From a virus: DNA of 50,917 nt. Numbering within the stretch: the first letter of the stretch is position 1; every line of letters begins with the position of its first letter. Below, in pieces: positions 1 through 50,917 of this stretch. Both the position numbers and the translations under genes were made by a program. The stretch lies in the IMG/VR virus record IMGVR_UViG_3300042112_000670, positions 1 through 50,917 of that record; one strand, 5' to 3'. The notes under the pieces were generated by a model. That model made no database searches. It was not told where the DNA came from and saw nothing but the letters and a program-made list of their open reading frames with translations.

Positions 1-1
1 A

Positions 2-97
2 TCGGGCAGTGAGCGGCATTACCTTGTGGGCGACATTCCTATCTACGCTAAGGCGTCAAGTGGCACGCCGACAATTCAAACGGAAGAACTAGCATGA
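2..97 (+). CDS. Virion-associated protein, C-terminal fragment cut by window edge
   Basis: This is an open frame of 31 residues running from the window edge to a TGA at 95-97. It matches the C-terminus of the complete gene at 40445-40816; both end in TPTIQTEELA. The stop overlaps the next start as ATGA, so the two genes are translationally coupled. The complete homolog is a small, probably beta-rich protein in the terminal module of the structural operon. Its exact role is unknown. Confidence 0.85.
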   Translation, partial: SGSERHYLVGDIPIYAKASSGTPTIQTEELA

Positions 98-408
98 CCG
101 TAGTCAACTCGGCTCTAATCGCAACTGTCTCAGTCGAGTCTGTATCTGCCTACACTATCAATAAATTAAATATGCCTTTGGCGAATACTGAATACTCGTT
201 CACATTCCCAGTAGGTACGAAGACTTTCGGTTTTAGAAATAGAAACTCAGGCACGCTGAAACTAAAGCACACGTCCGGTGGGGATTATTTTACCTTTGAT
301 CCGTATGTTACGAACTGGGTGAATGATATAAAATCATCCGCAGTGGTAACTGTCTATTTTGAGTCGCCTTCTGCTGCTCAGTACGTCGAACTGATTTACT
401 GGAGCTAA
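94..408 (+). CDS. Small structural-module protein, unknown function (copy 1)
   Basis: A 104-residue protein, near-identical to the product of 40813-41127; differences lie mainly in the first 35 residues. It is rich in Thr, Ser, Tyr and Phe with alternating hydrophobic residues, which suggests a beta-sandwich. It has no signal peptide or membrane segment. Its ATG overlaps the stop of the preceding gene, and it lies in a run of small co-directional genes that follow the ejection-type proteins in the complete copy. A virion or tail-tip accessory role is inferred from position only. Confidence 0.75.
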   Translation: MTVVNSALIATVSVESVSAYTINKLNMPLANTEYSFTFPVGTKTFGFRNRNSGTLKLKHTSGGDYFTFDPYVTNWVNDIKSSAVVTVYFESPSAAQYVELIYWS

Positions 409-477
409 ACTTTTCGGTTGGCCATCCGACACATGCCACGTTGTTAGGGTACATAAACTTTAATTGCGAGGTACACC
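409..477 (+). promoter_or_regulatory. Conserved 69-nt intergenic spacer (copy 1)
   Basis: The spacer between the two flanking genes is identical to 41128-41196 up to the last few bases before the start codon, although coding sequence on both sides has diverged between the copies. It ends in a GAGG ribosome-binding site six bases before ATG 478. No convincing sigma-70 promoter is visible. It may hold a leader, processing site or weak promoter; this is inference. Confidence 0.35.
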
Positions 478-1494
478 ATGAGTCAGACAGGTGCGGGCAA
501 AACTAAGATCGTTTTCGACAGTGCAGACGTTGCGAATAGCGACAACATTGGTGCTAATTTAATTGCGAACGGTACGCAGTTAACCGCTACAGGTACAGCG
601 TTAGACGTTAACGTAACAGCTTCGGCGTTGCCAACTGGTGCAGCTACCGAAACTACACTCGCCTCCATTTTGTCGTTGTTTCAGGCGTTAGATTTCGCTG
701 AAGACAGCGCGCACACGTCCGGCGACATGGGGATTCAAGCCCTTCTAGTTCGTCAAGACACACTTGCTGCGAGCACATCGGCTGACGGTGACTACGGCTC
801 GTTCAAGAGTAACAACCTTGGTGAATTGTATGTAAAAGACACCGGAGCAAATACAGCGCTTTCCGCGATCCAAGCAGTTCTTGAAGGATTGGACTATGCA
901 GACGGCTCCGCTTGGGCCGCTGGTTCAATGGGTATCGAAGCCCTAGCCGTTCGTAAAGATGCCTCTGGGCCGTTGACTGGTGTTGCTGACGGGGACTTCT
1001 CGCCGTTGCAAGTGAATGCAAACGGTGAATTGAAAGTCGCAGCGTCGATCACTATCGGTGATAACTATGCTGAAGACAGTGCACATTCTTCAGGCGCAGT
1101 GGGTAGCTTCTCGCTCGGTGTTCGCAACGACAACCAAGCCACATCGTTCACATCTGCGGACGGGGATTACTCCGGTTTTGCTGTTGACATCAAAGGTGCG
1201 CAATACGTTAAAGACGTTGCAGCGTCTTCTAATTTGCAGCAAATCGTAACCGTGGGAACATCAGCGGTACAACTTCCAGCTACTTCATTGAGCAACCGAT
1301 CATCCATGATGATTCAAATGCTTTCGAGTGGAACGTTGTACCTTGGATCTGCTACAGTGACTAACTCAGGCTCAACACGCGGATTTAGGATTGGTGACGG
1401 CGGATTCGTTTCTTTGGACGTTGGCCCAGCTAACTTGGTTTATGGTGTTGCTAACGCCGCTGGCAAAGACGTAATGGTTTGGGAGTTTGCATAA
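478..1494 (+). CDS. Virion-type protein with three tandem ~50-residue repeats (copy 1)
   Basis: A 338-residue protein. Three internal repeats lie at about residues 71-121, 138-187 and 195-246. Each has the pattern D-x-A-E/D-x-S-A, then V-R-x-D, then A-D-G-D-Y/F, then G-E/A-x-Y-V-K. The last 90 residues form a separate region with V-G-T-S-A-V-Q-L-P. Such DGDY-type repeats occur in phage structural proteins of unknown function. GAGG precedes the ATG by six bases. The homolog at 41197-42213 has the same length and differs in patches, mostly near the N-terminus. A decoration, fiber-base or adhesion role is possible. Confidence 0.75.
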   Translation: MSQTGAGKTKIVFDSADVANSDNIGANLIANGTQLTATGTALDVNVTASALPTGAATETTLASILSLFQALDFAEDSAHTSGDMGIQALLVRQDTLAASTSADGDYGSFKSNNLGELYVKDTGANTALSAIQAVLEGLDYADGSAWAAGSMGIEALAVRKDASGPLTGVADGDFSPLQVNANGELKVAASITIGDNYAEDSAHSSGAVGSFSLGVRNDNQATSFTSADGDYSGFAVDIKGAQYVKDVAASSNLQQIVTVGTSAVQLPATSLSNRSSMMIQMLSSGTLYLGSATVTNSGSTRGFRIGDGGFVSLDVGPANLVYGVANAAGKDVMVWEFA

Positions 1495-1496
1495 GC

Positions 1497-1802
1497 ATGA
1501 AAGTTTCAGAAGTTTCAGAGCAAGATTTACGGCACATGCACCAACTTAGCACGCTCATGAACACGGTTCAGTGTTCGGTTGGGTGGAAAGATCTGACGAG
1601 AAGCGGTGACGCTGTTCGTTGGCTCCAAAACTTAGTGCAGGATATGGCTAAAGCTTTCTCTCAGAAACCTTCTGAAAAGCCTGAAGGGGAGCTTGTGCCC
1701 CCTTCGGTTCCGGTAGAATCTAAACCATCTGAGCCGGGACTTCCCGGCTTGGGTGACGTTAAGATAAAGGCATACAACCCAGGTAAGCCAGGGAAGAAAT
1801 AA
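1497..1802 (+). CDS. Unknown small protein with Pro/Lys-rich tail (copy 1)
   Basis: A 101-residue protein starting MKVSEVSEQD. The first 60 residues look helical; the remainder is rich in Pro, Lys, Gly and Glu and is probably disordered. I chose ATG 1497 because it directly follows the preceding stop (TAA 1492-1494) and has GGGAG upstream; a longer in-frame start would overlap the previous gene. The stop overlaps the next ATG (TAATG). The product is identical to that of 42216-42521. Function is not recognised. Confidence 0.7.
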   Translation: MKVSEVSEQDLRHMHQLSTLMNTVQCSVGWKDLTRSGDAVRWLQNLVQDMAKAFSQKPSEKPEGELVPPSVPVESKPSEPGLPGLGDVKIKAYNPGKPGKK

Positions 1803-2131
1803 TGGGCAGCGGATTTTCAGCTGGGGATGTGTTCTCGGAAGTGCTGACAACGGACGGCACGACCACAGTCATTCGCGGCACTGCTACAACAACCTGGACA
1901 GCATACCCAACAACAGCAACCACCAATATCCAAAGCGTTGTCGTAGAAAATGACAGAGATGTTTCAGGGGGCATTCGCATTTGGGTGGCTCTGGATAACG
2001 CAGGAACAAACTATACTTCGCTTGGACCTGGCGATTCTTTAGAGATTACCCCCAAATCGAAACAGCAAATCTTCCTACGCACAAACTCATCTACAGCGAC
2101 ATTCAGTATGTGGGTGAATCGTGAGCTTTAA
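1802..2131 (+). CDS. Small beta-rich virion-type protein (copy 1)
   Basis: A 109-residue protein rich in Thr, Val and Gly, with a C-terminal region (about residues 50-109) that reads like a small jelly-roll or Ig-like phage head/tail accessory domain: I-R-I-W-V-A-L-D-N, then a Gly-Pro-Gly-Asp turn, then I-T-P-K. It starts at an ATG overlapping the previous stop and overlaps the next gene by 11 bp. It is identical to the product of 42521-42850. The role is inferred from composition and neighbours. Confidence 0.7.
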   Translation: MGSGFSAGDVFSEVLTTDGTTTVIRGTATTTWTAYPTTATTNIQSVVVENDRDVSGGIRIWVALDNAGTNYTSLGPGDSLEITPKSKQQIFLRTNSSTATFSMWVNREL

Positions 2132-2615
2132 TTTAAAGCGCACAGCAAGTGCTAGCATCACGGCATTTGACAACTCGACGAACGGGTTCGCTTCCACTAC
2201 GGTTCAGGCAGCCATCGAGGAAGCTAAACAATCTATACTTTCTGGGTCGCTGTCGTATCAACAAATAGCGGCAACATCCTCAACAACCACATCTTCCAAC
2301 ACCCCAGTCGCTATCAATTCCATGTCTCTAACCGTTTTATTGAGCGGGACATACCTTATAACTGGGACGTTGGCATTTTCTGCGTCAAGTTCAGGCGGCG
2401 ATGGTACGCCAGTAATCGGGCTCTATAAAAATGGCACGTTGATAACAGGCACCAATGCTTCCTTTTTTACAGGGGGCAACCAGGGGATGATGTATTCTCA
2501 AGGGATTATCACCACGCTAATAACTAGTGATGTGCTAACTCTCCGCTGGAACACCACTGGCGGGAAAACTTTGACTGGTAATATGCGGTCAATCATCATT
2601 GTTAGGATAGCTTGA
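2121..2615 (+). CDS. Tail-associated protein with C1q/TNF-like C-terminal region (copy 1)
   Basis: A 164-residue protein starting at GTG. Residues 13-35 carry the signature F-D-N-S-T-N-G-F followed by V-Q-A-A-I-E-E-A-K, common near the N-terminus of phage tail and fiber proteins. The rest alternates hydrophobic and Ser/Thr/Gly residues, in the style of a C1q-like jelly roll (L-L-S-G-T-Y-L-I-T-G-T-L and G-L-Y-K-N-G-T-L-I-T-G-T). It is probably a trimeric tail or fiber tip component. It is identical to the product of 42840-43334. Confidence 0.65.
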   Translation: MSFNLKRTASASITAFDNSTNGFASTTVQAAIEEAKQSILSGSLSYQQIAATSSTTTSSNTPVAINSMSLTVLLSGTYLITGTLAFSASSSGGDGTPVIGLYKNGTLITGTNASFFTGGNQGMMYSQGIITTLITSDVLTLRWNTTGGKTLTGNMRSIIIVRIA

Positions 2616-3118
2616 TGCCAGATTACTCTTACACTAGGAGCACTTCGTATCTTCCCGAGCAACTTATTGGGGAAATCCTGGCAGTTAATCCTACGAGTAT
2701 CTCCGGAGTCTCGACATCAGGCACCGATATAACGGTGCATGCTGGAGTATCTTTGACTCTTTTTGAGCAAGCTTCGGTAGAAACCGCCATTAGTTCGCAC
2801 GTCCCAAACACAGCACATGCCTATGTTTCTAGCGTTATCAAAAACGCAATCCAGTTCGGCAATCAACTATTGATCAACTATGCCGCTGAAAACGTGCTTC
2901 TCGGTATCACTACAGAAGGCAAGACAGGACAAGTATTAACAAAGCTGGCTTCCGTTCAGCTAGCATTGCAGGCGGGTTCGCTATACGAGGCAATCACTCG
3001 TATTAGGGCGACACCAACCTCTGAGTATGACGAAAAATACGTTACGGCTAATAGGCTCTTAGCATTCGTAAATAAAATCGAAACTTATCTTGGACTTCCT
3101 TTGAGCGAGACTTTATGA
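2615..3118 (+). CDS. Unknown structural-module protein (copy 1)
   Basis: A 167-residue protein starting MPDYSYTRST. I chose ATG 2615 because it overlaps the preceding TGA (TGATG) and has AGGA seven bases upstream. It has a beta-like first third and a helical C-terminal half; there is no signal peptide. Its stop overlaps the ATG of the small membrane protein gene (ATGA). It is identical to the product of 43334-43837. Position suggests a virion or late protein; function is not recognised. Confidence 0.65.
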   Translation: MPDYSYTRSTSYLPEQLIGEILAVNPTSISGVSTSGTDITVHAGVSLTLFEQASVETAISSHVPNTAHAYVSSVIKNAIQFGNQLLINYAAENVLLGITTEGKTGQVLTKLASVQLALQAGSLYEAITRIRATPTSEYDEKYVTANRLLAFVNKIETYLGLPLSETL

Positions 3119-3276
3119 ACATTCGAAAACTTATATCTGTCGTTGTCATGGTTACTATCGTTGTTCTTGCGCTATACGACGTGTATGCCTACACAGAAGG
3201 CGGCACTGAAGGAACAATAAGTCATCTTATCTTGTCATGGAGTTACGCGCATCCTATGGTGCCATTTATAGGCTGA
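3115..3276 (+). CDS. Small membrane protein, holin-like; in-frame UGA then continued frame (copy 1)
   Basis: A 53-residue protein with a membrane segment at about residues 5-21 (LISVVVMVTIVVLAL) and a Trp/His/Pro-containing C-terminus. The ATG overlaps the stop of the upstream gene. The frame continues after the UGA (followed by C) as LLSGHFWWR, which looks like a second membrane segment, but in this copy it ends within 11 codons because the repeat breaks at 3304. A holin or other late membrane protein is possible. It is too short for the usual minimum ORF cut-off. Confidence 0.55.
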   Translation: MNIRKLISVVVMVTIVVLALYDVYAYTEGGTEGTISHLILSWSYAHPMVPFIG

Positions 3277-3304
3277 CTTTTGTCTGGACATTTTTGGTGG
3301 CGCA

Positions 3305-3559
3305 GAATATGATTGGAGCCTATTGCCAGAATTTGGTTATCACGCCATCAAGCAGCGACTTACAGGCCAGCCAATGCCAGCAAGATCAAAATTTGGTAGC
3401 AATAAAGCATACCTCTGCACTGAAATCGCACCTAAAATCCAAGAAGTAAGACCAGAGTTTTTTTACTCTCCTCTGCCCTCCGAAATGATTTCACCGTACA
3501 CACTCTACAAAAACATGTACAAATCTTCTTCGCTTGAGCCTTGCAGTTTCATAGGCTAG
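3305..3559 (+). pseudogene. 3' fragment of a permuted papain-like amidase-type gene
   Basis: An open frame of about 85 codons begins at the repeat boundary and ends at TAG 3557-3559. It has no plausible start codon with a ribosome-binding site. The residues read E-Y-D-W-S-L-L, then F-G-Y-H-A-I-K-Q, then N-K-A-Y-L-C-T-E-I-A. The last resembles the catalytic-Cys segment (Y-x-C-S/T-E) of YiiX-type permuted NlpC/P60 enzymes. The N-terminal half with the catalytic His is missing exactly where the repeat ends. The family assignment is a pattern match by eye. A complete gene could exist on the unrearranged molecule. Confidence 0.4.
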
Positions 3560-3562
3560 TAT
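3534..3562 (+). promoter_or_regulatory. Possible sigma-70 promoter for nuclease gene
   Basis: TTGAGC (3534-3539), a 17-bp spacer and TAGTAT (3557-3562) form a 4/6 plus 4/6 match to the sigma-70 consensus. Transcription would begin near 3569, only a few bases before ATG 3574, giving a nearly leaderless mRNA. That would fit the lack of a ribosome-binding site there. Confidence 0.3.
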
Positions 3563-3573
3563 CTTTTTCAACT

Positions 3574-4005
3574 ATGCTAGAAAAAGACTTTCAGAAAAAA
3601 GTGCTCAAGTTTTTGGGCTCGCTTCCAAACTCTTGGTTTATTAAAACCAATGAGAGATCACTCATTGGTATTCCAGACATCATCGGGTGCATCCACGGCA
3701 TCTTCGTTGCACTTGAGCTCAAACGCTCCGTAAAAACAAAATCGCGCAGTAGAGCCCTACAAGAAGCCACACTCAGAAGAATACTAGCTAATGGCGGTGT
3801 CGCAGGTATTGTCGGCCCAGAGAACTGGGAAGACACTAAAAATAGATTACTTTTCATCGAAGGAGAAATGAGTGCTAAAATCCAAAGCGCACAAGGTTCA
3901 TGTCAAACAGTCGGCCCTACGAAACAAGTTTGTAATCCCAGCCTTGATAAAGTTGGAGAAGTCATCGAACTATCCAAATATAAAAACCGTAAAAAGGGTT
4001 TCTGA
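3574..4005 (+). CDS. VRR-NUC-type nuclease
   Basis: A 143-residue protein of the VRR-NUC branch of PD-(D/E)xK nucleases. G-I-P-D-I-I-G lies at residues 32-38, with the Asp at 35; A-L-E-L-K lies at 46-50, giving the E-x-K pair; a Gln follows at about 63 and G-G-V-A-G-I-V at 74-80. Family members cleave branched or nicked DNA and are common in phage replication modules. ATG 3574 is preferred because the longer frame adds only 11 unrelated residues. No ribosome-binding site is visible. About 45 C-terminal residues beyond the domain overlap the next gene in another frame. Confidence 0.8.
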   Translation: MLEKDFQKKVLKFLGSLPNSWFIKTNERSLIGIPDIIGCIHGIFVALELKRSVKTKSRSRALQEATLRRILANGGVAGIVGPENWEDTKNRLLFIEGEMSAKIQSAQGSCQTVGPTKQVCNPSLDKVGEVIELSKYKNRKKGF

Positions 4006-4297
4006 AGTCACAAAAGTCATGGCAGAGACATTCAAACTCTCACAAGACAAATTTGTAGGGCTCGTAAGAGAACACGCTCTACTCGATGAAAACGGAAGCA
4101 TCAAAGAAAAAGACGGTCAGGTCGGAACATTTGAGATCCCAGACGCAAATCTGGCGGCATGGACAACCGCACTGGGCGGATTTATGGATTCCGAGGCTGA
4201 AATTGTGCTACCATCAGGGAAGCTATCCCTCGATGACTTAGCGAAGGTAGGGCTCACACCCGAAGACTTAACGGCGTTGTCGTTTATTGTCGAGTAG
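3872..4297 (+). CDS. Unknown 141-aa early protein, overlaps nuclease by 134 bp
   Basis: Starts at GTG 3872 with AAGGAG six bases upstream. The in-frame ATG of the nuclease at 3868 sits too close to that site, so the ribosome-binding site belongs to this gene. Residues 1-45 are basic and residues 60-141 are acidic, with D-L-A-K-V-G-L-T-P-E-D-L-T near the end. No family is recognised. It overlaps the VRR-NUC gene by 134 bp and the convergent polymerase gene by 14 bp. A role in replication is inferred from position only. Confidence 0.6.
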   Translation: MLKSKAHKVHVKQSALRNKFVIPALIKLEKSSNYPNIKTVKRVSEVTKVMAETFKLSQDKFVGLVREHALLDENGSIKEKDGQVGTFEIPDANLAAWTTALGGFMDSEAEIVLPSGKLSLDDLAKVGLTPEDLTALSFIVE

Positions 4298-6125
4298 GTA
4301 GTAGCCCCTCAATCTTATCAGCCAAGCTGCGTGTGGAATGCTCTATCCCGCTAGTGAGAGAAATCAATCTAGCGGGATACGTTTTTTCCATGATATCCCG
4401 AAGCTCATTTTCAATACCGGCCTCGCCATATGGGATCTCAAACACAAGTTCATCGTGAATCGTCAAAACCATTTTCGTCTTCTTACTCTGCAAAAACTCC
4501 GCAATCCGCACCATAGCAAGCTTCATCACATCCGCACATCCGCCTTGAATTAAATAATTTACTGCGGCGTAGGATTTGTCTCTGTTGCTCGTGACACGGC
4601 CAAACCAATTTACAACCACGCCTCTAATTTCGCTGCGCGCTTTTACCTGCGCGATAAATCGTGGAATCTCAGGGGAAGCGGAAAAAATTTTATCCATCAA
4701 ATCTTGCGCGGCGAATTTTGTGATGCCAAGCCTTTCTCCAATAAGGCCAGCACCACCACCGTAAAGCGTTGTGAAGTTAATGGTCTTCGCTTGTGCACGT
4801 GTTACTCCAGCGAGCTCGGCTGTCGCAGAGTGTACATCTTTGCCGTCTTTCACCTGAGAAATTAATCCGTGCGCTTGCGCATAGTCCATCATAAGACGGT
4901 ATTCCATCGCATCGTAGTCAAGCATCGCAAAATAGTGCCCTTCACGAGGAATAAATGCGCGCCTTGGAACAAACTCTGCTTTCAAGTCGTCGTCTTCGTC
5001 TTTTCGCAAATTTTGGAGGTTTGGATTTTGGCTCGAAAATCTCCCCGTAGAGGCACCATTTTGATTAAATGATGTATGCACCACATCATCAGAATCGGCC
5101 TGATACAAAAATCCTGCGTAGTAGTTGGAATTTGATTTAGCGTCACGGTACTCTAAAATAGTCTCTGCGACGGGAGAGGAAAACTTTTTCAATACGTCTG
5201 ACTCAAAGGTTGGATTACCTTTGTCGGTATACTCAAATTTTTCGCCGTCAAAAATTTCTGCGAATAATTTTCCCGAAGCCTTAAACGTCTTGCCTGTCGC
5301 AGCTTCAAAAAGTTTTTCTGCATCCGACATACGTTTTAGCTCATACTCCAGCGCCCGCTCGCAAAAGGTGCGGTCAATGAGCACGCCATGGGATTCCATC
5401 TCAAAAAGCACTTTCGTTAGCGCGCACTCGTTCTCATACACCTGCATAATTGACGGATATTTTGGATCACGCTTTTCATCCCGCTCCTTTAAAATTGCGC
5501 GCTGCTTCTCACCTAGCTTCCATGTAATACGCGCATCCTGCTCAGCATAGGGGCGGATGAGCTCATAGGGCACACGGTCGTAATGAAGGTTTTTGCTGCG
5601 TGATTTTTTTCCGGGTACGGTCTCCCACTCCCAAAGACCGTTTTTAAGAATGTACTCTTTAACCTTGTCGTCCTTGTCCTCTCCGCAAAAGTACTTGGCG
5701 CAGTACTCTAGGCTGTAGGAAGGAAGTGCGGAATAACACACCCTACCAATTGCGGCAGTGCAGTGGATATGCGCCAAAGGATTTAATTCAATCCCAGACG
5801 CTCTCAGCATGTGCATATCGAACTTGGCGTTGTGCATGTATATCGTGCCCACGAAGGCACGCAAAAGCTCTGCAAGCACTTTTGTGTCGAACACATCGGG
5901 GTGCTCAGGATGAAAATTCAAATACGCAACAGACTTTCCATCGGCGATGATTACCGAGAAAAATCGCGCACCATGATAGGGCCGCAGTCCCGTTGTTTCT
6001 GTGTCCAAAGAAATTGAGGGGGACTCTAAAATCCCCCTCAATCCTTCCATCACCACAGCCACATTACTCACAGCAACAGAACTTGGAACTACATCGCTAA
6101 TTTTTTGTTCGTCTTTTTTAACCAC
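4284..6125 (-). CDS. Family A DNA polymerase with 3'-5' exonuclease
   Basis: A 613-residue replicative polymerase. The exonuclease motifs are LDTETTG (Asp41, Glu43), HNAKFD (98-103) and YAEQD (193-197). The polymerase motifs are LDYDAMEYR (402-410; motif A, catalytic Asp403, diverged from the usual DYSQIELR), R443/K447/F451/Y455 (motif B) and HDE (557-559; motif C). Phe451 corresponds to E. coli Pol I Phe762. There is no 5'-3' exonuclease domain. The start is GTG 6125, which overlaps the upstream gene. It is the last gene of the leftward replication operon. Confidence 0.97.
   Translation of the reverse strand: MVKKDEQKISDVVPSSVAVSNVAVVMEGLRGILESPSISLDTETTGLRPYHGARFFSVIIADGKSVAYLNFHPEHPDVFDTKVLAELLRAFVGTIYMHNAKFDMHMLRASGIELNPLAHIHCTAAIGRVCYSALPSYSLEYCAKYFCGEDKDDKVKEYILKNGLWEWETVPGKKSRSKNLHYDRVPYELIRPYAEQDARITWKLGEKQRAILKERDEKRDPKYPSIMQVYENECALTKVLFEMESHGVLIDRTFCERALEYELKRMSDAEKLFEAATGKTFKASGKLFAEIFDGEKFEYTDKGNPTFESDVLKKFSSPVAETILEYRDAKSNSNYYAGFLYQADSDDVVHTSFNQNGASTGRFSSQNPNLQNLRKDEDDDLKAEFVPRRAFIPREGHYFAMLDYDAMEYRLMMDYAQAHGLISQVKDGKDVHSATAELAGVTRAQAKTINFTTLYGGGAGLIGERLGITKFAAQDLMDKIFSASPEIPRFIAQVKARSEIRGVVVNWFGRVTSNRDKSYAAVNYLIQGGCADVMKLAMVRIAEFLQSKKTKMVLTIHDELVFEIPYGEAGIENELRDIMEKTYPARLISLTSGIEHSTRSLADKIEGLLPTRQ
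4344..4387 (+). terminator. Rho-independent terminator inside the polymerase gene
   Basis: TATCCCGCTAG (4344-4354) and CTAGCGGGATA (4369-4379) form a perfect 11-bp stem with a 14-base loop, followed by C-G and six T at 4382-4387. Read rightward, this is a textbook intrinsic terminator for the nuclease operon. It lies in the 3' coding part of the convergent DNA polymerase gene, so the same bases also encode polymerase residues near the C-terminus. Confidence 0.8.
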
Positions 6126-6439
6126 TTCTGCACCACTGGCGGGATACAGTACGACAGTTTCAAATCCTGCTCACGCGCTAAATCTACGCAAGCGTTTAAA
6201 ACTGCCGCACGGCTTCTGTTCGAGTTCTTGCAAAGGCTAGTGACAAAAGCGTCATTCGCGCCGGTTAAAATGACGTTGTATGGCCGTTGTTGAAGACGCT
6301 TTTTAATTGCCCCAGCCGAAATTTCAGACTTTTGTTCTGTCGTCTTTTTAGCCGTTTTCTTCTTTTTCGTCTTTGGTTTTGTCTTCTTCAAAATCGTACC
6401 ATTCAACTGCACCGTCTGCTCCGCAACTTCAGTCATCAT
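6089..6439 (-). CDS. Lys-rich small protein, possible DNA-binding accessory
   Basis: A 116-residue protein. Residues 15-40 form a strongly basic stretch (KKTKPKTKKKKTAKKT), followed by a helical region of about 60 residues with Asn-Ser-Asn-Arg-Ser-Arg and Ala-Ala-Val-Leu-Asn, which could resemble a small ribbon-helix or regulator fold. ATG 6439 lies six bases after AAAGGGG; a TTG at 6445 also lies in frame. It overlaps the polymerase gene by 37 bp and follows the SSB-like gene. A nucleic-acid-binding role is inferred from charge and context; no family is recognised. Confidence 0.6.
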   Translation of the reverse strand: MMTEVAEQTVQLNGTILKKTKPKTKKKKTAKKTTEQKSEISAGAIKKRLQQRPYNVILTGANDAFVTSLCKNSNRSRAAVLNACVDLAREQDLKLSYCIPPVVQKWLKKTNKKLAM

Positions 6440-6450
6440 CCTCAACCCCT

Positions 6451-7266
6451 TTAAAATGGTATGGCTTCCGTAGAAGCTTCACTCGCTTGGCCATTACCTT
6501 CGACGGCTATTTCCTCCGCAACCGTCTCGGTTTCTTCTACTGATTTGTACTTGTTTCTAGCGACTTGCTCTACCCAAAAGTTCGCAACCGGCACTAAATT
6601 CGCTGGTGTGTATTTGGTCTTTGGATCAGTTACTTTTTCAATCTCAAATGCCCACCAATTGCCTTTGTCGTTTTTCATCGGCACGGACATAAGTTGAAAC
6701 ATCTTGCCCGCTGGACTCTGATTATTGAGGACACGGCACTTTTCAAAATGCGTGACCAAGGTCTTTCCGGCATTACGCGCAGAACGGCTCAGTGTGATCT
6801 GGGCAGGTAAAACAAGATCATCAGGATCTACGTATTCGCCCTTTGAAAGACGCTCAAACATTTTTACCTGCGCTTCAAGGTCACGCAAAAATAGCATGTG
6901 CACGTTATATGTCACGTCACGGCGGAACGTCCTGCCGTCCACTTCCCATTGAAGCTCTTTTTTCTCTTGCGTGAAAGGCTCGCTGCCGATTGTCTTAGCC
7001 TTGCCGCTTGTCATCTCAACGATGCTCCAAACTTTGCTTACACCAATTGGAACAAAGTGCGCGGGCTTGCCCTTCGTTCCTAGCACAATGTTGTCTGGAC
7101 GAAGGATGATGTCTCCTGCATTGAAATCCGCCATGTATTCTTTTTCGTAGGTGTTCTGGCGCAAAACTACACGGGGCAAAACAAGGTCTTTTGTATCAAT
7201 GGTCCCGCCACCTGAAAAAGTTGACGGAAGGTTTGTGGCCTGTATTGCGACTGCTTTGGTTGTCAT
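6451..7266 (-). CDS. Probable phage single-stranded DNA-binding protein
   Basis: A 271-residue protein. The core (about residues 25-240) is a mixed beta-rich domain with many aromatic residues. The C-terminal 30 residues are acidic and end in E-A-I-P-F, the signature of SSB C-terminal tips (usually D-I-P-F) that dock replication partners. It sits between helicase and polymerase genes, as expected for an SSB. AAGGA precedes the ATG by six bases. No OB-fold can be proven by eye. A recombination mediator or other ssDNA-binding protein is an alternative. Confidence 0.6.
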   Translation of the reverse strand: MTTKAVAIQATNLPSTFSGGGTIDTKDLVLPRVVLRQNTYEKEYMADFNAGDIILRPDNIVLGTKGKPAHFVPIGVSKVWSIVEMTSGKAKTIGSEPFTQEKKELQWEVDGRTFRRDVTYNVHMLFLRDLEAQVKMFERLSKGEYVDPDDLVLPAQITLSRSARNAGKTLVTHFEKCRVLNNQSPAGKMFQLMSVPMKNDKGNWWAFEIEKVTDPKTKYTPANLVPVANFWVEQVARNKYKSVEETETVAEEIAVEGNGQASEASTEAIPF

Positions 7267-7269
7267 GGT

Positions 7270-7704
7270 TCATCCTTTAGTAAATGATAAGGTTACGTCG
7301 GTTGTGGCCTCAAGGCCCGGAATCTCGAAATCTTCATCTCCTCTTGCCGCAGCGGCTTCTAGCTCCTCCTTGTAAAAAGAATTTAACGACTGATGGTTGA
7401 ATGTCCAACTGTCATCAAAAATTCCTTTGCTGTCAAGATAAGCCCTAAGTGCCGCTTTCTTCTCTTGATCGTCCTTTGGAAACTTGACGGAAAACCTTGC
7501 TGATCGGGTTACGCGACCAAACTCGCAATTGAAACTCGTCAAGTTACTCTGCTCTAAAATTGGGATAATCTTATCCTCTAACCGCTTTTTGTTTTTCTCT
7601 AGCTCTGAAAGCTGCGCATTTAGGCCATCCTTTTGCGAGCGAACATCGCGCAACTCTGCAACCAAACCCTTCAAATCCGATAACGTCACATCCTTATAGT
7701 CCAC
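7270..7704 (-). CDS. Coiled-coil replication-module protein
   Basis: A 144-residue protein. Residues 8-50 form a predicted coiled coil (L-K-G-L-V-A-E-L-R-D, then L-S-E-L-E-K-N-K-K-R-L), followed by a compact domain with F-G-R-V and R-F-S-V-K-F-P-K. I chose GTG 7704, seven bases after AAAGGAG; TTG 7707 is the alternative. It overlaps the helicase gene by 11 bp and precedes the SSB-like gene by 3 bp. Similar coiled-coil proteins are common next to phage helicases. Function is unknown; partner or loader of the helicase is a guess. Confidence 0.65.
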   Translation of the reverse strand: MDYKDVTLSDLKGLVAELRDVRSQKDGLNAQLSELEKNKKRLEDKIIPILEQSNLTSFNCEFGRVTRSARFSVKFPKDDQEKKAALRAYLDSKGIFDDSWTFNHQSLNSFYKEELEAAAARGDEDFEIPGLEATTDVTLSFTKG

Positions 7705-9142
7705 CAACTATCTCCTTTAAAACTTTGAGACCAATCTCTTCCTTATTTGCTAAAGCCCTTGCCACGGCTTCGTCAATAGTATCCTTGGCTACCAAATCAA
7801 TCTGCGTGATCTTGTCGTGAATTTCACTTCCGCCTCGGTAGTTCCTAGCTTCACTTTGTAGGGCGTGCTCAAGCGAAAAATTTCGGCTAAAATTAACTGA
7901 GTAACTAGCAGCAACCAAATTAATCCCAATGCCACCTGCTTGAGGATTGCCAATAAGAACCCGCACGGCAGGGTCATTATTAAAACGGTCGATGTTCTTA
8001 AACTTCTCAGCGTTCGGTACGTCGCCGTGTATCTCGACTGACGGAATCTTAAGACCTTCGCACACCCTTCGGACGGCTGAATAATTTGCCTTGAAATTGC
8101 ACCAGACGAGAACCTTATGGTGAGGAGCGACATCAGAAAGTATATCGGCCAAAGCAGAGGCTTTAGGATTATCTGAAAACTCATGAATTGATTTCTCCTT
8201 TCCTGCGATGTCCTCAACTGAAAGATGCCCAGATGCGATCTGCATAAGACGCAGCGCCTTAACAAGCGCAATATTCGCCATCGCAACCGATCCGCCGATG
8301 TACGTCACGAGGTCACGCTCGACCTCAAGATAAGCCTTCTTCTGCTCGGCGGAAAGTTCGATGCTTATGGTCTTTCGTACCAATGGAGGAAGATCAAGGC
8401 AATCTTTCTTTTTCGCCTGAATGGACTTTTTTGAAATAATCTTTGAAATTTTATCGATTGTAGAAGGATAAGGTTTCCAATTAGGAAATTTTATATGCGT
8501 AGGCATTGAGCGGTTTGCATCAAAAAAATATTTGTTGCGAAAAGTAAAAAAATTTAAACCAAAACTCGCACCTTGATCCAAAATCTTAAACTGCCCAAAA
8601 ATATCCATAGGTGAATTTAGGATAGGTGTTCCGGTCATGATGATGCGATGTTTAGCTATCTTAGAAAGTTCAAACATGGCTTTGCTTCGGGAGGTCTTTG
8701 GATCTTTACACTTATGGATTTCATCCCCGATAAGGATATCAGGGCACCATTCCTTCAGTGCCGCCAAAAGCTCGCCCTTTTTGGCGTGAAGCTTTTCGTA
8801 GTTTATTACTAGCACTTTCTCTTTAGCCGTTTTGATGTCTTCAATCACACGCTCCGAAGAGCCTTTCAAAGCCCTAGCCTTCAGTGCCGAGTGCTCCGTC
8901 CACTCACGGACCCAGTTATCCAAAGTAATAAGCGGAGTCACAACTAAGACCTTCATCGCGCCACCGTGCGTGTGCATCTTCCACCGCGCAATCAAAACAG
9001 CCGTGTATGACTTACCTGTCCCCATCTCTTGAAACAAAGCAAAATCGCGCTGCTCTTTCGACATTTCCAAAGCGGTCAATTGGTGTTTCCACGGCGTTCC
9101 CCTAAAGTCAAACTCAGTCTTGCCGATAGGATTTGTAGCCAT
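7694..9142 (-). CDS. SNF2-type (SF2) DNA helicase/ATPase
   Basis: A 482-residue SF2 protein. The motifs are Q-E-M-G-T-G-K-S-Y (motif I, about 38-46), V-V-T-P-L (Ia, about 67), D-E-I-H (II, 140-143), M-T-G-T-P (III, 169-173), G-G-I-G-I-N-L (V, about 405) and Q-S-E-A-R-N-Y-R-G-G (VI, about 436). The layout matches phage SNF2-family DEAD-like helicases that remodel or translocate along duplex DNA. The start is supported by AAGGA five bases upstream. It is the first large gene after the cluster of micro-genes in the leftward operon. Confidence 0.93.
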   Translation of the reverse strand: MATNPIGKTEFDFRGTPWKHQLTALEMSKEQRDFALFQEMGTGKSYTAVLIARWKMHTHGGAMKVLVVTPLITLDNWVREWTEHSALKARALKGSSERVIEDIKTAKEKVLVINYEKLHAKKGELLAALKEWCPDILIGDEIHKCKDPKTSRSKAMFELSKIAKHRIIMTGTPILNSPMDIFGQFKILDQGASFGLNFFTFRNKYFFDANRSMPTHIKFPNWKPYPSTIDKISKIISKKSIQAKKKDCLDLPPLVRKTISIELSAEQKKAYLEVERDLVTYIGGSVAMANIALVKALRLMQIASGHLSVEDIAGKEKSIHEFSDNPKASALADILSDVAPHHKVLVWCNFKANYSAVRRVCEGLKIPSVEIHGDVPNAEKFKNIDRFNNDPAVRVLIGNPQAGGIGINLVAASYSVNFSRNFSLEHALQSEARNYRGGSEIHDKITQIDLVAKDTIDEAVARALANKEEIGLKVLKEIVGGL

Positions 9143-9185
9143 TTGAATCCTTCCCTTCTGTCGTATCGTCTAGCTGCATTGGCGG

Positions 9186-9416
9186 CTAGACGAGCTTTTT
9201 TCGTACAAGCGTACCAAGTCCGTTGATGTCTTTTTCCATCTCGCCGAGACGGTGCAGCACCACGGCAAGAGATTTATTGATTTCTTGCAGCTCTGTCTGA
9301 TGGCGGTCCTGCTGAATCTGATGGCGATCAAAATAGTGTTTGATCACATTGCCCGCAAATAAAACAATCACCGAGGCGGTCGCTATTAAGACACTGACAT
9401 TCGCCGCTGTATCCAT
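9186..9416 (-). CDS. Single-TM coiled-coil small protein
   Basis: A 76-residue protein with an N-terminal membrane segment (about residues 7-27, VSVLIATASVIVLFAG) followed by a Gln/His-rich coiled coil to the C-terminus. The size and layout resemble haemolysin XhlA-type or spanin-like small phage membrane proteins. ATG 9416 has AGGAG ten bases upstream; a TTG at 9425 is too close to that site. It lies between the micro-gene cluster and the helicase. A membrane anchoring or lysis-related role is only a possibility. Confidence 0.65.
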   Translation of the reverse strand: MDTAANVSVLIATASVIVLFAGNVIKHYFDRHQIQQDRHQTELQEINKSLAVVLHRLGEMEKDINGLGTLVRKKLV

Positions 9417-9479
9417 GTGTTGCAATCTCCTAAAAAGTTTTGCATTCTATTTATACACACTAAGTCATGGGAGGACTTT

Positions 9480-9530
9480 ATGACCAAGGCTAAGAAGAAT
9501 AAGCCAAAAAAAGGCGGCGGCAAGAAGTAA
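9480..9530 (+). CDS. Possible 16-aa Lys-rich peptide on the opposite strand
   Basis: ATG 9480 to TAA 9530 encodes MTKAKKNKPKKGGGKK. A strong GGGAGGA (9469-9475) lies five bases before the ATG. It occupies the gap between two leftward genes and faces against them. The poly-A run that gives the Lys codons could equally be the T-tract of a leftward terminator, so the peptide may be an accident. Tiny Lys/Gly-rich peptides occur in phages, but no function is known. Confidence 0.3.
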   Translation: MTKAKKNKPKKGGGKK

Positions 9531-9537
9531 TTCTTGC
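9520..9537. other. 7-bp hairpin with GTAA loop
   Basis: GCAAGAA (9520-9526), GTAA and TTCTTGC (9531-9537) form a perfect stem-loop covering the stop codon of the tiny rightward frame. Read leftward it is followed, after seven bases, by TTTTTTT. It could therefore be a weak leftward terminator or attenuator within the micro-gene operon. Confidence 0.4.
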
Positions 9538-9575
9538 GCATTGGTGCGGGAGTGGCCGCCTCGTTAATCCACTCA

Positions 9576-9800
9576 CTACCTTCTTCTGTTCTCGGATAGT
9601 GCGGTGCGCCAGTTGGGGACACCATCATGTGTGGGACAAGGACGAAACTCTAAGACCCGTTCACAACCAATAAGACCTTCATCAACCCCGTGAGCTTTTA
9701 GACAGATACCGCAAATTGCTGTGTATCCTGTGTCATGGGAGATGCGCCAAGACCCGTTACCTTTTTTCTTAAATACGGCTCGCTCTGATCTCTGGTCCAT
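9576..9800 (-). CDS. Small Cys-containing protein, unknown function
   Basis: A 74-residue protein from ATG 9800 (MDQRSERAVF). It contains C-G-I-C about 25 residues from the start of the compact part, then single Cys in I-G-C-E-R and R-P-C-P. These could form a zinc-binding site. GGAG lies 11 bases upstream; a longer frame extends to 9875 but would run into the upstream gene. It overlaps the upstream gene by 32 bp. No family is recognised. Confidence 0.5.
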   Translation of the reverse strand: MDQRSERAVFKKKGNGSWRISHDTGYTAICGICLKAHGVDEGLIGCERVLEFRPCPTHDGVPNWRTALSENRRR

Positions 9801-9984
9801 CAAGACATTTTCTCCAATCCATGTGCGGGTAATCTTGCTGACATACCAGAACTTGAAAAAAAGCGAAACCCGCAATAGCCATTATAAAAGCCAGTAGTAA
9901 GCATGAAACAAGTATGAGCTCCCTCCAAAAAGGAGTGGCCTTGATCTTGATGGCAGCTAAGGTCTTTGGCTCATTTTTTGACAT
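9769..9984 (-). CDS. Small single-TM protein
   Basis: A 71-residue protein with a basic N-terminus and a clear membrane helix at about residues 21-49 (ELILVSCLLLAFIMAIAGF). A short C-terminal tail has two Cys. AGAGG lies six bases before the ATG. It is part of the leftward micro-gene cluster. Function is unknown; a host-takeover or membrane-associated early protein is plausible. Confidence 0.6.
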   Translation of the reverse strand: MSKNEPKTLAAIKIKATPFWRELILVSCLLLAFIMAIAGFAFFQVLVCQQDYPHMDWRKCLDGPEIRASRI

Positions 9985-9994
9985 GGGTTGCCTC

Positions 9995-10183
9995 TCATTG
10001 CTTTAGCCTCCGTAGGGCCTCTTCATATGATAAGAGCAATTCCTCTAAATGTTCAATATGGCAGGTACAGGTTTCTTCGTGCGAATGTGTCTCGCAGAAG
10101 TCCCAGCCAAAATCAACAGCCACACGCAGCGTATTTAGTACCTTGTCTGCGTGCTCTACCTTAAGGCGTTCTAACTCATTCAC
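9995..10183 (-). CDS. Micro-gene, helical protein with Cys/His cluster
   Basis: A 62-residue protein from GTG 10183. The GTG sits across the stop of the upstream gene, with GGAG about seven bases upstream. It has a helical start, a central C-E-T-H-S-H-E-E-T-C-T-C-H cluster that could bind a metal, and a helical end. An ATG at 10231 would overlap the upstream gene by 56 bp and is the alternative start. Unknown function. Confidence 0.5.
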   Translation of the reverse strand: MNELERLKVEHADKVLNTLRVAVDFGWDFCETHSHEETCTCHIEHLEELLLSYEEALRRLKQ

Positions 10184-10370
10184 GCAATCGCTCCACAAGT
10201 TTATCTGCGTAATCAATCGCTCTTGCGACATCGTTTTCCACGACGGATTTGTAATCTAAGTTATCTTTTGCTGGCGCGCCTTCATGGGCAATTATTCCTT
10301 TTAGCGCAGAAATAGCTGCGTAGTGCTTCAGACTGTATGCCGTTAATGGATCGTTTGGATTACGGGTCAT
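10176..10370 (-). CDS. Micro-gene, 64-aa helical protein
   Basis: A 64-residue protein, mostly helical, with an acidic and Lys-rich C-terminus. Its start overlaps the upstream stop by four bases, as for most genes here. No family is recognised. The tight coupling and normal codon pattern are the evidence that it is real. Confidence 0.55.
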   Translation of the reverse strand: MTRNPNDPLTAYSLKHYAAISALKGIIAHEGAPAKDNLDYKSVVENDVARAIDYADKLVERLRE

Positions 10371-10657
10371 GGTTGTTCCAATAGTTGTTTTAGTTCGTAT
10401 AATGCGTGCGGGTCAGCGTAGTCATCAATAACTTTCTTTGCTTGCTCAACCACCGCCTCCAACTTCTCAACCCGGTCAAGTAGGTACTGCAAATCTGAGG
10501 GAGCGTGGGCGATTAGTTGAGCATTCAGCTCGGTCGAAGCTAAACAAACCATGTGATCGAAGTGTCTGTAAATCGCCCTAACGTCTTTACCTTGCGGTGT
10601 CCAAGGGCCATGTGTAGCAAATGCCAGCCTCTTTTTAATATCGTCAATGCGGGTCAT
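10367..10657 (-). CDS. Ead/Ea22-like phage protein
   Basis: A 96-residue protein with the layout of the Ead/Ea22-like family. The N-terminus reads D-I-K-K-R-L-A-F-A-T-H-G-P-W, followed by a short variable part, then Q-L-I-A-H-A-P-S-D-L-Q-Y-L-L-D-R-V-E-K-L-E at about residues 46-68, then a helical tail. Family members are common early genes of phages and prophages; their biochemical role is unknown. Start and stop overlap both neighbours by four bases. Confidence 0.65.
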   Translation of the reverse strand: MTRIDDIKKRLAFATHGPWTPQGKDVRAIYRHFDHMVCLASTELNAQLIAHAPSDLQYLLDRVEKLEAVVEQAKKVIDDYADPHALYELKQLLEQP

Positions 10658-10905
10658 TTACTGACGCTCCTAAATCCATCTTTTCGTCGCTGTTTCGCTA
10701 TTCCTTCATCAAATATTGGTAGCGGAAAGGGGCATCCGCGATAAGCATTATTCATACAGCACCGGCTGTAATCTCCTGTATTTCGAGATCCGCCGCCGCC
10801 AGTATCGCAATAAGCAACAACAGTCTCACCTTGCCAGTCAGACAAAGCTAACTTCGTAGCAACTGCGCTAGTTGCACCACAACTAAACCAACAAAGCAAT
10901 CTCAC
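10654..10905 (-). CDS. Short PP-loop (PAPS reductase-like) protein, possibly truncated
   Basis: An 83-residue protein. Residues 6-19 (CWFSCGATSAVATK) match the PP-loop of PAPS reductase-like ATP pyrophosphatases, followed by V-V-A-Y-C-D-T-G at about 29-36. Phage members of this family usually exceed 200 residues. Here the sequence ends soon after a Cys-rich stretch (C-C-M-N-N-A-Y-R-G-C) and a basic tail. It may be a decayed gene or a minimal version. Start and stop overlap the neighbours. Confidence 0.55.
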   Translation of the reverse strand: MRLLCWFSCGATSAVATKLALSDWQGETVVAYCDTGGGGSRNTGDYSRCCMNNAYRGCPFPLPIFDEGIAKQRRKDGFRSVSK

Positions 10906-11144
10906 AACTTCTCCAATGCAGCGCGGGCGCGGGTGCCTCTATCGTTGTCTGTCTCAGACCATATCGGGCAATTCGGATCTTGGTAGTCGTCGCATTTTCC
11001 TGCGTAATTTGCGCCGTCAGCGTAGAATTCCAACGCCTCTTTTGCCGTCCGCAATTTCAAAACCAAATCAGCATAAGTATTTGCCAACTCATTCAGAGTC
11101 ATGTTGTTTAGAGCATGGCTGGCTAGGCTATCGTGTTCGTCCAT
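10902..11144 (-). CDS. MDEHDS-family micro-protein A
   Basis: An 80-residue protein starting MDEHDSLASHALNNM. ATG 11144 overlaps the preceding stop (TAATG); a longer in-frame start exists but would overlap the upstream gene. The first 50 residues align with the product of 12274-12507 (MDEHDSICSTALHHM, then N-x-L-x-x-x-Y-A-x-L-x-L), so the two are paralogs. The C-terminal half has a Cys pair and ends A-A-L-E-K-L. Function is unknown. Confidence 0.6.
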   Translation of the reverse strand: MDEHDSLASHALNNMTLNELANTYADLVLKLRTAKEALEFYADGANYAGKCDDYQDPNCPIWSETDNDRGTRARAALEKL

Positions 11145-11368
11145 TATAGTTTCTCCAAAACAGGCCACGACCAATGACCGCGCTCGTATGCCTCGGAATA
11201 CGGTACATCACCCATATCGAACATGCCGCTAGTGTAGAAAATCTTTAAAGAAACACTAGTATCAGAAATGACTCGCGTAATAATTGCCGCCTGTTGTTCT
11301 GGCGGAAAGCGCCCATCCTTGTCTCCGAGATTCGTGTAATGCACAATTCGCCCGACTGTTGGTTTCAT
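11144..11368 (-). CDS. Micro-gene, small beta-type protein
   Basis: A 74-residue protein starting MKPTVGRIVHY. The first residues (G-R-I-V-H-Y-T-N) and the later W-S-W-P are typical of small SH3-like phage proteins in which a V-H-Y strand opens the fold. It overlaps both neighbours. Its role is unknown. Confidence 0.55.
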   Translation of the reverse strand: MKPTVGRIVHYTNLGDKDGRFPPEQQAAIITRVISDTSVSLKIFYTSGMFDMGDVPYSEAYERGHWSWPVLEKL

Positions 11369-11610
11369 CCATCCACTCCCACAAAATTAAAAAAATCTTT
11401 CGCATCGCTGTTCAAATACTTTTTCAGCATGATTGCTTGCATCTGCCAATGCGAGTTGTTCATACTACACGCATCCATAAGTTTGCTCATATACGCATTG
11501 AAAAATGCTCCCTGCGTTTCATCAACAGCGTGAGCCAAATACTCCGCCAAATCCTCTAGCGAGAACGTAGCTTTGTTGATTGGCTGGATTGGGAGTTCTA
11601 TGTCGATCAT
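11365..11610 (-). CDS. Micro-gene, 81-aa acidic helical protein
   Basis: An 81-residue protein with a short beta-like start, then helices (L-E-D-L-A-E-Y-L-A-H-A-V-D). No Cys cluster, signal or membrane segment is important. It overlaps both neighbours by four bases. Function is not recognised. Confidence 0.55.
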   Translation of the reverse strand: MIDIELPIQPINKATFSLEDLAEYLAHAVDETQGAFFNAYMSKLMDACSMNNSHWQMQAIMLKKYLNSDAKDFFNFVGVDG

Positions 11611-11813
11611 TTCTCTTTACTCTCCAAGTAATCAGCGGCTTTTAGAAGCCACTTTGCAAGCTTTCTTGCTTCCTTATAATTTAAGTACCTGTGCCTAACT
11701 TCTATTTCATCCGGCTGAAGCGTCGCACAGAAAAACGCGTCCCGTTGCTCTAATGAAAAATGGTTAGGCTTTCGCGGCTTGTACTTTTTGTTACTTGCTA
11801 TTGCGAAGCCCAT
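11607..11813 (-). CDS. Micro-gene, 68-aa basic protein
   Basis: A 68-residue basic protein. ATG 11813 follows the preceding TGA by two bases and has AAGGAG five bases upstream; the in-frame GTG at 11819 overlaps that site. Residues include a basic N-terminus (K-K-Y-K-P-R-K-P) and a helical C-terminus with L-A-K-W-L-L-K-A-A-D-Y-L. Unknown function. Confidence 0.55.
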   Translation of the reverse strand: MGFAIASNKKYKPRKPNHFSLEQRDAFFCATLQPDEIEVRHRYLNYKEARKLAKWLLKAADYLESKEK

Positions 11814-11815
11814 TC

Positions 11816-12049
11816 TCACTCCTTAGTTATTTTCTCCAGCGCAGCTCGCGCAGTTTCGAGTCTAGCTTGCATGAATCTCGTATCGGCTGAATCGTGTACC
11901 GAATATTGAAAATGATCCAACGTATCAATCGTTAGCTCCAACGCCTCCCGAGCGATGGCGAGTTTTTGCTCTAGTTCAGAAACCTTCTTTCTCCAACTAT
12001 CAATTGGATCACCATACATTTGATCGTCATTATGGCTACCGAATACCAT
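11816..12049 (-). CDS. Micro-gene, coiled-coil protein
   Basis: A 77-residue helical protein with a coiled coil at about residues 20-45 (L-E-Q-K-L-A-I-A-R-E-A-L-E-L) and an A-R-A-A-L-E-K ending. The A-R-E-A-L-E and A-L-E-K patterns recur in neighbouring micro-proteins and suggest a shared origin. The ATG directly follows the stop of the upstream gene with no spacer. Unknown function. Confidence 0.55.
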   Translation of the reverse strand: MVFGSHNDDQMYGDPIDSWRKKVSELEQKLAIAREALELTIDTLDHFQYSVHDSADTRFMQARLETARAALEKITKE

Positions 12050-12184
12050 TTATGACTTCTCCAATTCTTTAATCGAGTTTACTAGCTTGTTATAGTGCCC
12101 AGCTAAATCCGCTTCCGCGATCTTGCCAAGTCGATAGTCAACACTTGCCGCAGCGTGCTTCTTTGCCGCATCAACCACGGCCAT
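12050..12184 (-). CDS. 44-aa micro-protein
   Basis: A 44-residue protein from ATG 12184 to TAA 12050, starting MAVVDAAKKHAAASVDYRLG. Its stop touches the next ATG and its start touches the previous stop (TAAATG), so the gene fills the gap exactly. It is Ala/Lys-rich and helical. It falls below common ORF length cut-offs. Unknown function. Confidence 0.5.
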   Translation of the reverse strand: MAVVDAAKKHAAASVDYRLGKIAEADLAGHYNKLVNSIKELEKS

Positions 12185-12277
12185 TTACTTCGGGAACGCA
12201 TCCAAAACTTCATCAACACTTTCTTCACAAAGCCATTCCATAGCAGCCAATTCCTTGAGACGAACCAATGTAGTCAT
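12185..12277 (-). CDS. 30-aa micro-protein
   Basis: A 30-residue protein from ATG 12277 to TAA 12185, beginning MTTLVRLKELAAMEWLCEES. The ATG overlaps the stop of the upstream MDEHDS-family gene (ATGA) and the stop is followed directly by the next ATG. It is helical and acidic. The exact fit between its neighbours is the main evidence that it is translated. Confidence 0.45.
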   Translation of the reverse strand: MTTLVRLKELAAMEWLCEESVDEVLDAFPK

Positions 12278-12507
12278 TCTCGCTCCAATTCTTTCAAGGC
12301 AGCATATAACCTAGAATCTTTATCTGACTTCTTCTCGCTCGATTCCATTACCGAACTAGCCTTAATTGGCTCAGCCCAAACCTTCGCCGCATTAACCACA
12401 GCCAACAGCTTTCTGTTCTGAAGTTTCAAAGTAGCATACTCATGAATCAAATCGTTGATCTTCATGTGGTGCAATGCCGTACTGCAAATTGAATCGTGTT
12501 CGTCCAT
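12274..12507 (-). CDS. MDEHDS-family micro-protein B
   Basis: A 77-residue helical protein starting MDEHDSICSTALHHM, a paralog of the product of 10902-11144 over the first 45 residues. The C-terminal part is Lys/Glu/Ser-rich and ends A-A-L-K-E-L-E-R-E. The start overlaps the lipoprotein stop by one base. Two copies in one operon suggest duplication and divergence. Unknown function. Confidence 0.6.
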   Translation of the reverse strand: MDEHDSICSTALHHMKINDLIHEYATLKLQNRKLLAVVNAAKVWAEPIKASSVMESSEKKSDKDSRLYAALKELERE

Positions 12508-12770
12508 TAGTAATCTCCCAACTCAACAAGAGCCTCGAATACTTCCTTCTGCCAGCACTTACAAAATATTCCACGCTTTCCGACACATTCTGGTTTGTGT
12601 GCTGTGTCGTACACCGCTTTCTTAGCTGCCTTCGCTACGTTCTCAAGCCTTCTGATATAGGTAGCCAACTCACACGTTGTACAACCTTGCTGATCAAGCT
12701 CTTCCTGCATGAGGCACGGATCATTGGACGCACAACCACTAACTGCGAAGAGAAGAAATATTTTCCGCAT
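12507..12770 (-). CDS. Small Cys-rich lipoprotein
   Basis: An 87-residue protein with a short signal peptide (MRKIFLLFAVSGC) and lipobox A-V-S-G-C at about residues 9-13, so it should be lipidated and membrane-anchored. The mature part has at least seven Cys (C-L-M-Q, C-T-T-C, C-V-G, C-K-C) and could be disulphide-bonded in the periplasm. ATG 12770 lies six bases after AAGG. An early lipoprotein could act in superinfection exclusion; that is inference. Confidence 0.65.
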   Translation of the reverse strand: MRKIFLLFAVSGCASNDPCLMQEELDQQGCTTCELATYIRRLENVAKAAKKAVYDTAHKPECVGKRGIFCKCWQKEVFEALVELGDY

Positions 12771-12894
12771 CACGTACCTTCTTTTGCGTTAAAATTAGAA
12801 ATGCAAGTGTGCCCACAAGAGCCAACACAGAAAACACACCAAAGAGTGCTAGTAACTTCACCGCCACATAAAAACCCTCGTGCTGGCAGAGCAT
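12739..12894 (-). CDS. 51-aa single-TM protein
   Basis: A 51-residue protein from ATG 12894, six bases after GGAGG. A membrane segment spans about residues 12-35 (VKLLALFGVFSVLALVGTLA). The C-terminal tail is charged. It overlaps the following lipoprotein gene by 32 bp. Longer in-frame starts lack a ribosome-binding site. Function is unknown; the pairing with a lipoprotein suggests an envelope role. Confidence 0.6.
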   Translation of the reverse strand: MLCQHEGFYVAVKLLALFGVFSVLALVGTLAFLILTQKKVRDAENISSLRS

Positions 12895-12928
12895 AAGGCA
12901 CCTCCAAGCTAGTGTTTGAAAAAATTTG

Positions 12929-13102
12929 TCAAGGTGTTTGTAGCTCAGAAAGCATCCGGTGCGCCATCTCACGCACCTTGGGGTCCTTCGTGATCAAATA
13001 AATTTTTCTTACGTCTTCACGCAAATCATCGAACCTTTTGTCATAAATTTCAACGGCGCGAAGCTTCTGCGCATAGTCGCTAAGTACGGCCTCCCAATTC
13101 AA
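12929..13102 (-). CDS. 57-aa first gene of the leftward operon
   Basis: A 57-residue protein starting at TTG 13102, about six bases after GGGAGGG, and ending at TGA 12929. It is helical and highly charged (L-R-E-D-V-R-K-I-Y-L, then V-R-E-M-A-H-R-M-L). It lies just downstream of the divergent promoter region and would be the first product of the early leftward transcript. It falls below common ORF length cut-offs. Unknown function. Confidence 0.5.
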   Translation of the reverse strand: MNWEAVLSDYAQKLRAVEIYDKRFDDLREDVRKIYLITKDPKVREMAHRMLSELQTP

Positions 13103-13204
13103 CGCTTGCCCTCCCTGAAATATTCTGACTAAGATGTTCTCTCACAAAAATTTTCTTAGTGCACACCTACTTAGTTTTTACACTGTAGTCAATGGAAATA
13201 AAGA
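13103..13204. promoter_or_regulatory. Divergent early promoter region
   Basis: A 102-bp AT-rich spacer separates the leftward micro-gene operon from the rightward primase gene. Leftward, TTGTGA and AATATT are separated by 17 bp. Rightward, TTTACA and TAAAGA are separated by 16 bp. Both are moderate sigma-70 matches. The region is the only place that can drive both operons from a common switch. Confidence 0.4.
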
Positions 13205-14053
13205 ATGCGCTCAAAGCATGTAGTATCACTGTCTCTAAACAAATCAATGAACCCAAAGCATCAAAAAGATTTCTACACCAAAGAACTCACAATTAAAGAA
13301 CTGTCAGAAGTAATCATGAAGGAAAATTGGTCCCCGTGTGTATGGGAAAATGGCGTGCGGTTTGGAAAGAACTTTGTAAGTGCTTCACTCATGGCCTTTG
13401 ATTTTGACTCCGGCATCTGGACACTCGAAGACGCAAAAGCCTATTTTTGCAGTACCAAAGCACCATTCATCCTCGCCACAACTAAGAGCCACCAAAAGCA
13501 AAAGGGCGAAAGTCCTCCGTGCGATAGGTTTCGGGTCATCGTTTGCGCGGACGAGTGCACTAGCATGCTGGATTATGTGCACACGATGAAACTCCTCTGC
13601 TCGGAGCTCCCTTGCGACAATAGCTGCACCGATGCCGCACGCTTTTTTTGGCGCTCTGTAGGAGATGTCGCGGTGTTTTCTGGTGAGGATGGCGGGCTTT
13701 TTCATTGGTCGAAGTTTGTGGAGGAACGGAAGTTCTTTTACAGAAGAGGCACCAAATCTCCGCTCGATTGGCCAAAGGATGTCTCGTTTTATCTGACATC
13801 CAGAGTCGAAGTCGGAGGAAGGCACAAAGCCTGCTACAGAATTGGTGCTGCTTTGGCTCGGCACGGCTACACAGAAGAGGAAGTGTTCGAGTTGTGCAAT
13901 GGATCTGTGAGCCTTATGGGCATCGGCGCAGACGAGGTGCGTCGGCAAATCGAGTACGGCTTTAGAGCAGCGGCGGCGGATTATGAGGAATACTGCAAAG
14001 GACAACGAGACAGCGGCGCTGTAAAAGAAAACGGCAGCAACACTAACAATTAA
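13205..14053 (+). CDS. AEP (prim-pol) family primase, stand-alone
   Basis: A 282-residue protein with archaeo-eukaryotic primase motifs: M-A-F-D-F-D at residues 63-68 (metal-binding Asp pair), T-T-K-S-H-Q at 92-97 with C-D-R-F-R-V-I-V at 106-113, and D-A-A-R-F-F-W at 143-149. A helical region follows (about 190-265). It would make primers for the polymerase, working with the SF3 helicase encoded 36 bp downstream; the pair corresponds to a split D5-like primase-helicase. The start may be ATG 13205 or 13247. Confidence 0.8.
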   Translation: MRSKHVVSLSLNKSMNPKHQKDFYTKELTIKELSEVIMKENWSPCVWENGVRFGKNFVSASLMAFDFDSGIWTLEDAKAYFCSTKAPFILATTKSHQKQKGESPPCDRFRVIVCADECTSMLDYVHTMKLLCSELPCDNSCTDAARFFWRSVGDVAVFSGEDGGLFHWSKFVEERKFFYRRGTKSPLDWPKDVSFYLTSRVEVGGRHKACYRIGAALARHGYTEEEVFELCNGSVSLMGIGADEVRRQIEYGFRAAAADYEEYCKGQRDSGAVKENGSNTNN

Positions 14054-14089
14054 CTAAAAATCAACAAGACAGAAAGTAAAGAGGTTTGT

Positions 14090-15655
14090 GTGAGCGATAA
14101 ACTAGAAGGCGCAAAAGATGCAAACGAAAATGCAGACAAAAATGCAGACAGCAAAGAAAACGTCGTGAGCATCAAAAAAGTTGTGAACAAAAGAGGAAAT
14201 GGCGGAGGGGACGGAGGAAGCGGAGGCGGGCATAGTGCCTCTGAAAAGAAAAATTCTTTATGGGTCAAAAACCGGCAGCTTATCTCAGAGACAATTGGCT
14301 ACATAGAAAATCCGGCGACCAAAAATATGCCACACGGCAGAAGATTTGTTTGCGTGGAGGACTTAACTGCGAATGTCACGTTCGCTGAAGTACTGCAAGA
14401 TGAGGAAGGGCGGCTTACTAACATATTGCGGCCTACTTCCATCGCAGGACTAAGGCGCGCCGTTTGCGACTACGGAAGATCTTTAGGGTTTGAATATCAG
14501 AACCCCGCACCAAATAACGTTGAGGACGTTGTGCGCTGTATGCAGCATATGGCACGAACCATTAAGGCTGATTCCATACACTCCATACAACAGGCGCACG
14601 AGCACCACGGATGGACATGGGAAAAACTTCCGTTCTCATTAGATCAAGAAGGTGAAACACCCTATTTTGATAGCATCCTCAGCCGCTGCGATAATCCAGA
14701 GCCACTTATGGCGTGGATTGGCAGCCTCTTCGATGAAGAAGCCTCAAGGACACAGTACTGCTGGCTTTACGGAGAAGGAGATAATGGCAAAGGGCGGCTT
14801 CTTAGTTTTCTTTACAACATTTTCGGGCGAAGTGCGTGCAGCACACAGGCACCAAATAAAATGAGAGAACACTTTTGGGCGTACGAAATTTTCGGGAAAC
14901 GGTTTGTTTGCTTTGGCGATGAGGATAATCCGGCATTCGTCTCCACGGGCACATTTAAGTCTATAACAGGAGATGATTACGTGCGCATTGAAGGCAAAGG
15001 AATGCCTGCGATGAGCGTGAAGATGAAGTGCAAGTTTATTTTCTCTAGTAACAAGATCCCGAAAATGGATGACACATTGGCCAATAGAAAACGTGCGATG
15101 TACTTCGAGTTTAAGCCTCTTGAAAGCGATGTGAAAAAAATTTCTGAGGCACAATTTGACGCGGAGCTCTTGAAAGAGGCGGCCCCGTTTCTTACACGAT
15201 GCTACCGGCTATACATGCAGCTTTGCCCCAATCACGAGAGAATCCCCTATGCTGCGGAAAGCATAAAAGCTGTGTTTGAGGACAAAGAAGGCGAGGATAC
15301 GGTTGACGAGATGATTGCGGCGTGCATTGAGAGGCCGGAGAAAGATTGGAAGAAGAGCTTTATCACCGCGTGCGATATTGAGACGATTGTCAAGGCTTAT
15401 TATCCAAGTGCGAAAGGCAACCCGCCAAGCCAGCTTATAAGGAAAATATATGCGGCCATCGCCAAACAGTGGCCAGATTCACTAAGGACCAAGATTAAGA
15501 TCAAGGGCCAAAAGCAGGTCAGAGGCATTAGAGGGCTTACCTTAACCAACTCTGCGAGACGGACTTTTGGATTCGATAATCGGCCAGAACTCGTCGTTGA
15601 GGGATTTGAGGGCGATGAGGTGCCAAGTAAGGACGGGCAAAGTCATCTGCAATAA
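14090..15655 (+). CDS. SF3 (D5-like) replicative helicase
   Basis: A 521-residue protein. The N-terminal 55 residues are charged then Gly-rich (GGGDGGSGGG), probably a flexible linker. The SF3 core has Walker A G-E-G-D-N-G-K-G (228-235), Walker B R-F-V-C-F-G-D-E-D (271-279) and motif C K-F-I-F-S-S-N-K (315-322). A D5-type N-terminal helical domain lies at about 90-210. It starts at GTG with GAGG five bases upstream. It should unwind DNA at the fork or at the adjacent candidate origin. A rho-independent terminator follows. Confidence 0.88.
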   Translation: MSDKLEGAKDANENADKNADSKENVVSIKKVVNKRGNGGGDGGSGGGHSASEKKNSLWVKNRQLISETIGYIENPATKNMPHGRRFVCVEDLTANVTFAEVLQDEEGRLTNILRPTSIAGLRRAVCDYGRSLGFEYQNPAPNNVEDVVRCMQHMARTIKADSIHSIQQAHEHHGWTWEKLPFSLDQEGETPYFDSILSRCDNPEPLMAWIGSLFDEEASRTQYCWLYGEGDNGKGRLLSFLYNIFGRSACSTQAPNKMREHFWAYEIFGKRFVCFGDEDNPAFVSTGTFKSITGDDYVRIEGKGMPAMSVKMKCKFIFSSNKIPKMDDTLANRKRAMYFEFKPLESDVKKISEAQFDAELLKEAAPFLTRCYRLYMQLCPNHERIPYAAESIKAVFEDKEGEDTVDEMIAACIERPEKDWKKSFITACDIETIVKAYYPSAKGNPPSQLIRKIYAAIAKQWPDSLRTKIKIKGQKQVRGIRGLTLTNSARRTFGFDNRPELVVEGFEGDEVPSKDGQSHLQ

Positions 15656-15707
15656 AGCCAATGATTTCGTCACGGCGGTGTGACGGTTAGTGACAGGGTG
15701 ACGGTAC

Positions 15708-15745
15708 GGGTACAGGCGAAAATTTATGCCTGTACCCTTGTTTTT
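15708..15745 (+). terminator. Rho-independent terminator after the SF3 helicase
   Basis: GGGTACAGGC (15708-15717) and GCCTGTACCC (15728-15737) form a perfect 10-bp stem with a 10-base AT-rich loop, followed by TTGTTTTT. It ends the primase-helicase transcript. Confidence 0.85.
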
Positions 15746-15777
15746 ATCTGCGATATCATTTTGTTAGAGCAAAAAGC

Positions 15778-15986
15778 GACAGGTGACGGGTAATTTTCGA
15801 TACCTTAATATATATATCACACATACACACACGTATTATGCATATATCTCTTTCTCACCCGTATAATATATAAATTTATATGTCACCTGTCACTTTCAAG
15901 AAATAAGTACCGCAAATTAAAAAAGAAAATCGGTGTGACGATTAAAGGTGACGGCACTAAAAGGGACAGGTGATTTCCTGTCACCT
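15778..15986. repeat. Iteron cluster with core ACAGGTGA
   Basis: The 9-mer GACAGGTGA occurs at 15778-15786 and 15965-15973, and its reverse complement TCACCTGTC at 15883-15891. A related AAAGGTGACGG lies at 15944-15954. At 15968-15986, AGGTGA and TCACCT form a 6-bp hairpin. The elements sit on both sides of the AT-rich core and are candidate initiator-protein sites. Confidence 0.6.
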
Positions 15987-16069
15987 ACTCCCGAAAAGCT
16001 ATTACCTCGCCGTTGGGGAGGGTTGGAAAAGTGGGTGCGGTGATGGGATGCCGTTTAAACGCTCTAAAG

Positions 16070-16087
16070 TTGACGCTGTTGCGTCAA
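16070..16087. promoter_or_regulatory. Operator-like inverted repeat
   Basis: TTGACGC (16070-16076), TGTT and GCGTCAA (16081-16087) form a perfect 7-bp dyad. It could bind a dimeric regulator or be part of the origin region. No dedicated regulator gene is visible nearby. Confidence 0.35.
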
Positions 16088-16433
16088 ATGCTGCCGTAAT
16101 CAGCCTTATTCATTTTTTATACAAAACTCGTCAGGATTTGTTTTAGACGTTTTTAGAGGATGTGGCCAAAAATTGGATTTTCGGATTCCCAAAAAGTTTT
16201 CCCCTAGCGCCGATATGAGGAGTTTTTCGGTGGACCATGGGATGCGGGGTGTCAAAGGATTAGACAAGCGTCAAAGCGAAAAGACTGGGAAAACCGATGT
16301 TTTGACTAAAAACTAGTCGCTGGCGCAAAGGTTTTTGGCGGAAAAGGCTAAGGAATTATCGGTGGCACAAGGCGTGCAATAACTAAAGCAGGACTAATCA
16401 GCCTAAGGAGTGGGCGCAAATAATGGGTGCTTT

Positions 16434-16649
16434 ATGTTTCATTCCTGTGAGCGAATTCATTCTAAGATAAGCGAGAAGCTAACCTTTGCGCAGTATCAGC
16501 GATGGACTAATTGTCCTGATAGAAATTATCTAGCGCGTTTTAGAAGCCTAAACAAAGTAACTAAGTCAAAAGCTTTGTTAGCGTTAGCTAACGAGGGCGT
16601 GAAGGCTTACCACATCGAAATTCGCAAAACTTTCAAATTGGTCGGGTGA
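16434..16649 (+). CDS. Small unknown protein, start uncertain
   Basis: A 71-residue protein from ATG 16434 (MFHSCERIHSK). It is basic and helical with a possible short DNA-binding helix pair (L-L-A-L-A-N-E-G-V-K). A GTG at 16410 would add eight residues but overlaps the AAGGAG at 16405-16410, and a separate 15-codon frame starts at ATG 16423. The coding sequence contains a 12-bp palindrome CGTTAGCTAACG at 16582-16593. It is followed by the zinc-ribbon gene after 4 bp. Unknown function. Confidence 0.45.
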   Translation: MFHSCERIHSKISEKLTFAQYQRWTNCPDRNYLARFRSLNKVTKSKALLALANEGVKAYHIEIRKTFKLVG

Positions 16650-16653
16650 AATT

Positions 16654-16977
16654 ATGAGTTTTTATTATTGCTGCAATGAATGCACCCACTTTGAGAAACG
16701 GGAAGAAGAGATAACGCTTATTTGCCCTAGCTGTGACTCCGAAATGACCGAATGTGAGCCCCCGTCAGAAAGGGAATTAGAAAGCCTTTTCGATGAACAC
16801 CTTGACGACGGAGTTGAGCCTTTTAAAGTCGGATTGCTTAGTTATGATGCGTCAAGCACGTTTAAAATGGTTGACACAATCGCTTACCGTCAAGAATTCC
16901 TTAGATGGCTGGACGCTGAAACAAGCGAAGGCAAATTTATAGAATTCGATGGCCAAACTTTTTATGCTTTCAACTAA
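16654..16977 (+). CDS. Zinc-ribbon small protein
   Basis: A 107-residue protein with C-C-N-E-C at residues 6-10 and C-P-S-C at about 24-27, which form a probable N-terminal zinc ribbon. The rest is acidic and ends in a small aromatic region (F-D-G-Q-T-F-Y-A-F). There is no clear ribosome-binding site. Such proteins often act as transcription or nucleic-acid adaptors, but no family can be named. Confidence 0.6.
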   Translation: MSFYYCCNECTHFEKREEEITLICPSCDSEMTECEPPSERELESLFDEHLDDGVEPFKVGLLSYDASSTFKMVDTIAYRQEFLRWLDAETSEGKFIEFDGQTFYAFN

Positions 16978-16989
16978 GGACAAAATTCT

Positions 16990-17517
16990 ATGCTTAACAA
17001 AATGGCGAAAGCAGCACTAGAACTCGTGGATAAAAACGGAATGGGTTTTAGAAGAGTGGCACGACTTATAATAAAGGATTGCAAACTAACGTTGATTAGC
17101 ACAAATGGGTTTGGTGCGCTCAAGCAGGTGACAGCAATTCCCTCGGATCTTAGCGCGGCGGTTAGCGAAGTTAGCCTGAGCCATGCGGCACTAACAGCGA
17201 TTAGTAAGGCTAGACTCTTAAATCAGATAAGCATCACCGAAAGCACGATTGAGTTTTTTGATGGGAAAGCGCTTTCAAGGTTTCCCATCGTTCAGGAAAG
17301 TTTCCCCAACACCGATTTTATTTTTTCAAAAGATAGAAAACCTGTGAGCAGGAACACTGAATTCCTTATGGACGTAAACTTTCAAAAGATTTTTTACCAC
17401 AAAGACTTTCACGTCGAAATCGGCGCCAGCGCTGACGATGAAATGATTTTCTTTTCGGGTAAATCAGAAATCTTAGGTGCGAAAACTGATTTTGTGAAAG
17501 TGAGGATAACAAAATGA
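16990..17517 (+). CDS. Unknown 175-aa protein, weak sliding-clamp-like motif
   Basis: A 175-residue protein with alternating beta strands and helices. A stretch at about residues 92-112 (FFDGKALSRFPIVQESFPN) resembles the strand and R-F-P-x-x-x-x-x-x-P turn of bacterial beta-clamp domains. That is a faint similarity; the length fits one or one-and-a-half clamp domains. AAGGA lies nine bases before the ATG, and the stop overlaps the next ATG. A DNA-replication accessory role is possible; another fold is equally possible. Confidence 0.5.
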   Translation: MLNKMAKAALELVDKNGMGFRRVARLIIKDCKLTLISTNGFGALKQVTAIPSDLSAAVSEVSLSHAALTAISKARLLNQISITESTIEFFDGKALSRFPIVQESFPNTDFIFSKDRKPVSRNTEFLMDVNFQKIFYHKDFHVEIGASADDEMIFFSGKSEILGAKTDFVKVRITK

Positions 17518-17759
17518 ACGACGTTAAAATGTCGCGTGCTGAAATTTGCGATGAGTTTTTGAAGTCAGAGGGAGTTATATGCTGCTCCGCAATCGACAGC
17601 GAAAGCGGCTCTTATTTCAGCTACGATGGGTGCAACTGTTGCGGTCAAGGCGGCACGAGCGTTTATGATTGCAGTGGCTATGACCTCACTAGCAATCGGA
17701 TTTTAAACCTAGGTGAAGTTTGTCACGATTGCCTTTATTATTTCGCTAATGGAGTTTGA
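17514..17759 (+). CDS. Cys-rich small protein
   Basis: An 81-residue acidic protein with Cys residues arranged C-C (about 23-24), C-N-C-C (40-43), C (53) and C-H-D-C (70-73). The arrangement suggests metal binding or disulphides. It overlaps the upstream gene (ATGA) and is followed after one base by a tiny membrane-peptide gene. Unknown function. Confidence 0.55.
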   Translation: MNDVKMSRAEICDEFLKSEGVICCSAIDSESGSYFSYDGCNCCGQGGTSVYDCSGYDLTSNRILNLGEVCHDCLYYFANGV

Positions 17760-17760
17760 G

Positions 17761-17838
17761 ATGAGTTTGCTGTTTGCTTTACCTATCTTGATTTTGCTGT
17801 GCGCTTTCGTTGACGCATCAAACGACAGCGATTGGTGA
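17761..17838 (+). CDS. 25-aa hydrophobic membrane peptide
   Basis: ATG 17761 to TGA 17838 encodes a 25-residue peptide made of one hydrophobic helix (MSLLFALPILILLCAFV) and a short polar tail (DASNDSDW). GGAG lies six bases before the ATG. It is the last gene before the operon terminator. It could be a small regulator of a membrane enzyme, a toxin-like peptide or a leader; none is shown. Confidence 0.5.
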   Translation: MSLLFALPILILLCAFVDASNDSDW

Positions 17839-17871
17839 GGATTAGGGTTAAGACTAAAGATAAAGTGACTA

Positions 17872-17896
17872 AAGCGCCGAGGAGGGCGCTTTTTTT
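17872..17896 (+). terminator. Rho-independent terminator
   Basis: AAGCGCC (17872-17878) and GGCGCTT (17885-17891) form a 7-bp stem with a 6-base loop, and the T-run extends to 17896. It closes the 16434-17838 operon. Confidence 0.85.
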
Positions 17897-17910
17897 GCGT
17901 TAGTTTACAG

Positions 17911-17934
17911 TTTGATCGTTTGATCGTTTGATCA
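17911..17934. repeat. Three tandem 8-bp repeats
   Basis: TTTGATCG (17911-17918), TTTGATCG (17919-17926) and TTTGATCA (17927-17934) lie head to tail just after the terminator. Each holds GATC. They may be binding sites for a regulator of the late promoter. Confidence 0.6.
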
Positions 17935-18516
17935 AGAATCAATTCCGTCAAGGCTAAAGTGGCTGGATGGGCGGATTAGCTTAGGGTTAAGTGATGGTGG
18001 CTTTAATGAATAAGGGTTTTTAGCGGTTTTAAAGGCTTAGTCGCTGGTGGTTAAGGAGCAACCTAAAGGATTAAGAGTTTAGCGCCCCTGTCATTTGGAA
18101 TGTATGTAAAGCTAACGGACTATGAATTTTGCGCGCTAATACCGAGCCCCTTTCGTCCGTTCTATTTACCATGCTGTACGCTGGAGCCGTCGCCGCTGGG
18201 GTCCTTCCTTAACCCCTTTATAAACGTCCCAATTTGCCTTACGCGCCGCGATGCATTGGCTTCTTATGAGTCTTTTGTCCTTTTTCCTTTAAGGATCTTT
18301 GGACCGTTGGCGGCGTTTTGTTGATCAAGTTACCGTAATCATTGGACTTTTGGATGTTCGGAAATTTTGGCCCGTAATATCAACGGGGGGGCTGGGTCAC
18401 GATGGAAATTTAATTTTCTAGGCCCCCTGCTCCTCTTTTTTTAAAAAACAAAACCACACGAAAACCGCACAAAAACAAAAATCCCCAACAAAATCGCACC
18501 CATCTAAAAATTGCCC

Positions 18517-18545
18517 TTGACACTTTAAAATTACCCTGAAATTCT
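18517..18545 (+). promoter_or_regulatory. Putative late promoter
   Basis: A perfect -35 box TTGACA (18517-18522) is followed after 17 bp by AATTCT (18540-18545), a poor -10 match. The first late gene starts at 18591. An A-rich upstream stretch could act as an UP element. A weak -10 box suggests that activation is needed. Confidence 0.45.
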
Positions 18546-18590
18546 ACTGTAAATTAAAATCAAAAATCCGCCGCCAAAGGTACATCCTAC

Positions 18591-19334
18591 ATGAGTAAGG
18601 CACTTGCCCTACAAGAAGGAGCGGAGCTTTCGCGCTTTGACTTCGACAATCCTCGCAGCATGGTGAACCTGATTGAATCTGATGAGTTCAGATTAGCGAT
18701 CCGCCGTGCTTTGGAGCAGGCTCCAAGTCTCTTTCAAATGGATGAGCCCAAGTTAGAAAAGGTGCGTTTATCGACGGCTTTGATGAACCGTTTAAGGCTC
18801 TCATTTTGGGATGAATACGACCGTGCAGTTTTTGCCGGTGAGCTGATGCAGATCAAAAATATTGTGGCTCGTCATTGCGACAGGGCGCACTTTTACGACC
18901 GTATTTTGAAGGTCAATTGGAACGTAGCATTTATCACGTTGCCGCCTAGAAGTTACGAATTGACGATGCGGTATATTCTTGATCGTGCGAACCGCAAGAT
19001 CGAAGACATTTTGAACATGCCTTTGAAGACTCCGCAGGGAAAATTCGACTACAAATTAGCGTCGTTGGTTTTAAAGATTCAGCAAGTAGCTGACAACAGA
19101 GTACGAGGTGCGGTCACGCAAAAGCTGCAAATTCAGCAGCACTCTACTTCGATGAATTTGACTCCTTCCGATTTTGACCGTCTTACGTTGCAAGAGCTTG
19201 ATGCGATTGACACGCGTGTGCAAAAAATTATTTCTGCCGACAAGACGGAAAAGCTTCCTTTATCTTCACCTCCGGAAAGAGTTGAGGTTTTGACCCTTGA
19301 ATCAGAAGATACAGAAAGCGGTAATCAAGCCTGA
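18591..19334 (+). CDS. Probable terminase small subunit or packaging partner
   Basis: A 247-residue, mostly helical protein immediately upstream of the large terminase gene. The C-terminal third is Gln/Ser/Thr-rich then acidic. Small terminase subunits recognise the packaging site and sit in this position, but I cannot see a clear DNA-binding helix-turn-helix, so the call rests on position, size and helicity. AAAGG lies ten bases before the ATG. It is the first gene of the late operon, and the next ATG follows its stop by one base. Confidence 0.55.
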   Translation: MSKALALQEGAELSRFDFDNPRSMVNLIESDEFRLAIRRALEQAPSLFQMDEPKLEKVRLSTALMNRLRLSFWDEYDRAVFAGELMQIKNIVARHCDRAHFYDRILKVNWNVAFITLPPRSYELTMRYILDRANRKIEDILNMPLKTPQGKFDYKLASLVLKIQQVADNRVRGAVTQKLQIQQHSTSMNLTPSDFDRLTLQELDAIDTRVQKIISADKTEKLPLSSPPERVEVLTLESEDTESGNQA

Positions 19335-19335
19335 C

Positions 19336-20889
19336 ATGACCTCCGCCGAGGCGCGGGTTGTAAAAAGGAAGATTGAGTCAGCGCGTGCAAAAAAGCGTGC
19401 TGAGCTTCCGCATTTGTACGGTTTCAAGTGGTACAAGTGGGCCAGAGAATTTTTCGAGACTAAAAATCAGATTTCATTTTTGACTGGTGGAAACCAGATT
19501 TCAAAATCGTCTTCTAACATTAGAAAGGCGATTGAGTACGCAACGAACAAGACTTTATGGAAAGAGTTGTGGCCGGAGAAAAATCTTCCTCCGAGGCAAT
19601 TTTGGTACTTCTATCCCGATGCCGCAACAGCAACGTCGGAGTTTGAAAAAAAGTGGGTGCCAGAGTTCATGCCTCGTGGCGACATGCAGATTCATAATGT
19701 TTACGGGTGGAAGGCTGAGTACAAGAAAAAAGAAATCGATTGCGTGCATTTTAACAGTGGTGTGACGATTTACTTTAAGTACTACTCGCAGGCTGTAAAA
19801 AATCTTCAGTCCGCAACGCTGCATGCGTGTTTCATTGATGAGGAGTGTCCGGAAGACTACTACGACGAACTTGCCGCACGTCTTTCCAGTACTGACGGAT
19901 ATTTTAGTATGGTGTTCACGGCCACCCGTGGGCAGATGCTTTGGTATCGCACCATGGAGCGCATTGGTTACGAAAACGAGGCGTTCAAGGGCGCGCACAA
20001 GCAAGTTGTTTCTTTATACGACTGTCAGTTTTATGAGGACGGCACGCCGGGTGCTTGGTCGCTTGAGCGCATCAAAAAGCGTGAGAGTGAGTGCAGCTCC
20101 GAGGCGGAAGTACAAAAGCGTGTGTACGGGCGCTTTGTCAAAGATGATGATTTGCGTTTCCCGCATTTTCAGGCGGCTCGTCATTTTGTGGAGCCCTATC
20201 CGATTTCAATGGATTGGCGTGTGTATGCTGCGGTCGACGTAGGTAGCGGTAGAAAAGCGTATTTGAACACGCATCCATCTGCTGGTGCGATTGTTTTCTT
20301 GGCAGTAAATCCGCAGTACACCAAAGCAGCGGTATTTAAGATCTGGCGCGGAGATGAGATGGAGACTTCCGCCGGAGATATTTTGGATCAGTACAGAAGA
20401 ATGCGTGCCGGCATCAGTGTCACGCAGGCGTGTTACGATTACGCGAGTAAAGAATTTGGTTTGATATCTTCGAGAGCATCTGAAAATTTTATCCCAGCCG
20501 ACAAAGGCAAGTTTAACGGCATCAACACACTCAACGCACTTTTCAAGCACGGGATGCTTGATATTTTCGACACTGAAGACGGCGAGAAGATGTGTGCCGA
20601 GCTCATGACCGCACCCGCCGAGAAAAATAGAAAGATACAGGACGATTTAACGGATGCTCTCCGTTACTGTGTGCTGCAAGTGCCGTGGGACTGGGGTTCC
20701 ATTCAGTTTTCCAAAGAAGAGCTTTTGCCTGTGAAGGAAGAGGGCATTGTGGACCGTCCTTTGACGGACACGGAAAAACTTGCCTTGCAGATAAGAGAGC
20801 GCAGGGGCGAGATGGAGCCCAAAGAAGAGGACGGCTGGATTGATATTGATCACGAGTTAACTTTTTGGAATGAGATGTATGGTAACTGA
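19336..20889 (+). CDS. terL: Large terminase subunit (phage X)
   Basis: A 517-residue packaging ATPase-nuclease from ATG 19336, one base after the preceding stop. Walker A is G-G-N-Q-I-S-K-S-S-S (51-60), Walker B is A-C-F-I-D-E-E (164-170) and motif III is T-A-T-R-G (195-199). The nuclease has V-D-V-G-S-G (Asp301), C-Y-D-Y (Asp368) and D-D-L-T-D-A-L-R-Y (437-444). A TTG at 19297 is the alternative start, overlapping the upstream gene by 38 bp. It differs strongly from the second terminase at 44086, so the two belong to different lineages. Confidence 0.95.
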   Translation: MTSAEARVVKRKIESARAKKRAELPHLYGFKWYKWAREFFETKNQISFLTGGNQISKSSSNIRKAIEYATNKTLWKELWPEKNLPPRQFWYFYPDAATATSEFEKKWVPEFMPRGDMQIHNVYGWKAEYKKKEIDCVHFNSGVTIYFKYYSQAVKNLQSATLHACFIDEECPEDYYDELAARLSSTDGYFSMVFTATRGQMLWYRTMERIGYENEAFKGAHKQVVSLYDCQFYEDGTPGAWSLERIKKRESECSSEAEVQKRVYGRFVKDDDLRFPHFQAARHFVEPYPISMDWRVYAAVDVGSGRKAYLNTHPSAGAIVFLAVNPQYTKAAVFKIWRGDEMETSAGDILDQYRRMRAGISVTQACYDYASKEFGLISSRASENFIPADKGKFNGINTLNALFKHGMLDIFDTEDGEKMCAELMTAPAEKNRKIQDDLTDALRYCVLQVPWDWGSIQFSKEELLPVKEEGIVDRPLTDTEKLALQIRERRGEMEPKEEDGWIDIDHELTFWNEMYGN

Positions 20890-21223
20890 TTTGTCAGCTA
20901 AAGATTTATGCCGTATCATTGAAGCGGGCGCACGTTTCAATCTCAAGACCCTTAAGATGGGCGAAGTTGAGTTGGAGTTCGCCGACCGGGGTCGTCTGGC
21001 CATAGAAGACCTGCCAAAAACTTACCAGTACGATTTGCCATCGCCGGAAAGCGTGGGCGCACCTAACGAAACCAAACAAGAGCCCAAGGCCTCCATTATG
21101 GAATCTCAACTTCTTGAGGACGCACGTGTATCTCAACTAATGGTTGATGATCCGGTTGCGTTTGAGCAGGAGATGATTGATGGATTTTTGGGCAGCAGGA
21201 GACAACTAAATGCCGACACTTAA
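20879..21223 (+). CDS. Unknown protein between terminase and portal
   Basis: A 114-residue acidic protein, overlapping the terminase gene by 11 bp and the portal gene by 14 bp. ATG 20879 has GGA nine bases upstream; ATG 20870 would add three residues. It has a helical N-terminus, a Pro-rich middle and an acidic C-terminus. Similar small genes between terL and portal occur in P22-like phages. Role unknown; a portal or packaging accessory is likely from position. Confidence 0.6.
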   Translation: MVTDLSAKDLCRIIEAGARFNLKTLKMGEVELEFADRGRLAIEDLPKTYQYDLPSPESVGAPNETKQEPKASIMESQLLEDARVSQLMVDDPVAFEQEMIDGFLGSRRQLNADT

Positions 21224-23300
21224 GATTGATGAGTTAAATCAATTATACACGGACGGAAAATCAGCGGATAAAGAATCGTATGCAGAAATGCGGAGCAACA
21301 TTTTGCTTTCCGCAGGAGAGCATTACTCCAAAAGAAATGGATCGAGTTGGAATAGAGTTCGTTCTAATGTCGAGACGAGTAACGACACGCAAAAGCTTCG
21401 CATCACGAAAAACTGGATACACAAGTATTTGCGTCTCTACGTGAATCATATTTTATCTAAAACACAGGGCGCAACCGTAGCGCCCCAAAATCCTACGAAC
21501 ATCCAAGATCAGAAGACCGCCGAGCTAAATAAAAAAGTAAACGACTACTTAAAACACAGAAACAAAACGCGAAGTGTGCTGCGATACAGTGCGGATGACT
21601 ACTGCCGCATTGGTGAGGTGTGTCTGAGGATGTACTTCGATCCGATGAAAGGATATCTCAAAGGATACGAAGGGAAAGTTTCTGAAACCGGTGAGCCTGT
21701 GCTTGATGAAATGGGCCAGCCTGTCCCAGATGAATCAAAGCCAGTGATGACAGGCGAGATTGTGTGGGAAAGAATTTTCGGTCATCAGATTTTCAGAGAC
21801 ACTTCGGCAAAATCCATGGCGGGCTCTACGTTTATTGGAATTGAGCGTCTTGAGCCGCTAAAAAAGCTGAAGGAAAAGTACAAAGGCGACAACGAGAAGC
21901 AAAAATATCTTGTGGAGTCGAAAGAGGACTTCATTATTTTTGATTCTGAGCGCATGGGTTACTCAAGAGAAAAAGACCAAGTATGTTTGCGGGAGTTTTA
22001 CTTTCGTCCGAGTCACGAATATCCCGACGGTTACTTTTATCTCACAACGCAGGCCGGTATTTTAGAGGAAGGTCCACTTCCATTCGGTATTTTCCCTATT
22101 AAATGGGCGGGATTTGATGAGCATCCAACGAAATGTAGAGCAACAAGTTTTATTAAGGTCGCACGTCCTTGGCAAAGTGAAATCAATCGTGCGAGTTCGC
22201 AAACCGCACTTCATCAAGTTACCTTGGGAGATGATAAAGTGCTTTACCAGAGCGGTACTAAGGTCTCTCCGGGAGCCCTGTTACCCGGAGTCCGAGGGCT
22301 AACGTATCAAGGAGCTCCGCCAACCATCTTGCCGGGCCGTGACGGCAGTCAATACCAAGGCTACGTTGACCGTCAGGTAATTGAGATGGGTGCGGCCCTT
22401 CTTATCGATGAGATTGACCGTGAAAAGCAGTCAAATCTTGATCCGTACACACTTTTGTATCGCTCCATGAAGGAGCAGTCATACTTTTCCTTTTATCAGG
22501 AAAAGTTCTCTGAGTTTTGGATTGATGCCACGTTCACAGCACTTGAGCTTGCACGAAAGTACATGTCCGATGAGGAGTTGATCGAGGCGATTGGCACAGA
22601 TGAGATCGCAAACATCTCGGAGTTCAGAAATAGCTCGCCACTTTGCTACAAAATCGTTGTGGAGGAGGGTGATGAGTCGCTGGAAAGTCGTCTAGGTCGT
22701 CAAATGACTGTGACCCAGATACTTCAGTACGTGGGCCAGCAGCTTTCACGTGAAGACATCGGAAAAATCGTTAAAAACCTGCCGTTTGGTAACTGGAAAG
22801 ATGATTTTGAAGACCTAACGATGAACGAAACCAACGTTCAGAACGACTTTTTGGCCTTAGAACGTGGGGAATTCCCCCATATTTCACCTAAAGACGATAG
22901 TAATTTTGTACTGCAAAAAGTGGCTTCGCGGATGAAAAAACGCGACTTTCAGATGCTTTCTCCGGAAGTACAAGAGCTTTACAGCAAATACGAGCAGATA
23001 CATTTACAAAAACAAGCGGACGAAGCCGCAAAAGCCGCAGCACTTGATGAAGAGCGTGTGCCAACGGGTGGAGCGATGGTGGCTTGCGACATGTACGTGC
23101 CTAGTGATGATGTGAACAAGGCTCCAAAACGTGTGCGCATGCCTTACGAGGCTTTGGATTGGCTCATTAAGACTTTGGATGCGCAGGGATCTAGCGCAGA
23201 AAAGCTTGAGCAGATGAATCAACACCAGCTTTCACAGGTTGCCAACATGCTGATGGCTCAGCGTGGTGGGCAGCCTGATTTACAAACCCAAATGCAATAA
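21210..23300 (+). CDS. P22-like portal protein
   Basis: A 696-residue protein, close to the P22 portal length of about 725. It has helical N-terminal packing (K-N-W-I-H-K-Y-L-R-L-Y-V-N-H-I-L-S), an I-F-G-H-Q-I-F-R-D wing-type segment near residues 190-200, a helical stem and a Gln-rich C-terminus. Twelve copies should form the connector for DNA entry. AGGAG lies eight bases before the ATG. The gene follows the packaging genes and precedes the scaffold. Confidence 0.88.
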   Translation: MPTLKIDELNQLYTDGKSADKESYAEMRSNILLSAGEHYSKRNGSSWNRVRSNVETSNDTQKLRITKNWIHKYLRLYVNHILSKTQGATVAPQNPTNIQDQKTAELNKKVNDYLKHRNKTRSVLRYSADDYCRIGEVCLRMYFDPMKGYLKGYEGKVSETGEPVLDEMGQPVPDESKPVMTGEIVWERIFGHQIFRDTSAKSMAGSTFIGIERLEPLKKLKEKYKGDNEKQKYLVESKEDFIIFDSERMGYSREKDQVCLREFYFRPSHEYPDGYFYLTTQAGILEEGPLPFGIFPIKWAGFDEHPTKCRATSFIKVARPWQSEINRASSQTALHQVTLGDDKVLYQSGTKVSPGALLPGVRGLTYQGAPPTILPGRDGSQYQGYVDRQVIEMGAALLIDEIDREKQSNLDPYTLLYRSMKEQSYFSFYQEKFSEFWIDATFTALELARKYMSDEELIEAIGTDEIANISEFRNSSPLCYKIVVEEGDESLESRLGRQMTVTQILQYVGQQLSREDIGKIVKNLPFGNWKDDFEDLTMNETNVQNDFLALERGEFPHISPKDDSNFVLQKVASRMKKRDFQMLSPEVQELYSKYEQIHLQKQADEAAKAAALDEERVPTGGAMVACDMYVPSDDVNKAPKRVRMPYEALDWLIKTLDAQGSSAEKLEQMNQHQLSQVANMLMAQRGGQPDLQTQMQ

Positions 23301-23311
23301 GGGAGTTTTGC

Positions 23312-24289
23312 ATGACGGATGTTTCTAAGTCTCAAGGAAATGAGACGACTGCAACGGCGGACACTGGTGCAGGCAGTGCAGTGGCTACGGAGGGTGTAGA
23401 AGTTGGGGCGGCGGCAGAGAAGACGGCTGGAACTGACACTAGCGCAAAGGCTGGTGCGGTTGCGGGTGGGACTGCCGAGAGCGTCTACTCTCCAAACTAC
23501 AAATTCAAGGTCATGGATCAAGAGCTTGAGTTTGATGAGTGGGTGAAAAAATCTATCAAGGATGCCGATACCGAGAAGAAGGCGAGAGACCTCTACGCCA
23601 AGGCTTACGGGCTTGAGCATGTGAAAAACGATAGGCAGGCAATAAAGACCCAGTACGAAGAACTAAAGAAAACACACACGCAGACCGAAGAGGCACTTAA
23701 CAAAGTCGTAGGAATGGCTCAGGCAGGGGACTTGGAGGGTTTTTTCCAAGCTTTCGACTTGCCTATTGAAAAGGTGCTGCGTTTCGCATTAGAATATGCG
23801 CAGAGAACACCTGAACAACAAGAATACTTAGCATCGCAGCGGGCGGCCCAGCAAAGGCAAGAAGAGGCGGAGCAAAGATACCAGCAGCTAGCTCAAAGCA
23901 ACGAGCAACTGCGCGTTCAGCAAAGAACGTTTGAGCTTGACCAGCAACTTTCACGCACGGACGTTGCATCGGTAGCGCAAATGTTCGACTCACGGTTAGG
24001 TCAACCGGGAGCGTTTCGTATGGAAGTAATTCGACGTGGTCAACTGCACGCAGCGAGCGGACAAGACATCTCCGCAGAACAAGCGGTCAGCGAGGTCATG
24101 AGGATAGTAGGGATGCAGGCTCCGATGTCCATGGATGGACATTCTGCTGCCGCGACAACAAAAGTTGTGCAGCCGAATAGTAAGCCCGTGCTTCCTAATA
24201 TCCAAGGTCGAGGCGCTTCTGCCGTAAAGAAAACACCAAAATCACTAGACGATCTGCGCAGAATGGCTGAGGCCGCTGCCGGAGTTTAA
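23312..24289 (+). CDS. Scaffolding protein
   Basis: A 325-residue protein with an Ala/Gly/Thr-rich, low-complexity N-terminus (about 1-55), then a long Gln/Glu-rich coiled coil (about 130-250), and a basic C-terminus. Low complexity, coiled coil and position between portal and capsid are the marks of a phage scaffold. It would assemble the procapsid and be removed before packaging. GGGAG lies six bases upstream of the ATG. The analogous gene of the second head module is at 45937. Confidence 0.8.
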   Translation: MTDVSKSQGNETTATADTGAGSAVATEGVEVGAAAEKTAGTDTSAKAGAVAGGTAESVYSPNYKFKVMDQELEFDEWVKKSIKDADTEKKARDLYAKAYGLEHVKNDRQAIKTQYEELKKTHTQTEEALNKVVGMAQAGDLEGFFQAFDLPIEKVLRFALEYAQRTPEQQEYLASQRAAQQRQEEAEQRYQQLAQSNEQLRVQQRTFELDQQLSRTDVASVAQMFDSRLGQPGAFRMEVIRRGQLHAASGQDISAEQAVSEVMRIVGMQAPMSMDGHSAAATTKVVQPNSKPVLPNIQGRGASAVKKTPKSLDDLRRMAEAAAGV

Positions 24290-24303
24290 AAGGAGTTATA
24301 TAA

Positions 24304-25542
24304 ATGAGTACCAATCGTACATTTCAAGATATGCTAAACGAATACTTGCCGAACGAGCTTTTGTTTGAAGAGCTCATCAAGCGAGACTACATCCTTCAGA
24401 AGATCAAAAAGCGCAACGACTGGAAGGGCGGCAAGTTGATTGTGCCCTTCAAAGGTGCGGGCGCGTCTTCTTTAAAATTCGGTGGCCTAACTGGTGACAC
24501 CGACATTGCAGAATCGCAATTTGTTCGCGGCTACGTATCAGACTACGTAGAATGCTGGGCATCCTTGCAATTCAACCACCGCGATCTTATGGATCACAGC
24601 GGCAAGATTCCAGAATCCACATTCCTCAAAATCCTTCCGGATGAAATTGAGCGCATGATGGAATACATGAAGATGGTTGTTTCGGTTCAACTTGGATCGG
24701 GACCACACTTCGCAACATTGACCGCTGACGGCACTGCCGGTGGCGTAATCACTGTTGACAAGATCGACCGCTTCCAAATCGGACAGAAATTGTTCTTGGA
24801 AGATGGCAACACCGCAGCAGCGGCGTACTACGTCATCGCAATCAACGTTAACTCTTCCGAAGTTACCGTTTCATCGACACGTGGCGGCGCAGCAGCTAAC
24901 GTTTCTGCGTACACAACCGCACAAAGTGCGAAGTGCTACCATGATGGTCTATCTTCCGCAGGCGGAAGTTACACATCACTTCGTCAAGCACTTTTGTCTG
25001 CGGCAAACGGCGGCACAGCTAACTTGCACAACGTAAGTAAGCTCGCATGGCCTCACTTGCAAGCAGTCAACGTATCCGGTGCTTCGATCACTGCATCCAA
25101 CATCCTTGATAAGTTGTTCGATGCATACACCGAAGTCCGCAAGAAGGCCAAAGGGATGGCGAACACATTCCTGATGTCCTACAAGCACCTTGGTTCGATC
25201 ATGAAGTTGATCGAAACGCAAAAGGGGCCATTCGCAGTTACAAAAGCGCCGAGCGCGTCTTTGTACGGCTGGACTGAAATCGAAATCACATCTGTAAAAG
25301 GTACGCTGACCTTGGTCGGCATCCAAGAGATGGACGACGATATCATCCCAATCATCGACTGGAATTCAATGACATTCAACACCAACGGCGGTTTCAAAAA
25401 GCGCGCATCGCCAGACGGTAAAGAATACTTTGAAGTCCGTTCGACCTCTGGCTTCAAGTATATCGTTGATGCGTGTTTGTTCGGCGAATCCACGTTCGAG
25501 CAACCCGGACACAACGGTATCATTCACTCGATCAGCTACTAA
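24304..25542 (+). CDS. Major capsid protein (phage X)
   Basis: A 412-residue protein directly after the scaffold, with a strong AAAGGAG. It has the composition of an HK97-fold capsid protein: an N-terminal helix, a P-domain-like segment around I-L-P-D-E-I-E-R-M-M-E-Y-M-K, beta-rich insertions at 125-200, and C-terminal strands. It is not detectably related to the second capsid protein encoded at 47404. Confidence 0.85.
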   Translation: MSTNRTFQDMLNEYLPNELLFEELIKRDYILQKIKKRNDWKGGKLIVPFKGAGASSLKFGGLTGDTDIAESQFVRGYVSDYVECWASLQFNHRDLMDHSGKIPESTFLKILPDEIERMMEYMKMVVSVQLGSGPHFATLTADGTAGGVITVDKIDRFQIGQKLFLEDGNTAAAAYYVIAINVNSSEVTVSSTRGGAAANVSAYTTAQSAKCYHDGLSSAGGSYTSLRQALLSAANGGTANLHNVSKLAWPHLQAVNVSGASITASNILDKLFDAYTEVRKKAKGMANTFLMSYKHLGSIMKLIETQKGPFAVTKAPSASLYGWTEIEITSVKGTLTLVGIQEMDDDIIPIIDWNSMTFNTNGGFKKRASPDGKEYFEVRSTSGFKYIVDACLFGESTFEQPGHNGIIHSISY

Positions 25543-25555
25543 TAGTTGACCCAAC

Positions 25556-25602
25556 GGGGACTAGACCTCTGTCCATGACAAGTCAGTCCCCTCACATCTT
25601 TT
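25556..25602 (+). terminator. Stem-loop after capsid gene, weak terminator
   Basis: GGGGACT-A-GAC (25556-25566) pairs with GTCAGTCCCC (25582-25591) as a 10-bp stem with one bulged A, followed by TCACATCTTTT. It lies 14 bases past the capsid stop. It could partially terminate, or protect the abundant capsid mRNA, and so set the capsid to downstream ratio. Confidence 0.6.
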
Positions 25603-25613
25603 AGGAGACTTAA

Positions 25614-26084
25614 ATGCTATCTCAAACAGTAAAAGACGGCTTAAACAAGTCTAACGACTGGGTTTCAGCTAAAAATAAGCTTGGCGACTTGGTGCACAAG
25701 AACATGAACTGCGTCAAAGGAAGCTACAAGTTTTCTCGTGACGGCGGTGCGGTTGGTGACATCAACTTGAAAGATCAAGACGGTGTTTCAACTCTTGTTA
25801 TCCCATCAGGCGCAGTGATCTTGAATGCGTTTGTACATGTGACGACTGCGCTCACATCAGGCGGTTCCGCAACGATTGACCTAAACTCGCAGGCCGCCAA
25901 CGACCTTCTAGCCGCCGAAGCTGTCGCAAGTTTCAGCTCTGGAGCGAAGATTCAAGGCGTGCCGGATTTCGGTACTCTAGCGGATGCAGTTGTGACCACG
26001 GCAGACAAGACTTTGTCTTTGTCTATCAACACAGCAGCATTAACTGCCGGTGAGTTGAGCGTTTACGTGTTTTACGTATTCTAG
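25614..26084 (+). CDS. Minor head or decoration protein
   Basis: A 156-residue protein directly after the capsid gene. It is rich in Ala, Thr, Ser and Val and beta-like, with no signal or membrane helix. AGGAG precedes the ATG. It lies between two stem-loops, so its mRNA level may be set separately. A capsid decoration or head-fiber protein is the best guess; a related-looking gene in the second module (46874) lies before rather than after the capsid gene. Confidence 0.6.
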   Translation: MLSQTVKDGLNKSNDWVSAKNKLGDLVHKNMNCVKGSYKFSRDGGAVGDINLKDQDGVSTLVIPSGAVILNAFVHVTTALTSGGSATIDLNSQAANDLLAAEAVASFSSGAKIQGVPDFGTLADAVVTTADKTLSLSINTAALTAGELSVYVFYVF

Positions 26085-26087
26085 TGG

Positions 26088-26105
26088 ATGGGGCCTCGGC
26101 CCCAT
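26088..26105 (+). other. 7-bp GC-rich hairpin
   Basis: ATGGGGC (26088-26094), CTCG and GCCCCAT (26099-26105) form a compact GC-rich hairpin with no T-run. It lies in the gap before the next ribosome-binding site. It resembles an mRNA-stabilising or processing element rather than a terminator. Confidence 0.5.
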
Positions 26106-26118
26106 TTAGGAGCATTTC

Positions 26119-26355
26119 ATGGCCGTAGCACCTAATGACACGGGGCATTTAAAGACACAAGTTAACGAGCTCGTAAAGCAGCACATTGAGTACGATGTGA
26201 ACAATCGTTCCGAGTATGTGTACACGGCTCCTGCCAACGCTCAAAACGGCACTCCTTGCTCAGTGGTGAGGTACTCTTTTTCCGGCGTGACATCGCGAAT
26301 TGTATTCATGAAAGAGTATACTGGTACTTGGAATAGTGCTTGGGATCTCTTCTAA
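26119..26355 (+). CDS. Small structural-module protein
   Basis: A 78-residue protein with a charged N-terminus and a Tyr/Ser/Val-rich beta-like C-terminus. AGGAG lies six bases before the ATG. It precedes the large repeat-rich fiber gene by 12 bp. It may be a fiber adaptor or chaperone. Unknown family. Confidence 0.6.
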   Translation: MAVAPNDTGHLKTQVNELVKQHIEYDVNNRSEYVYTAPANAQNGTPCSVVRYSFSGVTSRIVFMKEYTGTWNSAWDLF

Positions 26356-26367
26356 GGATACTAAACG

Positions 26368-28518
26368 ATGATTTTTCAACATTCTCGTTTTCAAATCTGG
26401 AATGCAAATCAGCATCCTTTTCGCCATACCCTCGATGAATTTGCGTACATAAATTCTGCGTTGCCGGGAATAAGTTCCGTTTCTGGCGCGCTTGATTATA
26501 TTACTGCTGTTCTTTACCCGCAGTCGCTACCTGCCGTAGCAACTCCAGCAGCGTTGCCTGCTGTTGGCAACACAATTAATGACATGCGTGTTGTCACTGA
26601 TGACGGCGACGGAAAAGCGGCATCGTACCGTTGGGAGCAGAGAGAAGGCGAAGCTTCTGCAAGTTGGCACAAGATTTACGATCTTGACTGGGGCACTGAC
26701 TCCATTCTGCAAGGCTTTCTTTTAAAGACGCAGGATATCTACGTAAAGCAAAGAGGCTACGATGATCTTGACGCATCCGGAGTGGCTGTTACGGGGACTC
26801 TCGCGGGCCAGAGTATTTACGGTGGTGCTTCTGCTAATACTAACCTTACTCTTTTTGCGAACAGTGGAGACGGTGTTGGAGCTGGCACTGGATACGTACA
26901 GTTTGGTGACAACTCTCGTCCTGTATCGCACAATACATTTGATCTTGGCACTACAGCGAACCGTTTCAAAAAGATTTGGTCGCAGGAATATCAGTCAGGA
27001 ACGTTGAATTTAGTTGGCGGTGCTATTACTGATAGCTCTGGGTCAATTAGCTTCGACAATGAAAACTTGAGCACCACTGGGACTGTAACTTCCGGCTCGT
27101 TGGTACTTGGCTCTGGCTCCATAACGGACAGCTCAGGCACAATAAACTTCAGCAACGAAAATTTGACAACAACCGGAGTTGGTACATTCAACTCTGTTTC
27201 TGCTACGGGTTCTGCTTCTGCTTTCGCAGCAAGTACGACTATAGCTGATTTTACATTTACAAATGGCAATATTGCGTCCTTATCGGCAACGGTGTCGTTC
27301 AATGCGTTGAACATAACGACAACCGGAGAAGGCACTTTCGGCAAGGTGTTTGTCGACAATGTCCGCATTCAGGACAACGAAATACGAGCAACAGACGTAA
27401 ACGGAAATTTGAATCTGTACGCAGATGGCACAGGAAAGATCCGCCATCATTTTGATACGGATTTTGTAACTGCCGATGTTGCAGTTTCGGACGCGAATGT
27501 AACGGTAACGAACGGCTCGTTGACTGTTTCCGGTACGGGCTCTTTAATCTCAGTGGATAATTTAAATCTCAATGGCAACACGATTTCTACGACTGACGCG
27601 AACGGTAATCTCATTCTTGCGCCAAATGGTACGGGACTTTCGCGATTTGACTCCGGAGTATTTCCGGGGACCGATTCCAGCTTTGACATCGGAAAGACGG
27701 GCAACGTATGGAACAAGCTCTGGATTGACGGAGCTATCGGTGGTGCTTCTGAAATTACAATAACGGACCTTCTGACGTTACGGTCCGCTCCGTATAGGGA
27801 TGCGGGGCGGACTCTTCCTGCGCAGTCGGGTGACGCATTATTTTATGACGGTAGCCAGTGGCTTGCTTCTGCTCCGGACACTGAGATTTCGCATAGTGGT
27901 CTTAGTGGACTTACTACTGGGGATAGTGGGCACACTCAGTTTGTAATGCTTACTGGACGTGCGGGCGGGCAGAGTGTTCAGGGCGGAACCGCTGCTAGTG
28001 AGAATTTAAATTTAGAATCAACCGCACATGCGACAAAGGGTTTTGTTCAGTTCAAGGATACATTGCGGCCTTTCACCGATGCTAGCTATTCGGGAGGTTG
28101 GAGTGGAACAGACCTTGGGGGCTCATCGAACAATCTTCGTCACGTTTACTCAAAGGGCGAATACTTTGGTTTGCGGTTTGAGAATGTGGCCGTCAACCCC
28201 TCTGCCAATACACAAAACAGAGGCCGCCTTGTTTACAATACGGCCGACGAGAGTTGTTACGTGGACACTGGCACGACTTTCAAAAAGGTCGGGGCCAATC
28301 GTTATGAGACGGATACCGTCTGGAATGGAACGGACACGACAAAGAACGTGACTGTTTCAGGAGTGGACGCAACCAAGGCCATATGGCAGCTTAAGAGCAA
28401 CACAAACGATTACGAAGTAATGTACGTGCCGATTAGGGCGACATCGACGACGAACGTGTTTATAACCTTGGGTACGGCATTGCCTGCGGGCTCGTACCGT
28501 TTAGTGGGGATTGAATAA
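26368..28518 (+). CDS. Repeat-rich tail fiber or appendage protein
   Basis: A 716-residue protein. An N-terminal region (about 1-120) is followed by multiple degenerate repeats of the type D-S-S-G-S-I-S-F-D-N-E-N-L-S-T-T-G and N-L-N-L-Y-A-D-G-T-G-K, typical of beta-helical or triple-stranded fiber shafts. The motifs G-Q-S-I-Y-G-G and F-K-K-I-W-S-Q-E-Y recur with G-Q-S-V-Q-G-G and N-K-L-W-I-D-G, suggesting duplicated modules. The stop overlaps the next ATG (TAATG). There is no counterpart in the second module within the window. Confidence 0.75.
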   Translation: MIFQHSRFQIWNANQHPFRHTLDEFAYINSALPGISSVSGALDYITAVLYPQSLPAVATPAALPAVGNTINDMRVVTDDGDGKAASYRWEQREGEASASWHKIYDLDWGTDSILQGFLLKTQDIYVKQRGYDDLDASGVAVTGTLAGQSIYGGASANTNLTLFANSGDGVGAGTGYVQFGDNSRPVSHNTFDLGTTANRFKKIWSQEYQSGTLNLVGGAITDSSGSISFDNENLSTTGTVTSGSLVLGSGSITDSSGTINFSNENLTTTGVGTFNSVSATGSASAFAASTTIADFTFTNGNIASLSATVSFNALNITTTGEGTFGKVFVDNVRIQDNEIRATDVNGNLNLYADGTGKIRHHFDTDFVTADVAVSDANVTVTNGSLTVSGTGSLISVDNLNLNGNTISTTDANGNLILAPNGTGLSRFDSGVFPGTDSSFDIGKTGNVWNKLWIDGAIGGASEITITDLLTLRSAPYRDAGRTLPAQSGDALFYDGSQWLASAPDTEISHSGLSGLTTGDSGHTQFVMLTGRAGGQSVQGGTAASENLNLESTAHATKGFVQFKDTLRPFTDASYSGGWSGTDLGGSSNNLRHVYSKGEYFGLRFENVAVNPSANTQNRGRLVYNTADESCYVDTGTTFKKVGANRYETDTVWNGTDTTKNVTVSGVDATKAIWQLKSNTNDYEVMYVPIRATSTTNVFITLGTALPAGSYRLVGIE

Positions 28519-30233
28519 TGGCCTACATCTACAGTCAACTAATCGCCGCACAGTTTGAAAACTTAGCTTCTGACCCAGCTAGCACTGCATCAGGTCTTGT
28601 GTACTTCAACACCACATCCAACATTTCCAAATACTACAACGGATCTGCGTGGAAAACTTTTCTAGCAGCCGATTTCAGTAACGTAACAGGAACTTTAGCA
28701 GTCGCAAACGGCGGCACAGGCGTAACAACATCGACAGGTTCAGGAAACGTGGTGCTTAGTACCTCGCCAACACTTGTTACTCCGGCGCTTGGTACACCTT
28801 CGAGCGCAACACTGACGAACGCTACTGGTTTACCGATTGATGGCGGCACAACTGGAACGCTTCCAATTTCTCGCGGCGGTACTGGGAATACTTCACAAAC
28901 CGCAGCGTTTGATGCGCTTGCGCCAACTACGACAACAGGCGACATTAGCTACCATAACGGCACTGACAACGTTCGTTTGCCTATTGGTACAGACGGGCAA
29001 GCGTTGTCGGTGTCTGGCGGATTGCCTGCGTGGGCAGCGGTTACTCCAACGCTTGATTCGTCAGCCGATCAATTGAACTTAGCGATATCTTGCTCAGTCG
29101 GATCAAGTGCGCTTACTATTGCATTGAAAGACAAAGCGGGAAGCGATCCTTCCGCAGGATCGCCGGTAAAAATTGGATTTAGAAACGCCACGGCTACAAA
29201 CGGAACTTATAACACCAGAAGCGTAACCGGTTCTCTCTCTGTAGTGGTTTCGTCTGGATCAACGCTCGGGCACGCAAGCGGAATCGCCTCTGACATTTTT
29301 GTTTACGCTATAGATAACTCCGGAACTGTAGAACTAGCTGTTTCTTCGACTTTGTTCGAAACTTTTGGATTAAAAACAACTACAGCCGAAGGCGGATCGG
29401 GCGCAGCGGATAGTGCGACAACTCTTTACTCAACGACAGCGCGAAGCAACGTCCCGATGCGCTTGCTCGGAAAATTGATTAGCACACAAACAACAGCAGG
29501 CACATGGGCAGCCGTACCTACGGAGACAGCTTTAGGCGGCCAGGCCGTCGGGTTCGGGATGGCTACTAGTACGCAGAGTGGGTTGGTTAGTACGACTACG
29601 CAAACCTTCGCTGGAGCAAAAACATTTTCTTCCGCAGCAACATTCTCTTCATCAATTTCAACGTCGGGACTATCTAATAGCGGATCGGCACTAGTGTCAT
29701 CCGTTGTAGGGAATCAATTCTCCGCAAGCAGTAATACAAATGGAACAGCTATCCTAGATGTTAGAAATTCCAACTCAACGGATAATACTTCCACGACAGC
29801 GCTGAGTGTTGGCTTAGTGGGATCGGGAACATTTACTGCGGCGGAATACATCAGATTTTATGATGGCGATGGAATCAACACTCGGACAGGGGCTATTCAC
29901 GGAAACGGTACCAGCGCGGTAAATTACGCAACATCGTCTGATGAACGATTGAAAGAAAACATTAATAACCTAGACAATGCGTCAGAGTTAGTAAAATGTT
30001 TACAGCCGAGAACGTGGACTTGGAAGAAAGACCAGTCAAACGGTGTTGGCTTTGTTGCTCAGGAACTATTGAAGGTTTGGCCGTCAGCAGTTTCTAAATT
30101 CGAAGATACTGATGCAATGTTAGCTGTTGATTACGGGAAATTAACCCCGTTACTCGCCGCAGCAATAAAAGAACTGCTGACTAAAGTCGAAATCCTCGAA
30201 AACAAGATTTCAAATATAGAGAATAATAGCTAA
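28518..30233 (+). CDS. Tail fiber with C-terminal S74 intramolecular chaperone
   Basis: A 571-residue fiber. The middle region shares [12 protein letters not shown] and P-I-S-R-G-G-T-G with the second fiber (48786-50714). The last 98 residues start S-D-E-R-L-K-E-N-I (from Ser474), with G-V-G-F-V-A-Q-E-L, the signature of the peptidase S74 (intramolecular chaperone) domain, which trimerises the fiber and cleaves itself off at the Ser. A coiled coil ends the protein. It is the likely receptor-binding fiber. Confidence 0.88.
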   Translation: MAYIYSQLIAAQFENLASDPASTASGLVYFNTTSNISKYYNGSAWKTFLAADFSNVTGTLAVANGGTGVTTSTGSGNVVLSTSPTLVTPALGTPSSATLTNATGLPIDGGTTGTLPISRGGTGNTSQTAAFDALAPTTTTGDISYHNGTDNVRLPIGTDGQALSVSGGLPAWAAVTPTLDSSADQLNLAISCSVGSSALTIALKDKAGSDPSAGSPVKIGFRNATATNGTYNTRSVTGSLSVVVSSGSTLGHASGIASDIFVYAIDNSGTVELAVSSTLFETFGLKTTTAEGGSGAADSATTLYSTTARSNVPMRLLGKLISTQTTAGTWAAVPTETALGGQAVGFGMATSTQSGLVSTTTQTFAGAKTFSSAATFSSSISTSGLSNSGSALVSSVVGNQFSASSNTNGTAILDVRNSNSTDNTSTTALSVGLVGSGTFTAAEYIRFYDGDGINTRTGAIHGNGTSAVNYATSSDERLKENINNLDNASELVKCLQPRTWTWKKDQSNGVGFVAQELLKVWPSAVSKFEDTDAMLAVDYGKLTPLLAAAIKELLTKVEILENKISNIENNS

Positions 30234-31165
30234 TGCGCCTCCTTCTTCTCGCATTTCTAATCACCTCCTGCGACATGAAGCCTAAGCATGTCGCGGTAGC
30301 CACAACTCATTCAATTGAGGATGTGATTAAAAAGCGCGACCTCTACGTTGAGTTAGCAAAATCTCATACTGATGAATCGGGATGGCTTGATTTTGAATGT
30401 GACGCGCTCTTGTTCAACAGCATTGCAGCATTCAGCGGATTTCCTGTTGACCCAACTCTTGCAAGACAATCTGACGGAAAGTGGCTGCGTCATCCAACAA
30501 AATCCTGCTATCCGAATGGCTCAAAGTCGAGCATTTCAAAAGACATGTTCAATGGCCTTATGCTCTGGGCTTTTTCAAACGGGCGGCAAGACGTTCTTCA
30601 GTCTATTTACGACTACGGTGACGCTAATGATTGGATCATGGGCGAGGCAATAGATTTTGCGACACTTATGTCACGAGTAGCATTCGCGCCAACAATGATT
30701 TACCGCCTAAAGATTATGATAGACGCACTAAACCCAAAACTCACAGGCGTTTTGATTGATGCAACAGACGAAGGGCTAGTGATTCTTAGGCAGAACTTTG
30801 AAGCGCACCTTCACGTCATCACAATCCTGCAAAACTACCTTGTCAACAAAGCCATCACTGACAACGAACTTGCGGTACTAAAAGCGTACACAGAACTAGA
30901 GCCGAATAATGCTCTATTTCACGCGATGCTAGGAAAGTTCACGGGCGATCAATCAAAAGCGATCAAGCTACTAATGGATGAGTCGCATTTTCCAAATGAT
31001 GCGCTCCCGACTTCAGAAAACCATTGCGCATCGTATCTTTGGCAAGAAGGTGAGCTAGAATACACGGATCACTTAAAAGAATTTTTTGAGTGGCGACCTT
31101 GCCCGCAGAATAAAACTCATTCAGGTGTTGACCTGATGTTCGTAACTAAGATTATGGAGCTTTAA
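30233..31165 (+). CDS. Phage lipoprotein A
   Basis: A 310-residue protein with a short signal peptide (MRLLLLAFLITSC) and lipobox L-I-T-S-C; the mature part is mostly helical. It overlaps the fiber gene by one base and the hydrolase gene by one base. The homolog at 50724 starts the same way and follows a related fiber. An 8-bp inverted repeat lies across the lipobox codons. A late lipoprotein could act in superinfection exclusion or in cell-envelope binding. Confidence 0.75.
   Translation: MRLLLLAFLITSCDMKPKHVAVATTHSIEDVIKKRDLYVELAKSHTDESGWLDFECDALLFNSIAAFSGFPVDPTLARQSDGKWLRHPTKSCYPNGSKSSISKDMFNGLMLWAFSNGRQDVLQSIYDYGDANDWIMGEAIDFATLMSRVAFAPTMIYRLKIMIDALNPKLTGVLIDATDEGLVILRQNFEAHLHVITILQNYLVNKAITDNELAVLKAYTELEPNNALFHAMLGKFTGDQSKAIKLLMDESHFPNDALPTSENHCASYLWQEGELEYTDHLKEFFEWRPCPQNKTHSGVDLMFVTKIMEL
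30270..30294. other. 8-bp inverted repeat in the lipoprotein gene
   Basis: GCGACATG (30270-30277), a 9-base loop and CATGTCGC (30287-30294). The same perfect stem is present in the homolog at 50761-50785, where the loop codons differ only in third positions. It could be an mRNA stem or a DNA recombination or binding site. Confidence 0.55.
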
Positions 31166-31599
31166 TGTTTGGCTCACAAAGCATTATGTACGATTACCTC
31201 ATGCGCCTTATCGGCACACCTTACAGGTGGGGCGGAGATGATGCGATGGATGGTTTTGATTGTTCAGGACTAGCTATCGAGTTTTTGATGGCTTCCGGAC
31301 AGTGGTCAAAGGGTCAAGACGCGACTGCTTCGGGACTAAAAGAGTACTTCAAAGCGAAGGGTGTCATTCAAACCAAAGCCTCGTTTGGCGCGCTCGTGTT
31401 TTTTGGGAGTCCCATAAGTCATGTCGGAATCGCTTTAAATGATACGTTTATGGTTGAGGCCGGTGGCGGAGATTCCAAAACCACCTCCTTAGACGCAGCT
31501 AAAGCGCAAAACGCTTTTGTCCGAGTACGTCCTATTAGTTCACGAAAAGATGTAAACTCAATCATCCTTCCAAACTATCCATGGGGAGTTTTTCAATGA
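31165..31599 (+). CDS. NlpC/P60 cell-wall hydrolase
   Basis: A 144-residue NlpC/P60 protein. The catalytic Cys lies in G-F-D-C-S-G-L (Cys33), the His in I-S-H-V-G-I (His86), and a polar third residue follows (about Glu98). The family cleaves peptidoglycan stem peptides. It has no signal peptide. Its place between the fiber or lipoprotein and the tail genes fits either a virion-associated entry enzyme or an endolysin; the next gene encodes a small membrane protein. Confidence 0.85.
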   Translation: MFGSQSIMYDYLMRLIGTPYRWGGDDAMDGFDCSGLAIEFLMASGQWSKGQDATASGLKEYFKAKGVIQTKASFGALVFFGSPISHVGIALNDTFMVEAGGGDSKTTSLDAAKAQNAFVRVRPISSRKDVNSIILPNYPWGVFQ

Positions 31600-31775
31600 C
31601 AAATGCTCTACTTAAATTGCTTGCAGGTCTTTTGTGGAAACTGATGACACAAGCGGCTGTTGGAAAAATGATAGTTTACATTTGCCAAGCCGCAGCGAAG
31701 AAAACTGACAATAACGTTGATGACAAACTCGTGGCCACTGTTGCGGAAGCTTGGGATGTATCTTTGGAGAAGTAA
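31596..31775 (+). CDS. Small membrane protein, holin-like
   Basis: A 59-residue protein from ATG 31596, overlapping the hydrolase stop (ATGA). It has an amphipathic or hydrophobic N-terminal half (LLKLLAGLLWKLM, then VGKMIVYICQAA) and a charged tail. The pairing with a cell-wall hydrolase suggests a holin or anchor, but only one membrane segment is likely. Confidence 0.5.
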   Translation: MTNALLKLLAGLLWKLMTQAAVGKMIVYICQAAAKKTDNNVDDKLVATVAEAWDVSLEK

Positions 31776-32156
31776 ATGCAGACACTAACATACGGTTTCA
31801 AAAAGCCGCAGACTGGTGACAAGGGCGACGTATTTTTTGTCGCACTTGAAGACGACATCCAGCAGCTTAACGACCACACGCACAACGGAGTGAATTCTGC
31901 GAAGATCACTTCATCATCCGTCACGGCTACGACCTCAACGATTGTGGCCGCAGGATGGGTACACCAAGGAAACGGCACATACCGTCAGACGGTAACTATG
32001 CCCGGATCTTTGCAGTACAACGACTACTTTGTGCAGGTGAAAAATACGACGACAGGGCATCAGTATTTTCCGACAATCGAGAAAGTCACAGCAACGACTT
32101 TTTACGTGTATGTAAACGACAATACCTTGAACTTGACTCTTTACTATACGAGCTAA
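31776..32156 (+). CDS. Small tail/virion protein
   Basis: A 126-residue protein. The N-terminus (F-K-K-P-Q-T-G-D-K-G-D-V-F, then D-H-T-H-N-G-V-N-S-A-K-I) is typical of small phage tail proteins with a HTHDG-like loop. The rest is beta-rich with many Thr and Tyr. The ATG directly follows the preceding TAA. A tail tip or fiber-base protein is likely. Confidence 0.65.
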   Translation: MQTLTYGFKKPQTGDKGDVFFVALEDDIQQLNDHTHNGVNSAKITSSSVTATTSTIVAAGWVHQGNGTYRQTVTMPGSLQYNDYFVQVKNTTTGHQYFPTIEKVTATTFYVYVNDNTLNLTLYYTS

Positions 32157-32157
32157 C

Positions 32158-34440
32158 GTGCAAGTCTTAGAAGTAACAGATTTCTCTGGTGGGGTAACAG
32201 ACTACCACCTTAACGCGCCGCCAAACAAAATGAAGGTGGCTGATAACGTATTGCTCATCCAATACCAAGGTCAGGCTAAGCCGTTTACGCGCCCCGGTTC
32301 TGACATCTTAGACACAACTTATCCACAGATTCCTCCGGGTGCGCAGCGTATCAGCACATCGTTTTACGTGGGCACGCAGCTTTTTGTGCAGTCGAGCTCC
32401 AAGCTTTACCGCTACAGCACTGTATCCAACTGGCCGGAAGTTACAGGACCTACTGGAAATCCTGCATTCAATGCCGCAGATACGAACTCTGTGTTCAGTT
32501 ATTCTATTTGGAATAACCAAGCCTACTTCGCACACTCAGGGCAATGGTATCCGCAAAAGCTCGTGCAGCTCACGGGTGGAAGTTGGCAAATATTGGAAGT
32601 AGGTCTTCCGCAGATCTCGATGGCGGCGATCACCAAGACTCCTGTCTTAGGCGGCGGCAATAATTGGCTTTATAAATGGGTACACGAGCACACTTACGTG
32701 GATGTGGATGGAGTTGAGTTTAAAGAGTACTCCGAGACTTCGGACATATATGAAATCACGAACGCAACATCGGTTAACTTCACAACTATTCCTGTGCTCG
32801 CAAACGGCGGCACAAGAAACTTTGACACGACCAACATCAAAAAAGTTCTGTACCGCACACTTAGTAATGGCACAGTGTTTTTCAAAGTCGCCGAAATCTC
32901 TAACGCTACCACATCATATAACGACAACTTCGCCGACGCCTCAATTCAAAATAACGAGACTCTCTACACCACGGGCGACGTTGTAGAATTCGTACAGCCG
33001 CCAAAGTGCTCGATTGTGCACATCTCAAACGAGAAGGCGTACTACGCAGGTATTTTGGATGGAACGGAGAATTTAAAAAACCGTGTCCTTCAATCCGTAC
33101 CCGGTGCTTTCTTTGCTGTGCCGCCTGATTTTTACACCGACATCAACGACACAATCGTTGGTGTGTCGTCAACGAAAAGTAATCCCGTGCTTGTGAACAC
33201 AAACTCGTGTTTTAGGCTAGACGGAGAAATTGACGAGCTCGGACGAGGGGACTTCACCGCAGAGTCTATCTCGGACACGTCCACAGCCTTAAATGCTCAG
33301 GCGCAAGTACAGACATTTGACGGCGTTTTTTGGGCGGGTGTTGACGGCACATATTTTACAAACGGTTTTCAAGTCGTAAAGCTGAACGAGGACTATGACC
33401 AAACTTACGCAGCTTTTGTCACAGCTTCGTCCGATGCAGCATTGCAGGCCGCCAAGCGCAGACGTGTACAAGGAAAATACGACAGAAGAAAACGCCGTGT
33501 GTGGTGGGTTGTGCAGCACGAGTCCATCACGGATACGGACAAAGCCTACGTCCTTGATCTCAACTATGGTGTCAAAGAAAACGCTACCTTTACGACTATT
33601 ACTGGCGGCGATTCTTTCAGCCCTACTGCTATTGAGTTTGACTCAAATGGCGATTTGATTCGGTGTGATCGAAGAGGATATGTACTCAAGCACAACTCCT
33701 TGACTAAGTCAGACCCAAAGATTGACACAGGCACCGCCGTGGCAAACTGGATACGCACGTCAATCATCTACACGATTGAATCGGTGGCGTATAATTTCGG
33801 CACAACTAATGTACGGAAATTTGTTCCACGTGTAACAGTGGTGGCCGAGGACAGTACAAATCTGTCACTTCAAATCGTGTCCATCAACGACGACGGCAGA
33901 AAAGAAGCTAACCTCTTGCCCATTCGTTACAGAGGTAACTTAACGTGGGGAGACCCCGACATTTACTGGGGCGACATCTCGTTTGAGTGGAATAAGCAGG
34001 GGCTCATCGATGAGCTTCGCAGATTCCCTGCTGAAAACCTGCGGTGTAATTATAAGCAGGTGCGGCTAACAAATGCGATGGTTGCTATAGTGAGCTCCGA
34101 TCTACTCGGCACAGTGGACATCGACGCCGTAGCAAAGACTGCGACATTGGACGAAGCTGCAACCAAGGATTGGCCAAGCAATGCTGTCGACTACTACATC
34201 TCATTTGAGGCCGACAACTACGTGCGTGAGTACTTGATTACAGCCCGCACAAATGATGTCCTAACATACGATGATCCGTCCGGAGCATCCGCATCCGCGC
34301 TTGATCAAAAGTGGGTAGTGCGCGGCATACCAAAGAACGAAGTCTTGAATCTCATCGCATACGCGATTGATTATGAAATATACGGACAGACTCAAAACGT
34401 GTTTAAGACCGCCGGTACCGGTGAAGTAGGTGCCGGATGA
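32158..34440 (+). CDS. Tail nozzle / tubular-B-like protein
   Basis: A 760-residue protein starting at GTG 32158. The N-terminus (F-S-G-G-V-T-D, then A-D-N-V-L and T-R-P-G-S) matches the start of podovirus tail-nozzle proteins of the T7 gp12 or P22 gp10 type. The body is Tyr/Asp/Thr-rich and probably a beta-propeller. It would complete the short tail tube below the adaptor. The stop overlaps the next ATG. Confidence 0.7.
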   Translation: MQVLEVTDFSGGVTDYHLNAPPNKMKVADNVLLIQYQGQAKPFTRPGSDILDTTYPQIPPGAQRISTSFYVGTQLFVQSSSKLYRYSTVSNWPEVTGPTGNPAFNAADTNSVFSYSIWNNQAYFAHSGQWYPQKLVQLTGGSWQILEVGLPQISMAAITKTPVLGGGNNWLYKWVHEHTYVDVDGVEFKEYSETSDIYEITNATSVNFTTIPVLANGGTRNFDTTNIKKVLYRTLSNGTVFFKVAEISNATTSYNDNFADASIQNNETLYTTGDVVEFVQPPKCSIVHISNEKAYYAGILDGTENLKNRVLQSVPGAFFAVPPDFYTDINDTIVGVSSTKSNPVLVNTNSCFRLDGEIDELGRGDFTAESISDTSTALNAQAQVQTFDGVFWAGVDGTYFTNGFQVVKLNEDYDQTYAAFVTASSDAALQAAKRRRVQGKYDRRKRRVWWVVQHESITDTDKAYVLDLNYGVKENATFTTITGGDSFSPTAIEFDSNGDLIRCDRRGYVLKHNSLTKSDPKIDTGTAVANWIRTSIIYTIESVAYNFGTTNVRKFVPRVTVVAEDSTNLSLQIVSINDDGRKEANLLPIRYRGNLTWGDPDIYWGDISFEWNKQGLIDELRRFPAENLRCNYKQVRLTNAMVAIVSSDLLGTVDIDAVAKTATLDEAATKDWPSNAVDYYISFEADNYVREYLITARTNDVLTYDDPSGASASALDQKWVVRGIPKNEVLNLIAYAIDYEIYGQTQNVFKTAGTGEVGAG

Positions 34441-34754
34441 TTTCTCTTTTCAGAAAAGAGATTGAAGGGGAGTTTGAGCAGGAGAATTTTAAGCGCCTGC
34501 AAGATAACATCAACGCGAGTCCTTTTGAGAAGGGGCAGTTTAAGTTTTTTGAGATCTCCGTCAACGGGGCGGTTACAAACTACAAACACAAACACAATCT
34601 TTCGTTTGTACCAAAAGACATCATCACTTTGCACGTAAGCCCAGCCGTTACTTTGACATGGAATTATGCTAATTTTGATAGAACAAACCTAGATTTTACA
34701 ACTTCGGGTGCGACGACAATTCGTGCATTCGTAGGAAGATACGAGGAAAACTAA
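34437..34754 (+). CDS. Small tail-module protein
   Basis: A 105-residue protein that overlaps both neighbours (ATGA and TAATG). It has a charged helical start and a beta-rich C-terminus. It lies between nozzle and adaptor genes, so a tail or neck accessory function is likely. No family is recognised. Confidence 0.6.
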   Translation: MISLFRKEIEGEFEQENFKRLQDNINASPFEKGQFKFFEISVNGAVTNYKHKHNLSFVPKDIITLHVSPAVTLTWNYANFDRTNLDFTTSGATTIRAFVGRYEEN

Positions 34755-35446
34755 TGAGCACTTACTGGACGCTCCTAGAAATTAGAGACAAGATTCAAAG
34801 AGATTTGGATCTTGAAGGCGAGACGTTCATTAATCAAGCCGAACTTGACTCCTACATCAACGAAGCTATCGACGAAGTAGAGCGCCAAATTCACACTCTG
34901 AACGAAGACTACTTTATCACTCGCACAACGATCAGCCTAGTGAGCGGACAAGAGGAGTATTCTTTCCCGACTGATGTGTATGCCATGAAAATTCGCGGCA
35001 TCATATACAGAAATGGGACCACGGTTTATCAGCTTCAGCGTGTCAAGGATTGGAGAAAATTTGAAGAGTACGAGCTCCTAAAAGCTGGCACATCCTACAA
35101 CGCTTTGTACGGATACATGCTCGTAAACTCTACGGCAGGCTCGCCAAAAATTCTTTTAGCTCCTACTCCTTTGGAAAACGGCGCATATCTCAAGGTTTGG
35201 TATCTCAGGAATGCAAACCGCCTTTCTGCTGAAACTGATGTCATGGATATACCTGAGGCCGTGAACTACGTGATCCAGTATGCCAAGGTTAGGTGCTACG
35301 AAAAGGAAGGGCATCCGAACCTTCAAAAAGCTATCGCTGATTTGGAGATGGAAAAAGCGGACACGATTGCTACACTGTCGAACATATTCCCAGATACCCA
35401 AAATGAACTAGAGGCCGATATGCGCCTTTATAACGAAATGAGCTGA
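34754..35446 (+). CDS. Head-tail adaptor protein
   Basis: A 230-residue protein with a helical first region (I-R-D-K-I-Q-R-D-L, then I-N-E-A-I-D-E-V-E-R-Q-I) and then L-V-S-G-Q-E-E-Y-S-F-P-T-D. This layout is known from podovirus adaptor proteins (T7 gp11 and P22 gp4 type) that bind below the portal. The start overlaps the preceding stop. It lies next to the nozzle gene, as in many podoviruses. Confidence 0.75.
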   Translation: MSTYWTLLEIRDKIQRDLDLEGETFINQAELDSYINEAIDEVERQIHTLNEDYFITRTTISLVSGQEEYSFPTDVYAMKIRGIIYRNGTTVYQLQRVKDWRKFEEYELLKAGTSYNALYGYMLVNSTAGSPKILLAPTPLENGAYLKVWYLRNANRLSAETDVMDIPEAVNYVIQYAKVRCYEKEGHPNLQKAIADLEMEKADTIATLSNIFPDTQNELEADMRLYNEMS

Positions 35447-35454
35447 GGTAAAAC

Positions 35455-36378
35455 ATGGGCTATCTTCAGAAGTTTGCAAAAAAAGCGGACAAAACACTCG
35501 GTAAAAATACCTCTACAGTTTTAAGTGGTGGAATAAACCGCGCAGTAGGTTCGGGCGACAAAGTCCGTGCTGAAGACGTTGTCACAGGTGGCGGGACGTA
35601 CATGGGCCGCCAGACAGCACGAGATATCCAAGGAGGCGGTGAAAGAGCGGGAGCGTCTTCGCCACTAAAAGATGACCCAAGAGTAGATACAGCAAGCGGC
35701 ATCCCCATGCCTACAGCTCCAGTATACAAAGACCCATTCCAAGATGCGCAAAACATCTACTCGGCAGGTCAGCTTGACCTCGGAAAAAATGCTTTAGATA
35801 TGTCTGGCATCGAGGCCATTAAAGCGCGCGCACTTGAACAAGGCGACAGTCCTTGGGCTCGTATGGCTTTGCAGAAGCAAGGACTAGAGCAGTCCGCACT
35901 CACAGGTGCGGCAGCTCAACTATCCGCAAATCAAGCCGCTCAAGCAAGGGCGAGCATGGCAGCACGCGGCGGTCTACGCGGCGGTGCAGCTATGCGTCTT
36001 GGAAATCAGGCCATGCAAAATCAAGCTTTGGCGCGCCAAGGTGTGCTGCAACAAGGTGCTCTGTCTCGTGCGGATATCGGTCTGCAAGATCAACAACAGA
36101 AAAATCAATTCTTGTCTCAACTTCCCGGAGCGCAGCTCGGTGCGGCACAGTACAAGGCTGGCCTAGAGCAGTTCAACATCGGACAACAAAATCAAGGTCA
36201 GATGTTCAACATCGGAAATAGACTTACCGGAGAGCAGCAGCGACTCGCCAACGAGCAGTTCATTTACGGCGAAGGAATGAAGAGAAAAGCAGGGGCAGAA
36301 CTTGCTGACGCTTTACAAAACGCAGGAGCTCGTTCAGCTTGGTCTAAACTAGCAGATCCAGCAGGCATCATAGGATAA
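35455..36378 (+). CDS. Gln/Ala-rich ejection-type protein 1
   Basis: A 307-residue protein. The second half is very rich in Gln and Ala (A-Q-A-R-A-S-M-A-A-R, then I-G-Q-Q-N-Q-G-Q) and helical. Such composition is typical of podovirus internal or ejection proteins that form a channel across the envelope. GAGG lies six bases before the ATG. It is the first of four genes of this kind. Confidence 0.65.
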   Translation: MGYLQKFAKKADKTLGKNTSTVLSGGINRAVGSGDKVRAEDVVTGGGTYMGRQTARDIQGGGERAGASSPLKDDPRVDTASGIPMPTAPVYKDPFQDAQNIYSAGQLDLGKNALDMSGIEAIKARALEQGDSPWARMALQKQGLEQSALTGAAAQLSANQAAQARASMAARGGLRGGAAMRLGNQAMQNQALARQGVLQQGALSRADIGLQDQQQKNQFLSQLPGAQLGAAQYKAGLEQFNIGQQNQGQMFNIGNRLTGEQQRLANEQFIYGEGMKRKAGAELADALQNAGARSAWSKLADPAGIIG

Positions 36379-36389
36379 AGGAGAAAAAT

Positions 36390-36731
36390 ATGGCAGCGTG
36401 GATTCCACTTGCGATGGCGGCTGTGCAGGCCGTAGCGCAAAAGCAGAAAGAAAAAAAGCAGCTTCCCATTGAGGTAGCTAAAGCTAAGTACTCTCCTTGG
36501 ACAGGCATGCAGCCAGCAAATACTTTGACGGCTGATACTGGTGCTACGGTAGCAAGTGGTGGCCTAGCCGCTGCGAAGATGTACCAAGATGAGCAACAGC
36601 GCCAAGCGTACAACAACTACATGCAACAGCTCCTTGCACAAGGAGGAGCTGACGGTGGGCGGACTGTTTGGAGCAGCATGGGCAACCCCTACGTGCAACA
36701 AGGGCCTCCACAATCTAGCGGACAATTCTAA
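36390..36731 (+). CDS. Small ejection-type protein
   Basis: A 113-residue protein with a hydrophobic N-terminal segment (about residues 3-16, WIPLAMAAVQAVA), a Lys-rich stretch, and a Gln-rich tail. AAAGGAG precedes the ATG by six bases. It lies among the internal-virion-type genes and may be the smallest ejection protein, comparable in role to T7 gp14 or P22 gp7. This is inference. Confidence 0.6.
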   Translation: MAAWIPLAMAAVQAVAQKQKEKKQLPIEVAKAKYSPWTGMQPANTLTADTGATVASGGLAAAKMYQDEQQRQAYNNYMQQLLAQGGADGGRTVWSSMGNPYVQQGPPQSSGQF

Positions 36732-36743
36732 GCGGAGTAGAAC

Positions 36744-37841
36744 ATGGCTCGGACAGTTTGGTATAACATGCCACAGTTTTCACCAATTGCGGGAGTACCT
36801 ACGCAAGAGGACGTTAACGCATCAACTCCTGCGGGCGGCGGATTTCCTCCTGCGCCTGTTGACCCAAACGATCAAGCCACACAAGAATACCTTGCGCAAC
36901 TCCGCAGACAACAAGCCGAGGAAGCGGAGCTCAACCGCCAACTAACGGCGCAGCAGCAAAATAACATGGGTCTTGCTCAGCAGGACATCACGCAGCAGCA
37001 AAAAGCTTTGGAAGGCTACAAACAACTCCCTATTCAAACTGATCTATCCCCTATCGCCTCGATGCTTGATGCTTGGTACGGAACAAATCAGGCTAAAAAC
37101 TATCAGCCTTCGGAAACTCCGCAGTCCAGAATGGAGATGATCCGCCAACTGCAAGCTGGTCTTAACAAAGCACGCGGCGCTCTAAGCGAATCTGAGATGA
37201 ATCTTTTGCGAACGAGACTCAATGCGTCGGCTATGAAAGAGCAGGCAGCGCTTAAGGCGTTGAGCGCTAAAACTTTAGCGCAAGCCAATAAAGAGCAAAA
37301 GAAAGAGCGCGACGACGCAAAACTTGAAATCGATCAGCAAAAACTTAGAGACTCTTTATCGAAATCAGACATCGGTAAAACCATACCGGGATTCATAAAT
37401 TTCAAATCTGCCCTAAAAACTATGCGTGAATTCGTAGAGCAGAAGGGTCTGCCAACAAGTGGCGTGGACTTGGATTTATTCAATAACCTAATGTCGCAAG
37501 CAAAGCTTTCCGCAAAAGACAAGTTCGCACTGGGAGCTATCACTGACTCAGATGCAAAACTTATCGGCGGGCTTTTGGGTTCGGAAGGCGGCTGGACAAA
37601 AGTACTGGCATCAAAACTTTTGCGCGGATCTAGCGCAGGGGCAGCTAGAGCACTAAAACAACTTGAGGATGCAACAGACAAAGACTTTGACCGGCAGTTA
37701 AAAAATCTGCGCACAAGTCATCCGTCCAAAGTAGTTACGCCGATACTTGATGAATACAAATCACAGTACAAAACTGTTTCAGGCGGTGGTGTAGTGGACG
37801 ACTCCTACGACGCACTGCCTGAAAGTATGAGGGCGGAATAA
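36744..37841 (+). CDS. Coiled-coil ejection-type protein 2
   Basis: A 365-residue protein with a Pro/Gly-rich start, then a Gln/Glu-rich coiled coil (about 55-90), a long Lys/Glu helical region (about 140-210), and a globular end. The stop overlaps the next ATG (TAATGG). The make-up suggests a virion-internal protein or an envelope-penetration component. Confidence 0.65.
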   Translation: MARTVWYNMPQFSPIAGVPTQEDVNASTPAGGGFPPAPVDPNDQATQEYLAQLRRQQAEEAELNRQLTAQQQNNMGLAQQDITQQQKALEGYKQLPIQTDLSPIASMLDAWYGTNQAKNYQPSETPQSRMEMIRQLQAGLNKARGALSESEMNLLRTRLNASAMKEQAALKALSAKTLAQANKEQKKERDDAKLEIDQQKLRDSLSKSDIGKTIPGFINFKSALKTMREFVEQKGLPTSGVDLDLFNNLMSQAKLSAKDKFALGAITDSDAKLIGGLLGSEGGWTKVLASKLLRGSSAGAARALKQLEDATDKDFDRQLKNLRTSHPSKVVTPILDEYKSQYKTVSGGGVVDDSYDALPESMRAE

Positions 37842-39622
37842 TGGCTGGTAAGAAATACACAAGAGAAGAGTGGAATAGCCTCTCACAATCAGAAAAAGCC
37901 GCCGTACTCAACTCTCTGCAATCCGCAAAAGGCGGAGAAGAGATCATTCAAAAGATGCCCGAAGACATTGGATACATTGAACGGGCTGGAATTAAATCCG
38001 TAGGTGCTGGGCCAGACGAGCAGATCGCCGCCATGAAAAAACTATACCCCGATAAGTATGAGTACTCTGCCAAAGGTGGGCAGGTTCTTTTGCGCCCCAA
38101 GGGTGCAAAAGAATGGAATGTACTTGATCCGGAAGGATTCGATATCGGGGACATAACCTCCGACATCGCTGATGAAGCCGTGCAGGCTGGACTTACCCAA
38201 GGCGCGCAGGTTGTGGGCGGAGCACTTGGCGGCATGCCCGGAGCTTCACTTGCTGGTGGAGCTACATCAGGTGGACTTGAGGTACTTAAGCAGTTCCTTG
38301 CTAAAAAAGCCGGTGTTCGAGAAAGCTACGATCCCACTAGCATTGGCGTAGCAACTGGAGTTGGTGTGGCATTGCCAGCTATCTTTGGCGGTGGAGCAAC
38401 AAAAAGTCAGGTTGCAAACATACTAAGAAAAGTCGGAAAACTAGCACCTGACTCTTCAGACGTGCAAGCCGTGCAAAAAGCTTTTCAAAGTCAAAGAAGC
38501 CTCATACCAAAAGCTTTTCCGTCCGTGATGGAATTTTTATCAGGCGGAAATGCGCGCATTATCGCGCGTGGCGGCAAAGGTGTAAAGAACACAGAGCAGC
38601 TTGAAAAAGAAGGCGTGCTTGATTTTGTAACCGAGGCTTCTAAAGATGTAAAAGATACCGCCAGACAGGCCACACAAATGGCCGGTAAAGCATACGAAGA
38701 AGGGCTAGCAAAATCAGGCCAAATGGTGGACATGCAGCCTTACATCTCCGCATACGAAAACCTAGAAAATACTTTGAAGCAAGAAATTGCGCGGACTGGA
38801 GATATTGCTGCATCTGAAGAACTAGCTGCTGTGCAGGCAGAGCTAAAGCCTCTTCTGATGAGAAACATCGTAGACGACGCCGGAAATCAAATGCAGGTGT
38901 ATAAGGATGCTCTACATCCATCAGACCTATTAAACTTCCGACAGAGAATTAAGGAAGTCGCGGAGACACATAAAGTTGGATCTCCGAATAGGTTCAAAGG
39001 TAAATCATTTGGTGCGAGAAACATTATTAAGACCGCATCAGAGCTTGAGAGCATGGCTGGAAAAGATCTCAGCCAACTTGCCCTCTCTCCGCAGCAAAAA
39101 AGCCTGTCCCAAAATTACAAAGATGCCTTGAAAGTAGAAGACTACCTGAAAAGAAAATTCAAGGATGAGGAAAAGACTTTCCGCACTCTGTCCACCATAG
39201 GCAACAAAGCAAAAAAAGTGGAAGCAGAAAGTGTGGCAAGAATTGACCGCACTTTTCCGGGACTAAATCTCGGCCCAAAAATCCAGAAAATGGAAGACTA
39301 TGCTTTTTGGCATGACCCATCCCTTTCCGCCATTTCGGCCAAAGGCGGCACATCGACAGGACGAGTCGGAGCCTCCGGAGCTTTGGGAGCAGGCCTCGGT
39401 ATTGCGGCAGGGAATTTGGTCGGCGATGAGATGGGAGTACCTTACGGCGGTTATGTTGGCGGAGGTCTAGGGGCCGCAGGGCTTGTTGGACTTACCTCAC
39501 CTGCTGCTATGAGAAAAGCTTTCTCGCTCGGTATTCCACAAATGACTTCAAAGATAGGCGGAGCACTCTCAACTAGCGGTGTTCCCGTATCATCTTGGCA
39601 ATTAATGAAAGGTGAAAACTAA
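37841..39622 (+). CDS. Large ejection-type protein 3 with glycine-rich segments
   Basis: A 593-residue protein. There are Gly/Ala-rich hydrophobic stretches at about 120-150 (V-V-G-G-A-L-G-G-M-P-G-A-S-L-A-G-G) and 510-560 (G-A-L-G-A-G-L-G-I-A-A-G-N-L-V), which could insert in membranes, and a helical middle (about 250-430). It is the largest of the group and probably the main ejection protein. The stop overlaps the next ATG. Confidence 0.65.
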   Translation: MAGKKYTREEWNSLSQSEKAAVLNSLQSAKGGEEIIQKMPEDIGYIERAGIKSVGAGPDEQIAAMKKLYPDKYEYSAKGGQVLLRPKGAKEWNVLDPEGFDIGDITSDIADEAVQAGLTQGAQVVGGALGGMPGASLAGGATSGGLEVLKQFLAKKAGVRESYDPTSIGVATGVGVALPAIFGGGATKSQVANILRKVGKLAPDSSDVQAVQKAFQSQRSLIPKAFPSVMEFLSGGNARIIARGGKGVKNTEQLEKEGVLDFVTEASKDVKDTARQATQMAGKAYEEGLAKSGQMVDMQPYISAYENLENTLKQEIARTGDIAASEELAAVQAELKPLLMRNIVDDAGNQMQVYKDALHPSDLLNFRQRIKEVAETHKVGSPNRFKGKSFGARNIIKTASELESMAGKDLSQLALSPQQKSLSQNYKDALKVEDYLKRKFKDEEKTFRTLSTIGNKAKKVEAESVARIDRTFPGLNLGPKIQKMEDYAFWHDPSLSAISAKGGTSTGRVGASGALGAGLGIAAGNLVGDEMGVPYGGYVGGGLGAAGLVGLTSPAAMRKAFSLGIPQMTSKIGGALSTSGVPVSSWQLMKGEN

Positions 39623-39888
39623 TGCTACCAAAAAGCGGAAACGGCAAGGCGTCTGAAAAATACATGCAAAATGAGTACGAGTACTCTGACGAAGATCTTG
39701 AAGAGATGGGAGAAGCTCTGCTCAAAGCGCAAGAGATTCATTCAGATCCAAAGCTTTTCAAAATGGTGAAGCAATACCTTGATGGCAAGGTCACAAAGAT
39801 TCGCTCTTTGGAAGACCTGAGAAAACGCGCCAAACAAATCGAGATGCAAGATAATGACATGAAAGAAGCGTATTCAGGTGAGGACTAA
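39622..39888 (+). CDS. Small acidic protein
   Basis: An 88-residue acidic, helical protein (E-Y-S-D-E-D-L-E-E-M, then L-E-D-L-R-K-R-A). It overlaps both neighbours by one base each. It may be a chaperone for the ejection proteins or a tail component. Unknown family. Confidence 0.6.
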   Translation: MLPKSGNGKASEKYMQNEYEYSDEDLEEMGEALLKAQEIHSDPKLFKMVKQYLDGKVTKIRSLEDLRKRAKQIEMQDNDMKEAYSGED

Positions 39889-40460
39889 TGGAAGTTCGCT
39901 CAAGAAGACTTGATGAGATAAGACTCATCAAAGAAGATATGCCAAACCCGTGGACACGCTACACGGGGCGGAGCGATTCATTCCTTGCGTCTGACTCAGA
40001 TGCAATATGGCAAATAAGCCGTATCACTCGTGAAGGCACCATATGGACTACCACCTACGCCAACAAAGGAAGCTTTACGGCCAAGTGGAGTGACCGCACG
40101 ACGTACTTTCCAGCACTAGCTGTTAGCTACGCTGCATATCAGCAAAGCATGGGTGCCAATTTCAATTCGGACACGATGGTTAACACTGGCGGCGGTCTTT
40201 CCATTCAAGCATCATGGTCCGGAAATAATGCAGCCGATGGCATAATTAAGATCGAAACATCCGTAGACGGTGTTTGTTGGTGTGAGTATCCGAATGGCAG
40301 CTATACTATCCCGCTAACGGCGGGGTGTAAGCCATTTGATCTTCCGTCTTCATCATCTCCATTCTTTAGAGTGGCGTACACTAAGGGTACTAACAGCGCT
40401 GGCCTCATTGATCTTGCATACGCTGCCGGTATCGGCAACAAACCTTGGGCGGTGAAATGA
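39888..40460 (+). CDS. Beta-rich virion-type protein
   Basis: A 190-residue protein with a charged start and a body rich in Ser, Thr, Tyr and Trp. The C-terminal half (W-S-G-N-N-A-A-D-G-I-I-K-I-E-T-S-V-D-G) resembles small beta-sandwich domains of phage tail appendages. It overlaps the next gene by 16 bp. Its function is unknown; it begins the terminal group of small structural-type genes. Confidence 0.6.
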   Translation: MEVRSRRLDEIRLIKEDMPNPWTRYTGRSDSFLASDSDAIWQISRITREGTIWTTTYANKGSFTAKWSDRTTYFPALAVSYAAYQQSMGANFNSDTMVNTGGGLSIQASWSGNNAADGIIKIETSVDGVCWCEYPNGSYTIPLTAGCKPFDLPSSSSPFFRVAYTKGTNSAGLIDLAYAAGIGNKPWAVK

Positions 40461-40816
40461 GTTGTGAAGCACAAATATTGGGTGGTAATGCTGTCACAGG
40501 TTCCGTAGCTATTACAGGCGGGACTGTTGATTCGAGGCCAGCGGGGCTGAGCATTGGTGGTAAGATCACGCAGGTCGCGCTCAACGCAGCAACGTGGACA
40601 AAGCTTCCGCTGACGCATCTAGCGAATAGAAACTCTCTCTCAATCCAAAATGTCAGCGGCACAGAGATCAAGATCAACTATGACAACACCGAACCTGGAT
40701 ATGTTGGCGTTACCGTCGCATCAGGCAGCGAGCGGCACTATCTTGTAGGCGACATTCCGATTTACGCTAAGGCATCTAGCGGCACGCCGACAATTCAAAC
40801 GGAAGAACTAGCATGA
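40445..40816 (+). CDS. Small virion-type beta protein (complete copy)
   Basis: A 123-residue protein whose C-terminal 31 residues match the fragment at the window start. It contains V-A-L-N-A-A-T-W-T-K-L-P-L and N-R-N-S-L-S-I-Q-N-V-S-G, a pattern seen in small phage head or tail accessory proteins. A similar L-P-x-x-x-L-x-N-R-x-S pattern is present near the C-terminus of the three-repeat protein, suggesting a shared domain. The stop overlaps the next ATG. Confidence 0.7.
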   Translation: MGGEMSCEAQILGGNAVTGSVAITGGTVDSRPAGLSIGGKITQVALNAATWTKLPLTHLANRNSLSIQNVSGTEIKINYDNTEPGYVGVTVASGSERHYLVGDIPIYAKASSGTPTIQTEELA

Positions 40817-41127
40817 CCGTCGTAAACTCAGCTCTAATTGCAACCGTCGCGGTAGAGAGTGTTTCGTCATACACCATCAACAAATTAGTTATGACTTTGG
40901 CGAATACTGAATACTCGTTCACATTCCCAGCAGGTACAAAGACTTTCGGTTTTAGAAATAGAAACTCAGGCACGCTGAAACTAAAACATACGTCCGGCGG
41001 GGATTATTTTACCTTCGACCCATATGTTACCAACTGGGTAAATGATATAAAATCATCCGCAGTGGTAACTGTCTATTTTGAGTCGCCTTCTGCCGCTCAG
41101 TACGTCGAACTGATTTACTGGAGCTAA
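40813..41127 (+). CDS. Small structural-module protein, unknown function (copy 2)
   Basis: A 104-residue protein, near-identical to the product of 94-408; changes cluster in residues 13-29. The ATG overlaps the preceding stop. The many synonymous differences between the copies show that both are or were under protein-level selection. Confidence 0.75.
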   Translation: MTVVNSALIATVAVESVSSYTINKLVMTLANTEYSFTFPAGTKTFGFRNRNSGTLKLKHTSGGDYFTFDPYVTNWVNDIKSSAVVTVYFESPSAAQYVELIYWS

Positions 41128-41196
41128 ACTTTTCGGTTGGCCATCCGACACATGCCACGTTGTTAGGGTACATAAACTTTAATTGCGAGGTTCACT
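41128..41196 (+). promoter_or_regulatory. Conserved 69-nt intergenic spacer (copy 2)
   Basis: Identical to 409-477 up to the last bases before the ATG, in a region where coding DNA differs between the copies. It carries the GAGG ribosome-binding site of the next gene. Confidence 0.35.
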
Positions 41197-42213
41197 ATGT
41201 CTCAGACAGGCGCGGGTAAAACTAAGATCGTTTTCGACAGTGCAGATGTCGCTAATAGCGACAACATTGGTGCTAACGTAATTGCAGGCGGAACGGTTAT
41301 CACCGCTACCGGCACTAGCATGGACGTCAACGTCACTGGGTCGGCCTTGCCAACTGGTGCGGCTACCGAAACTACACTTGCCTCCATTTTGTCGTTGTTT
41401 CAGGCGTTAGATTTCGCTGAAGACAGCGCACATTCGTCCGGCGATATGGGCATACAAGCTCTCTTAGTTCGTCAAGACACACTTGCTGCCAGCACATCGG
41501 CTGACGGTGACTACGGCTCGTTCAAGAGCAACAACCTCGGTGAATTGTACGTAAAAGACACCGGAGCAAATACAGCACTTTCCGCAATTCAAGCAGTTCT
41601 TGAAGGCTTGGACTATGCAGATGGCTCCGTTTGGGCAGCGGGATCGATGGGTATTGAAGCGTTGGCCGTTCGCAAAGACGCATCCGGCCCTTTGACCGGT
41701 GTTGCTGACGGGGACTTCTCGCCATTGCAAGTGAATGCAAACGGTGAATTGAAAGTAGCAGCGTCGATCACTATCGGTGATAACTATGCTGAAGACAGTG
41801 CACACGTTTCAGGAAACGTGGGTAGTTTCTCCTTGGGTGTCCGTAACGACAATCAAGCAACGTCGCTCACCTCGGCAAACGGTGATTACTCTGGTTTCGC
41901 GGTTGACATCAAAGGTGCGCAGTACGTTAAAGACGTTGCGGCGTCTTCTAACTTGCAACAAATCGTTACTGTGGGCACATCCGCAGTACAGCTTCCAGCT
42001 ACTTCGCTAAGCAACCGATCATCCATGATGATTCAAATGCTTTCGAGTGGATCGTTGTACCTTGGATCTGCTACAGTGACCAACACAGGCTCAACACGCG
42101 GATTTAAGATTGGTGACGGCGGGTTCGTTTCTTTGGACGTTGGCCCAGCTAACTTGGTTTATGGTGTTGCTAACGCCGCTGGCAAAGACGTAATGGTTTG
42201 GGAGTTTGCATAA
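41197..42213 (+). CDS. Virion-type protein with three tandem ~50-residue repeats (copy 2)
   Basis: A 338-residue protein, same length and repeat layout as the copy at 478-1494. Differences cluster at about residues 27-50 and in parts of repeats 2 and 3 and are otherwise mostly synonymous. The last 30 codons are identical to copy 1, where the exact-identity tract starts. Virion location is inferred from the operon. Confidence 0.75.
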   Translation: MSQTGAGKTKIVFDSADVANSDNIGANVIAGGTVITATGTSMDVNVTGSALPTGAATETTLASILSLFQALDFAEDSAHSSGDMGIQALLVRQDTLAASTSADGDYGSFKSNNLGELYVKDTGANTALSAIQAVLEGLDYADGSVWAAGSMGIEALAVRKDASGPLTGVADGDFSPLQVNANGELKVAASITIGDNYAEDSAHVSGNVGSFSLGVRNDNQATSLTSANGDYSGFAVDIKGAQYVKDVAASSNLQQIVTVGTSAVQLPATSLSNRSSMMIQMLSSGSLYLGSATVTNTGSTRGFKIGDGGFVSLDVGPANLVYGVANAAGKDVMVWEFA

Positions 42214-42215
42214 GC

Positions 42216-42521
42216 ATGAAAGTTTCAGAAGTTTCAGAGCAAGATTTACGGCACATGCACCAACTTAGCACGCTCATGAACACGGTTCAGTGTTCGGTTG
42301 GGTGGAAAGATCTGACGAGAAGCGGTGACGCTGTTCGTTGGCTCCAAAACTTAGTGCAGGATATGGCTAAAGCTTTCTCTCAGAAACCTTCTGAAAAGCC
42401 TGAAGGGGAGCTTGTGCCCCCTTCGGTTCCGGTAGAATCTAAACCATCTGAGCCGGGACTTCCCGGCTTGGGTGACGTTAAGATAAAGGCATACAACCCA
42501 GGTAAGCCAGGGAAGAAATAA
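42216..42521 (+). CDS. Unknown small protein with Pro/Lys-rich tail (copy 2)
   Basis: A 101-residue protein identical to the product of 1497-1802. ATG 42216 follows the preceding TAA by two bases. The first 60 residues look helical and the tail (about 60-101) is Pro/Lys/Gly-rich. In this copy it belongs to the continuous late operon from 18591. Confidence 0.7.
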   Translation: MKVSEVSEQDLRHMHQLSTLMNTVQCSVGWKDLTRSGDAVRWLQNLVQDMAKAFSQKPSEKPEGELVPPSVPVESKPSEPGLPGLGDVKIKAYNPGKPGKK

Positions 42522-42850
42522 TGGGCAGCGGATTTTCAGCTGGGGATGTGTTCTCGGAAGTGCTGACAACGGACGGCACGACCACAGTCATTCGCGGCAC
42601 TGCTACAACAACCTGGACAGCATACCCAACAACAGCAACCACCAATATCCAAAGCGTTGTCGTAGAAAATGACAGAGATGTTTCAGGGGGCATTCGCATT
42701 TGGGTGGCTCTGGATAACGCAGGAACAAACTATACTTCGCTTGGACCTGGCGATTCTTTAGAGATTACCCCCAAATCGAAACAGCAAATCTTCCTACGCA
42801 CAAACTCATCTACAGCGACATTCAGTATGTGGGTGAATCGTGAGCTTTAA
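42521..42850 (+). CDS. Small beta-rich virion-type protein (copy 2)
   Basis: A 109-residue protein identical to the product of 1802-2131. It begins at an ATG overlapping the previous stop and overlaps the next GTG start by 11 bp. The second half looks like a small beta-sandwich accessory domain. Confidence 0.7.
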   Translation: MGSGFSAGDVFSEVLTTDGTTTVIRGTATTTWTAYPTTATTNIQSVVVENDRDVSGGIRIWVALDNAGTNYTSLGPGDSLEITPKSKQQIFLRTNSSTATFSMWVNREL

Positions 42851-43334
42851 TTTAAAGCGCACAGCAAGTGCTAGCATCACGGCATTTGACAACTCGACGA
42901 ACGGGTTCGCTTCCACTACGGTTCAGGCAGCCATCGAGGAAGCTAAACAATCTATACTTTCTGGGTCGCTGTCGTATCAACAAATAGCGGCAACATCCTC
43001 AACAACCACATCTTCCAACACCCCAGTCGCTATCAATTCCATGTCTCTAACCGTTTTATTGAGCGGGACATACCTTATAACTGGGACGTTGGCATTTTCT
43101 GCGTCAAGTTCAGGCGGCGATGGTACGCCAGTAATCGGGCTCTATAAAAATGGCACGTTGATAACAGGCACCAATGCTTCCTTTTTTACAGGGGGCAACC
43201 AGGGGATGATGTATTCTCAAGGGATTATCACCACGCTAATAACTAGTGATGTGCTAACTCTCCGCTGGAACACCACTGGCGGGAAAACTTTGACTGGTAA
43301 TATGCGGTCAATCATCATTGTTAGGATAGCTTGA
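42840..43334 (+). CDS. Tail-associated protein with C1q/TNF-like C-terminal region (copy 2)
   Basis: A 164-residue protein identical to the product of 2121-2615, with the F-D-N-S-T-N-G-F and V-Q-A-A-I-E-E-A-K signature near the N-terminus and a Gly/Thr-rich beta region behind it. Start is GTG. Confidence 0.65.
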   Translation: MSFNLKRTASASITAFDNSTNGFASTTVQAAIEEAKQSILSGSLSYQQIAATSSTTTSSNTPVAINSMSLTVLLSGTYLITGTLAFSASSSGGDGTPVIGLYKNGTLITGTNASFFTGGNQGMMYSQGIITTLITSDVLTLRWNTTGGKTLTGNMRSIIIVRIA

Positions 43335-43837
43335 TGCCAGATTACTCTTACACTAGGAGCACTTCGTATCTTCCCGAGCAACTTATTGGGGAAATCCTGG
43401 CAGTTAATCCTACGAGTATCTCCGGAGTCTCGACATCAGGCACCGATATAACGGTGCATGCTGGAGTATCTTTGACTCTTTTTGAGCAAGCTTCGGTAGA
43501 AACCGCCATTAGTTCGCACGTCCCAAACACAGCACATGCCTATGTTTCTAGCGTTATCAAAAACGCAATCCAGTTCGGCAATCAACTATTGATCAACTAT
43601 GCCGCTGAAAACGTGCTTCTCGGTATCACTACAGAAGGCAAGACAGGACAAGTATTAACAAAGCTGGCTTCCGTTCAGCTAGCATTGCAGGCGGGTTCGC
43701 TATACGAGGCAATCACTCGTATTAGGGCGACACCAACCTCTGAGTATGACGAAAAATACGTTACGGCTAATAGGCTCTTAGCATTCGTAAATAAAATCGA
43801 AACTTATCTTGGACTTCCTTTGAGCGAGACTTTATGA
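43334..43837 (+). CDS. Unknown structural-module protein (copy 2)
   Basis: A 167-residue protein identical to the product of 2615-3118. The ATG overlaps the preceding TGA (TGATG) and the stop overlaps the ATG of the small membrane protein. The C-terminal half is helical. Function is not recognised. Confidence 0.65.
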   Translation: MPDYSYTRSTSYLPEQLIGEILAVNPTSISGVSTSGTDITVHAGVSLTLFEQASVETAISSHVPNTAHAYVSSVIKNAIQFGNQLLINYAAENVLLGITTEGKTGQVLTKLASVQLALQAGSLYEAITRIRATPTSEYDEKYVTANRLLAFVNKIETYLGLPLSETL

Positions 43838-43995
43838 ACATTCGAAAACTTATATCTGTCGTTGTCATGGTTACTATCGTTGTTCTTGCGCTATACGACG
43901 TGTATGCCTACACAGAAGGCGGCACTGAAGGAACAATAAGTCATCTTATCTTGTCATGGAGTTACGCGCATCCTATGGTGCCATTTATAGGCTGA
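43834..43995 (+). CDS. Small membrane protein, holin-like; possible UGA readthrough to 44049 (copy 2)
   Basis: A 53-residue protein with one membrane helix (about residues 5-21). After UGA 43993-43995, followed by C, the same frame stays open for 17 more codons (LLSGHFWWRIRENPKQP) to TAA 44047-44049. The extension looks like a natural membrane-type C-terminus, so the full protein may be 71 residues, produced by readthrough. Alternatively the UGA is a nonsense mutation, shared by both repeat copies. It directly precedes the second terminase gene. Confidence 0.55.
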   Translation: MNIRKLISVVVMVTIVVLALYDVYAYTEGGTEGTISHLILSWSYAHPMVPFIG

Positions 43996-44085
43996 CTTTT
44001 GTCTGGACATTTTTGGTGGCGCATAAGAGAAAATCCTAAACAGCCATAACTGTACCTTCTTCGGAAGATCAGTGGAGCTAGTGCC

Positions 44086-45534
44086 TTGGAAAAACAAGAA
44101 TTCGTCCATAAAAACGAACTAAAAGACTACATGTGGCGTCGTGGCGACCTGAGATGGAAGCTGCACAGCACACAGCGCAAAATGCACGACTCTGTTGAAG
44201 CGTCCACATCAGACGAAATCTGTATCTTGTCGTCGCGCCAGCTTGGAAAGTCATTCTACGGCGTCGTGTACGCTCTCGAATACTGCATTAAGCATCCAGG
44301 CTCAATTGTGCGCATTCTCGCCCCGACGCTCAAACAGGTTCAAGACATCGTAAACGACAACCTTGCGCCGATCACAAAAGACGCTCCTGCGGGGCTAATA
44401 GAGCGTCACAAGACCACGTACCGCTGGAAAGTGGGCGACTCGACGTTGCGCCTTGGGCCGCTAGAACGCGCAAACGTGGACTATAACCGTGGCGGTAACG
44501 CGTCGCTAATCATCACAGAAGAAGCTGGATTTATTTCGTCAGACGATTACCGTTATGCAGTCGAATCAGTTATCGGGCCGCAGCTTTTGCGCTCAAGTGG
44601 GCGACTTGTTCACATCAGCTCGCCGTCATCCGATCCATCGCACGTGCTGCATACAGACATTTTGCCCAAGGCAGCGCTGAATAACGCGCTGTTCCGTTAC
44701 ACCATTTATGACAATCCACAGATCACAGAAGAACAGATCGAAAAAGCTAAAAAGCTATGCGGCGGCGAGGATTCTGCAGCATGGCGTCGTGAGTACCTTG
44801 CACAGATCGTGCGTGATGAGTCGATTATCATCGTGCCGACATTTAATCAGGACAAACACGTTAAAGATTTCCGCATTCCTGACTATGGAAACTGGCAAGT
44901 TAGCATCGACTTTGGTGGCGTGCGCGACAAGACAGCAGCGATTTTGTTTTGTTACGACTTTCTTGAGAACAAGATTTTGATTCGTGACGAGCGCATATTC
45001 CCTGCTAACACACCGACGACCGACATTGTGCAAGGTGTGCTGCAGATGGAAGCCGAAGCCGTTGCGTACGGGCACGAGATCACGGCACGATGGGCCGACG
45101 CGCCAGGGCAGCTACAGATTGACCTTGAACGCTCGCACAAGTTCTCGATCCGTGTGCCGCGAAAAGACGACTGGCAATCTGGAATCAACAACATGCAAGT
45201 CATGTTCGCGACCGATCAAGTGCTGGTACATCCGAGATGCGCGTTTTTGATTCAATCCCTCGACTCAGGCCAGTATAACGACAAGCGCACAGACTTTGCC
45301 CGCAGTGACATATTGGGACACTGTGACGCCTTGGCAGCTCTGAGTTATGGCCTACGCATGGTTGACCGCACCTCGCCGCTTCCGACCTACTACATGGATC
45401 AAAACCTCGCGTTCGTTAAGCAGATCGCAAAGCCGCCTATGGTCACTGTTGCTGAATCTATCCAGCCTAAGGTGTTTTCCAATGACTTTTCTGGTAACTT
45501 TAATGTAAAGTCCTTCGGAACTTTCCGAAAATAA
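44086..45534 (+). CDS. terL: Large terminase subunit (phage Y)
   Basis: A 482-residue packaging ATPase-nuclease starting at TTG 44086, eight bases after GGAG. Walker A is S-S-R-Q-L-G-K-S (49-56), Walker B is L-I-I-T-E-E (141-146) and motif III is H-I-S-S-P (176-180). The nuclease has S-I-D-F-G-G (Asp275) and D-I-L-G-H-C-D-A-L-A-A-L near residue 425. It differs from the terminase at 19336 in motif sequence and spacing. No small-terminase or portal gene lies beside it in the window. Confidence 0.93.
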   Translation: MEKQEFVHKNELKDYMWRRGDLRWKLHSTQRKMHDSVEASTSDEICILSSRQLGKSFYGVVYALEYCIKHPGSIVRILAPTLKQVQDIVNDNLAPITKDAPAGLIERHKTTYRWKVGDSTLRLGPLERANVDYNRGGNASLIITEEAGFISSDDYRYAVESVIGPQLLRSSGRLVHISSPSSDPSHVLHTDILPKAALNNALFRYTIYDNPQITEEQIEKAKKLCGGEDSAAWRREYLAQIVRDESIIIVPTFNQDKHVKDFRIPDYGNWQVSIDFGGVRDKTAAILFCYDFLENKILIRDERIFPANTPTTDIVQGVLQMEAEAVAYGHEITARWADAPGQLQIDLERSHKFSIRVPRKDDWQSGINNMQVMFATDQVLVHPRCAFLIQSLDSGQYNDKRTDFARSDILGHCDALAALSYGLRMVDRTSPLPTYYMDQNLAFVKQIAKPPMVTVAESIQPKVFSNDFSGNFNVKSFGTFRK

Positions 45535-45541
45535 TGAGCAT

Positions 45542-45925
45542 ATGGCAAAACTAAGCATTCAGAGGCTTTTAGAAGTCTCTAAATTGGTCGCAACGGACGC
45601 GGGCCAACAGCTTCAGGAAGCTCTCACGTTTTTAAACGACGTGAGCGATCAGGTTTTGCGCGCATTACGGAACGGGCTCACGTTCCAAGATAACTTCAAC
45701 TGCCTTGTTACAGAATCCACGCTAAAACACGATACAGAAACGCAGATTTCCACGTCTGGAAAGCGTCCAAGTGGCGTAATTCCTTTGCGCGTCCTAAGCA
45801 CATCGTCTGGCATCGACGGAATCACGTGGTTTTTGAACAATCAAGGCCAGCTTATAGTCAAAATCAAGTTTACCGACGCTCCAACAGAGAGTCGGAAAGT
45901 GCAACTTTTAATCCTTTTTGAATAG
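45542..45925 (+). CDS. Unknown protein downstream of the second terminase
   Basis: A 127-residue protein with a helical first half (L-L-E-V-S-K-L-V-A-T-D-A-G-Q-Q-L) and a beta-rich second half. There is no clear ribosome-binding site, so it may be coupled to the terminase. Position suggests a head or neck accessory, in the place where a portal might be expected, but it is far too short to be a portal. Confidence 0.6.
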   Translation: MAKLSIQRLLEVSKLVATDAGQQLQEALTFLNDVSDQVLRALRNGLTFQDNFNCLVTESTLKHDTETQISTSGKRPSGVIPLRVLSTSSGIDGITWFLNNQGQLIVKIKFTDAPTESRKVQLLILFE

Positions 45926-45936
45926 GAGGCTCTACA

Positions 45937-46860
45937 ATGGAAGCAGCAGCAACCGAAGCGAGCGGACCGCTAGACGCAACGCCGAATGTCACAGGTGCGG
46001 GTGATCCTGAGAAGAAAAAGACCGAAGCAAAAGAGGCGGCAATTTATGCCGACCAAAAAGCTAAGGTCAAAGCCAAGATTTACGATAAAGAAGAAGAAGT
46101 AAGCGTTGAAGACCTTGTTAAGCACTATCAAAAAGAGCGTGCCGCTGACTTGAAGTTTCAGAAAGCCGCTGAGATCGAGCGAAAAGCTAAGGAATCAGAG
46201 AAGAAGTTAGCTGATTACCAAAAAAAGCTTAAAGAAAATTTCTGGGAAGTAGCACAAGAAAGTGGATTCGATCCAGACGAAATCGCCGAGCAAAGGTTAC
46301 TGAAAAAGATAGAATTTGAGATGATGAATGAGGATCAGAAAAGATCGTACAAGCTCCAAAAAGAGCTGGACGAAGAAAAGGCTAGAACCAAGTTCTATGC
46401 AGAACAAGAAGCAAAACAAAAAGAAGAACTTGCAAAAGCTGAGACTGAGAAACTAAAATTAAGTCAGATTCAAGAAATTGATACGACGTTGACCGAAGTA
46501 CTGAAGGAAAAAGGTTTAAAACCTAATCCAGCAATCCTCGAAAACGTCGCACAATACATGCTGGCTCACTTAACAAGTGAAAAAGGCAACAAAGACATTA
46601 CGGCTAAAGAAGCTCTTGAGTACGTTTTAGCGCAGTCGGAAAAAGATTTTCTAAGCCGTATCGAAGCTACCAAAGTTGAGGATTTACTTACAAAGCTACC
46701 GAAAACATACGTCGATGCTATCCGTAAGTATTTTGTTGATCAGGTAACTTCTGGAACTGTTAAACCTCAGAAGGTAACGCCCACCACTACGGCGGCGAGA
46801 AAACCGACAAAGATTTCAACAGACGATTTTTTCGATAAACTTGAACAAAAATTTGCATAA
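45937..46860 (+). CDS. Scaffolding protein (phage Y)
   Basis: A 307-residue protein, extremely rich in Lys, Glu and Ala, with long predicted coiled coils (about 55-185) and a basic C-terminus (A-A-R-K-P-T-K). AGGAGG precedes the ATG by seven bases. The composition and its place two genes before the capsid gene are those of a scaffold. It has no obvious sequence similarity to the X scaffold. Confidence 0.75.
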   Translation: MEAAATEASGPLDATPNVTGAGDPEKKKTEAKEAAIYADQKAKVKAKIYDKEEEVSVEDLVKHYQKERAADLKFQKAAEIERKAKESEKKLADYQKKLKENFWEVAQESGFDPDEIAEQRLLKKIEFEMMNEDQKRSYKLQKELDEEKARTKFYAEQEAKQKEELAKAETEKLKLSQIQEIDTTLTEVLKEKGLKPNPAILENVAQYMLAHLTSEKGNKDITAKEALEYVLAQSEKDFLSRIEATKVEDLLTKLPKTYVDAIRKYFVDQVTSGTVKPQKVTPTTTAARKPTKISTDDFFDKLEQKFA

Positions 46861-46873
46861 CTAGGAGTTTAAA

Positions 46874-47374
46874 ATGTCATCCAATGTTTCTCTTATGTAC
46901 TGGAACGAGAAGGTACAACGCGGTGAAAGCCGTGAACTTGACCTTGTTTTCAACATCACAGCCGCAAAAACGGCAACCGAAATCCAAGCAATGCCTGTTC
47001 TTCACACGTTCGATGCTTTTGCATCGCAAGCCGTGATCGACAGCTTCCTTGGCACAACAAACGAGTTTTTGCTTGCAGCATTTGACGCGACCAGCATGGG
47101 TGCAGACGCATTCGGCGGCGTGATCAACATGGCTGGCCAAGCCAAAGAAGTTTTGTACATGTCTGCTAAGTGCTACAGCGGCACCGGCGGCGCGACGCTA
47201 GTTGAAAAACTTGTACAAGACAGCTCGGCGTTGACCGCATCGACCTTAGCAACTGAAGTTGCTTTAGGCGCAAGTGGCAACATCGGATTCAAAGTTGATT
47301 TCGGTAACACACCGGACTTCGACGCTTTGACCGCTGGAACCATTGCAATCAAGATCATCTGGAAATCCAAGTAA
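46874..47374 (+). CDS. Minor head or decoration protein (phage Y)
   Basis: A 166-residue protein, beta-rich with many Ala, Thr and Gly. AGGAG precedes the ATG. It lies between scaffold and capsid genes. The composition resembles the X gene at 25614, which instead lies after the capsid gene. A decoration or head-stabilising role is likely. Confidence 0.6.
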   Translation: MSSNVSLMYWNEKVQRGESRELDLVFNITAAKTATEIQAMPVLHTFDAFASQAVIDSFLGTTNEFLLAAFDATSMGADAFGGVINMAGQAKEVLYMSAKCYSGTGGATLVEKLVQDSSALTASTLATEVALGASGNIGFKVDFGNTPDFDALTAGTIAIKIIWKSK

Positions 47375-47403
47375 CAATTTTTAACCCAAGGAAGGGATAA
47401 AAC

Positions 47404-48726
47404 ATGAGTCAAGTATCAAGCGCAGATGTAGTAAATCTGTTTAAAAAAGTTTACGGCAACATCAACGATCTTCAGCCAGAAGATTACATGTTGCAAAAAG
47501 ACATTCCATTCACCGAAAAGCAAAAAGTCGGCGAAAGCTACTCTGAAGCGGTAATTCTTACTGCTGAAACTGGTTGGACACTCGGATCAAACGACGCGTT
47601 TGAACTTAATCCAGCTATCGCAGGTGCGGTAAAGCAAACCACAGTAACACCTTCGCCAACAGTTTTGGCGTCCGTAGTGCCGTGGACTGTTTTGTCTCGT
47701 TCTGCAGGCGGCGGCGAAAAAGCTTTCGTTTCTGGAACAAAGCACATAGTCAAGAACAACCTCAAGTCACACGGAAAGCTTTTGGAAATCATTCGCTTGT
47801 ACGGTCAAGCTGACAAAAAGCTTGGTTACGTTTCGTATGCAACCGCAACATATCGCGGCGTAGCATTCACAAACGGAACTGGCTCTTTGACTGTTAACGG
47901 CTCGTCCGTTGCATTCACAAACGGCGTGAACACATCTGAAAAGATGATTCTCCTCAAGCCAGGCGACTTTGCAGCAGGAATCTGGGTTGGCTCCGAAGGC
48001 GCGATCGTTAAGCAAATCAACAGCTCCGGCGTTGTCGTTGCTGAAGGTAAGCTTGTCGGCGTTGACGCTGACATGGGCGTGCTAGTCGTCGATTTCGTAC
48101 CAGTAGCGGCATCTTCCACATCGTCGCACCGTTTGTGCTTCGACGGCATGGAAACAGCTAAGGACGCAATGGGCGTTCACAAGATTTTGAGCAGCAGCTC
48201 TAGCTTGTTTGGCATCAGCAATACACAGTACAGCTTGTGGAAAGGCAACAGCGTAGCACTTAACAGTGTTAAGTTTACCTTCGACCGCTTGCAAACTGGC
48301 GTTGCAGCAGCCGTAAACCGTGGCGGACTTGACGGCGATTTGAACATCTACGTTAACCCACGCACATGGGGCACATTGATCAGCACTGAAGCTGCTAAGC
48401 GTATGTACGATTCTTCGTACAAGACAAACGAAGCGGACAACGGTTCTGAAGCGATCGTATTCTATCACCAAGCTGGTAAAGCGGTTATCAAATCGCACCG
48501 CATGGTAATGGAAGGCGACGTATTCGGACTGCACGCTGCTGACTGGAGCCGTTCAGGTTCTGCTGAAATCAGCATGAGCGTACCAGGCGTTGACAAGGAC
48601 TTGATCTATCCTCTGGAAAATCAAGCTGCCTACGCATTCCGTACATTCTCTGATCAGTACGTATTCTGCCACGCACCAGCTCGTAGCTTGCTATGGAGCG
48701 GTGTTAACGACGAAAGCGCATCATAG
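47404..48726 (+). CDS. Major capsid protein (phage Y)
   Basis: A 440-residue protein that follows the scaffold and minor head genes. It has a helical start, long beta-rich middle regions with V-A-F-T-N-G repeats (about 150-175), and a P-domain-like helix (N-E-A-D-N-G-S-E-A). Abundant Val, Ala, Ser and Gly fit an HK97-fold capsid. It is unlike the X capsid in sequence. AAGGA precedes the ATG. Confidence 0.8.
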   Translation: MSQVSSADVVNLFKKVYGNINDLQPEDYMLQKDIPFTEKQKVGESYSEAVILTAETGWTLGSNDAFELNPAIAGAVKQTTVTPSPTVLASVVPWTVLSRSAGGGEKAFVSGTKHIVKNNLKSHGKLLEIIRLYGQADKKLGYVSYATATYRGVAFTNGTGSLTVNGSSVAFTNGVNTSEKMILLKPGDFAAGIWVGSEGAIVKQINSSGVVVAEGKLVGVDADMGVLVVDFVPVAASSTSSHRLCFDGMETAKDAMGVHKILSSSSSLFGISNTQYSLWKGNSVALNSVKFTFDRLQTGVAAAVNRGGLDGDLNIYVNPRTWGTLISTEAAKRMYDSSYKTNEADNGSEAIVFYHQAGKAVIKSHRMVMEGDVFGLHAADWSRSGSAEISMSVPGVDKDLIYPLENQAAYAFRTFSDQYVFCHAPARSLLWSGVNDESAS

Positions 48727-48741
48727 TATAACAAAGTTAAC

Positions 48742-48765
48742 AGAGGGGCGGGCAACCGCTCCTCT
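48742..48765 (+). other. Stem-loop with GNRA tetraloop after capsid gene
   Basis: AGAGGGGCGG (48742-48751), GCAA and CCGCTCCTCT (48756-48765) form a 10-bp stem with one G-U pair and a GCAA tetraloop. Only short T-stretches follow. It sits after the capsid gene, as does the stem-loop at 25556 in the other module, and may stabilise the capsid mRNA or partly terminate it. Confidence 0.65.
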
Positions 48766-48785
48766 CATATTTCTTGGAGGCTCCC

Positions 48786-50714
48786 ATTAGTACCTCAGTC
48801 ACTTTCAACGGAACAACTTATAGCGTGCCCGCGGCGGGCGAATTAAACTGGTCATCTCTTTCCGCGTTTTTGATCGACGTCGGAAACAACGCTGCAGTTT
48901 CTGAGGAAATGAAACAGGCGATTCGAGTTGCGACGACTTCTCCTGTCACTGTGTCGGCGTCAACTGACTGCACTGTTGTGACGGATTTGTCTGTTGCGGG
49001 TGCGGTGACAGTTAACTTGCCAGCGGGCGCGAACAAACAGCTTTTCATTATCGTTGACGGTAAGGGCGACGCCTTAACGAACAACATCACGATTAACCGA
49101 AACGGATCGGACACAATCGCTGGTGCTACTTCACTTGTACTGAATCATAACCGCCAAGCGGTGTTTTTGCAGTATCACGCTGCTACGACAGACTGGAAAA
49201 TTCTTGCAAACGTAACCGCTCCGGCGGATTTAGATAATAAGCAACCTCTTGATTCTGATTTGACCGCACTTGCTGGTCTAGCGACCACAGGACTTGTAGC
49301 GCGTACAGGATCGGGCACAGCGGCAACGCGTACAGTTACAGCAGGTTCTACAAAGATCGGCGTAACAAATGGCGACGGCGTCGCAGGAAATCCGACAGTC
49401 GATGTTAACGAAGCAAACTTAACGCTTGATAACATTGGCGGCACGTTAGCAGTTTCCAAGGGCGGCACAGGTGTAACGTCAAGCACAGGAACAGGCTCGG
49501 TAGTTTTATCGAATAGCCCGACGCTTGTGACTCCTGCACTTGGTACACCTGCAAGCGGCGTCGCTACTAACTTGACTGGACTTCCGATCGACGGCGGCAC
49601 TACTGGAACGCTTCCCATCTCTCGTGGCGGTACTGGGCAGACGGCACAGACTGCGGCATTTGATGCTTTAGCTCCGACGACTACAAATGGCGACTTGATT
49701 TACCACAACGGCACAGACAACGTGCGCTTGCCTATCGGCACTAATGGATTGGCACTAACTGTCGTGGGCGGTGTGCCGACATGGGCATCCGTAACACCTT
49801 CGCTAGATTCAACTGAAGAAATCACGAATCTATCGTTTGCCGCATCGGTAGGATCGAACGCACTGACGGTTGCACTAAAAGACAAAGCCGGATCAGACCC
49901 AAGTGGTGGCTCGCCTGTAAAAATAGCGTTCAGAAATTCCACAGCAACAAACGGAACTTATAATGTCCGTTCTGTAACATCAGCCCTATCCGTAGTTGTG
50001 TCGTCAGGGTCAACGCTCGGTCACGCAAGCGCGACACAGTACCCAATCTATCTTTATGCGCTAGATAACGCAGGATCAGTAGAATTAGCAGTATCTACAA
50101 GCTTTGTGGATTGCAACACTCTGCAAACAACCGTAGCCGAAGGCGGAGCCGGAGCGGCTGACTCCGCGACTGCGATTTACTCGACTACAGCGCGATCGAA
50201 TGTGCCGCTTCGATTGATTGGAAGAATGCTAAGTACACAGACAACAGCGGGCACATGGGCAGCGGTTCCTACGGAGTCAGCACCAGGCAATACGGTCGGT
50301 ATGGCGACAGCTACGCTGAGTGGACTTGTAAATCCATACAATGAAGGTTCTGGAGTTGTCTATACCGGCACTTATACCCCTACAGTTTCGGGGGCAAGCA
50401 ACTGCGCTGTTACAACCACTTTAGCAACCTACGTTCGCGTTGGTAAAGTTGTCCAAGTCATGGGGTATGCGCAAGTGGATGTTGTCACAGCTAACGCAGC
50501 AACCGAGTTTTTTCTAACGCTCCCAATTGCCAGCAACCTAACGCTTTCGACGGACTTGAATGGTATATCGTCACACGGCCAAGCGGGCGCACCATACGCC
50601 TCTGGAAGATGTATTTGCGATACAGTCGGAGATAAGTGCCAAGTATCTTGGTACTCTAGCGGTGACGTAGCTAATAGAGAACTAACATTTTCTTTCACGT
50701 ACATCATCAAATAG
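48786..50714 (+). CDS. Tail fiber (phage Y), shaft shared with the X fiber
   Basis: A 642-residue protein if it begins at ATT 48786, which lies five bases after GGAGG. A TTG at 48774 is in frame but includes that site and lacks its own. Residues ~225-490 share [10 protein letters not shown] and long stretches with the X fiber. The last 120 residues differ and lack an S74 domain; a beta-type tip (Y-T-G-T-Y-T-P-T-V) is present instead. The two phages probably bind different receptors. Confidence 0.8.
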
Positions 50715-50723
50715 GATCGGCTA

Positions 50724-50917
50724 ATGCACTTCCTCCTTCTCACATTGCTACTACTATCCTGCGACATGAAACCAAAACATGTCGCGGTAGCACCGACGCA
50801 TTCGCTAGAAGATGTGCAAAAAAAGCGCGACCTCTACATTGAACTTGCAAAACAGCACACAGATGAATCTGGCTGGCTTGATTTCGAATGTGATGCACTT
50901 CTATTCAACTCGATTGC
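50724..50917 (+). CDS. Phage lipoprotein B, cut by window end
   Basis: The first 64 codons of a lipoprotein gene (MHFLLLTLLLLSC, lipobox L-L-L-S-C) homologous to the gene at 30233; both continue D-M-K-P-K-H-V-A-V-A. It follows the fiber gene by 9 bp. The gene runs off the window. Confidence 0.8.
   Translation, partial: MHFLLLTLLLLSCDMKPKHVAVAPTHSLEDVQKKRDLYIELAKQHTDESGWLDFECDALLFNSI
50761..50785. other. 8-bp inverted repeat in the lipoprotein gene (second copy)
   Basis: GCGACATG (50761-50768), a 9-base loop and CATGTCGC (50778-50785). The stem is identical to 30270-30294 while all three loop codons differ in the third base. Confidence 0.55.

Follow-up and report, generated by a model that had tools for sequence, protein, structure and literature searches.

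The SaPI replication origin lies directly downstream of rep. The origins of Gram-negative PICIs always contain two iteron sets that flank an AT-rich region, and one of them drove plasmid maintenance (PMC6092414). The alpha protein of phage P4 binds the repeats of its origin through a winged helix and then unwinds and primes the DNA, all within one initiator system (PMC4234260). The Sulfolobus plasmid pRN1 needs a stem-loop, with a 21-nt stem and a 58-nt loop, that stands beside a terminator and downstream of the primase-helicase gene. The pRN1 primase starts at GTG. The authors of the pRN1 work point to comparable arrangements in certain phages. By their account pRN1 is without iterons; GTG point mutations did not abolish replication unless the stem was broken (PMC4234260). 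In SCCmec, the D5-family helicase Cch2 binds to direct repeats that lie shortly past the gene encoding it. The origins of most tailed phages that are known only by sequence are unmapped.

Here we describe a cluster of short repeats at 15669–15984 of a viral record from IMG/VR (50,917 bp), the whole of which is referred to as the window. With a probability of about 0.82, the cluster is a phage replication origin that would be bound by the adjoining SF3 helicase, melted at 15788–15881 and primed by the neighbouring primase. The features on which this reading draws are as follows.

4284–6125: family-A polymerase with exonuclease
7694–9142: SNF2-type helicase
13205–14053, + strand: primase-like protein of 282 aa, whose gene immediately precedes that of the helicase; PHROG DNA primase phrog_2135, E 2e-10
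14090–15655, + strand: SF3/D5-type helicase, 521 aa, presumed origin-binding initiator; DUF5906, E 2e-17
15669–15702: outer left iteron group, exact GTGAC matches at 15669 (−), 15680 (+), 15690 (+) and 15698 (+)
15708–15748, + strand: intrinsic terminator of the helicase operon; 11-bp stem, hairpin 15708–15737 plus T-run, −20.3 kcal/mol, z −4.0
15776–15787, + strand: inner left pair of iterons, GCGACAGGTGAC; part of the left arm of inverted repeat 15773–15802
15788–15881, no strand: AT-rich stretch, presumed DNA unwinding element; holds the 85-bp stretch with the highest AT content in the window
15882–15893, − strand: inner right iteron pair, GTCACCTGTCAC on the + strand; inverted versus the left pair, and pairs with 15773–15787 in the DNA fold
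15935–15984: outer right iteron group, GTGAC at 15935 (+), 15948 (+) and 15980 (−), near-site GGGACAGG at 15963 (+)
16990–17517, + strand: possible sliding clamp (DNA polymerase processivity factor), a downstream replication gene; phrog_947, E 2e-4
19297–20889: putative large terminase; the preceding gene is at 18591

The helicase gene and the site cluster behind it

The closest solved relative of the 521-aa helicase is the SaPI5 primase-helicase 7ola, both by sequence (E 7e-10) and by fold (E 1e-11), and a profile made from the helicase plus its relatives matches the SaPI5 primase-helicase with an E-value of 1e-75. In the helicase alignment of 32 members, 26 match Pfam Pox_D5; the 14090–15655 protein does not. 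Structure prediction from the single helicase sequence gave a pLDDT of only 34, and the 32-row alignment was used instead. In the resulting model the AAA+ core has a pLDDT of 72–92, and residues 430–481 are predicted with moderate confidence (pLDDT about 65–78) to follow the order H-H-E-E, which is that of a winged helix. A profile of the relatives aligns to the helicase only up to residue 415. The winged-helix-like order at the C-terminus of the model is a hint, not proof.

The primase-like protein also matches further PHROG primase and helicase-primase families and is 27–30% identical to primases of Vibrio phages across some 70% of its length; in Pfam its only match is a sub-threshold one to PriCT_1. 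Toprim has no match in the products of 13205–14053 or 14090–15655. Elsewhere in the window, matches to terminase, major head and tail fibre are found.

A non-coding gap of ~0.75 kb extends from the stop codon of the helicase gene to the next gene at ~16410. The first ~330 bp of this gap contain ten exact copies of GTGAC within 15669–15984, six on the + strand (15680, 15690, 15698, 15783, 15935 and 15948) and four on the − strand (15669, 15882, 15889 and 15980). The first site starts 14 bp past the helicase stop codon, and two near-sites, GCGACAGG at 15776 and GGGACAGG at 15963, add to the set. The original prediction counted at least seven sites in both orientations, and its own patterns indeed give seven overlapping sites: GTGAC[AG]GG at 15690 and 15783 (+) and at 15886–15893 and 15977–15984 (−), and ACAGGTGA at 15779 and 15966 (+) and at 15883–15890 (−). 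Behind the cluster, ~425 bp are without a gene (15985–16409); inverted arms, TTGACGCT/AGCGTCAA, occur there at 16070 and 16267. Rfam and tRNA searches gave no matches.

The count of GTGAC in the whole window is at chance (84 versus 83 expected), so the signal of the cluster is purely local. Ten copies occur in 15656–16000, compared with a mean of 0.58 and a maximum of 4 in shuffled sequence; none of 5000 shuffles reaches ten, and the Poisson tail for ten copies is 6e-10 at the window's own GTGAC rate. When any 6-mer is scored in every 400-bp stretch, the cluster is the top of the window and is equalled by 2 of 100 shuffled windows. At the level of the sites the enrichment test is strong; the blind test across the genome is moderate.

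The inner pairs GCGACAGGTGAC and GTCACCTGTCAC are mutually inverted and enclose 15788–15881. Between them lie the most AT-rich 85 bp in the window (15791–15875, 74% AT), in agreement with the 85-bp AT-rich stretch that had been reported amid the sites. The flanking arms, 15773–15787 and 15882–15896, pair in the DNA fold (z −2.5). The cluster had also been placed right after the SF3 helicase gene and after its terminator; the former is correct and the latter is not, because the terminator is embedded in the cluster: four of the sites come after the helicase stop codon and ahead of the hairpin.

GC skew had been proposed as a check on the origin. The cumulative GC-skew minimum is located at about 12–13 kb, 2.7–3.7 kb upstream of the cluster and thus off the site. 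Skew in the window tracks gene direction, and it therefore neither supports nor refutes an origin at the cluster.

The same plan in distant relatives

Nucleotide and single-protein searches for close relatives returned only identical records or nothing; conservation was therefore tested in distant relatives by a motif-blind repeat scan. An exact-motif test was passed over because the cores of the relatives differ, and a five-sequence helicase alignment was too divergent to serve as a search query. The count of the commonest 5-mer per window is not discriminating, as shuffles reach 10, and a composition-corrected score was used in its place. This score is heuristic; other gene ends serve as its internal control, and it is not a full evolutionary model.

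The strongest short-repeat cluster genome-wide is located at a helicase 3′ end in six of seven genomes, the exception being a Silvanigrella prophage. Among IMG/VR relatives of the 14090–15655 helicase, 57 of 68 loci have their strongest cluster at this position, versus 5.6 expected (15 of 22 when made non-redundant, p 5e-12). For relatives of a second helicase family the corresponding figures are 35 of 75 loci versus 5.9 expected (non-redundant 20 of 45, p 2e-11). Helicase 3′ ends carry a strong cluster, with a score of at least 9, in 37/68 loci of the first family and 28/75 of the second; for the 3′ ends of other genes in these loci the counts are only 6/304 and 6/677. In 25 of 32 clusters, the two sites closest to the AT-rich stretch face opposite ways; among other neighbouring sites of those clusters, on one side of the stretch, the share is 38%. 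Related loci in this comparison are not fully independent. The cores differ between phages and include GTAAC, GTTAC, GTGAC, GTAAG, GTTAG, GGACAC, TAGACA and others. Dozens of related phages share this layout at the corresponding position, though spelled in different letters. Of the motif conservation that was looked for in relatives, the layout is kept and the exact letters drift. The iteron-type origin layout that had been proposed matches the SaPI/PICI plan and recurs, in many phages and far above chance, at the 3′ ends of SF3-type helicase genes.

The main counter-examples to the origin reading are the two closest relatives of the helicase, the Silvanigrella prophage and L118, the latter being the closest one detectable in IMG/VR: behind the helicase gene neither has such a cluster. 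In the second helicase family, about half of the members also have no cluster at this position. At two loci, strong clusters are found 0.8–1.7 kb past the helicase gene, L051 at 7901–8300 (GGTTAC, ten copies) and L056 at 7351–7750 (CATCGG, 15 copies), and that of L051 may be a displaced origin. Among unrelated phages (L037–L195), many iteron clusters have a GTNAC core or one that differs little from it.

A second cluster on a 77-kb circle

The record IMGVR_UViG_3300042199_000463 (75,217 bp) is identical to window positions 1–49024, and its other end shares 100 identical bases with the window end, an overlap that closes a circle of 77,010 bp. Beyond the window, the circle encodes a different primase-helicase, which is of the Toprim type, has 833 aa and finds its closest named phage relative in Bdellovibrio phage phi1422 (33%). 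Twelve copies of GTGAC stand behind this gene on the same plan as at 15669–15984, in four regular triplets with the order +++, terminator-like hairpin, −−−, +++, AT-rich stretch, −−−. This second cluster occupies 74059–74365 of the circle (in L015, on the reverse strand) with 8–13 bp spacing, and its first triplet is inside the 3′ end of the helicase gene, where it codes for SVTEIVTQSVT. In the ranking of short-repeat clusters on the circle, the second-half cluster is first and the 15669–15984 cluster is second. The two helicases of the circle are related only via the AAA+ core (profile comparison of the two families, probability 73%).

A direct repeat of 3.3 kb is found at window positions 1–3304 and 40720–44023, with an overall identity of 95.4%. 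Differences are frequent up to 1404 and there are none at 1405–3304, which leaves a 1.9-kb identical block; beyond the repeat the sequence is unrelated. The 3.3-kb blocks separate two phage gene sets on the circle, with two large terminases and two primase-helicases. The 77-kb circular contig is due either to recent recombination or to a figure-eight assembly from two phages that occur together. Neighbouring tail-region proteins of the two halves (30233–31165 of the window and 50724–51656 of the circle) are 91% identical, which suggests a recent exchange of a tail module, and most other genes are unrelated. It is quite unlikely that the circle, rather than being an assembly artefact, is one real molecule of two complete phages joined via the 3.3-kb block, with an SF3-type initiator and an origin for each and with the same GTGAC core in both origins though the helicases are almost unrelated; in such a molecule the initiators might read each other's origin.

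Proposed origin function, alternatives and known systems

In the mechanism that we propose, the SF3 helicase would bind the GTGAC iterons, probably via a putative C-terminal winged-helix domain. The opposed inner iteron pairs across the AT-rich stretch would, to judge from their symmetry, set two helicase hexamers head to head. By analogy with the SaPI and pRN1 models, the hexamers would then melt the AT-rich stretch and move apart. The primase, whose action at the cluster was part of the original prediction and is here inferred, would lay primers, and the gene content suggests that the family-A polymerase and the clamp-like protein would extend them. The terminator in the cluster may stop transcription of the helicase operon from crossing the origin.

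The sites could also be operators, with a phage repressor or activator on GTGAC that controls a promoter for the genes from about 16410 or tunes the helicase operon. The cluster is positioned between two co-directional gene groups, as operators might be, and one sigma-70-like match on the − strand (15893–15865) overlaps the sites. Shuffled sequence, however, averages 1.9 such matches, and no promoter-like match is present on the + strand of the region. Across many unrelated phages, moreover, the cluster goes with a single kind of gene, that of the SF3 helicase, at its 3′ end, and the core letters drift while the plan of sites flanking an AT-rich stretch stays. This pattern fits an initiator that recognises its own origin better than it fits varied regulators, and an operator function is distinctly unlikely. 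A packaging (pac/cos) or partition site in place of an origin would be another explanation, since repeat arrays mark partition sites too and the gene that precedes the putative large terminase, at 18591, follows the cluster at a distance of about 2.6 kb. We regard it as scarcely probable: the conserved neighbour in relatives is the helicase, and no ParA/ParB gene among the families searched adjoins the cluster.

The paired arms bear on an origin of a different kind, a structural one like the pRN1 stem-loop, in which a hairpin or cruciform would be read by the primase-helicase and the GTG of each site would be a priming start. The required stem-loop of pRN1 likewise stands beside a terminator past the primase-helicase gene, and its primase starts at GTG (PMC4234260). 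Ten repeated sites nevertheless far exceed one stem-loop, whereas pRN1 has no iterons, and its GTG point mutants replicate as long as the stem is intact (PMC4234260). Pairing of this kind is a by-product of inverted binding sites, and a structural origin is very unlikely here.

The reading of the cluster as a SaPI-like origin, a known kind of origin, in a tailed phage is well supported by comparison. Together with the relatives, it offers a simple rule for phages whose primase-helicases are of the SF3/D5 type: the helicase 3′ end should be searched for clustered short repeats on both sides of an AT-rich stretch, and the motif need not be known. Because the letters drift while the plan stays, this set of phages suits the study of how initiator and origin change together.

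Compared with the known systems, P4 alpha is one fused Toprim primase-helicase, whereas primase and helicase are separate genes here, which sets the locus apart from the P4 type. The pRN1 origin shares the location just past the primase-helicase gene and near a terminator, the inverted arms and the GTG/CAC letters, but it is a stem-loop and lacks the ten iterons of this locus. The putative origin of SCCmec Cch2 has only three 5-nt iterons in one 23-bp region, together with the CCPol-MP primer synthesis system. The likeness to SaPIs and PICIs comprises the SF3-type Rep helicase adjoining a primase, the origin right after rep and the two iteron sets on either side of an AT-rich region. Unlike these satellites, the present element is a tailed phage that carries terminase, head and tail genes of its own as well as a family-A polymerase, and its array has a GTGAC core and a terminator within it. 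On our reading the site would work like a PICI origin, yet the element is not a PICI, as the window carries its own terminase, head and tail matches.
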